Positions 1 through 35,653 of a stretch of 35,653 nt of DNA are shown piece after piece. A model generated the notes under the pieces. It saw only the letters and a list, made by a program, of their open reading frames with translations. It ran no database searches and was not told where the DNA came from. Each line of letters begins with the position of its first letter. The first letter of the stretch is position 1. The stretch lies in contig JAFGDY010000115.1 in the NCBI GenBank assembly GCA_016931895.1, positions 1-35,653 of the forward strand, given 5' to 3'. The position numbers and the translations under genes were made by a program. Origin of the DNA: Anaerolineae bacterium. Lineage in GTDB: Bacteria > Chloroflexota > Anaerolineae > 4572-78 > J111.

Positions 1-83
1 TCTTCCACGGCCTGGTGTTTGCCGATGATCACTTTTTCTACGTTGCCCATCACTTTCTGGGCAAAGGTTTGCACAATTTCCAT
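1..83 (-). CDS. MoxR-family AAA ATPase (partial, N-terminus only)
   Basis: Only the first 27 codons are present; the gene runs leftward off the window. The visible N-terminus (MEIVQTFAQKVMGNVEKVII, then GKHQAVE) matches the opening of MoxR AAA+ ATPases, where the helix ending in VIIGK precedes the nucleotide-binding core. The Walker motifs lie outside the window. Known MoxR proteins act as chaperone-like ATPases, often with VWA-domain or DUF58 partners, in maturation of metalloenzymes or envelope proteins. The ATG at 81-83 has an AAGGAG ribosome-binding site at 95-100 with an 11-base spacing, and a promoter candidate lies at 127-154. The family call rests on a short stretch, but the sequence is characteristic. 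Confidence 0.7.
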   Translation of the reverse strand, partial: MEIVQTFAQKVMGNVEKVIIGKHQAVE

Positions 84-126
84 TTTTAGCAAAGCTCCTT
101 CTTATTATGGGTGAGATTATCTACAA

Positions 127-154
127 AGTATAGCATACAAACAATCGGCAGTAA
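127..154 (-). promoter_or_regulatory. Promoter candidate for the MoxR-type gene
   Basis: On the minus strand, TTACTG (154-149) is followed after 16 bases by an extended -10, TGC-TATACT (132-127), about 45 bases upstream of the start codon. The -35 is weak and the -10 is good. The rest of the 84-371 gap holds no convincing gene, only a small CGTATA-T-TATACG palindrome at 344-356. Confidence 0.45.
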
Positions 155-371
155 GGTCATCCCTCCCTGGTAGTATCTTGGTTGTCAAGCGGTTTAGGTG
201 GTCAACCGGGCCAGGCCCATACTCATAACCATACACCAAGAATTTGCCCAGGTCAATGGCATTTTTGTCAAATAAGTGACCTTGGGCCGGCATTTTAGGG
301 CCAACAAGAGACGTTAAAGACAGGTTGTTTGCCCTTTGGCCCTCGTATATTATACGTAACCAGGGGCAAAT

Positions 372-3194
372 TTAATCACGCTGGCTGATGATGATTTTAT
401 CTACCGCCGCCGCCAGGTTACGGACATCCGGCGCAGCCCCCAGGCGCAGGTAGGCAGGATCGCCGCTTGTTTGCAGGGCTGTGCCCGGCCCGGCCCCTTT
501 CACGCCGATGGCGGAGAAGGGCGGGTTAAGATGTTCGCTTGACAGGCCAAGAGTTTGCAGGGCGGCCAGCGTCTCGGTAGTAAAGAAAGCGGCGGCTTCC
601 GTCCCCTGCGTGGCCACAATCACAATGTGGCCGGGGGGGATGTCTGTAATAAATTGGCTTAGGGCAGCGGCTTCAAACTCGTTGGCGGCGGTGTCAAAAC
701 CTTTTATTTTGACTACTTGACCGGATTTCAGGTCTATCACCGCCAGGTTGACCCCGCGCCGGTGGGCCGAAGCGTCAATAGCCTCAGCGCCAAAACCAAC
801 GGTGACAAAGGCAAAGTCGCTGCTGCTGTTGACCTCCAGGTCAACCGGCGTTTCCGCGCCTGTGCCGCCAACGGCCCGGTTGGCCGGCAATACCCGGCGG
901 GGTTGGGCGGTGTGGGCAAAGCGCAGCGTTAAACGGTTCAGCCCTTCTTGTAAATAAGTCTCTGGCAAAACGGTTTCAATGGTTTGCCAGCCTTTGTTGA
1001 GGGAAAAACTGGAGGGCAAGGGGTGTCCGTTAAGGGTTAACTGAAGGGTTTGTTCCGGCATCCCCGGATAGTCAAAGGGAGCAAGGTGAATGGACAACTG
1101 GCGGTTGCCGCTGCCGCGCCTGGGGAAAAAGACGAGTGCGGTAGTATCCGTAGCCCAGTTGGCCGTGGCGGCAAAGATTTCTTCGTTACTGGCCCAGCCT
1201 TCGCCTCGGTAAGGGTCACTGGTCCAATCGCCAAAATCAAGAATGAGGGGATTGGGCAAGGGCGTCTGCTCTATAGCAAAGGCCTCTACCGCTGACGTCT
1301 GGTAGCGGGGAACGGGCTGGTGGGGAATGAGGTCAAACGCAAGCGTTCGCGTAGCCAGGAAGGTATCTTCATAAGGTTTGCGGTGTTCTATGGGGCTGTG
1401 GATGACCAGGTATTTGACGTTATAAAGGGCCATCAACTCGGCGGCTTGTTGGCGCGCCCGGGCCAGGGTGATTTCATCCACGCTGCGGTAGAGTTCGGTT
1501 TCGGTGAGGGCGGAAAAAAGGGGGATGTTGGCGTAGTAGTCAAACTTAAAAGCTGGGTTGCGGGAGGTATTGCCGCCAAGGATGGGCCGGTGGTGGGCGG
1601 CCTGGTAATATTGCAGTTGGGTCCGTTCGGCCCCCAAGGTGCCGTAGCTGTTGCGCCAGCCCAGCGGCAATTGCAGCAGGGTAAAGTCATTCGCCTCGGC
1701 CCCAATTTGATAGTAGATTTCCGGGATACGGGCATCAGTGAGCGGGAGTGGAACACTGTATTGATCAAACAGAAGCAGAGAAAGAAGAATAAAGAATGAG
1801 AAAATAGAAATTAAAAAATGCCTGTTTTTGGGGCCGCTATCTTGTCCTAAATCTTTATTTCTAATTTCTAGTTTGCCTAACAGCCAAGCTATGGCAAAAC
1901 CAACCAACACGGCCATACTCAAACTCAGTGGAATGCCAAAGCGGTTGGGCACGCGGTGGGCGTTGAGCACGGGCAGGTAGTGCAGCAGGGCAAAAGGCAA
2001 GGGAAACGTGACCTCAAGGCCGTCCAGGTTAAAACGGTTCTGGCCGTTAATGGTTAGCAGCGGCCCCAGGCTGAGAATAGTAAAAATGATGACGCCCCCC
2101 AACCAAACCCACCCTTGTTTGCGGCGCACGGCAAAACCCAGCAAGGCCAGGGCCAGAATGCCGTAGCCCAGAAAAAGGGTGTTGGCATCGTTGAAGCGGC
2201 CGGTGCCTTCGATGACGGCGCGTAACTCGGTGATCCAGTCTACTCCAGCCAGAGGATGCAGTGGCGTGAGGGTAAAAAGGCCGGCCAGGTCGGCGCTGAG
2301 TTTGAGACCCTCGCCCCAGCCCGGTTGGGCATAGGCGGGATCGAGAAAGTCGGGCAAAACCGAGAGAACAAAAGGGGCGGTGAAAATTAGCGTAAACAGC
2401 ACAATCAAGGCCAGAGCCGATAGCGTTTTAATGAGGGCAGAATTTGAGCGTCGTTCCTGTTTCCAGGTTTTAACCCACTCACCTCCAACTACTAACAGGG
2501 TAATGAAGATCAAAAAAACGCTGTAGGTCAACTCGGCGTAGAGGCAAAAGGCGGCAAACAGGCTGGTAGTCAGGATGTGTTTTTTGATGTTCCCGTCGCG
2601 CAGTGTTTTTAACAGAAACAGGGTGTAAAAGGGAAACCATTGAATGGTCACAAAATTGTAATGGCCCAGGGCCACATACATCATGCGGCTGGCGGAAAAG
2701 GCGTACACGCTTCCGGCGGCAAAAGCGGCCAGGTAGGAAGTAGGCGACATATTTGTTGGGGGTGTAACATGTGCCGCAGGCTGGCCCATATTTGTTTGAT
2801 AAAGTAGATAAAGTGAAAGCAAAAACATACCGTAGGCGCTGGAAACGTAAGAAAAGAGCAGGGCCAGGTTTTGGGCCAGGGGCAACGAAAAAGCAAGCTG
2901 GAGAGGCAGGCCAAAGGCGGCGTTAAAGAGATTAAAAGTGTAGGTGGTCAGGTTGACGCCCAACGGGAAAAAGATATAGGTTGACACCAGCGGCGTCTGC
3001 TGTAAATTTAACAGGCTGAATTTGAACCACCACATATTCCAGATAAAGGTGGCTTCGTCAAAGGCCCAGGTGGCTTCACCGGGGATGTGGCTGGTCAGGT
3101 GAACGGCCAGCGGCCAGGTGAGAATGAGGGCCAGTAAGAGGTAAAATCCAATAACTATCAGGTGTAGCCGAAGTTGTTTTTTCATAGCGGCCAT
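372..3194 (-). CDS. Large multi-pass membrane protein, GT-C/YfhO-like
   Basis: A 940-residue protein with a basic N-terminus, a first TM helix at about residues 10-30 and roughly a dozen hydrophobic helices over the first two thirds. A long soluble, probably extracytoplasmic C-terminal part follows. Acidic residues in the first loop (TWAFDEATF, about residue 45) and the overall layout resemble GT-C-fold membrane glycosyltransferases that use polyprenyl-phosphate sugars, but no specific family signature was recognised. Residues around LEIRN...FLISIF, between two helices, are encoded by an AT-rich heptad repeat (1790-1870) and look like an in-frame insertion. The ATG at 3194 was taken; the ATG at 3185 (MKKQLR) is also possible. 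It stands alone and is divergent from the molybdenum enzyme. Confidence 0.7.
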   Translation of the reverse strand: MAAMKKQLRLHLIVIGFYLLLALILTWPLAVHLTSHIPGEATWAFDEATFIWNMWWFKFSLLNLQQTPLVSTYIFFPLGVNLTTYTFNLFNAAFGLPLQLAFSLPLAQNLALLFSYVSSAYGMFLLSLYLLYQTNMGQPAAHVTPPTNMSPTSYLAAFAAGSVYAFSASRMMYVALGHYNFVTIQWFPFYTLFLLKTLRDGNIKKHILTTSLFAAFCLYAELTYSVFLIFITLLVVGGEWVKTWKQERRSNSALIKTLSALALIVLFTLIFTAPFVLSVLPDFLDPAYAQPGWGEGLKLSADLAGLFTLTPLHPLAGVDWITELRAVIEGTGRFNDANTLFLGYGILALALLGFAVRRKQGWVWLGGVIIFTILSLGPLLTINGQNRFNLDGLEVTFPLPFALLHYLPVLNAHRVPNRFGIPLSLSMAVLVGFAIAWLLGKLEIRNKDLGQDSGPKNRHFLISIFSFFILLSLLLFDQYSVPLPLTDARIPEIYYQIGAEANDFTLLQLPLGWRNSYGTLGAERTQLQYYQAAHHRPILGGNTSRNPAFKFDYYANIPLFSALTETELYRSVDEITLARARQQAAELMALYNVKYLVIHSPIEHRKPYEDTFLATRTLAFDLIPHQPVPRYQTSAVEAFAIEQTPLPNPLILDFGDWTSDPYRGEGWASNEEIFAATANWATDTTALVFFPRRGSGNRQLSIHLAPFDYPGMPEQTLQLTLNGHPLPSSFSLNKGWQTIETVLPETYLQEGLNRLTLRFAHTAQPRRVLPANRAVGGTGAETPVDLEVNSSSDFAFVTVGFGAEAIDASAHRRGVNLAVIDLKSGQVVKIKGFDTAANEFEAAALSQFITDIPPGHIVIVATQGTEAAAFFTTETLAALQTLGLSSEHLNPPFSAIGVKGAGPGTALQTSGDPAYLRLGAAPDVRNLAAAVDKIIISQRD
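1790..1870. repeat. AT-rich heptad-type hairpin repeat inside a coding region
   Basis: On the minus strand, CTAGAAATTAGAAAT units are followed about 45 bases later by AATTTCTATTTTCTCATTC units. The two arms are roughly complementary with a 7-base period. The repeat sits inside the 940-aa membrane protein gene without breaking the frame. A similar structure lies in the 843-aa membrane protein gene near 12763-12814. Confidence 0.5.
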
Positions 3195-3235
3195 GATACC
3201 ACGAGTGGCTCAATTGGGAAATTGACCGCGATTTG

Positions 3236-3244
3236 TGTTATAAT
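3236..3244 (+). promoter_or_regulatory. Extended -10 promoter candidate for the molybdenum enzyme
   Basis: TG-T-TATAAT at 3236-3244 is a perfect extended -10 about 55 bases upstream of the ATG at 3300. No good -35 occurs at the right distance; TTGACC at 3222-3227 is only 11 bases away. A GAGGAG ribosome-binding site lies just before the start. Confidence 0.45.
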
Positions 3245-3299
3245 AAATAAAGTATTCACTATAAAAATTGTTGAACTCAGCGGATGATGAGGAGAAAGC

Positions 3300-6173
3300 A
3301 TGACCCGTTTAAAATTGACCGTCAACGGCAACCCACACACTTTAGACGTGCCCGAATTTCGCTTTTTGGCCCAGGTGCTGCGCTATGATCTGGGTCTGAC
3401 CGGCACCAAAATCGGCTGCAACGAGGCCGAGTGCGGCATCTGCACGGTGCTGGTCAATGGAACGCCGGTGAACTCCTGCATCTATCCGGCCTTCAAAGCT
3501 CAAGGTGCAGAGATTGAAACCATTGAAGGTTTGACGGCCAACGGTCAATTGCACCCGCTGCAACAAGCCTTTATTGACCACGCCGCCGTGCAGTGCGGTT
3601 TTTGCACCCCCGGTCTGATAATGAACGCCAAAGCCTTGCTTGATAGCAAAACTGCCGCCGGCGAGCCGGTGACGGAACACGACATAAAAGTGGCTTTGAA
3701 AGACGCCTACTGCCGCTGCACCGGTTACACCAGCATTATCCGGGCCATTCGCCAGGCCGCAGGTGAGGATGTTCCGCCTGACATTCCCTCTGTGCAGGAG
3801 CCGGGCCAGGCCGTTGGCCGTCCCCTGCCCCATCCTACCTCTCTGGAAAAAGTCACCGGCCGGGCTATGTTCACCGATGATTATGCTTTTCCAGGGATGC
3901 TTTACGCCCGCACCAAACGGGCCGGCATTCCCCATGCCAAAATCCTCTCTATCAACATCAGCGCGGCGGAAGCCCTGTCCGGCGTCCGCGCCGTGTTGAC
4001 CCACAAAGACGTGCCGGGCCGCAAAAATCACGGCCTGGTGGAAACCGATTGGCCCACGCTGTGTTACGATAAAGTGCGCTACACGGGCGACGCCGTAGCC
4101 ATTGTGGCCGCCGACACGGAAGAAATTGCGGCCCAGGCTCTGGACTTGATAGAGGTTGATTACCAGCCGTTGCCCATCGTGCCCGATCCTATTTTGGCCC
4201 GCCAGCCGGACGCGCCCATTTTGCACGATGACCGGCCGGAGGGTAATTTGCTCAAACACATCAAAGTGCGCAAAGGTGATATAGCGGCCGGCTTTGCCCA
4301 GGCCGACGTGATTGTAGAACGCACTTATCATACGCCTATGACCGAACACGCCTTCCTTGAGCCGGAGTGCGCCATTGCTGTGCCTGCCGGCTATAATCCC
4401 GCCGATTTTGGTGGAAATGTGGACCGCTCTGCCGACCGGGGCGTAACCGCCAGCCATCCCAAATTGACCGTTTATGTGGGCAGCCAGATCCCCTATGCCG
4501 ACCGGGAGCAAATTGCGGCCTGTCTGGGTGTGGAAAACGAAGCAGTGCGCGTCATCGGCACCCTGGTGGGTGGCGGTTTTGGCGGTAAGGAGGATGTTAT
4601 GGGCCAGATACACGTGGCGCTGCTGGCCCAAAAAACCGGGCGTCCGGTAAAAATGCTTTACACCCGCCAGGAGAGTTTACAGGCGCATCCCAAACGCCAC
4701 GCCACCGTGATCCGCGTAAAAACGGGCGCCGCCAAAACAGGCCGATTGACGGCGGTGGAAGCGGAATTATTTGGCGACAGCGGCGCCTACGCCAGCTTGG
4801 GCGAGAAGGTGATGACTCGCGCCACCACCCACGCTTCCGGGCCTTACGACGTGCCTCATGTGAAAGTGGATTGTTATGCCATGTATACCAACAATCCCCC
4901 CTGCGGCGCGTTCCGCGGTTTTGGTGTTACCCAGAGCGCCTTTGCCGTCGAGAGCAATATGGACCAGGTGGCTGAACAATTGGGCTTGGACCCTCTTGAA
5001 TTCCGTCGCCTCAATGCGCTGGAGGTGGGCGCAATGACCTGCACCGGCCAGTTGCTGCGCGAGAGTGTGGGTCTTAAAGAGTGTATAGTCGCGCTGGAAA
5101 GCGAGATGCAGACTCACCATACCCAACGGGGAGAGTCCTTTTGTTGGCGATGGCGCGAGGGCGGCAAACATTACGCCTGGGGGATCGCTTTGGCTTACAA
5201 AAATACCGGCCTGGGTGGGGGCGCGCCCGATAAAGCCGAGGTCGAGGTGGAAGTTTGGGTGGATCCCCGCCGGGGAACGATGGCCGAAGTCCGCACCTCG
5301 TCGGCGGAGATGGGGCAGGGTTTACCGGCCGTGCTGGCCCAGGTGACGGCAGAAATGTTGGGCCTGCCTTATGCCAAGGTGCAGGTGTTGCTCAGCGATA
5401 CCGACCGTACCCCCGACGGCGGCCCCACCACGGCCAGCCGCCAAACCTATCTCAGCGGCAATGCGGCCCGTTACGCGGCTCAGGGTGTTCGGCAGGTGTT
5501 GGCTGCGGCGGCAGCGGAACGTTTGAACTGTGCGCCGGACGAATTGGTGTTTGCCAACGGCCAAATCTGGATAAATGGTGATGCGGTAGATATAGCCCAG
5601 GCCGTTGCCTGGGCCAAAGAAGAAGGGCGTGAAACTAGAGTCTCTTATGAATACTGGGCGCCCAAAACCCAGCCGCTTGGCACCGGCGGCGATATGCACA
5701 TCGCTTTTGGTTTTGGGGCCCAGGCAGCATTGGTCGAAGTTGACGTTGAAACCGGTCAGGTGCAAATTCAAAAAATCATTGGGGTACACGATGTAGGCCG
5801 GGCCATCAACCCCCAGACGCTCCAGGGGCAAATAGAAGGGGGCATGGTCATGTGTATGGGTTATGCCCTGACCGAGCATTATGTAATGGAAAACGGCCAA
5901 CCCTGGACTAACGTTTTTGCCCGTTACAAGATACCCGGGATCAAACACACCCCGGAAATCGTTTCGCGTTTGGTGGAGCATAAGACGACGGATGGGCCTT
6001 ATGGGGCCAAAGGCGTGGGTGAATTGCCCAGCATCCCCACCGCCCCGGCCATCGCCAATGCCATTTACCATGCTACCGGCGTTCGGGTGTTGAGCCTGCC
6101 CGTTGACCAGGACGCGCTTCTGCGAGCCATCAGCGCCGGCCAACGGAAAGTGTTGGCGGCCTGGGGGGACTAA
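3300..6173 (+). CDS. Molybdopterin aldehyde oxidoreductase, fused [2Fe-2S] and Moco subunits (Mop/xanthine dehydrogenase family)
   Basis: A 957-residue fusion. Residues 1-80 form a plant-type ferredoxin domain with Cys40, 45, 48 and 60. Residues 80-155 form the second [2Fe-2S] domain with Cys99, 102, 138 and 140 (QCGFC and YCRC). The rest is the molybdenum-binding part, with GGGFGGKED, GAFRGFG, EMGQG and the C-terminal GVGE loop, whose Glu908 is the expected catalytic base. No FAD domain is present, so the architecture is that of the Desulfovibrio gigas Mop aldehyde oxidoreductase (about 907 aa), not of classical xanthine dehydrogenase. The likely reaction is hydroxylation of an aldehyde or N-heterocycle with electrons leaving through the iron-sulfur clusters. 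The substrate cannot be deduced. No cofactor-maturation gene of the XdhC/CoxF type is adjacent. The GTG/ATG choice is clear: ATG with a strong ribosome-binding site. Confidence 0.9.
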   Translation: MTRLKLTVNGNPHTLDVPEFRFLAQVLRYDLGLTGTKIGCNEAECGICTVLVNGTPVNSCIYPAFKAQGAEIETIEGLTANGQLHPLQQAFIDHAAVQCGFCTPGLIMNAKALLDSKTAAGEPVTEHDIKVALKDAYCRCTGYTSIIRAIRQAAGEDVPPDIPSVQEPGQAVGRPLPHPTSLEKVTGRAMFTDDYAFPGMLYARTKRAGIPHAKILSINISAAEALSGVRAVLTHKDVPGRKNHGLVETDWPTLCYDKVRYTGDAVAIVAADTEEIAAQALDLIEVDYQPLPIVPDPILARQPDAPILHDDRPEGNLLKHIKVRKGDIAAGFAQADVIVERTYHTPMTEHAFLEPECAIAVPAGYNPADFGGNVDRSADRGVTASHPKLTVYVGSQIPYADREQIAACLGVENEAVRVIGTLVGGGFGGKEDVMGQIHVALLAQKTGRPVKMLYTRQESLQAHPKRHATVIRVKTGAAKTGRLTAVEAELFGDSGAYASLGEKVMTRATTHASGPYDVPHVKVDCYAMYTNNPPCGAFRGFGVTQSAFAVESNMDQVAEQLGLDPLEFRRLNALEVGAMTCTGQLLRESVGLKECIVALESEMQTHHTQRGESFCWRWREGGKHYAWGIALAYKNTGLGGGAPDKAEVEVEVWVDPRRGTMAEVRTSSAEMGQGLPAVLAQVTAEMLGLPYAKVQVLLSDTDRTPDGGPTTASRQTYLSGNAARYAAQGVRQVLAAAAAERLNCAPDELVFANGQIWINGDAVDIAQAVAWAKEEGRETRVSYEYWAPKTQPLGTGGDMHIAFGFGAQAALVEVDVETGQVQIQKIIGVHDVGRAINPQTLQGQIEGGMVMCMGYALTEHYVMENGQPWTNVFARYKIPGIKHTPEIVSRLVEHKTTDGPYGAKGVGELPSIPTAPAIANAIYHATGVRVLSLPVDQDALLRAISAGQRKVLAAWGD

Positions 6174-6257
6174 CGACCAACGACCAACGACCATTGACCA
6201 ATGACCAACGAGTAGTCGAGTTCGTCATTCGTCATTCGTCCTTCGTCCGTCGTCGTC
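6168..6257. repeat. Heptad-repeat hairpin array (GACCAAY / TTCGTCM)
   Basis: Left arm: about six 7-base units of the type GACCAAC/GACCAAT. A short centre (gtagtcgag) follows, and then a right arm of TTCGTCA/TTCGTCC units that is roughly the inverse complement. The array begins at the stop codon of the molybdenum enzyme, so it may form a transcript-end hairpin. The same family recurs at 11799-11831 and 15413-15566. Heptanucleotide repeats of this kind are known from cyanobacteria (STRR elements). Confidence 0.8.
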
Positions 6258-6305
6258 AAACAACCGCTGCGCGGCAATTTGTAGCTTAAATATCTGCTAT
6301 TTCTC

Positions 6306-6334
6306 TTGATAATCCAAATCAATTGTGCTAAACT
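6306..6334 (+). promoter_or_regulatory. Sigma70-type promoter of the MBL-fold gene
   Basis: TTGATA (6306-6311), a 17-base spacer and TAAACT (6329-6334) preceded by TGTGC, giving an extended -10. The expected start of transcription is near 6341, shortly before the coding start. Confidence 0.65.
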
Positions 6335-6372
6335 ACATCACGTTTTAAGCCACCATGCCAAAGGGATGGACC

Positions 6373-7218
6373 ATGCTCCAAGAAATTGCCGACCGAGTTT
6401 TTGTTGACCTGGATTATGAAGGGGCCAATGTTGGCTGCATTTTAACCGATGAGGGCGCGATTGTGGTTGACACGCCGATGATCCCCGAAGACGGTAAACG
6501 TTGGGCCAAAACCGTTTCAGAATTAACGGATAGGGTGTTGTACGTTTTCAACACCGACCACCACCGGGCCCACATTATGGGCAATCAATTCTTTGATGCG
6601 CCTGTTTTGGCGCATGAAGCGGCCTGGAAAGAAATGGCCAATTATAAAGAAACCTTCATCGAACGGACCAAAAATCTATTCAAAAAGCGTCCCGACATTC
6701 AAAGACAATTTAACCAGGTCAGGATCATCAAGCCGGAACTCTGTTTTACCGGCAAACTGGTGATCCAAAAAGGGGGGCGCGAGTTGCACTTTTTATACCT
6801 GGGGGGGCATACCCCGGCCACCAGCGGCCTGTTTTTGCCCAACGAGCGCATTCTCTTTACCGGCGATTTGGTGGTGGTAAATGAGCATCCCGCCCTGGGC
6901 CAGTGCAACAGCGAAGAATGGTTGGCCAGGTCGCGCTGGCTGCGCCGGCAGAGTTACTCAATGATTGTGCCGGGCCATGGGCCGCTCTGTAACGTGGAAG
7001 CCACCGAGCCGGTGTCGGAGTATATCCGGGCTATGCGCTCCAAAGTCCGTAGCCAATATAAATCGGGCCGCACCAAGGCCGAAGCTGCCGTGGTGATTAG
7101 CCAGATGATTGATTTTTTCCCTTACCGGGCGGGCGAAAAATCCATCATCGAAAAACGGATCAGGGCCGGGGTGAGCCGGGTGTATGATGAAATGAAGGCC
7201 ATTTATGGCCAAGCGTGA
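6373..7218 (+). CDS. MBL-fold metallo-hydrolase with altered metal motif
   Basis: A metallo-beta-lactamase-fold protein of 281 residues if started at the ATG at 6373. That ATG follows a GGGATGG ribosome-binding stretch; an upstream in-frame ATG at 6355 would add six residues. The later fold motifs are present: GGHTPAT (His), LFTGD (Asp) and VPGHGP (His). The first motif reads TDHHRAH where the family norm is THxHxDH, so the first His is Asp and the metal-binding Asp is Ala, while the central and last His remain. One metal site is therefore probably altered. The family hydrolyses or oxidises esters, thioesters, lactones and similar substrates; none can be named here. The gene is monocistronic, with its own promoter, and is followed by the tRNA operon promoter. 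Confidence 0.85.
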   Translation: MLQEIADRVFVDLDYEGANVGCILTDEGAIVVDTPMIPEDGKRWAKTVSELTDRVLYVFNTDHHRAHIMGNQFFDAPVLAHEAAWKEMANYKETFIERTKNLFKKRPDIQRQFNQVRIIKPELCFTGKLVIQKGGRELHFLYLGGHTPATSGLFLPNERILFTGDLVVVNEHPALGQCNSEEWLARSRWLRRQSYSMIVPGHGPLCNVEATEPVSEYIRAMRSKVRSQYKSGRTKAEAAVVISQMIDFFPYRAGEKSIIEKRIRAGVSRVYDEMKAIYGQA

Positions 7219-7230
7219 GCCTTATGTTTT

Positions 7231-7259
7231 TTGACAGCAATCTCTGCTCATGCTATACT
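7231..7259 (+). promoter_or_regulatory. Strong promoter of the tRNA operon
   Basis: TTGACA (7231-7236), a 17-base spacer and TATACT (7254-7259) with an upstream TGC, a near-consensus sigma70 promoter. It starts 13 bases after the MBL gene stop codon and reads into the three tRNA genes. Confidence 0.85.
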
Positions 7260-7322
7260 CCCGTTTTGCCAGAGGAAAGGTTTTGCTCGCAAATTATTAT
7301 TTAGGGCAAAACCGAGAAGTGG

Positions 7323-7396
7323 CGGGATGTAGCGCAGTCCGGTAGCGCGCTTCGTTCGGGACGAAGAGGCCGGCGGTTCAAATCCGCCCATCCCGA
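7323..7396 (+). tRNA. tRNA-Pro (anticodon CGG)
   Basis: A complete cloverleaf: acceptor stem CGGGATG/CATCCCG with discriminator A, a D arm, anticodon stem CTTCG/CGAAG with loop TTCGGGA (anticodon CGG, reading CCG) and T arm GGCGG-TTCAAAT-CCGCC. The 3' CCA is not encoded, so it must be added enzymatically. First gene of a three-tRNA unit. Confidence 0.95.
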
Positions 7397-7416
7397 CTTC
7401 ATTAAAAATCCAATAG

Positions 7417-7490
7417 CGGGGCGTGGCGCAGTCCGGTAGCGTGCTTGAATGGGGTTCAAGAGGTCGACGGTTCAAATCCGTCCGCCCCGA
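7417..7490 (+). tRNA. tRNA-Pro (anticodon GGG)
   Basis: Acceptor stem CGGGGCG/CGCCCCG with discriminator A, anticodon stem CTTGA/TCAAG with loop ATGGGGT (anticodon GGG, reading CCC/CCU) and a standard T arm. CCA is not encoded. It lies 20 bases after the first Pro tRNA and shares its D-arm sequence, which suggests an old duplication. Confidence 0.95.
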
Positions 7491-7522
7491 CAGAATACAA
7501 TTATCAATTCAAATAAAAAATT

Positions 7523-7595
7523 GCCCACGTAGCTCAGTCGGTAGAGCAACGCCTTGGTAAGGCGTAGGTCGGCGGTTCAAATCCGCCCGTGGGCT
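7523..7595 (+). tRNA. tRNA-Thr (anticodon GGT)
   Basis: Acceptor stem GCCCACG/CGTGGGC with discriminator T, anticodon stem ACGCC/GGCGT with loop TTGGTAA (anticodon GGT, reading ACC/ACU) and T arm GGCGG-TTCAAAT-CCGCC. CCA is not encoded. Last tRNA of the unit, followed by the terminator. Confidence 0.95.
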
Positions 7596-7604
7596 TGGCA
7601 CCAT

Positions 7605-7638
7605 GCAAAAAACGGCCTTAAAGAAAGGCCGTTTTTTT
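7605..7638 (+). terminator. Rho-independent terminator of the tRNA operon
   Basis: The stem AACGGCCTT/AAGGCCGTT with a short A-rich loop is followed by a run of seven T. It ends the Pro-Pro-Thr transcript. Confidence 0.9.
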
Positions 7639-7689
7639 ATTAGTATCAGTAGATCCAAATTTTCGTAGGGCGACATCCCTATGCCGTCC

Positions 7690-7713
7690 GCGAAGGCATC
7701 AGGATGCCTTCGC
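7690..7713. repeat. Perfect 10-bp hairpin at a gene end
   Basis: GCGAAGGCAT, CAGG loop, ATGCCTTCGC, directly 3' of the stop codon of the leftward orphan gene. No T-run follows on the minus strand, so it is a stabilising or rho-assisted 3' end or an intergenic repeat rather than a classic terminator. Confidence 0.6.
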
Positions 7714-7714
7714 T

Positions 7715-8671
7715 CTATTCAACCAACCCCCATCCCTTTCCCATCGCTTCATCAAAATTACCGATAAAGACCCACCAGTTTTGTAAAGGGCGACTTTTGT
7801 AGGTTAAACCGTTGTTTGCGCCGGGCAGGTTTTGCATCCAGTAGATGAACCAGGTCAGGCTGTCGCCGTTCCAGCGCTCACAGTTGAGGCGTTTTTTAGG
7901 CCCGGTGCCGTCGGGCTGCCAGTCTTCAATGTCGGTTAAAACATAGCGGGGATTGGCCCAATCGTAATCGCGCTTGGCATTGGGCGGATAGTGGGCCCAG
8001 CCGCAGCCGGGCCGGACGATTTTGTGGGAGTGGTCGCTGCCCACAAATTTACCCCAGAAAAGCAGGTTGGGCCACCGGGCGGGTGGGGTTCTATCACGAC
8101 CGTCTACGTAATTCAGTACGGCCTCAATCTGGTGGACGTGGTCCTCTACCGCTTCGGCCGGGCCACGTTGGTAATTGTAGTGATACACGGTGTAGGTTTT
8201 GGGCAATACCGGCAGGTCATGCGGATCGCGGTCGCTGTTGCTGATGTCGCCAAAGGGACCGGCCATGTTCGACTCCCATAAGTCAATCACGCCGCCGTGA
8301 TACCCCCATAACCACACCTCTTTGACACCCTTTTCTTCCACCCAATGGCCAATATCCACCCGTTTCATAATGGCGTTGTAATCCGTCATTGGCGCGCGGT
8401 GGCCCGGTTTATGGTGCGTGGGCAATGGTTCTAAAAACTCAAGCGTCGCCAGAATTTTGTATTGCAGGCTTGGTTGAGCGGCAGGGTTTTTGTAGCCATG
8501 ATAAGAGCTGCCCTGTTCCAGGGCTTGCCTCACCCGGGCCGTGGTACGTTCAACGTGGGCTCGGATGTCGTCGAGCGGCGCGTCAACATCCCCGGTTATA
8601 GCGCGATTGATCCGGCCATTTTTAACCGGGTAATAGTTGATGACCAGGGTAGGGATTTGGAATGGTTTCAC
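7715..8671 (-). CDS. Uncharacterised protein, 318 aa
   Basis: Not recognised. The start was moved to the GTG at 8671 because GGAGG lies five bases upstream of it; the longer reading from a TTG at 8683 would place that ribosome-binding site inside the gene. The product is soluble-looking, with no signal peptide or TM helix, and unusually rich in Trp, His and Tyr. Examples are KEVWLWGYHGG, FWGKFVGSDHSHKIV, the Gly/Trp stretch PGCGWAHYPP and a C-terminus rich in Trp-Phe. The His/Asp/Trp density suggests a ligand-binding or hydrolase fold, but no catalytic motif is certain. It is transcribed leftward toward the tRNA terminator, with no clear operon partner. Confidence 0.6.
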   Translation of the reverse strand: MKPFQIPTLVINYYPVKNGRINRAITGDVDAPLDDIRAHVERTTARVRQALEQGSSYHGYKNPAAQPSLQYKILATLEFLEPLPTHHKPGHRAPMTDYNAIMKRVDIGHWVEEKGVKEVWLWGYHGGVIDLWESNMAGPFGDISNSDRDPHDLPVLPKTYTVYHYNYQRGPAEAVEDHVHQIEAVLNYVDGRDRTPPARWPNLLFWGKFVGSDHSHKIVRPGCGWAHYPPNAKRDYDWANPRYVLTDIEDWQPDGTGPKKRLNCERWNGDSLTWFIYWMQNLPGANNGLTYKSRPLQNWWVFIGNFDEAMGKGWGLVE

Positions 8672-8910
8672 ATGGGCCTCCAACGGGATTTATCCCAAAT
8701 GTTAGATAGGGGGGCAACAACCGGCGGGTCGCCCCCTCCTGAGTTACCAAAAAATTGGCGACGCTCTTCCCAAAGAAAACAGCTTCATCAATCCGTCACT
8801 GTGGTTTACTCGGTTGATAGGCTAACTTTGTTGGGTTGGCGCTCATCAGAGAATTCCACTAACTATAATACCGTGAACGGGGCCTAAAGTTTCATGGATT
8901 TCTGAAGGGG

Positions 8911-9732
8911 CTAGACATTCTTGGAATATGAATATATCCCGATTTTACAATAAACCTCAAATCCCAGCCGATGATACAGCCGTAAGGCATTGGGGTAGGT
9001 GGTCTGGAGGGTGCCGATGGCGTAACCCAAGGTCAGGGCCTCCTGGTAAGTTCTTATTGTCAACCAGGTCCCAATTCCCTGCCCCCGGGCTTGGGGGCAG
9101 GTTACCAGGTTATAAAGGCCGGCGACATTTCCATCCAGAAAAAGCGTGCTGATGCCCACTGTTTTTCCCCGGTGTTGGACTATGTAGTGGCGCTCGGCGG
9201 TACCTGGCCCCAAGCTGGCGAGGGCCAGAGCGTCCAAATAAACTTGATCAAATGAGATAGGAAAACCGGCCAGTAGAAGATTGTACCATTCGGCCAGAGT
9301 TGTTTTGTTTTTAACCCTTTCAAAAGTTAATTTGGGTAGGGGTGGTGCTATGGGCTGGGCCAAATTGTGTAGATTCGTGGCCATGCCCATCATGTCACGA
9401 TTGTGGGTTAAACCATGATTTTGTAGATGCTGGCCCATGTTTTGGGGAGCAGTGGCCGGCCCAACCCACCATTTCAGCGGCAACCGGCGGGCTTTGAAGG
9501 GGGCCAGAGTGGCCTCGATACTGGCGTCAATCTCTCCCAGGGCAAAGGTTGCGCTAACGACACCGTTGCCGGCGGGTAAAGTGGGGCCGGTGATGAACCA
9601 GATTGGATTGGGACCGTGGATCTCCCCGTTGAAGAGGCGGGGAAAATACAATGATCGCTCAATCAGGTTCGCCTCGATCAAGTTCATCAGATCCTGGCTG
9701 GATAAATCCTCATAGGTTTTAGATGAGTTCAC
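8911..9732 (-). CDS. GNAT-family N-acetyltransferase
   Basis: A 273-residue protein with a C-terminal GNAT domain. The acetyl-CoA pyrophosphate loop is QARGQGIGTWL (R/Q-x-x-G-x-G/A motif). It is followed by an alpha-helix and by YPNALRLYHRLGFEV, the typical GNAT motif B. The N-terminal half is a divergent, possibly second GNAT-like lobe, seen in large amino-glycoside or small-molecule acetyltransferases. The substrate is unknown. It lies 17 bases downstream of the SDR gene in the same direction, so the two may be cotranscribed. Confidence 0.85.
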   Translation of the reverse strand: MNSSKTYEDLSSQDLMNLIEANLIERSLYFPRLFNGEIHGPNPIWFITGPTLPAGNGVVSATFALGEIDASIEATLAPFKARRLPLKWWVGPATAPQNMGQHLQNHGLTHNRDMMGMATNLHNLAQPIAPPLPKLTFERVKNKTTLAEWYNLLLAGFPISFDQVYLDALALASLGPGTAERHYIVQHRGKTVGISTLFLDGNVAGLYNLVTCPQARGQGIGTWLTIRTYQEALTLGYAIGTLQTTYPNALRLYHRLGFEVYCKIGIYSYSKNV

Positions 9733-9749
9733 GGCTCATCCTTTAAATT

Positions 9750-10481
9750 TTATCTCATAAAAAGGCCGCCGTTGACGTCAACGGTTTCGCCGGTCATAAA
9801 ATCATTTTCAATCAGCATTTTAATGGCCATGGCAATGTGGATGGCTTTGCCGTTTACCTTTAAGGGCGTGTTGTTTTTGAAATTTTGCATTTGCTCCGGG
9901 GTGGAGACTTTTTGATGAAACGGCGTTTCAATGACGCCCGGCGCAACGGCGTTAACCCGAATGTCCGGGGCCAGCTCTTTGGCCAGGCCCCGCGTGAAGG
10001 CATCAATGGCCGATTTGGCTGCGCCATAAATGGTAGCGGTGGGGGCGCCATGCCGGATCGCAATTGAGGTCAGGTTGATGATACACGGCTGGCTGCCGTT
10101 TTTGAGCAGAGGAATGCAGAGCGAGGAGAGTTTCATCACCGAGAATACATTGAGCGCAAAAATTTGCTCCATCAGCGGCCACTCAAGGGCTGTAACCGGC
10201 TGTCTTTTGATCAGGCCACCGGCGTTGTTGACCAGAACGTCCAGGTGGTCATACTTTTCGCGCACCTCGTCAAAAATTTTAACGCAGCCGGCTTCGGTGG
10301 ACACATTGGCCTGAATGAGGTGGGCCTGGCCTCCTGCCTGACCGACTTCCACGGCCACTTTTTCTGCTTCCGTTTTGGAAGCGTTATAGTGCACAATGAT
10401 GGTATTATTTTGGGCTAAATACCTGGCTGTTTCGGCGCCAATGCCGGTGCTGGCGCCGGTGATTAAGATGCTCTTTGACAT
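9750..10481 (-). CDS. Short-chain dehydrogenase/reductase (classical SDR)
   Basis: A 243-residue Rossmann-fold oxidoreductase with the NAD(P)-binding TGASTGIG at residues 8-15, NNAG at 85-88, catalytic Ser139 and Tyr152-x3-Lys156, and the C-terminal substrate-loop motif PGVIETPF. The C-terminus GETVDVNGG is like that of FabG-type 3-oxoacyl reductases, but sequence alone does not fix the substrate. The ATG at 10481 has an AGGAGG site five bases upstream. It is probably the first gene of a two-gene unit with the downstream GNAT gene. Confidence 0.9.
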   Translation of the reverse strand: MSKSILITGASTGIGAETARYLAQNNTIIVHYNASKTEAEKVAVEVGQAGGQAHLIQANVSTEAGCVKIFDEVREKYDHLDVLVNNAGGLIKRQPVTALEWPLMEQIFALNVFSVMKLSSLCIPLLKNGSQPCIINLTSIAIRHGAPTATIYGAAKSAIDAFTRGLAKELAPDIRVNAVAPGVIETPFHQKVSTPEQMQNFKNNTPLKVNGKAIHIAMAIKMLIENDFMTGETVDVNGGLFMR

Positions 10482-10678
10482 TTGTGCCTCCTGTGTTGTT
10501 TGTTGAGTTTGGGGATTACCACTTCACTCGTTTAAGTTATCCCCCATCGTAACCCCACTTTTACTTAAAGACAACTTTGCCGGCAAAACAATTTAAGCTA
10601 AGGGCCATGAATTGATTAGATGTTCTCTAACCCGGACAAAGGCGCGTTGCTTCCAGGCCGGAACCAAAAAGGATTTTT

Positions 10679-10750
10679 ACCACAAAGGCACAAAGGACAC
10701 AAAAACCACAAAGAATCTTGGTGACTTCGTGCGCTTGGTGGCTTTGTGGT
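10679..10750. repeat. CCACAAAG-type imperfect inverted repeat
   Basis: The left arm contains ACCACAAAGGCACAAAGGAC and the right arm ends GGTGGCTTTGTGGT, forming an imperfect hairpin of about 70 bases. Such ACCACAAAG elements are widely dispersed between genes in several bacterial phyla, and this looks like one copy. Confidence 0.6.
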
Positions 10751-10815
10751 TCATGTTCTTGGCCAAAAAGCAAGGATTCAACTGCTAAGGCCCTAATAAA
10801 ATTGTCTTATCTATT

Positions 10816-10886
10816 GGACACAGATGAACACAGATTCGACAGATTTTTTTGACTTTTGTCCGTGTTTATCTGTGGGCGCTGGGTCC
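10816..10886. repeat. CACAGATGAACACAGAT-type inverted repeat
   Basis: CACAGATGAACACAGATTC in the left arm pairs imperfectly with GTCCGTGTTTATCTGTG in the right arm. The outer flanks GGAC and GTCC also pair. It resembles dispersed CACAGAT intergenic elements of environmental bacteria. Confidence 0.6.
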
Positions 10887-10937
10887 AAAGTTGCTACACC
10901 CCTTATTGAGGAATAACTCTATTGTTGAGGCCCTGCA

Positions 10938-11759
10938 TTATGAATCGACTGGGGAGACACTTTTCACCCCCAACCCCTTAAAAAAGGTATAACAGAACGT
11001 GCCGTCTTCTGCGGTGGCCCGGTACAGATCGGCAATGCCCTTATCCCAGGTTTTTTTATCAATCAAGCTTAAGGCCAGGGCTTGCGCTTGCACCGCTTCA
11101 ACCATGGCAATAAATGTTTTCCGGCTGAATCCTTCCACCAGCGCCGGTTTGCTGGCGTCAACATACACCATGCGCGGCGATACGCTGACCTGCGCAAATC
11201 CGGCCCGGCGCAGCAGGGGGTAGAGTTGCCGGCCAATGCGCGAATTCCCCTTAAGCCGGGCCTGGAGGTCAATTAAACATTGCACCGCCCGTGAGGCCTC
11301 GGCGCTGGCCGGATGGCTGTAGTAGGAACCGTGGTCGCCTTCGATGACGGTGATGGAACCGCCCGGTTTTAGCACTCTTTTGAGCCTGGCCAGCGCCTCG
11401 ACAGGTTCCGCCAGATGTTCCAGCACAAAACAGACAAAAATGTGGTCAAAGCCATTGTCGGCAAAAGGTAAGTCAAAAATATTGGCCTTTTTGAAGGTGA
11501 CATTATTTAACTTGCGCCGGTTGACGGTCGCCCTGGCCTGGTTCAAGGAATCCGGGGAAATATCAATAGCCGTGATCAGGGCTTCGGGGCTATTTTGGGC
11601 CAAAATAACGGTTTGCGCCCCGACGCCGCAGCCAACTTCTAAAACAGTGCTCCCCGCCGGATAGTGGGTATCGTAATGTAACAATTCAGCCAGCGTATTG
11701 GCCTGGTCCGCCAATCGGGCGGTCTCTTGATTTGAATAGCCGTGCACATACTCTTTCAT
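10938..11759 (-). CDS. Class I SAM-dependent methyltransferase
   Basis: A 273-residue methyltransferase with motif I VLEVGCGVGAQT at residues 39-50, an acidic end to strand beta2 (AIDIS), post-motif FDHIFVCFVLEHL and VLKPGG. This order matches the UbiE/Methyltransf_11 group of small-molecule methyltransferases. The start was placed at the ATG at 11759, which has GAGGTGG directly upstream. The longer frame from 11840 would translate the heptad repeat (a RWSLVIRQS-type peptide) and is not believable. It lies downstream of the GT39-like gene in the same direction and may be cotranscribed with it. The substrate is unknown. Confidence 0.9.
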   Translation of the reverse strand: MKEYVHGYSNQETARLADQANTLAELLHYDTHYPAGSTVLEVGCGVGAQTVILAQNSPEALITAIDISPDSLNQARATVNRRKLNNVTFKKANIFDLPFADNGFDHIFVCFVLEHLAEPVEALARLKRVLKPGGSITVIEGDHGSYYSHPASAEASRAVQCLIDLQARLKGNSRIGRQLYPLLRRAGFAQVSVSPRMVYVDASKPALVEGFSRKTFIAMVEAVQAQALALSLIDKKTWDKGIADLYRATAEDGTFCYTFFKGLGVKSVSPVDS

Positions 11760-11798
11760 CGCCACCTCTTTTCTCCTAGAATTGGGATGGTTCATACT

Positions 11799-11831
11799 TT
11801 GACGAATGACCAACGACCAACGACTAACGAC
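11799..11831. repeat. Half heptad array
   Basis: GACGAAT GACCAAC GACCAAC GACTAAC GACC: the left arm only of the heptad family at 6168 and 15413. It overlaps the stop codon of the GT39-like gene (11824-11826) and so supplies its last codons. Confidence 0.75.
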
Positions 11832-14355
11832 CGATCTCAACCATTTCTAAAGTGAGGCTGGTTCCGGCGGGGTTGCCCGCCTCGTCCAATACATCCAGCC
11901 GCGCTCCGGTGTCGGCCTGATAAAGGCCGACCTTCAGGGGATAGGTGCCAGGCGAAATTGAGGGGGGCAAGGGGATGGCGTGTTGGTCGGCGATGATTTG
12001 GCCGGGCTGCCAAAGCGTGGTGGGATAGCTCCAACACACCGGCCCGCCGTCGGCCTGGGCCGCCGGCCCGGCCTCGCTTTCCAGGTGCGTAAAAACTTGA
12101 TAACTGGCCGGGATGGGGGCCAGCGCCTGCCAGTACAGCGTCACCGGCACTCGCCCGCCGGGATAGGCCCGGCGCGTATCCAGTTGATAACCAATGAGCC
12201 GCACCAGGTGGCCAAAATTGACGGCCAGCGGCACCGCCCCCCGCGCCGAGCGCGCAAAAGCGGCCGGCGTGGCGGTTTGATCAAATTCGCGGGCCAGCCG
12301 GGCCTCGTCCAACTGGTCCAGGGTGAGGCTGGCCGGTGTTTGCTGCATGATGCGCATTTGTTTTTGATTGGGCAGGGTCACCGTCCCAATTTGTTGATAT
12401 TGTGTTTCAATGATCTTGGTTGGAACTTCTACGGGATCAATCAGATCGCCGGCCAGGTAGTAAAATTCCGGCTGAGGGTCGCAGGCGCGGGGCGTGCCGC
12501 GGGTGTACCAGGTGGTTACGTCCGGTTCTTCGTTGCTGCCGTAATCGCCGCTCAATTCACCGCTCACAATTTTTTGGCCAATCGCTTTCCAGCCGGCGCG
12601 ATGGGCAAAGCCAAAAAAACCGGCCCGGGGCAGGTCTGGATAAGGATTCCAGTAAAAGGGTAAATTGCCATGGGGATAATCTTGCCAATATTCAACATCG
12701 TGGTGAACAAAGGCGTTCCAGAGAAAGACGGTTGATAGGTAGAGCAAATAGATCAGGATAAAATTAGAAATGAGAAATGAGAAGCGCCTTTTGTAATTTG
12801 TAATTTGTAATTCGAGAAGATGATGCCAGCCCAGCGCGGCCAGCAGGGACCAGGCCGGGACAATGGTGTAAATGTGGGTTAAACCCAGGGCCACCACAAA
12901 ATTATAACCCAGAAAGGGCACGGCCAGCCAGATAATGAGGGCCTGGCCAAAACTGCCAAAGGGAAGGGCCAAAAAGGCGCCGGCCAGCAGCAAGGCAAAG
13001 GGGAGAATGGACAGGTTAGTTTGATTGAGCGTCAGCAGGTTGGGCTTAAGAATAACCGCGGCGATACCAAGGGCCAGCAAAACAGGCAGCCGCCAACGGC
13101 TCCAGCGGGCCTGCCACAGGAGCCAGAGCAGCAGGCCCAAGACCAGCAGGCCGGTTAGGATGAGGTAATAAGAAGAACTGTAAAAGGTGTTGAAGTGAAA
13201 AAAGTTAGGCAAGTTATTGCGCAACTCATCGCCGATGCGCCGGCCCACGTATTGGCCGGTGCGGTTGGCCCGGGGGTCCAGCGTAAAGGGGAGATAAAAA
13301 GGCAAGGCGACCAGCAGCAACGCCAGCAGGAACAGCAGACCAGACTTGAGGGCCGGAATTACGTGGCGGCTGATGGCCAACGGTTGGCCGCCGGTATAGA
13401 GAGTAAATTGATTATTTTCGGTAAGGGTCGGTGGTCGGTGGTGGGTGGTCGTTACAAACAGCCAGGCCAGGGCCGGCAGCGCCAGAATGGCGTCGTAGTG
13501 GGCCAGCAGGCCGGCGCCCAGGCAGAGGCCGCCTAAAACGGCCAGGCGTTGTTGCCCGGTTTGGCGCCATTGCCAGATCAGCAGAAAGGCCATGGCGCTC
13601 AGCCACAGCACCAGGGCCTGGTACTGCACAATGCGGCCAAAAGCCACGGCAAAACCGTTAAAGGCAAAAAATCCGGCGGCCAACCAACCGAGCCTCCGGC
13701 CCCCTATGTCCCGGCCAATCAAATAAATGGTCACAATAGCCAGGAGAGAGGCAGCCGTAAAGGGCAGGCGGGCGATGAGTTCGTTGGTGGTGCCGGTCAG
13801 CCGCCAGAGGGCCAGGGGCAGCAGCACCTCGCCGGGGCCTTTGGCCCGTAAAAAAAGGGCGTCGGCGTGGCCTTCCAGGCTTTCGGCGGCGGCGATCATG
13901 GCCAGGGCTTCGTCGCCTTGAAACTCGCTGTAGTGAAGGTTGACGCCCCGCAGCAGCCCGGCGGTAACCAGGATCAACAGAAGGGCCGGGGGCAAAAAGC
14001 GAGTGAGGGCCGCGCCGGTTTTGGCCGGGCCGGGGTTGCCTTTTAAAAAAGGGATAAGGCCGACCAGGTTAAGGACGGTCAGCAAGGGCCAGGCCGGTAA
14101 AGGGCCGGGCAGATAATGGAGCAGCAGGGCGGCGAGCATCGTCAGGGTATAACTGAGGGCGGCGGCGGCGGTCCAGCGTAGCAGGGCAGGAGAAGTGGCC
14201 AGCAGCCGGTTGGCCCAACTCAGGCCGGGCAGCAAGCCGATGAGGAGCAAAGCCCCGGCCACGCGCAAGAGCGCCGCGTTGGGCAAGAGCAGGCTTAGAT
14301 TGGCCGCCAGTAATAGGCCTAAATAACGCCAGGGTATTTTGTCGGTGGGTGGCAT
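11824..14355 (-). CDS. GT39/ArnT-like membrane glycosyltransferase
   Basis: An 843-residue protein with about a dozen TM helices followed by a soluble domain of roughly 250 residues. The first large outer loop carries the EFQGDEA motif (Asp148-Glu149), as in PMT/ArnT-type GT39 enzymes that transfer a sugar from polyprenyl phosphate. The following KGPGEVLLPLALWRLTG is also typical. The far C-terminus (RRAYPGGRVPVTLYWQA and after) looks like a beta-sandwich common in Chloroflexota members. The ATG lies one base after the stop codon of the cyclodeaminase gene, so translation is probably coupled. Two stretches in frame, near 12763-12814 (peptide LQITNYKRRFSFLIS) and 13429-13452 (TTHHRPPT), are encoded by 7-base tandem repeats. 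Confidence 0.8.
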   Translation of the reverse strand: MPPTDKIPWRYLGLLLAANLSLLLPNAALLRVAGALLLIGLLPGLSWANRLLATSPALLRWTAAAALSYTLTMLAALLLHYLPGPLPAWPLLTVLNLVGLIPFLKGNPGPAKTGAALTRFLPPALLLILVTAGLLRGVNLHYSEFQGDEALAMIAAAESLEGHADALFLRAKGPGEVLLPLALWRLTGTTNELIARLPFTAASLLAIVTIYLIGRDIGGRRLGWLAAGFFAFNGFAVAFGRIVQYQALVLWLSAMAFLLIWQWRQTGQQRLAVLGGLCLGAGLLAHYDAILALPALAWLFVTTTHHRPPTLTENNQFTLYTGGQPLAISRHVIPALKSGLLFLLALLLVALPFYLPFTLDPRANRTGQYVGRRIGDELRNNLPNFFHFNTFYSSSYYLILTGLLVLGLLLWLLWQARWSRWRLPVLLALGIAAVILKPNLLTLNQTNLSILPFALLLAGAFLALPFGSFGQALIIWLAVPFLGYNFVVALGLTHIYTIVPAWSLLAALGWHHLLELQITNYKRRFSFLISNFILIYLLYLSTVFLWNAFVHHDVEYWQDYPHGNLPFYWNPYPDLPRAGFFGFAHRAGWKAIGQKIVSGELSGDYGSNEEPDVTTWYTRGTPRACDPQPEFYYLAGDLIDPVEVPTKIIETQYQQIGTVTLPNQKQMRIMQQTPASLTLDQLDEARLAREFDQTATPAAFARSARGAVPLAVNFGHLVRLIGYQLDTRRAYPGGRVPVTLYWQALAPIPASYQVFTHLESEAGPAAQADGGPVCWSYPTTLWQPGQIIADQHAIPLPPSISPGTYPLKVGLYQADTGARLDVLDEAGNPAGTSLTLEMVEIGR
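12763..12814. repeat. In-frame heptad repeat hairpin (AATTACA / TTCTCAT)
   Basis: On the minus strand there are three AATTACA units, a short GGCGC centre, then TTCTCAT, TTCTCAT and TTCTAAT. Three units make 21 bases, so each arm keeps the reading frame of the GT39-like protein. Confidence 0.7.
13429..13452. repeat. In-frame GGTGGTC heptad repeat
   Basis: GGTGGTC GGTGGTG GGTGGTC on the plus strand, encoding a His/Pro/Thr-rich loop (TTHHRPPT) of the GT39-like protein. Confidence 0.6.
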
Positions 14356-14356
14356 G

Positions 14357-15379
14357 TTAGCTGATGGGTGGATTTTGGATGTCTATGGCTGAACCGGCCA
14401 CCCGCTGGCCCACACCCAGGAAGAGCGCCTTTTCCAGGGCCAGCGTGGCCACGGTTGAGTCTTGCGTGTCCAGGCCGGTCAGATCGGCCACGGTTATTTG
14501 TTCGGGGTGCGTGCGTCCCGGAATTTTGCCAATGATCAGATCGCCCAACTCACCCTGCACATCATCTTTGCTGATGACGCCGGCGGCCAGGCCGTGGTGA
14601 ATTTCGCCTACGGCGGCGCACTGTTCGTACTGGTCAACAATGATCACGTCGGCGCGTTGCAACACCTTGGGGTGCAGCTCCTGTTTGTTGGGCCTGTCGC
14701 TGCCCACGGCAATAATGTGGACGCCCGGTTTGAGCCATTCGGCCCGGATGAGGGGTTCTTCGCTGGCGGTAGCGGTGATAATGAGGTCTGCCCGGCGCAC
14801 GGCCTCTTCAATGGAGGAGGCAATTTCCACATTGAGATCGTGGTCTTCAACAATGCGGCGGGCGTAGGTGTCAACTTTTACCGGCGTGCGCCCCCACACC
14901 GAAACCAGGCCAATGTTGTTTCTGACCGTCTTTAACGATTTTATTTGGATGTAGGCTTGCTGGCCCGAACCGATCACGGCTACGTGGTCAAGCTGCGGGT
15001 TGGCCAGATAGATGGCCGTTAATGCTCCGGCTGCTCCGGCCCGCATACTGGTGACGTACCCGTTATCAAACAGAACGGCCGCCGGAAAGCCGGTGGCGGC
15101 ATCAAAAACAACCATCAGGCCGCTCTGGGCGGGTAGATTAATGCTTGGATTGTCGCGGAAATTGCTGCCCACCTTGATGACGTAGTAGGGAGCTTCGTCC
15201 AAATACGTGCCTTTCACCTGCACTTCGCCGTTGACGGCGGGCAGGTTCAAGGTGAAGTCGCCCGGCACATTCATCCGATTCTCGGCCAGCGCCGCAAAAG
15301 CAGCCTCAACCGCGTCAAGGGTTTCGGGGATGGTGATAATTTGGCGTAATTCGTCTTCGTTAAGTAATAACAAGGGCAT
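14357..15379 (-). CDS. Ornithine cyclodeaminase/mu-crystallin-family protein
   Basis: A 340-residue protein of the OCD/mu-crystallin/alanine dehydrogenase family. It has a substrate-binding N-terminal half with Lys69 and the motif TSMRAGAAGALTA around Arg113, then a Rossmann domain with GSGQQA at residues 137-142. Later motifs ATASEEPLI and AVGSDRPNKQEL are normal for the family. Known members deaminate ornithine to proline, reduce ketimines or oxidise amino acids with NAD(P); the exact reaction is not determined by sequence. It heads a leftward unit with the GT39-like gene, separated by one base, although no functional link is obvious. A promoter candidate lies upstream, beyond the heptad array, which would place that array in its 5' leader. 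Confidence 0.88.
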   Translation of the reverse strand: MPLLLLNEDELRQIITIPETLDAVEAAFAALAENRMNVPGDFTLNLPAVNGEVQVKGTYLDEAPYYVIKVGSNFRDNPSINLPAQSGLMVVFDAATGFPAAVLFDNGYVTSMRAGAAGALTAIYLANPQLDHVAVIGSGQQAYIQIKSLKTVRNNIGLVSVWGRTPVKVDTYARRIVEDHDLNVEIASSIEEAVRRADLIITATASEEPLIRAEWLKPGVHIIAVGSDRPNKQELHPKVLQRADVIIVDQYEQCAAVGEIHHGLAAGVISKDDVQGELGDLIIGKIPGRTHPEQITVADLTGLDTQDSTVATLALEKALFLGVGQRVAGSAIDIQNPPIS

Positions 15380-15412
15380 ATGCTGTTAATAAATATTGTT
15401 GCTATTCAGGCC

Positions 15413-15566
15413 ACCAACGACCAACGACCAATGACCAATGACCAACGACCAATGACCAACGACCGCCGACCAATGAATGGTCAATTTCGTCGTTCGTCGT
15501 TCGTCCTTTGTCCTTCGTCCTTCGTCGTTCGTCCTTCGTCGTTCGTCGTTGGCCCTTCGTCGTTGT
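15413..15566. repeat. Large heptad-repeat hairpin array
   Basis: The left arm has about ten 7-base units of the type CAACGAC/CAATGAC. A short centre follows (gaatggtcaattt), and then a right arm of about fifteen CGTTCGT/CTTCGTC-type units. The arms are largely complementary, and this is the longest member of the repeat family in the window. It lies between the GT4 gene end and the cyclodeaminase start. Confidence 0.85.
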
Positions 15567-15571
15567 AGTCA

Positions 15572-15577
15572 AGTATA
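15572..15577 (-). promoter_or_regulatory. Extended -10 candidate upstream of the cyclodeaminase gene
   Basis: The minus-strand TATGC-TATACT at 15577-15572 is a good extended -10. The -35 region is poor. If used, the RNA would begin just before the heptad array and carry it as a leader of about 190 bases. Confidence 0.4.
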
Positions 15578-15605
15578 GCATAAATTGGGCCAGAGAGAAA
15601 CTTGG

Positions 15606-16748
15606 CTAGATGGAACGTCGGAGAAGTGATTGGTAAACATCCAGTAAACGTTTGGCGGCGGCAGGCCAGGTGAATTTTTGGGCCTGAACAAAGCCTTTTT
15701 CTATGGCTTGCCGGCGTTGGGCCGAATCTGTGGCCAGCACCTGCAACGCCTCAGCCAGGGCGGGCAGGTCTGTGGCCGTGATTTGCAAGGCGGATGGGCC
15801 GGCCACTTCGGGCAGGCAGGAGTTATTGGCGCACACCACCGGCGTGCCGCAGGCCATGGCCTCGATCACGGGGATGCCAAAACCTTCGTAATGGGAGGGG
15901 AAGGCAAAAATGTCGGCCAGGCTGTAGAGCGCGGGCAGGTCGTCGTCGGCCACAAAGCCGATCAGGTGGATCCGGTTGGCCACCGGCGAAGTTTCGGCGG
16001 CTTTGAAAATGTCGTGGTAAAGCCAGCCCTTGCCCCCCCCGATGACCAGGTGGTGGGTCTCCCTCACCCGCGATTGGGAAAAAGCCCTGATCAGGCCGGT
16101 AAAGTTTTTGCGGGGTTGTAACGCGCCCAGCCCCAAAATGAACTTTTGCGGGGGCAGGCGGTAGCGGCGGCGAACGGCGTCCAGGGCGGCGGGGTCGGTG
16201 ATGGGCTGGAATCGCTCTTTAACGCCCGCGCCAACAACGGTGATTTTTTGGGCGGGGACGTTGAAGATTTCAATCAAATCGTCTTTGGTGCTGAGAGAAT
16301 CGGCCAGCACGTGATCGGCGCGGGCCAGGCTGCGGGGCACCACCCGGTTGAGCCACCGGCGCAGGCTGTCCACCGCGCCCTGGGGATGGCGAATAAAGGA
16401 AAGATCGTGGACGGTGAGCAGCGTTTTGGCCCGGCCAACCGGGGGCAGGATGAAATTAGGCGAGTGAAACAGGTCCATTGCCCCGGCCAACCATTCCACC
16501 GGAACCGGCAGGTATAAACGATGCCAGCCAATGGTCAGCCAGCGTTCCGGCAGCGGGTAGATTTTGTGATTAAAATTTGGATACGACTGGAAAACTTGCA
16601 GGCCGGCGCGGGGCGCGTCGGCGGCGGCCAGGAGCGTGTAGCGGTTTTGTTGATCCAATTGGGCCAGGGTGGTGATCAAACCCCGCGCGTAACGGCCAAT
16701 GCCGCCGCTTTGTTTGAGGGCGGCGGTGTAATCAATAGAAATGTTCAA
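15606..16748 (-). CDS. Glycosyltransferase family 4 (GT-B)
   Basis: A 380-residue retaining GT-B glycosyltransferase. The N-terminal domain opens MNISIDYTAALKQSGGIGRY, with the GGIGRY acceptor-side loop, and has HDLSF at about residue 114. The C-terminal domain holds the donor-binding EX7E motif, Glu288 (HYEGFG) and Glu296 (IEAMACGTPVV). It probably adds a sugar, often mannose or similar, from an NDP donor at the inner membrane surface. Last gene of the leftward aspS/epimerase/ligase/GtrA run, with a gap of about 35 bases after the GtrA gene, so it most likely acts in the same surface-glycan pathway. Confidence 0.9.
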   Translation of the reverse strand: MNISIDYTAALKQSGGIGRYARGLITTLAQLDQQNRYTLLAAADAPRAGLQVFQSYPNFNHKIYPLPERWLTIGWHRLYLPVPVEWLAGAMDLFHSPNFILPPVGRAKTLLTVHDLSFIRHPQGAVDSLRRWLNRVVPRSLARADHVLADSLSTKDDLIEIFNVPAQKITVVGAGVKERFQPITDPAALDAVRRRYRLPPQKFILGLGALQPRKNFTGLIRAFSQSRVRETHHLVIGGGKGWLYHDIFKAAETSPVANRIHLIGFVADDDLPALYSLADIFAFPSHYEGFGIPVIEAMACGTPVVCANNSCLPEVAGPSALQITATDLPALAEALQVLATDSAQRRQAIEKGFVQAQKFTWPAAAKRLLDVYQSLLRRSI

Positions 16749-16783
16749 TGTTGAACCTGCCTTGTCGCCGGATCAAATAAATT

Positions 16784-17260
16784 CTACAATCCCCGGTACG
16801 TCCAAATCCGGTTTGCCCCAAAATTCCAAAACAAAACAATCACAATGGCAATGGCTTTGGCCAGGTTGTAACTCCAGGGTTCGCCGATATAGCCCACCAG
16901 GAGCGCGTCAAGGCCAACCACGATAACGTTGTTGATAATCAGGCCGATGATGTTGATCAGGGCAAATTGGGGCAACTGTTTGCGCTTTTTGCGGGCGCGC
17001 GATTCGGGAAAAGTCCACAGCCGGTTCCAGGTGAAGTTGCTGAGGATGGCCGCGCTTACCGAGATGGTGTTGGCCAACAAAAGATTGCCGTTGATTGACG
17101 GCCACAGATTCCAGCCCAATTCATGCTCAATAACGTACAGGCTTAAGTTGAGCAGGGTAAAATCAATCACCGCGCCCACCGCGCCAACAATGGCAAATTT
17201 GATGAACCGGGAGAATTCTTTGGGATGGGTTTGATGGAGGGTGGTAATGGTTTCTAGCAT
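16784..17260 (-). CDS. GtrA-family membrane protein
   Basis: A small protein of 158 residues with four predicted TM helices. It has the GtrA signature in the first helix (FIKFAIVGAVGAVIDFTLLN) and the terminal FWNFGANRIWTY, equivalent to the family's W-N-F-x2-x-R-x-W-x-F/Y motif. GtrA proteins are thought to flip polyprenyl-linked sugars across the membrane. The start was taken at the ATG at 17260, which overlaps the upstream stop codon (ATGCTAG); an ATG at 17287 would add nine residues without a ribosome-binding site. Translation is probably coupled to the ligase gene. Confidence 0.88.
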   Translation of the reverse strand: MLETITTLHQTHPKEFSRFIKFAIVGAVGAVIDFTLLNLSLYVIEHELGWNLWPSINGNLLLANTISVSAAILSNFTWNRLWTFPESRARKKRKQLPQFALINIIGLIINNVIVVGLDALLVGYIGEPWSYNLAKAIAIVIVLFWNFGANRIWTYRGL

Positions 17261-18900
17261 TGACAAAAAATTTCCTTTTTTGAGCATGTGTATATAACCG
17301 AGAGCAAGGCCAGGATGATGGCGACGTGCAGGTACATGCCCTGCACGTATAAGTTATCGAACAAGTTATGCAGGTGTAAATGGGCCAAAATGCCCAATCC
17401 GCCGGCGGCCACCGCCCGGCAAAAGCCGGAACCGGATCGAACGGCTTGCCATGTTACCGCAAAAGCGGCTATCCAAAAAATCAGGTAGCCCAATATACCC
17501 GCCAGCCCGGCCTCGGCGCCAAGGTTGAGCAGGTAGTTATGCGCGTGTCCCAACGGGTTCAGCCAGCGCCCTACCGCGTAAGCCGGGTACACTACCGCAT
17601 AATTGCCAAAACCGACCCCCAGCCAGGGATTGTCTCGCCACATTTCGCGGGCCGCTTGCCAGTGGGCCAACCGTTCGACGGTGGCAAAATTGGCGTCGGT
17701 GACTTCCAGGGTGGTAATATCGGCAATGGTGACAATTTCAAGGGCATCGGCCAGGCGTTGGGTGACCGCCCCGTAGGGCAGGCCGGGCCGGCCTGACGCG
17801 CTTTGCAGAACGCCCGGTTCAAAAGAAGTGACCAAAAATATGCCCGCCCCGGTTAACCCTAACAGGGCCAAAACCAGGCCCGGCCGTTTGCTTAGAGCAA
17901 TGAGGCTGACCGGCGCCGCCACGGCCAAACCCAGCCAGGCGGCCCGGGATTGGGAAGCCAAAAGCGCGACCAACATCAACCCCGGCGGAAGCCAGAGTGA
18001 GGCCAGGACAAAAAGTTTGAACATCAGGTTCTTTTTAACGGCGGGCAACGGTACGCGGAATCTTGGCCGGTTTGATGGGGCATCTTCCGATTCAGCATGA
18101 CGCTTTCCGCGCCGGAAAGCAAACCCTAATTCAAAAGTCCCCCATCCGGCCACCGCCAGAGCCAGGGGCAAGATCAAGCCCAGATATCCGGCATACGGAT
18201 TGGGTTGGGCAAAAGTGCCGTAGGCGCGCAAAAAACGCCCGCCAAAAAGCAGAAATCCCTCCGGCCCTATCTTAAAGATGAATTGGTAAAGTCCCAAAGC
18301 CGCCTGGGCCATGCCGGTCAACAAAACGGTAAGCACAACCCACTTGAGGTGTTGAGGCGGCAGCAGGGCTGTTACCAAAAGATAGAGGACCGCCATCTCC
18401 ACACACTTGCCGGTTTCAACCAGGCTGGCCCCAATGGAGAGAGTGTTGAGCCACGACAGGCTGGCGCAACCCAGAAACACTAAAAAAGGCCACAGCAGGA
18501 TAGGGACGAATGGCCGTTCGCCCTGACCGGGGTTATTTTTGGAGGGACCATCCAAATAGTTATGACGGGTTGAGAGTTGGAGCAGCCAGGCCGTCACCCC
18601 CGCCGCCAAAACAACTTCCATAAGGCCAACCTTAAAACTGCCCAGGGATACGGCCAACAGGGAGCTAAAAGGGATGAGGGGAATGAGCAGGTATAGGCTC
18701 AAGATCGGTCGGCGCAGTAATAGCAACCCGAAGATGGCGCCACCCAGCAATAAGGCCGTTATCTTTACGGGCAGCCAGGCCATGGCCGCCCCCAGCAAAA
18801 CCACGCTGGTGAAAAAAAGCGGTCGCTTTAATTTGGGCGACACATTTAATAGCGGCAGGGTGAGGGTTAAGAATTTATGAAACGTTGGCGCAATGGTCAT
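17254..18900 (-). CDS. O-antigen ligase/polymerase-like membrane protein
   Basis: A 548-residue protein with about 12 TM helices and one large outer loop. That loop carries the Wzy_C/WaaL signature [11 protein letters not shown] followed by [16 protein letters not shown], where the conserved H-N-x-x-L His is the expected functional residue. The family ligates or polymerises polyprenyl-linked oligosaccharides at the outer face of the membrane. The ATG at 18900 overlaps the epimerase stop codon by four bases (ATGA), so the two are translated together. It is probably the step that joins the glycan made by the neighbouring GT4 and GtrA products to its acceptor. Confidence 0.85.
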
Positions 18901-19841
18901 GATAAAGCATGTTGAAAGAAGGATATGGTTTGGCGCAATCCCTCCTCCAAAGAAACTTGTGGCTCCCAGTTCAAAATGCGCCTGGCCTTAGTAATGTCGG
19001 GTTGGCGCACTTTGGGATCGTCCTGAATGCGTTCATCGGTAGGTTTGATGAAGGTGATTTCTGAGCGGCTGCCGGTGAGCGTGATTATTTTTTGGGCAAA
19101 ATCCAGGATGGACATCTCAACAGGATTGCCAATATTGACCGGCTCAACTTCATTGGAGAGGAGCAGGCGGTAAATGCCTTCCACCAGGTCGGCCACGTAA
19201 CAAAAAGAACGGGTTTGGCTGCCGTCGCCGTAAACCGTGAGCGGTTCATGTTTCAAGGCCTGGCTGATAAAATTGGGCACCACCCGCCCGTCGCGCAGGC
19301 GCATGCGGGGGCCATACGTGTTGAAGATACGCACAATGCGGGTGTCTAAATGATGATAGCGGTGGTAGGCCATGGTCATGGCCTCGGCAAACCGTTTGGC
19401 CTCGTCGTAAACGCCGCGCGGACCAATGGGATTAACGTTGCCCCAGTAGTCTTCCGGCTGGGGGTGGACCAGGGGGTCGCCATAGATTTCGGAGGTGGAG
19501 GCCAGTAAAAAACGGGCCTGTTTCTCTTTGGCCAGTCCCAGGGCTTTGTGCGTGCCCAGAGCGCCAACTTTAAGGGTGGGAATGGGATATTCCAGGTAAT
19601 CAATGGGGCTGGCCGGCGAAGCAAAATGTAAGATAGCATCCAGCGGCCCTTCAACGTAAATGTAGTTGGTCACATCCTGTTTGATAAAAAGAAAATCATC
19701 CCGCCCGGCCAGGTGTTCGATGTTGGCCGTTTTGCCCGTGATAAGATTGTCCATGGCAATGACGCTGTGGCCTTCGGCCAGAAAACGATCGCAGAGATGG
19801 GAGCCGAGAAAGCCCGCGCCGCCGGTGATTAAAACACGCAT
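18897..19841 (-). CDS. UDP-glucuronate decarboxylase-like NAD-dependent epimerase
   Basis: An extended SDR of 314 residues. It has the NAD-binding [11 protein letters not shown] at residues 6-16, [16 protein letters not shown] at 72-87 (the SPxSPxxY motif typical of UXS), STSEIYG at 115-121 and catalytic Tyr145-x3-Lys149 within [11 protein letters not shown]. This pattern is the UDP-xylose synthase/UDP-glucuronic acid decarboxylase subgroup, which makes UDP-xylose from UDP-glucuronate with bound NAD. It starts 10 bases after the aspS stop and overlaps the ligase gene, so it likely supplies a nucleotide sugar to the same pathway. Confidence 0.88.
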
Positions 19842-19851
19842 ATTTTGCTCA

Positions 19852-21627
19852 TTACCTCAGTTTAATGTGCAGCTCTCGCAATTGCTGTTCGGTCACTTCG
19901 GTGGGCGTGCCGGCCATTAAGTCAAGAGCGGCCTGGCTTTTGGGAAACGCAATAATCTCGCGGATGTTTGGCTCGTTGGCCAGCACCATCACCAGGCGAT
20001 CCAGTCCCGAAGCAATGCCGCCGTGCGGCGGCGTGCCGAATTCAAAGGCTTCCAGCATGTGGCCAAATTGTTCTTTGGCCTTTTCTATATCCAGGCCAAT
20101 CAGGCCAAACACCTTCTCCTGCAAATCGCGCTGGTGAATTCGGATGCTGCCCCCGGCCACTTCGTTGCCGTTAAGCACCAGGTCGTACTGTTTGCCGCGC
20201 GCTTTGCCGGGGTTGGTATCAAGCAGGGGGATATCTTGATCCATGGGGGCGGTGAAAAGGTGATGGCTGGGGTCCCAACGATTTTCTTCTTCGTTCCACA
20301 TTAAAAATGGAAAATCAATTATCCAACAAAAGGCCAATACGTTGTCATTACGCAGACCCAAGCGGTCGCCAATTTCCAGGCGTAGGCGGCCCAACGATTC
20401 GTTGGCAATGGCAAAGGTGTCGGCCACAAAGAGCAGCAGGTCGCCCGGTTGGCCGTGAAGTTGATCAATAATGGCCGACACTTCAGCAGGGGCCAGGAAT
20501 TTGGCAAAGGAGGAGCGGCCTGCCGTAGGCTTATCGTCGTCGCCCTTGTCCACAACCAGCCAGGCCAGCCCCTTGGCTCCAAATTCTTTAACAAACTCAG
20601 CCAGATCGTCCAAATCCTTACGGCTGTAGTGCCCCAGCCCTTTGGCGTTAAAGCCTTTGACCAGCCCGCCGGCAGCCACCACGCTGCTGAACACCTTAAA
20701 GCCACTGTGGGCTACAATGGGGCTGAAGTCGGCCAATTCCAGCCCAAAGCGGATATCGGGGTTATCCCGGCCAAAACGAGCCATTGCTTCTTGATAAGTC
20801 AAACGTGGGAAGGGCTTGGCCAGCAGGGGCAGGGTGGTGGTATTTTCCACCACGCTGATCATCAGGCGTTCAATTACGTCCATCACGTCTTCCCGGTCCA
20901 CAAAACTCATTTCCAGGTCAAGCTGGGTAAATTCAGGCTGGCGGTCGCCGCGCTGGTCTTCATCGCGGAAACAGCGGGCAATCTGGAAGTAGCGGTCAAA
21001 CCCGGCCACCATGATCAGTTGTTTGAGTTGCTGCGGGCTTTGCGGCAGGGCGTAAAATTTGCCGGGGTGCACCCGGCTGGGCACCAGGTAATCGCGCGCG
21101 CCTTCCGGCGTGGTTTTGAACAGGATGGGTGTTTCTATTTCCACAAAATCTTCAGCCGCCAAAAAGTTGCGGATATGGCGGATAACGTTGTGGCGCAAAA
21201 GGATGTTACGCTGCAAACGCTCGCGGCGCAGGTCAAGATAACGGTAGCGCAGCCGGATTTTTTCATCCACCGGCAATTCTTTGTTGATGTCAAAGGGCGG
21301 GGTATTGGCCTGGTTGAGGATTTTTAGTTTTTCGCCTTCAACCTCAATCTGGCCCGTATCCAGTTTGGGATTCTCTTGACCCTCCGGGCGGTGGCGCACC
21401 CGGCCTTCAACCTGGATAACGTATTCGTTACGCAGGGCGTGGGCCGAGTTGTGCATTTCAAGGCTGGTGGTGGGGTCAAAAACAACCTGGGTCAGGCCCC
21501 AGCAGTCGCGCAGGTCAATAAAAATCAAACCGCCGTGATCCCGGCGGCGATGGACCCAGCCGGAGAGGATTACGTTTTGCCCTTCGTGTTCGGCGCGGAG
21601 TTGGCCGCAAGTATGAGTTCTGTACAT
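19852..21627 (-). CDS. aspS: Aspartyl-tRNA synthetase
   Basis: A class II aminoacyl-tRNA synthetase of 591 residues from the ATG at 21627 ([11 protein letters not shown]). The N-terminal OB-fold anticodon domain ([19 protein letters not shown]) is followed by class II motif 2 ([18 protein letters not shown]). A bacterial-type GAD insertion domain comes between motifs 2 and 3, and motif 3 is [13 protein letters not shown]. Length and order are normal for bacterial AspRS. The longer frame from 21678 adds 17 residues that look non-native. The enzyme charges tRNA-Asp. It heads the leftward run with the glycan genes, and the promoter is at 21708-21735. Confidence 0.95.
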
Positions 21628-21707
21628 AATGTTTTTTCTCGTCGGTAAAAAATTAGGGGAGGCTACTGGCGCAACCACCCCTGTGTGATTTCAAGCGTTA
21701 ACGGCGA

Positions 21708-21735
21708 ATTTTAGCACAAAAGGGAAAAGACGCAA
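21708..21735 (-). promoter_or_regulatory. Promoter candidate for aspS and the glycan genes
   Basis: On the minus strand, TTGCGT (21735-21730), a 16-base spacer and TGTGC-TAAAAT (ending at 21708). The -10 is extended and good; the -35 is moderate. Confidence 0.55.
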
Positions 21736-21779
21736 CTGGCCGTAAATTCTTAGTTATTCTAAACCCCCAATAGTAGCGG

Positions 21780-21808
21780 TTGACGTTTTTTTTTTACGGG
21801 AGTAAAAT
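21780..21808 (+). promoter_or_regulatory. Promoter of the DinB-methyltransferase gene
   Basis: TTGACG (21780-21785), a 17-base T-rich spacer and TAAAAT (21803-21808). It is back to back with the aspS promoter. Transcription would start near 21815. Confidence 0.6.
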
Positions 21809-21859
21809 TTGGGTAGTTCTTAACCAAGTTAAGTGCGGTGGACTATCAGTATCAGGTTT

Positions 21860-22876
21860 ATGTGCCAAGAATTACAGCGCAATTTTGAGATCATCCAGTA
21901 TCTGGTTAAAGATGCTTCTCCCGAACAATTGATTTGGCGGACGGGTGAGGGCCAATGTTTGAGTGAGATTCTCTGCCATCTCCGTGACGTGGAAAAATGG
22001 CACGCTCGGGCCGATGTGCCTGGGCTTGATTATCAGAGGCAGCCGGTGTGGTCTGTTGGCGACTTAAGCCCAAATACGTCTACGGCCAACGGTGAGTATG
22101 CTTTTGAAACATACGCCCGTTATCGCCAAGAAACGGTGACGGCGCTACAAAAAGTCCCGGCTGCGGCCTGGCAACGCCGGGCAGTGCATAAATTATTTGG
22201 CGAAATTACCGTGGCCGAGTTAGTACAAAAAATTGATGAAACGGATCACGCCCATATTCGCCAGATAGAAAACGTTATCCACAGGATGCCCCTTAACCCT
22301 TTATTTGCGCGGGCTTTGCAGGAGATTGGCGACTACCACCGGCGCTATCAAGCCCACCTGGGGCCAGCGGCCTCGTTGTTGGATATTGGGGTCGGCACGG
22401 GCCTGGCCCTGCGCCACGTAATGCAACAAAATCCCCATTTAACTTGTACCGGTGTGGATATTCGTGATTTGCGGTTGCCAGAAGTTAGGGTGCCCCTTCG
22501 GGTTTATGATGGGCAGACCCTGCCCTTTGTAGAAAATCAATTTGATGTATCGTTGCTTTTTTACGTGATACACCACTGCGAAAACCCGGAGCGCGTATTG
22601 GATGAGGCGACCCGGGTGACCCGGCAAAAACTCATCATTATCGAGGAATTCCACCGGCCCGGGGCCGATGCGGCCAGCTTGGATTTAACCGAACGGCAAA
22701 GCCATCGCGCCCTGGGCATTCCCCCGGATTTACCCTATCGGCTGTTTGACAAATCGGAGTTTGAGCAGATACTCTGCCGGCGTTATTTGCTTGAAGTTGA
22801 GCAGCAATTATTGCCCTCAAAAACAACCCGGCCTGTGCAAAAATATTTGTATGTTTGTACTGTACCGACAAAATAA
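21860..22876 (+). CDS. DinB-domain/SAM methyltransferase fusion
   Basis: Two domains. Residues 1-145 (from the ATG at 21860) are a DinB_2-like four-helix bundle with the possible metal His residues in LCHL and TDHAH. Residues 160-340 are a class I methyltransferase with SLLDIGVGTGLAL as motif I and YVIHHCENPERVL after it. DinB proteins bind metals and act as thiol-dependent transferases or have unknown roles; the methyltransferase substrate is unknown. An upstream GTG at 21833 would add nine residues; the ribosome-binding site does not decide it. The last 239 bases overlap, in opposite orientation, the reading frame of the serine recombinase, so this 3' end is the probable element insertion point and the final codons may be element-derived. 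Confidence 0.85.
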   Translation: MCQELQRNFEIIQYLVKDASPEQLIWRTGEGQCLSEILCHLRDVEKWHARADVPGLDYQRQPVWSVGDLSPNTSTANGEYAFETYARYRQETVTALQKVPAAAWQRRAVHKLFGEITVAELVQKIDETDHAHIRQIENVIHRMPLNPLFARALQEIGDYHRRYQAHLGPAASLLDIGVGTGLALRHVMQQNPHLTCTGVDIRDLRLPEVRVPLRVYDGQTLPFVENQFDVSLLFYVIHHCENPERVLDEATRVTRQKLIIIEEFHRPGADAASLDLTERQSHRALGIPPDLPYRLFDKSEFEQILCRRYLLEVEQQLLPSKTTRPVQKYLYVCTVPTK

Positions 22877-24569
22877 CACCGTCCGGGCAAACCTTAGCGG
22901 TTACTCTGGCCTTGCGCTTATCATCTTCGACAAACAGAGTTACTTGTACGTCTAACATAGCCAACAGCCGCCGCTTGGCCTCATGAACGGCTATCTTTAG
23001 CTCTGGCAAGTCTTCGCCTTGTGCTTCCGCTTCCCGCAAGGTTTCCAGGTCTTGGGCCACTTGTGCCATAAAAGTAGTGATATTGGTTATCTGTTCCTCT
23101 GTAACCGTTTTGGCTTCAAGTTGTGCTAGTAGCTTGGCCTTGCGGCTTTCCAGTTCATCTAAAACCGCCTCTATCTGTTCAATCTCTGCGGCTTTTTTGG
23201 CTTTGGCCCTCCGACTGGTCAACACATTCAGATTGTCCAATTCTTCATCTAGTTCTTGACCTTTGTCTTTCATCAAGTTTTCAACCAAAGCTAGATCACG
23301 GCGGATTGATTCTACTTTGCCTTCTTGCCGGGAATTGTAACCTTGCAAACCTTCCAGTAGCCTATCTTTATCCCTGGCTATTTTCTCAACCCATTGCCAT
23401 ACCTTTAGGTCAACTACCTCACTACGAAAAAGTGGATTGTGACAATCACAATATCTTCCTTTTTCAGATGGCCTATTGTTGCAGGCATAGTATTTATAAG
23501 TCCTTTCGCCAGTCTTGGTAAGCCCGCGCATTTTGTACCCACACTCGCCGCACGTCACCCGACCAGCTAACAGGTATCTTCCCGGCTTGCGGTTTCGCTT
23601 TGCATATCGTTTGTTTTCCTGTACTTGCGCTTGGGCCAGTTCCCACATTTCCCGGCTGATAATTGCCGGAACAGGGATAGGTATAGATTCGCTGCTTGGT
23701 TTGCTTCTGTCTTTGCCGCGTCTCCCATAATGCCACACCCCGGCGTAAGTTTCATTGGTCAGAATGTGGTATATCGTTTGTCTGCGCCACTTCCCACCTT
23801 TGGGGGATTTGACTCCCATCTCATTTAGCTTTTCTGCGATTCTTAATCCCCCAAGCGGGTTGCCCGGCTCGTCGCCAATCACAAACCAGTGAAAAATCAG
23901 GCGCACGATTTTGGCCTCAACTTCGACAATCTCAAAAAACCATAATTTATCCTCTCTTTTGCGCCTGTGTTCATCTTGTGGTTTGTCAACTTCTTTTCTC
24001 TCTTCGCCTCTAATTGCTCTGTAGCCGTAAAGCGTTTTGCCGTGTGGCACAACATAACCGGCTTTAGCTCTTGCCAATCTTCCCTCGTAAAGTTTCCTGA
24101 CTGTTTCCCGGTGATCCTCGCCAGCCTGCCAACCGGCAAACGAGCCATACATAAAGGCTTCCATCGGATTGAATAGGTCAACTTTTCGGCTATCTTGGCT
24201 ATAATGCAGTTCAACCCCAAGCGACTTTAGTTCTTGCATCAAAAGCAAAAGGTTAATTCCCCATTCTGACCTATCTAACCGATTCGGTTTATAGACAATC
24301 AGGTTGTCGGCCTGCCCGTTGCGTAACGCTTCACGGACTTTGTTGAGTTCCGGCCTGTCTAATACCTTGCCGGTGTAGTCCTCTTTGAAGACCCCCACAA
24401 CCTTTATGTGGTTGATTTCGGCGTAGGCCAAACATTTTTCCTCTTGATTGTCCAAGCTTGTCCCGCTTTCGGCTTGCTCATCAGTGGAGACACGACAATA
24501 GATAATTGCCCTCTCTTGTACCACAAAAGCTAAATCTTGCGTTTTGGATTCTGGTTGCGTTGTCATCAT
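22638..24569 (-). CDS. Large serine recombinase (integrase)
   Basis: A 643-residue large serine recombinase. The N-terminal catalytic domain has AIIYCRVSTDEQ (catalytic Ser28 counted from the ATG at 24569) and the arginine motif YKPNRLDRS. A recombinase domain follows (about 180-320). A zinc ribbon has Cys340/343 and Cys363/374-376, then a long coiled coil (about 420-530). The start was chosen at 24569 because GGAG lies five bases upstream. The last roughly 79 residues are read antisense through the 3' end of the methyltransferase gene, are Pro/Arg-rich and do not look native. The stop codon at 22638 is therefore host-supplied. This enzyme is the likely integrase of the whole AT-rich element. 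Confidence 0.93.
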   Translation of the reverse strand: MMTTQPESKTQDLAFVVQERAIIYCRVSTDEQAESGTSLDNQEEKCLAYAEINHIKVVGVFKEDYTGKVLDRPELNKVREALRNGQADNLIVYKPNRLDRSEWGINLLLLMQELKSLGVELHYSQDSRKVDLFNPMEAFMYGSFAGWQAGEDHRETVRKLYEGRLARAKAGYVVPHGKTLYGYRAIRGEERKEVDKPQDEHRRKREDKLWFFEIVEVEAKIVRLIFHWFVIGDEPGNPLGGLRIAEKLNEMGVKSPKGGKWRRQTIYHILTNETYAGVWHYGRRGKDRSKPSSESIPIPVPAIISREMWELAQAQVQENKRYAKRNRKPGRYLLAGRVTCGECGYKMRGLTKTGERTYKYYACNNRPSEKGRYCDCHNPLFRSEVVDLKVWQWVEKIARDKDRLLEGLQGYNSRQEGKVESIRRDLALVENLMKDKGQELDEELDNLNVLTSRRAKAKKAAEIEQIEAVLDELESRKAKLLAQLEAKTVTEEQITNITTFMAQVAQDLETLREAEAQGEDLPELKIAVHEAKRRLLAMLDVQVTLFVEDDKRKARVTAKVCPDGVILSVQYKHTNIFAQAGLFLRAIIAAQLQANNAGRVSAQTPICQTADRVNPGECPGRDGFAVRLNPSWPHRPRAGGIPR

Positions 24570-24617
24570 TCTTTCTCCATTCTTGGATAGGCGAGCCAAT
24601 GACCGGCGGCCTGTTGA

Positions 24618-24983
24618 TTACTTTTTCCCGGCCTCAATCAAGACCGGCTGATTGTCCGTTATTGCCTGCCATAATTCGTGTCTTGTGGCCTGTGGTGGGG
24701 GGAGATACAAAATCCTTGTCTCAATTCGCTCTACGGCCTGCTGGCGTGGTCTAACGGCCAACACAACCGACAAGGCCACAATCGCCAGCCCCAACAACCC
24801 GACAATGGCAAGGGCCACAAAGGGAACAATTGCCCCGGCTGTAATGGCCCAAGCTTGGGCAGAATGTAACCGGCTCTCTGCTTGGGCCTCAATTATCATT
24901 GCCTGGGCTTGCCCTCTGGCGTATTCTAAGTTAGCCTGGGCATTGGTTTGGCGGGTTGCGCTATCGCTGGCGTATGAATACAT
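24618..24983 (-). CDS. Small membrane protein, 121 aa
   Basis: Not recognised. The N-terminal 40 residues form an Ala/Gln/Glu-rich amphipathic helix (QAQAMIIEAQAESRL). One long or two short TM helices follow (about 46-78, ITAGAIVPFVALAIVGLLGL onward), with a charged C-terminal tail. The ATG at 24983 lies inside the preceding 43-codon gene in another frame. An internal ATG at 24899, just after that gene's stop, is an alternative start. Its place between the translocase-like operon and the integrase suggests a membrane accessory role, such as an Spd-like spread protein or a minor virion/lysis protein. Confidence 0.65.
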   Translation of the reverse strand: MYSYASDSATRQTNAQANLEYARGQAQAMIIEAQAESRLHSAQAWAITAGAIVPFVALAIVGLLGLAIVALSVVLAVRPRQQAVERIETRILYLPPPQATRHELWQAITDNQPVLIEAGKK

Positions 24984-25057
24984 AGTAGGGCAACAGACAG
25001 TCCCAAGCCTATTAAAAACAGGATAGTGCAGCCCATAGCGTTGTTTTTGCTGTTCAT
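24926..25057 (-). CDS. 43-aa single-TM peptide
   Basis: A short frame not obvious from length alone. It has 43 residues with a basic N-terminus (MNSKNNAMG), one strongly hydrophobic helix (CTILFLIGLGLSVALL) and a Pro-rich tail (PAKPMPRLT). Its ATG overlaps the previous stop as ATGA (25054-25057) and has GGAAGGGG seven bases upstream, among the best ribosome-binding sites in the element. Its 3' end overlaps the start of the 121-aa gene by 58 bases. It could be a signal-anchored peptide, a minor coat or pilus-like subunit, or a lysis peptide; function is unknown. Confidence 0.65.
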   Translation of the reverse strand: MNSKNNAMGCTILFLIGLGLSVALLCIHTPAIAQPAKPMPRLT

Positions 25058-25272
25058 TGTGCCGCCCCTTCCTTTTCCCGTTGCCAGTTAAAAAACCTAA
25101 TCATAGATGCACACTCTGAACAAAAAAGGTGTTCTCCTAACAATTCTACGGCCTTACCTGAGCATTGTTTATCATCATTTTTATGCTGCCTTGCCGCGCA
25201 CTTTTTGGGGTTCATTTTCTTGCGCCAGGGTCGGCTATCGTCATATAGCAAAAAATCATAATGATGTTTCAT
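25054..25272 (-). CDS. Small Cys4 (zinc-ribbon-like) protein, 72 aa
   Basis: Hydrophilic, with four cysteines at 25, 37, 51 and 54 (C-x11-C-x13-C-x2-C, ending FCSECASMIRF), a likely structural zinc site. No family was recognised. The ATG overlaps the translocase stop codon by four bases. Its first codons (MKHHYD) resemble those of the ATPase upstream (MKHQKD), perhaps a shared translation start context. It could be a small DNA-binding or adaptor protein. Confidence 0.65.
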   Translation of the reverse strand: MKHHYDFLLYDDSRPWRKKMNPKKCAARQHKNDDKQCSGKAVELLGEHLFCSECASMIRFFNWQREKEGAAQ

Positions 25273-26537
25273 TGTCCTATTTCCTCTCTGACTCTGGCGT
25301 CTCTAATTTCCCGGCCAAACTTCTCCAAAACGGCTTTGACCTTGCTAGTGTTATATCCGTTTTGTTGCCCAAAAACACTGGTGGCAATCTGGCTGATGCC
25401 TTGACCCTGGTCATATCGTCTCAGGATGCTTGACTCCAGTCTGCTTGGCTGTGGTTTGTGGTCAAAGTCCATTTGGAGACTATAAAGTGATAGGGTGCAG
25501 TCATAGTCAAGTCTTGGCCTGTGGTGGGGTATGCCGGTCACTGGTACGTCAATCAGGTTTGAGCCAATGGAACAAACCACTTTTTTGCCGGCGTGGTCAA
25601 TCTCTCCATTGTGATGATAGGCCGGGATAATCTCAAGACGAGTCATCTGGTCTTTGAGACTCGCCCCCTGCCTGCCCAAGCCAAAAGCACCCTTGACCCT
25701 GCTATGTACGATGAAATAGAGCAACAGCCCCCGCGCTGCAAACACGGTTAGGGCCTGGCTGACAAAGGACTCAAGTTCCTTGCCACCTATCAGACTGGCA
25801 AAGCTGGTGAAGTCCTCAAGGAAAACAGGTTGTAGGTTCATTTCACCATAGGCCATCTGTTTGGCTAACTGCTGCCTGACTTGGGCCTCTTGCTTAACCA
25901 GGTCAAACCCGGTCACAATGCTGTCACTGTCCGGCCCAAACTGCTCACAGTGGGCATACTCGCCAAAATCATACTTTTGAGCAATCACAATGGGCTTGAT
26001 GCCTTGTTTCATCCAATATTCAACCAGGTAATGGGCTAAGGTGGTTTTGCCGGTCTGTTGGTCGGCCACGATAGAATAGCACCTTCTGGGCTTGGTCATT
26101 ACTTCCAAAAAGTCCAGGGTTTGCACATTGCCGCTTGCCAGTTGTAGCATTTCGCTTTGTTTCAATTGGGGGGTGTAAATGGGAAACAACTGCCCATTGC
26201 TAAACGTATAGGCTACGTGGTTGTGGTCGTGCGTGATAATGCTGGACTCATTTTCCAATTTGCGGGTGATAGCCTCATCCCGCCTGACTTTGTGCCTGAT
26301 AGTGTGCCAGGCCAGCCAAGCCAGGTATAACCCGCCGGCAATAGCAACAATAGCAACGATAGCACTAACAGCATAAGCCAGGTATGTTGCCAAAATAACC
26401 ACAACCGGCCATGCTGCTATTATTGCTAAAACTGCTATTAGGAAAGTGAACAGCCCGACATACCAGAAAAAGCGAATCTTGATGCTGTTGGGCCTCTTTT
26501 CGATTTCGCCTATGACCACATCTTTTTGATGTTTCAT
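25269..26537 (-). CDS. Membrane-anchored P-loop ATPase with C-terminal HTH (FtsK/TraB-like candidate)
   Basis: A 422-residue protein. Two or three TM helices lie at residues 22-80. A P-loop follows at ADQQTGKTT (158-166, Lys164-Thr165) and a Walker B-like strand at QPVFLEDF (236-243). The C-terminus (370-415) looks like a helix-turn-helix (ILRRYDQGQGISQIA, then NTSKVKAVLEKFG). The order TM, motor, DNA-binding HTH is that of FtsK and of actinomycete TraB conjugative translocases, although the motor is short and lacks the classical GTTGSGKS loop. Alternatives are a T4 coupling-like protein, a Zot-like filamentous-phage ATPase or a packaging ATPase. Both ends overlap neighbours as ATGA, so it is the core of a translationally coupled block. 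Confidence 0.7.
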   Translation of the reverse strand: MKHQKDVVIGEIEKRPNSIKIRFFWYVGLFTFLIAVLAIIAAWPVVVILATYLAYAVSAIVAIVAIAGGLYLAWLAWHTIRHKVRRDEAITRKLENESSIITHDHNHVAYTFSNGQLFPIYTPQLKQSEMLQLASGNVQTLDFLEVMTKPRRCYSIVADQQTGKTTLAHYLVEYWMKQGIKPIVIAQKYDFGEYAHCEQFGPDSDSIVTGFDLVKQEAQVRQQLAKQMAYGEMNLQPVFLEDFTSFASLIGGKELESFVSQALTVFAARGLLLYFIVHSRVKGAFGLGRQGASLKDQMTRLEIIPAYHHNGEIDHAGKKVVCSIGSNLIDVPVTGIPHHRPRLDYDCTLSLYSLQMDFDHKPQPSRLESSILRRYDQGQGISQIATSVFGQQNGYNTSKVKAVLEKFGREIRDARVREEIGQ

Positions 26538-26722
26538 ACCATCACCCCCATTGCAAATAAGACAGAGACGCCCACAATTGCCAGCAAGGTTACTGTTACC
26601 TGTAACCTGCCTGGCGTGGGTTTGTGATCGGGCAAGACGGTATACATATTCTTGGGCAAGTCTACAATTCTGTTGCTGGCGGTTGCTCTTGCTTGCTCAT
26701 ATTGCTGCCAAAAGTACCTCAT
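26534..26722 (-). CDS. Small TM protein, 62 aa
   Basis: A 62-residue protein with a hydrophilic N-terminal 40 residues (MRYFWQQYEQARATA) and one C-terminal TM helix (VTVTLLAIVGVSVLFAMGVMV), a tail-anchored type. ATGA overlaps exist at both ends, and the ribosome-binding site GGAGGG is in the 3' end of the previous gene. No homologue was recognised. Its position directly before the ATPase suggests it is a partner of that protein. Confidence 0.75.
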   Translation of the reverse strand: MRYFWQQYEQARATASNRIVDLPKNMYTVLPDHKPTPGRLQVTVTLLAIVGVSVLFAMGVMV

Positions 26723-27528
26723 CCTACACCCTCCCTCTGTTCAAGTTCTGTTGCCTTGCTATGGCCGTTTGCTCTAACTTTGCAGTGAGCCAAATGGCCG
26801 TTAAGCTGGCGTTGCTTCTCAAAGGCTTCGCCGCAATGCTCACAGATAAAGCCCTTGCTCATTTTTTGCTCTTGCCTCGCTTCGACGTTGCTAATGTCTA
26901 CCTTGTACTGCGCTCGAAGCTTCCTCATCTCCAGCTCATTGGCTGTCTTGGCCTGCTCGACGGTTAGCTGAAGTTTGCTCAACTCCATTTCTAGCATTGC
27001 TCTCTTTTTGCTGGCCTCTAGCTCGAAGTCAATTTGCTTTTGCTCCCGCTCTAGCTCGTTGACATCTGCCAGCCCCACACCAATGACTACCAGCATAGGT
27101 ACAAAAGCTACCGTAAAATTCCACGCATTTTGTAGCCAAATATTGGGAAAAACGTCCCTTACGGCTTCAAAACCGTTTTGCATAAAGTAGAGATACGGTA
27201 TAGCAACAAGAGGTAAGCTTAGAGCTAACAGTGAGGTAACAGTGAGCAAAGCATACCAGGCGATTGAGCTAGCTTTGAGCAAACGCCATTTGTTGAGAAT
27301 GAAGGCGATAGCAAAACCTTCTAGCACGGCCATAGCTACACCTGCTATAACCTCAGATATGCCCAAGCTAGTGTGAAGATAGCCCTCTGCTACAAAGCCA
27401 GCCGATAAAGCAAACGCGCCAGCATAACGGGGGATAGCGATAGTAACCGCCGCTATCTTGAGCAGGTTGGCTTGAGTAGTTATTCTGTTGTCGTTTCCAG
27501 GGGAATATGATAAAATGTTCTTAGACAT
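26719..27528 (-). CDS. Four-TM protein with coiled coil and C-terminal C2H2/C2HC zinc finger
   Basis: A 269-residue protein from the ATG at 27528, with AAAGGA eight bases upstream; the longer frame from 27609 is unlikely. Four hydrophobic helices lie at about 22-48, 54-79, 88-115 and 135-156. A charged coiled coil (157-225, DVNELEREQKQIDFELEASK) follows, then a compact finger with Cys229, Cys232, His245, His248 (Cys249 next), reading CEHCGEAFEKQRQLNGHLAH. The layout of four TM helices plus a soluble tail recalls SpdB/DUF2637-type spread proteins of actinomycete plasmids, but that is an analogy. A zinc finger of eukaryotic/archaeal style on a bacterial membrane protein is uncommon. It is the first gene of the ATGA-coupled block. 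Confidence 0.75.
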   Translation of the reverse strand: MSKNILSYSPGNDNRITTQANLLKIAAVTIAIPRYAGAFALSAGFVAEGYLHTSLGISEVIAGVAMAVLEGFAIAFILNKWRLLKASSIAWYALLTVTSLLALSLPLVAIPYLYFMQNGFEAVRDVFPNIWLQNAWNFTVAFVPMLVVIGVGLADVNELEREQKQIDFELEASKKRAMLEMELSKLQLTVEQAKTANELEMRKLRAQYKVDISNVEARQEQKMSKGFICEHCGEAFEKQRQLNGHLAHCKVRANGHSKATELEQREGVG

Positions 27529-27623
27529 AATATGTGTCCTTTCGCGTGTTATGTCGGCTATTGCCGGTGGGCGTCTCTCCGGGCCAAAGGTGGGGCGTCC
27601 ATCGGTCAATAACCTCCTTTCGT

Positions 27624-27782
27624 TTAATCTCCGTTATCGTCAATACTAACTGTAACATCACCTTTAACCCACGCCTTGAGCAATTGCCGAACGACAACCG
27701 CCAAAGGCACGTGACTCTTTTGTGCTTTGGCTTTGGCTTGTTTCCACCAAAACGAGTCAAAATAAATTGAACGTAGTACCAT
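27624..27782 (-). CDS. Ribbon-helix-helix (Arc/CopG-like) regulator, 52 aa
   Basis: Started at the ATG at 27782 because GAAGGGAG lies about ten bases upstream. The 52-residue product (MVLRSIYFDSFWWKQAKAKA, then KSHVPLAVVVRQLLKAWVKGD) has the length and strand-helix-helix pattern of Arc/CopG repressors: a short strand, a helix, a turn at HVP and a second helix. Longer frames begin at 27836 and 27884 but lack such a site. It precedes the membrane/ATPase block by 95 bases. Its promoter (27843-27871) contains two identical 7-base boxes, so it probably represses its own operon. Confidence 0.75.
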   Translation of the reverse strand: MVLRSIYFDSFWWKQAKAKAQKSHVPLAVVVRQLLKAWVKGDVTVSIDDNGD

Positions 27783-27826
27783 TTTGCTTTTACTCCCTTC
27801 GTCATTATTGCTTGAGTTAATATGTT

Positions 27827-27871
27827 TACTAGACATATATATAATATATACTAGATATATATATTTGTCAA
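27827..27871 (-). promoter_or_regulatory. Strong promoter with paired TACTAGA operators
   Basis: On the minus strand, TTGACA (27871-27866), a 17-base spacer and TATATT (27848-27843). The box TACTAGA (plus strand) occurs at 27849-27855, inside the spacer next to the -10, and again at 27827-27833 just after the expected start of transcription. The two copies are 22 bases apart, two helical turns. A repressor dimer pair bound there would block RNA polymerase. Confidence 0.7.
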
Positions 27872-28003
27872 GAGGCAAAAGCAAAATTCTTTATGCGTTC
27901 ATTCCACGCGCTCGCCTGGTCAAACCCTGTTCTTTCCTGTTTTTCAGGCTCTATTGTTCACTCCACGCAGGCGGTGTGTTCGGTGGCACGGCCTATCTTC
28001 TCT

Positions 28004-28039
28004 ATCGGGGTGTCAATTTTTTGACTGCCCGATTTTTTT
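28004..28039 (+). terminator. Plus-strand Rho-independent terminator
   Basis: ATCGGG-GT-GTCAA-TTTT-TTGAC-TG-CCCGAT followed by a T run to 28039. All annotated genes nearby run the other way, so it would end an unannotated rightward RNA. Confidence 0.7.
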
Positions 28040-28116
28040 GTCACCACCCCCAATGACATCCGTTCCCTCGCCTCCTCCTCCAGCATCGGCAATACATTAA
28101 CCGACAACGCCGCCAA

Positions 28117-28134
28117 AGTCGGAACGTTCCGACT
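28117..28134. repeat. 18-base perfect palindrome
   Basis: AGTCGGAACGTTCCGACT, uninterrupted and perfect, in the non-coding control region. It is the type of site bound by a dimeric regulator or replication protein. Confidence 0.7.
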
Positions 28135-28274
28135 CCCGCCGCCTGGGTCAAAAAAATCAGAAGGAGTAGATTTAGTAAGAAAAATGAGAATGGGTCGGCG
28201 GCTTTATTCTACAAGCTATAGCTCGCCCCTTCGTCAAAATTGTATTTTTGGCGCAAGGTTGAGACATCCGGCTC

Positions 28275-28829
28275 TTACCCTTTCGTTAGTGGACTATCAC
28301 CCTTTACCTGGTTAACCTGTTGCGCTCCGATATTGACTTGTAACAAGGCGGGGGTACGTTGAGCTAAACAGCGGATACGGGCCAGAGTTTCAATTGCCCG
28401 AAAATAACGAAGTTGACTCACGCTCAAGCGTTTTTCCCAATGTTGTACTTGTGCCATAGTAGCTTGATCCGAATTTTGAGTAAACAGAGCCTCAACCCAG
28501 TATAAACGTATATGGCACAATATAATCTGTTCAATCAAAAGCCTTTCAAGTTGTGAACTATTGTCATAGCCCAACGCAGCCTTTGTGTTTTTCATTATTT
28601 CCAGAGTAGCAAGTTTAAGGGCTTGGTTGTCTCCAGACAGCTTCTTCACCACTGCTTCTCTAGTGATCTTCACCATATCAAACATATTAAGTAGGGCCGG
28701 AATTTCTTTAATAGAATCTCTAAATCTTTCAATATCCTCATCAGTTCCCCGACCCTCTTGCAGTGCCATCAGATATTCATTAACTTCACTTCTTAGTTGT
28801 TCCCTCTTGCTTTTATGTTTTCTGCTCAT
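28275..28829 (-). CDS. Conserved mobile-element protein, 184 aa (function unknown)
   Basis: Mostly helical, soluble and charged, with no TM segment. The C-terminal end ALLQVNIGAQQVNQV matches the QVNIAxxQVN-type tail recurring in a family of mobile-element hypothetical proteins; this is a recollection of the family and was not searched. It is usually encoded beside a small W-E-R-x-N-x-R-Y-Y-Y protein, as here. The body contains a conserved-looking helix (LERLLIEQIILCHIRLYW). Role unknown; possibly a DNA-packaging or regulatory accessory. It lies 66 bases downstream of the 77-aa gene in the same direction. Confidence 0.7.
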   Translation of the reverse strand: MSRKHKSKREQLRSEVNEYLMALQEGRGTDEDIERFRDSIKEIPALLNMFDMVKITREAVVKKLSGDNQALKLATLEIMKNTKAALGYDNSSQLERLLIEQIILCHIRLYWVEALFTQNSDQATMAQVQHWEKRLSVSQLRYFRAIETLARIRCLAQRTPALLQVNIGAQQVNQVKGDSPLTKG

Positions 28830-28895
28830 TCGTTTTCTTCTCCATTGGCCTTTATGCCTGTGGTGTCCTGTGGCGAGCAGGGCCTGCGTGAGTGA

Positions 28896-29129
28896 CTATC
28901 CGTATTTTGGTAGATAATTCACATCAATCTGGCGTTCAATAGCCTTGATTTCCGCTTTCTCTTGTTGCCATTTCTCACGCTCAAGCTGTTGTCTCTCACG
29001 CTCAAGCTGGGTGAGGTTATCAATCACCTCAGCCAAAGATCCACTGCCCATATATTTAGAAACACAGGTTCCGTTTTGCCAGTGTTTGCAATAGTAATAT
29101 CGTCTATTATTTCTTTCTTCCCACCCCAT
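28896..29129 (-). CDS. Small conserved WEERNxRYYY protein, 77 aa
   Basis: The N-terminus MGWEERNNRRYYYCKHWQNG, then SKYMGSGSLAEVI, is a recognisable small mobile-element family (W-E-x-R-x-G/N-x-R-Y-Y-Y ... Y-x-G-x-G). A basic/acidic coiled coil of about 35 residues follows. The first half may be a beta-rich nucleic-acid-binding fold. GAGGTG lies about 12 bases upstream of the ATG at 29129. It pairs with the 184-aa gene downstream. No function is established. Confidence 0.7.
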   Translation of the reverse strand: MGWEERNNRRYYYCKHWQNGTCVSKYMGSGSLAEVIDNLTQLERERQQLEREKWQQEKAEIKAIERQIDVNYLPKYG

Positions 29130-29398
29130 TTGTGCTAGGTCACCTCACTACCCCCGCTTCAGGGTTGTTTTCATTTGGCATAAAGTCTGAATCGTCTGTT
29201 TAAGGTCATTCATCCACTGAGGCGGTGGCGGATCAACCTGAGGATAGCCTAACTCAAACTCACACAACAGAATCGCTAGGGTTAGAGCTTGTATGGATGA
29301 CATCGGTCGGTATAGGTTTGGTACTCATTCCTATTTTTTATAGTCATCCCTTCGTGAAGATTCTCATTTATACAGTTTATGGGTATGCAAATATGCGC
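29130..29398. other. 269-base interval without a convincing gene
   Basis: A plus-strand frame here has one hydrophobic stretch but lacks a credible start site and overlaps the PrimPol 3' end. Nothing else is recognised. Confidence 0.4.
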
Positions 29399-30907
29399 TT
29401 ACGAGTTTTCACCCCTCTTCAACACCAACTTATGCCATCGCCGCTCTTGAATATGTTTTTGCCTTTCCAGTTCGCCCTTTCCTGATGTTCCTAGCATTTC
29501 GGCAACAGCATCCAGATTCACTTCTAGCTTCTTCCACAATCCCCCTCCGATCTTTTCAGCCATATAGGACCGATCCATCAAATCTAGCTTGCGGTAGACT
29601 GTTTTTCTTCCACGGCCTGTGGCGATCACAAGATCGTTGACTGATGCTTCCGTCAGTTCCTGCAATTTGTAGTAAATGTCTGCTCCTGTTTTGCCCAAAC
29701 CAGACCACCTAAACGCATCATGCTCATACTGAGGTTGGAGATTGTCATAGTTACACACTCCATCACATTGGGTTGACTGAGTGGGTAAGGATGACACAAT
29801 ATCAACAATTGACCATACATTGGACAGTGAGGCAGTCGCGGGTTTTTCCAGGTCTAGCAGACCAGCTTTAGCAAGACGATGATTAGCATTAGTGGCTGTT
29901 TTCCAAGAAATCCCTGCTAATTCTGCTAACTCTCTTATACTTGCGGCATAAGACAACTTACCACATTTTGAAACAATACTTAAATGAGCCAGATATACCG
30001 CTTTGTCTGTTGCCCCAGTTCTACCCGGCCAGGGGTGAGACATCGCCCAACCCCTTAACTTTTGAGCCATTGCTTCAGCCTCATTTGCATTGGCCTTGAG
30101 ATATTCTCGGACATTTTGGTAAGTGTGGTATAAATAGCGTTGCCCATTCTCTTGATTCTCAGAATAAAGTTCACTAAACTTTCCAGTACCGGGGTGAGCA
30201 ATGTAGAAAGCTGATATTTCACCAAACCCAAACCCGGCCCGAATAAGAGATGCACACAGAGCGGCTTCGGCTTCACTTCGCGTCGAGTATTTGGAGATTG
30301 TCTCCAGATCACCCTGCAATAATCGCCAAGCTAAACGTGGTAAATCTCTTCGGTATTTAGCTTCATTGGCCACTGCAAGTTGTAACTCAGGAATAGTGGC
30401 AAGATCATCCAGCTTAAAAATAGAATTTGGTTTTGTCTTAAATAGGTAAGTTGCCCCGGTTGGATGCCTGGAATAAGGTGCAATAACAATTGCTCCACAT
30501 CCTCTGACTTCGCCAAATTCACATACCCCACTTTTGATTGGGCTGTCAGCCAAGAAATAAAAGTGCTGTCCTCCCCCGTGAGGGTCATTAGGTGCAAAAT
30601 TATCGCGCTGCACCTCCCAGGTCTTTATCCCCAATCCGGCTATTCGATTGTTAAAGGCTTCCGCTTTTGCCCGGTTATCGCAATCAAGAAAAAAAGGATA
30701 ACCATTTTGACTCTTAACCCCACCGATCAAGGCGATATTGGCATTTTCCAGCCCATCGAAGAGGCTTTGAACTTCTTTGGTGGTTTGGAGAATATGCTGA
30801 TATTGTTTCCAGCCTCCCCAAACGGGGCTATTCTTTGTGCCTGTTTCAAACGGTATGGGGGTCAAACCTTGCCGATGGTAGTCAAGAGCTATATCCAGCA
30901 GGTTCAT
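29399..30907 (-). CDS. PrimPol-type replication protein with two C-terminal HTH domains
   Basis: A 502-residue protein whose N-terminal 180 residues are a bifunctional primase/polymerase (PrimPol, archaeo-eukaryotic primase fold) domain. It has the N-terminal helix LDIALDYHRQGLTPIPF, metal-binding FLDCDN (Asp75, Asp77), DPHGGGQHFYF (His110, His115) and GAIVIAPYSRHPTGATY. About residues 300-355 are a winged helix (SIRELAELAGISWKTATNA), and about 405-450 a second HTH (VIATGRGRKTVYRKLD). No helicase domain is attached. It is probably the element's replication initiator/primase, equivalent to RepPP proteins of AICEs. It overlaps the upstream 84-aa gene by 26 bases. Confidence 0.88.
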   Translation of the reverse strand: MNLLDIALDYHRQGLTPIPFETGTKNSPVWGGWKQYQHILQTTKEVQSLFDGLENANIALIGGVKSQNGYPFFLDCDNRAKAEAFNNRIAGLGIKTWEVQRDNFAPNDPHGGGQHFYFLADSPIKSGVCEFGEVRGCGAIVIAPYSRHPTGATYLFKTKPNSIFKLDDLATIPELQLAVANEAKYRRDLPRLAWRLLQGDLETISKYSTRSEAEAALCASLIRAGFGFGEISAFYIAHPGTGKFSELYSENQENGQRYLYHTYQNVREYLKANANEAEAMAQKLRGWAMSHPWPGRTGATDKAVYLAHLSIVSKCGKLSYAASIRELAELAGISWKTATNANHRLAKAGLLDLEKPATASLSNVWSIVDIVSSLPTQSTQCDGVCNYDNLQPQYEHDAFRWSGLGKTGADIYYKLQELTEASVNDLVIATGRGRKTVYRKLDLMDRSYMAEKIGGGLWKKLEVNLDAVAEMLGTSGKGELERQKHIQERRWHKLVLKRGENS

Positions 30908-31136
30908 TCTGCTGTTTCACCTGCCTGGTCTTGAGTTTGTGTAATTCAAACCAGATTAGAAAATGCTCCCCATACCGTTTGATACTTATTGCCATCTTTT
31001 TTGGGGTCTGGGTGAATAGACCACCAAGGGGTTGAAGCTCCGGCCTGCTTCTGAGATACTGATCATTGACAGCGATTTGCCCCGCGTCATTAGCTTCAAT
31101 GCCTACCTTGCAGGTTGGTATGTTTCTTTTATCCAT
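30882..31136 (-). CDS. Uncharacterised small protein, 84 aa
   Basis: Not recognised. The start is the ATG at 31136 with GGGAG about six bases upstream; a GTG one codon earlier is possible. The product is basic and soluble, with a central strand/helix mix (KKMAISIKRYGEHFLIWFELHKLKTRQVK). It overlaps genes on both sides (31129-31136 and 30882-30907), which supports it being translated. It may be an accessory to the PrimPol protein. Confidence 0.6.
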   Translation of the reverse strand: MDKRNIPTCKVGIEANDAGQIAVNDQYLRSRPELQPLGGLFTQTPKKMAISIKRYGEHFLIWFELHKLKTRQVKQQNEPAGYSS

Positions 31137-31350
31137 CACTTCTCCCGGTTTGCCCTAGAACCGGCGGTGACGTAAAATCATTGTGCCGGTCAATTTCGGT
31201 TGATTCGGTATGGACCGCGTCGGGGTGGGCTGCCAGGCTATCACCCGGCGCGGTTTGCATTTGGCGAATTTTTTCAGCCTCGCTGTGCAAGGCTGCGTAA
31301 AATGTTCCCCAAAAGTTAGCCATTATTTCTTGGGCGTTTACTTTTTGCAT
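31129..31350 (-). CDS. Uncharacterised small protein, 73 aa
   Basis: Start at the ATG at 31350 (MQKVNAQEIMANFWGTFYAA) with GGAAGGG six bases upstream; the longer frame from 31398 would run through the RHH gene end. It has one amphipathic helix, then a polar, Asp/Thr/Ser-rich tail. It overlaps the RHH gene by 13 bases and the 84-aa gene by 8. No homologue was recognised. Confidence 0.6.
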   Translation of the reverse strand: MQKVNAQEIMANFWGTFYAALHSEAEKIRQMQTAPGDSLAAHPDAVHTESTEIDRHNDFTSPPVLGQTGRSDG

Positions 31351-31532
31351 TGGTGGCCCTTCCCAGCCTTTTGGTCGTGGCCGATAGTGGGCGGCCATAC
31401 CCCGGCCTGCTTAGCAGCGTTGCGAATCAAGCGCCGAATATAGGCCGCCAATGATTCCCCCTCGGCCAATTTCGCAGCAGCCTCTTTTTCAGCCGGGCTT
31501 AGTACCAATCCAAAACGTTCTGTTTTCTTCAT
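31338..31532 (-). CDS. Small RHH-like/mobilisation-type DNA-binding protein, 64 aa
   Basis: From the ATG at 31532 (GGAGG eight bases upstream) the product begins MKKTERFGLVLSPAEKEAAA and continues KLAEGESLAAYIRRLIRNAA. This is the strand-helix-helix layout of ribbon-helix-helix proteins linked to plasmid control or relaxase accessory factors. The C-terminal 20 residues are Lys/His-rich. Directly upstream is a long inverted repeat (31555-31594), a probable operator, so it is likely self-regulated and first gene of the replication unit. Confidence 0.7.
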   Translation of the reverse strand: MKKTERFGLVLSPAEKEAAAKLAEGESLAAYIRRLIRNAAKQAGVWPPTIGHDQKAGKGHQCKK

Positions 31533-31554
31533 AACGAAAGCCTCCGAAAATAAA

Positions 31555-31594
31555 AATGGTGTCAATGTTAATCAATTACAACATTGACACCATT
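31555..31594. promoter_or_regulatory. 15-bp perfect inverted repeat operator candidate
   Basis: AATGGTGTCAATGTT, a 10-base spacer, then AACATTGACACCATT. It lies 23 bases upstream of the RHH-like start codon and overlaps the place where its promoter should be. No strong -10/-35 pair was settled. Confidence 0.7.
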
Positions 31595-31611
31595 GTATCA
31601 AATGGAGTTGG

Positions 31612-31637
31612 AAAAAATGGAAATTTCGGAAATTTCC
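31612..31637 (-). terminator. Terminator of the 464-aa gene
   Basis: On the minus strand, GGAAATTT-CCG-AAATTTCC is followed by ATTTTTT, just after the stop codon of the 464-aa gene. The stem is AT-rich, so it is weaker than usual. Confidence 0.6.
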
Positions 31638-31649
31638 AAATTTTTCGGA

Positions 31650-33044
31650 TTATTTTAGTTGTCCGGCATCACCAGCCTTGATAATCTCTCTAAGTTGTCT
31701 GTCACTGTACTGGATTCCTTGGGCTTTTAGAGCATCAAGGAGGTCACTGATTTTAGGAATCGGGGTTTCCGTTTCGAGATTTTCGTAACTGTTTTGGTAT
31801 TCTGTTCTGGTTTCAATGACTATACTATAAGCCTTTTTCCACTTCTGGATGGTTGCTTGTTTTATAGGTAAAAATGCTTTCTGCTCTATTTGTTCGGTAT
31901 CTTCGAACTTGGCAGCAAATTGTAATGCCGCCTCATCAGATGTTATTCTGCCCAATTCGTCTCGTTCATTCACCTTTTTTCTAAACTGGTCAATAAGTTG
32001 ACACCAAGCCCGCCATCTTTCATTTAGTTCCCCCTCAGTGATTCCCGGTTCTCTATTTCGTAATTCCGTTTTATATTCGGTTTCGGATATAGGATTTTCA
32101 ACCCATTCCTTTAACAATGGGTAAGTGACAAATTCATCTATAACCATTTCTTGTGCTACTTGAGAATCACTTAGAGATTGCACTGAACCAAGCTCTATCA
32201 AACCTATTTCAGCAAACAAAGAGATTATCTTTCTCCAACTGGTGATAGCCTCAAGTGTTGGGGTTGTTTTTTTATATCGGTTTAGTTCAATTTGTGTTTT
32301 TTCATCAATTACACGCCAGACTTCAATGAGGACATTATCAATTTCCCACGCGCATCCCCTATCAATTTCTTCAGCGATCTTCAAATGAAGAGCATATTTC
32401 TTATTCCATAGATTCACCAACTGGATTACATCGTGCAGGTTAGCTTTGAGTGTCACTCGGTAGATAAATGAAGGATTTCTCTCTTGAGTATGGATATCCG
32501 GGTTGACCCAACCTTTCCATTTTGGCTCTAGCGTGGGAGCAAGGCCCTGCGTCTGCCGGATTTCAACACCCTTTATTTCGGATAATTTGGTAAAAAACTG
32601 CTCTACAACTCCCCTTGATTCCGGATAAGCTTGCTCAATCCAAGCCAACATTTCAACAAAGTACCCCAAACAAACCGCTTGCCTGCATTTTGCTGTTACC
32701 TCCAATCTGGTGGGGGAAGGCATCGAAATAACAAATTCAATGACGGATCCGATAGGCTGGGCATATTCAGTATCAGAATCTCGTTTACTCAGCGTGATAT
32801 AGAACCCATCCAATTGTATCACGTTTTTGCCAGAAACCATTTGCTCGAGTCTGGCCTTTTGAAGACCAATATGTCCTTTTTCGGTAGGAAATTGTTTTGC
32901 AGAGGCATTACTGGTTTTTTCGGCCAGCCATTGAGAAAAGAATTTTAACTCTGTATTAAGCCAAAATTGGATACTTGGCAGGCAGAAATATCGTTCTTCG
33001 TTCTGAATTTTAATAATATCTTTTACTAACTTTTCCAAATCCAT
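31650..33044 (-). CDS. Uncharacterised 464-aa element protein
   Basis: Not recognised. Soluble, highly charged and mostly helical, with no TM helix and no clear nucleotide-binding motif. Residues 60-130 look beta-rich (NVIQLDGFYITLSKR, then SVIEFVISMPS). The C-terminus (LLDALKAQGIQYSDRQLREI) resembles a helix-turn-helix. The ATG at 33044 has GGTGG eight bases upstream, in a leader that folds into several hairpins. It may be a regulator, replication accessory or defence-related protein of the element. Its leader and separate terminator show it is its own transcription unit. Confidence 0.65.
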   Translation of the reverse strand: MDLEKLVKDIIKIQNEERYFCLPSIQFWLNTELKFFSQWLAEKTSNASAKQFPTEKGHIGLQKARLEQMVSGKNVIQLDGFYITLSKRDSDTEYAQPIGSVIEFVISMPSPTRLEVTAKCRQAVCLGYFVEMLAWIEQAYPESRGVVEQFFTKLSEIKGVEIRQTQGLAPTLEPKWKGWVNPDIHTQERNPSFIYRVTLKANLHDVIQLVNLWNKKYALHLKIAEEIDRGCAWEIDNVLIEVWRVIDEKTQIELNRYKKTTPTLEAITSWRKIISLFAEIGLIELGSVQSLSDSQVAQEMVIDEFVTYPLLKEWVENPISETEYKTELRNREPGITEGELNERWRAWCQLIDQFRKKVNERDELGRITSDEAALQFAAKFEDTEQIEQKAFLPIKQATIQKWKKAYSIVIETRTEYQNSYENLETETPIPKISDLLDALKAQGIQYSDRQLREIIKAGDAGQLK

Positions 33045-33167
33045 AAAAAAACCACCTTTCCAACTTGACGGCGGTGGCTAAACACAGTAAGCTGTTACTG
33101 TCAGCCTGCCGTTTTCAGGTTGACCCATGCCTCAGCCGGTCACGCGGCGTGAGGTTTTTTTATTATA
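33045..33167 (-). promoter_or_regulatory. Promoter and structured 5' leader of the 464-aa gene
   Basis: An extended -10, TGTGC-TATAAT, lies at 33167-33162 on the minus strand (weak -35 TTCCGT), giving a leader of about 110 bases. The leader has a long hairpin (complement of 33068-33112) and, next to the gene, a CCACC/GGTGG stem that would pair the ribosome-binding site and is followed by TTTTTTT. These two structures share the CCACC segment, so they are mutually exclusive, as in an attenuator. Confidence 0.55.
33068..33161 (+). ncRNA. Possible plus-strand small RNA ending in a terminator
   Basis: Read on the plus strand, the segment folds as ACGGC...GGCT...ACAGTAA-GCTG-TTACTGT...AGCC...GCCGT (33068-33112), then a terminator hairpin CCTCAGCCG/CGGCGTGAGG (33130-33154) followed by seven T. 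That is the layout of a small regulatory RNA antisense to the leader of the 464-aa gene. No strong plus-strand promoter was found, so this is a suggestion only. Confidence 0.35.
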
Positions 33168-33337
33168 GCACAGCAGTTCTAAAACGGAACAAAAACCCTA
33201 ACCGTTATTTTGGGAGGCCACCGAAGCATAATCCAACAGCTTACTAATTTGAGTAATGGCTATATCGGCCTTATAGCTAAGCAGCGTGGCACTCACCTCA
33301 AAACAATCTTGTAATTGATGCACTACAACCAAAACTG

Positions 33338-33347
33338 TGCTAAAATA
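33338..33347 (+). promoter_or_regulatory. Extended -10 candidate of the STAND operon
   Basis: TGTGC-TAAAAT at 33337-33347, the same extended -10 type as at aspS and the MBL gene. No good -35 is present. It lies about 40 bases upstream of the first gene. Confidence 0.45.
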
Positions 33348-33385
33348 CTTTGGGGGGTCATATCCTAAAAAAGGCTTTTTGACCA

Positions 33386-34219
33386 ATGACCGATCCAAAG
33401 GCCACACTCCAAAAACTCAATAAAAACCTCAGTATCCTCCAAGAACGCGAAGCCAAATTTGCGGACAATGCACCCCTGGACCTACTTAACCAAATCACCG
33501 ATCACCAACAAGCCATTGATCTGACCCGGCAAGTCATCACCGGTGAGATCAGCGAGGCTGACTGGCGCGAAGCCATGCGCCCACTGCTGATAAACGTCCA
33601 CGACCGCAGCGAGGCCCAGCCGGATACCTGCGGCATTTCCATGGGTGATGTTGAAGACAGCATTATTGCCAGCGGCGATGTAGCCAATACTCAGGTAGCG
33701 CACGGTAGTTACATTGCTCAAGCCAGTCACGGCGGTAAGGCCGAGGTTAATATTAATACCATTGACCAGCGCGGGCAGCAGGTTGAAACCCAGTATAATG
33801 CCGGCGGTGATATTAACATTTATAACAATCAAACGCCGCCTTCGCTGTATCAACGGGGAGGATATATCATCATTGGGGCTATGCTGGCTATGGCCGTGAA
33901 TGTGGCTGGTAATCTGCTTTCTGCCGGGCTGGAACAGCGGTTTTTTAGCAGCGGTTTTACCACTCAGTCCCTGTGGGGCTTGGGCTTGTTTGCTTTGGCC
34001 GGGGGCATCCTGGGGTTATGGCTCAGCGGCCCGGTGACGATGCCGGCGCCGACTGCTTCGCCTGCACAGCCGGTCCAGCCGGTCACCATTACCCGCCTGC
34101 GGGCGCTCTTGACCTACATCAAACTCAGAGGCAAGGGCATCAACCTGAGCGATATTTTGCTGATTGGCTCAAAACTTGATATTGATACCTGGAGTAACGA
34201 TGACCCACCCCACCATTAA
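33386..34219 (+). CDS. Helical N-terminus/beta-repeat/two-TM protein of a split STAND system
   Basis: A 277-residue protein in four parts. Residues 1-70 are a helical module (QKLNKNLSILQEREAKFA, then LLNQITDHQQAIDLT and ISEADWREAMRPLL). This type is often found at the N-terminus of, or beside, NTPases of prokaryotic conflict systems. Residues 86-147 are short Gly-Asp-rich repeats (GDVEDSIIASGDV, then GGDINIY) that may form a beta-solenoid. Two TM helices follow at about 158-180 and 194-215. After a Pro-rich linker comes a C-terminal helical segment (RLRALLTYIKLRGKG). It overlaps the NTPase gene by 20 bases. It could be the membrane-damaging or membrane-anchoring component; no enzyme motif is seen. 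Confidence 0.75.
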   Translation: MTDPKATLQKLNKNLSILQEREAKFADNAPLDLLNQITDHQQAIDLTRQVITGEISEADWREAMRPLLINVHDRSEAQPDTCGISMGDVEDSIIASGDVANTQVAHGSYIAQASHGGKAEVNINTIDQRGQQVETQYNAGGDINIYNNQTPPSLYQRGGYIIIGAMLAMAVNVAGNLLSAGLEQRFFSSGFTTQSLWGLGLFALAGGILGLWLSGPVTMPAPTASPAQPVQPVTITRLRALLTYIKLRGKGINLSDILLIGSKLDIDTWSNDDPPHH

Positions 34220-34982
34220 CCGCGAACCGGCCGTTGACCTGTTTCACCAAATCATGCACCCCCAATCCACCCACTGGGTGCTGCGACTGTTGGGCGAAGG
34301 CAAAATGGGCAAAAGCCACTTGCTGACCAAGGTGTTCCCGCTGTTAGCCCGACAAAGCTACCAGGCCGCTTGGGCTGTGGTAGATTTGCGCGGCGGCATC
34401 ACTGCACCGGATATTTTACACCAAAGCTGCGCCCAACTTGGCGGCGAAACCCGGTTCCCCAGCTATTATGCCGCCTATGAAAATTGGCTTAACCAACCCA
34501 GGGTAGAGGTTAAAGGGTTGCAAGCCCTGCTATCCAGCATCAGCATCCGTGCTGGCGAGCAGGATACCGACCCCCGCCGCGTAGAGCGCCTTTTGACTAC
34601 CAAGTTTATAGCCGATTTGCAAACCTTAGCTCCTGATCCGGTGTTGTTGATGTTTGATGCTCTGGAGCAAAGCGACCCTGCCATTCAGCATTGGCTGATG
34701 AATGAGCTATTGGTGAGCCTGACGCCGCTGCAACACGTGCGCGTGGTGCTGGCCGGGCGCGCTATCCCGGATGCCGCCGGCAGTTACGCGGCCTGCTGCC
34801 ACTCTTACGAGCTGGTTCCGGTCCGGGATGAAACAGCCTATATTGTTTTCTGCCAACAACTCAACTTGACCATCACCGAACAATCCATTAGAGATTTTGC
34901 TTTGGTATTTGATTACAAACCGGGCTTTTTTGTAGATTTTGTATTGCCTAAATTTAGCCAAGCAGGTGCGGCCCATGAATGA
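34200..34982 (+). CDS. Stand-alone STAND-like P-loop NTPase
   Basis: A 260-residue ATPase core started at the ATG at 34200 (GGAG five bases upstream, overlapping the previous gene). Walker A is GEGKMGKS (residues 32-39), Walker B is PVLLMFDALEQSD (147-159) and the sensor-1-type strand RVVLAGR (181-187) has the Arg typical of STAND proteins. It ends there, without the sensor repeats that STAND proteins normally carry on the same chain; the next gene encodes TPRs instead. STAND NTPases are ligand-triggered switches of immunity and cell death. It probably relays a signal from the TPR protein to the membrane protein upstream. Confidence 0.82.
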   Translation: MTHPTINREPAVDLFHQIMHPQSTHWVLRLLGEGKMGKSHLLTKVFPLLARQSYQAAWAVVDLRGGITAPDILHQSCAQLGGETRFPSYYAAYENWLNQPRVEVKGLQALLSSISIRAGEQDTDPRRVERLLTTKFIADLQTLAPDPVLLMFDALEQSDPAIQHWLMNELLVSLTPLQHVRVVLAGRAIPDAAGSYAACCHSYELVPVRDETAYIVFCQQLNLTITEQSIRDFALVFDYKPGFFVDFVLPKFSQAGAAHE

Positions 34983-35653
34983 TGATATTCTAACCGCCCT
35001 GGCCGCGACCACCGACCCTGCCGAAAAAGCCGCCCTGGTGGCCGAATTTGCCCTGGCCGACCTGCCTCCGGCGGTGGCCACCGCCGCCCGCCGGGCCGTA
35101 ATTTTGCACTGGTTTAATACCGAGGTGCTGGCCGCACTGCTGCCCGCCGAGAGTGAGCTTCCTGCCGCCGATGTTTATAACCTGTTGGCCGGCCTGCCCT
35201 TTATAGAACACCTGCCCCACGGCCTGGCTTACCACGATCTTACCCGCACTGGCCTGCTGACCCGGTATATGGCCAACCAGTCCGATGCGTTGCGCGCTGG
35301 CGCAACCCTGGCCGCGTCGGTATATGCCGCCGCCGAAGATAAAATGGTGGTGTTGGAAGGATTGTATTGCCATATCCTGGCCGGAAACCAGACCGAAGCC
35401 ACCGGGCTGCTGGAAACCCTGATTTATTGGGCCGGGGCGAGGGAAGATTGGGCTGCCCTGTTGAATGTTTTTGAAATTCGGGACGAAGCCGAACGGTATA
35501 CATTTGCAGAAACGCTGCCACGTATTGCCTTGCATTATTTTGCCACCGGACTGGCCCATCAATCCTTGAAACAGTACGATAAGGCCCTGGCCGATTACAC
35601 CCGGGCGATCGAGTTGAACCCGGAAGACGCCGCCGCCTATAACAATCGGGGCA
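34975..35653 (+). CDS. TPR-repeat protein (partial, runs off the window)
   Basis: Translation from the ATG at 34975 stays open for 226 codons to the window end. Residues 1-190 are an Ala/Leu-rich helical array. The final part is a canonical tetratricopeptide unit (HQSLKQYDKALADYTRAIEL, then NPEDAAAYNNRG), with another repeat clearly starting. Further TPRs, and perhaps an effector domain, lie beyond the window. Its ATG overlaps the NTPase stop codon by eight bases, so all three genes of this unit are translationally linked. TPR arrays usually bind proteins; here the array is the likely sensor of the STAND switch. Confidence 0.85.
   Translation, partial: MNDDILTALAATTDPAEKAALVAEFALADLPPAVATAARRAVILHWFNTEVLAALLPAESELPAADVYNLLAGLPFIEHLPHGLAYHDLTRTGLLTRYMANQSDALRAGATLAASVYAAAEDKMVVLEGLYCHILAGNQTEATGLLETLIYWAGAREDWAALLNVFEIRDEAERYTFAETLPRIALHYFATGLAHQSLKQYDKALADYTRAIELNPEDAAAYNNRG

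Follow-up and report, generated by a model that had tools for sequence, protein, structure and literature searches.

The window, by which we mean the whole stretch of DNA analysed, is the entire contig C115 (35,653 bp) of a 6.06-Mb bacterial genome of Chloroflexota type, the nearest named relatives being Chloroflexota (Anaerolineae) genomes from metagenomes. It carries, on the minus strand, a large serine integrase gene that converges with a host methyltransferase gene and ends inside it. The integrated element extends past the contig's right-hand limit, and its other end lies on a separate contig, C277 (locus L052).

On the window:
19852-21678, minus strand: aspartyl-tRNA synthetase gene, the next same-strand gene beyond the antisense methyltransferase, in the path of integrase read-through
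21833-22876, plus strand: methyltransferase gene (Methyltransf_11), a host gene convergent with the integrase
22638-24599, minus strand: large serine integrase ORF, 653 aa in the integrated form (ORF and translation); residues 1-586 come from the element or the shared core and 587-653 from the antisense strand of the host gene
22638-22841, minus strand: host part of the integrase ORF, 67 codons plus stop, antisense to the methyltransferase 3' part (attL/attR comparison and empty-site orthologues in genomes G001 and G005)
22842-22854: attL core AATATTTGTATGT, 13 bp, symmetry centre 22847/22848, holding the crossover
22855-35653: integrated element, integrase end
22864-22874: attP half-site arm ACCGACAAAAT, element side of attL, providing codons for VILSV on the integrase strand
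25269-26537: P-loop/membrane protein
27624-27884: Arc-like repressor
29399-30907: Prim-Pol type primase

On C277 (L052):
10991-11003, minus strand: attR core, the same 13 bp as the attL core
about 10998-12701: the element's other end
11014-11024: perfect inverted mate of arm ACCGACAAAAT
11014-11095: orphan integrase 3' end and terminator at attR, immediately downstream of the host genes for the YfhO-like protein and the regulator, in the orientation of both

The integrase has the domains by which large serine recombinases are recognised, namely the Resolvase catalytic domain (PF00239, 9e-25), Recombinase (PF07508, 2e-22) and a zinc ribbon (Zn_ribbon_recom, PF13408, 5e-11), and it matches the PHROG 95 integrase (4e-87). 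The coiled-coil insertion of its C-terminal region is seen in long predicted helices at residues 411-459, 463-497 and 501-530, with a strand pair after them. After integration all of these domains remain joined in a single 653-codon frame.

As the original prediction held, this frame runs antisense into the methyltransferase gene over 239 bases and takes its stop there, which the ORFs and their translations bear out. The residues thereby gained from the host number 67 (587-653) rather than the approximately 79 first proposed, because positions 22855-22876 of the overlap are element DNA. Their description as Pro/Arg-rich is weak, the 79 residues containing 7 Pro, 8 Arg and 11 Ala. The antisense frame through the methyltransferase is also open in G001 (76 codons) and in G005 (18 codons); judged from these orthologues, an open antisense frame in this gene is unremarkable.

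No capsid or conjugation genes were recognised within 24618-33044 of the window, and none of the small ORFs beside the integrase (24618-24983, 25054-25272 and 27624-27884) was identifiable as a recombination directionality factor (RDF). Related proteins, MTDPKATLQKLNKNLSILQEREA and MTNLKCVLQQLPKNLNHLKEREA, are encoded near both contig ends of the element (window 33386-34982 and L052 11619-12700), where they are accompanied by an AAA ATPase and a TPR protein, respectively. It is possible that they belong to a repeat that broke the assembly.

Attachment sites and the empty locus

The comparison with an empty site that the original prediction had proposed could be made in two relatives, the sister genome G001 and the same-family genome G005, and it located the boundary of the element. 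In both, an element-free methyltransferase gene is convergent with a gene for a large YfhO-like membrane protein. The window's own genome has its YfhO-like gene on C277, with 69% identity to the G001 counterpart, followed by a response-regulator-type wHTH gene, by a match to the methyltransferase 3' end that runs in the expected direction, and then by unrelated DNA. The 13-bp core occurs exactly twice in the 6.06-Mb genome, one copy per junction.

With the ORFs, the attL and attR sequences and the empty sites read directly, we reconstructed attP, attB and a 604-aa form of the integrase from two unjoined contigs of a metagenome-type assembly; this element is the one for which both junctions could be reconstructed with confidence. 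When the two element flanks are put together, they form ATTTTGTCGGT-N32-ACCGACAAAAT, in which perfect inverted arms of 11 bp lie symmetrically about a point in the core; in full, the predicted attP reads ATTTTGTCGGT-TGAGTTTTGC-AATATTTGTATGT-TTGTACTGT-ACCGACAAAAT. A symmetric run of at least 10 bp arose in 13 of 20,000 shuffles of the flanks. Serine-integrase attP sites have been described with perfect inverted repeats and a total length of 42-69 bp (PMC4068962), and the reconstructed site, with its perfect 11-bp arms, 32-bp spacer and 13-bp core, has the form expected of an attP for a large serine recombinase. The two host flanks, put together likewise, form an attB with which the methyltransferase would end ...KYLYVMRVKK, where its G001 counterpart ends KYLYVMQGM.

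The reconstructed attP sequence was absent from the viral contigs searched, and the circular form was not seen there. A degenerate version of the two-arm motif occurred at 13 places in those contigs, which we took as chance matches because none lay at a locus with an integrase-like ORF. DNA from the right end of the element, searched in 30 relatives, matched only itself.

The integrase in the reconstructed circle and in the integrated form

In the reconstructed circle the integrase would comprise 604 aa and finish with its own 18-residue end (...QYKHTNI-AKLNRQNWLTIETVVDLE-TAA). The integrated form (...HTNI-FAQAG...GGIPR*) has 653 aa, identical through residue 586 and then followed by the 67 methyltransferase-antisense residues. 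The expectation that the frame would end differently in the excised circle thus agrees with our reconstruction, by which the change in the integrase C-terminus upon integration is real. The crossover in the reconstructed attP adjoins codon 586 of the 604-codon form, placing attP inside the integrase coding sequence.

Five bases past the TAA of the circle form lies GGCCAGCCCGCGGGCTGGCC-TTTTTCTTTG, a hairpin with an 8-bp GC stem and a T-run (-18.7 kcal/mol, z -3.1) and, as predicted from these properties, a strong intrinsic terminator. Integration moves the native 18-codon tail, the stop and this terminator to attR, and when positions 21600-25200 of the window were scanned for terminators, nothing resembling one turned up on the minus strand. 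The host gene receives its end from the element: positions 22855-22876 supply the present last codons and stop of the methyltransferase and so regenerate its 3' end, changing the reconstructed native terminus ...KYLYVMRVKK to ...KYLYVCTVPTK. Because the attP arm gives substitute last codons, the methyltransferase frame stays open, and on this comparison a near-identical C-terminus is returned to the protein after integration.

The displaced terminator raises the alternative that integration switches expression, with its output in RNA and not in the protein tail. Loss of the stop and terminator would yield a long prophage transcript antisense to the methyltransferase, perhaps a less stable one, and the moved terminator would insulate the host operon at attR. 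The strong terminator so close behind the circle stop, the lack of a similar minus-strand site around attL, the new position of the terminator downstream of the YfhO-like and regulator genes, and the aspartyl-tRNA synthetase gene next in line on the integrase strand are all consistent with such an arrangement. However, transcription of the integrase may be very low once the element is integrated, and other kinds of termination are possible on the antisense strand of the methyltransferase; we consider this explanation unlikely. Loss of the terminator may lead to antisense transcription of the methyltransferase, and an RNA-level effect of this kind is at least as plausible as an effect through the protein.

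Integrase ends in relatives

Homologues from genomes G009 and G010 and a paralogue from the same genome match the integrase only to about residue 580. Sought among homologous integrases, the same C-terminal 79 residues were found in none, and the outcome that the original prediction had named as its refutation did not arise. A 42% match to residues 571-651 in G001 is the methyltransferase gene read backwards, the integrase being absent there. Because homologues stop matching near residue 580 and the G001 match is a backwards methyltransferase, the 67-residue tail is, from these alignments, not an integrase feature. An AlphaFold2 model built from 37 sequences is confident to about residue 573, with pLDDT below 50 at 574-593 and 608-653; the tail is thus predicted to be disordered and outside the conserved fold.

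Integrases related to this one include the following:
L041 (G000:C24) 484-2229, plus strand: paralogue integrase of the same genome, 55% identical, stopping antisense within the 3' end of a squalene/phytoene synthase gene
L240 (G009:C5), contig positions about 84972-90530: putative serine-integrase element of very small size, about 5.6 kb
L093, L094, L098-L100, L105-L107, L113, L115, L116, L124, L125, L128, L129 and L132: integrase ends antisense to tRNA or tmRNA genes

Further relatives end inside genes for PIG-L, DsbH-type thioredoxin, class V aminotransferase, PEPCK, methyladenine glycosylase, ClpS, NAD-binding and LeuD-type proteins, CobU, diphosphomevalonate decarboxylase (MVD), short-chain dehydrogenase and SMC, these ends being placed by gene overlap and the tails presumably host-derived at least in part. 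Among 63 relatives with complete ORFs on genome contigs, 16 end within or past an opposite-strand tRNA or tmRNA gene, and it is because their frames do so that tails of the ...GIEPxTS... type arise. C-termini antisense to tRNA or tmRNA 3' ends (...GIEPRTPCL, ...GVEPMTSCMPCKRSSQLS) occur in serine integrase ORFs mostly of Bacteroidetes. Host-derived tails in relatives show no relationship from one site to another, and their lengths vary from a few residues to about 70. At L061 and L079 a class V aminotransferase gene is cut at one shared place (profile position about 200 of 371) and appears disrupted, not preserved.

The half-site motif TTTTGYCGRT occurs in the window, in the C24 paralogue (TTTGGCCGGT, one mismatch) and in G009:C5 (TTTTGCCGAT), each time with the same offset in codons, 37 nt from the start of a conserved stretch. 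The attP half-site therefore belongs to the coding sequence. We searched for att pairs as direct repeats in four elements (G009:C5, G050, G093 and G001:C177). The search yielded, for G009:C5, a candidate pair with a 9-bp core ACTACTTGA and arms TTTTGCCGAT and ATTGGCAAAG, the best of 53 candidates and one that rests partly on the motif match. This candidate core contains the integrase stop TGA, and integration would therefore leave the protein unchanged; the G009:C5 stop thus probably lies inside the att core. In the other three elements nothing rose above background, and the other junction of the C24 paralogue was not found by way of the neighbour gene of its G010 orthologue or of the core pattern. 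Taken over the relatives as a whole, an integrase C-terminus rewritten by integration seems to be common in this serine integrase family.

These comparisons bear on the direction switch suggested in the original prediction. Spelled out further, such a switch would have the 18- and 67-residue tails alter activity, stability or partner binding such that integration is favoured before insertion and silence or excision after it. The protein does differ after integration, and precedents of a kind exist: in BPs-type phages an attP within a gene changes the C-terminus of its product, the repressor losing a C-terminal degradation tag upon integration (PMC4557955, PMC9262239), and an RDF fused to an integrase C-terminus alters direction (PMC5737554). 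Nevertheless, the C-termini of relatives are unrelated, of many lengths and often host-derived at unrelated sites, the tail is predicted to be disordered, and the G009:C5 candidate would show no change at all. Moreover, phiC31 integrase is reported not to need its final 21 residues, and a C-terminal fusion to that enzyme works (PMC5737554, quoting earlier work on the residues); in the serine integrases known so far it is the RDF that sets direction (PMC3783163; PMC4068962). A direction switch is thus unsupported, and we regard a functional switch by the exchanged tails as improbable.

A proposed compact integrase-attP module and its known counterparts

The explanation that we favour, and hold to be very probable as a whole, is that a large serine integrase moves an element whose attP overlaps the 3' end of the integrase's own coding sequence. 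One attP half-site, TTTTGTCGGT, would provide the codons with which the conserved part of the enzyme ends, and the crossover and second half-site would fall within the terminal coding stretch, ahead of TAA and the intrinsic terminator. The attB would occupy the final methyltransferase codons, and recombination with it would leave int(1-586) at attL, where the frame would read the methyltransferase antisense to a chance stop and give 653 aa. The native 18-codon tail, stop and terminator would be shifted to attR, behind the host YfhO-like and regulator genes and in their orientation, and the attP arm at attL would give the methyltransferase new last codons and a stop, keeping that gene intact. 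Such a compact module explains all of our observations without a switch. The change at the C-terminus is most likely a tolerated by-product of it and not a means of setting direction. We infer that the host-derived tail is neutral; the native 18-residue tail could yet have a function.

A variant starts from the same overlap. Since the attP half-site doubles as codons of the conserved end in this branch of serine integrases, every integration would give a site-specific, host-encoded tail, and through loss of the native tail and terminator the integrated state would itself be sensed, with recombination lowered or redirected in response; we give this little credence. That a chance antisense ORF and a misassembly have combined, with the C277 junction unrelated to the element, is very hard to believe, for although two separate contigs of a metagenome-type assembly are involved, the core is unique to both junctions, the attP arms are symmetric, the host gene is continuous to YLYVM and synteny holds in two relatives.

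The empty site and the reconstructed attP indicate that a serine integrase can, through the reaction it catalyses, rewrite the 3' end of its own gene. C-termini of host origin may be frequent among the integrases annotated in genomes, and those mined from genomes therefore risk being made with a tail foreign to them and with their native end missing. Serine integrases are now being gathered as tools for genome engineering, and reconstruction of the attP form before cloning would mend such tails. In the passages searched of a survey of large serine recombinases in which thousands of att sites were reconstructed (PMC10083194), host-derived C-termini are not mentioned. We found no report in the open-access literature of a serine integrase with attP in its coding end, although an earlier one may exist.

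In its Resolvase, Recombinase, zinc-ribbon and coiled-coil architecture the integrase resembles known large serine recombinases (phiC31, TP901-1, A118/LI, Bxb1 and SPbeta YokA), and as in phages, ICEs and IMEs that use such enzymes, a short symmetric attP has arms around a short core and the end or interior of a host gene is targeted. Their attP, however, usually lies beside the integrase gene, upstream or downstream (PMC4068962), whereas here it is placed in the 3' coding end, with the stop and terminator across the crossover. Archaeal 'suicidal' integrases of the SSV1 and pTN3 type likewise have attP within the integrase gene, which integration alters (PMC8371274), but these are tyrosine-family enzymes whose gene is split into inactive parts. 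The serine-family enzyme described here keeps its domains joined and exchanges no more than its last 18 residues. A third likeness is to the immunity system of BPs-type mycobacteriophages, in which attP also lies in coding sequence and the viral and prophage proteins differ at their C-termini. There, the repressor is shortened and loses its degradation tag; here, no evidence of a degron was seen, and the integrase is lengthened by residues that the host encodes.
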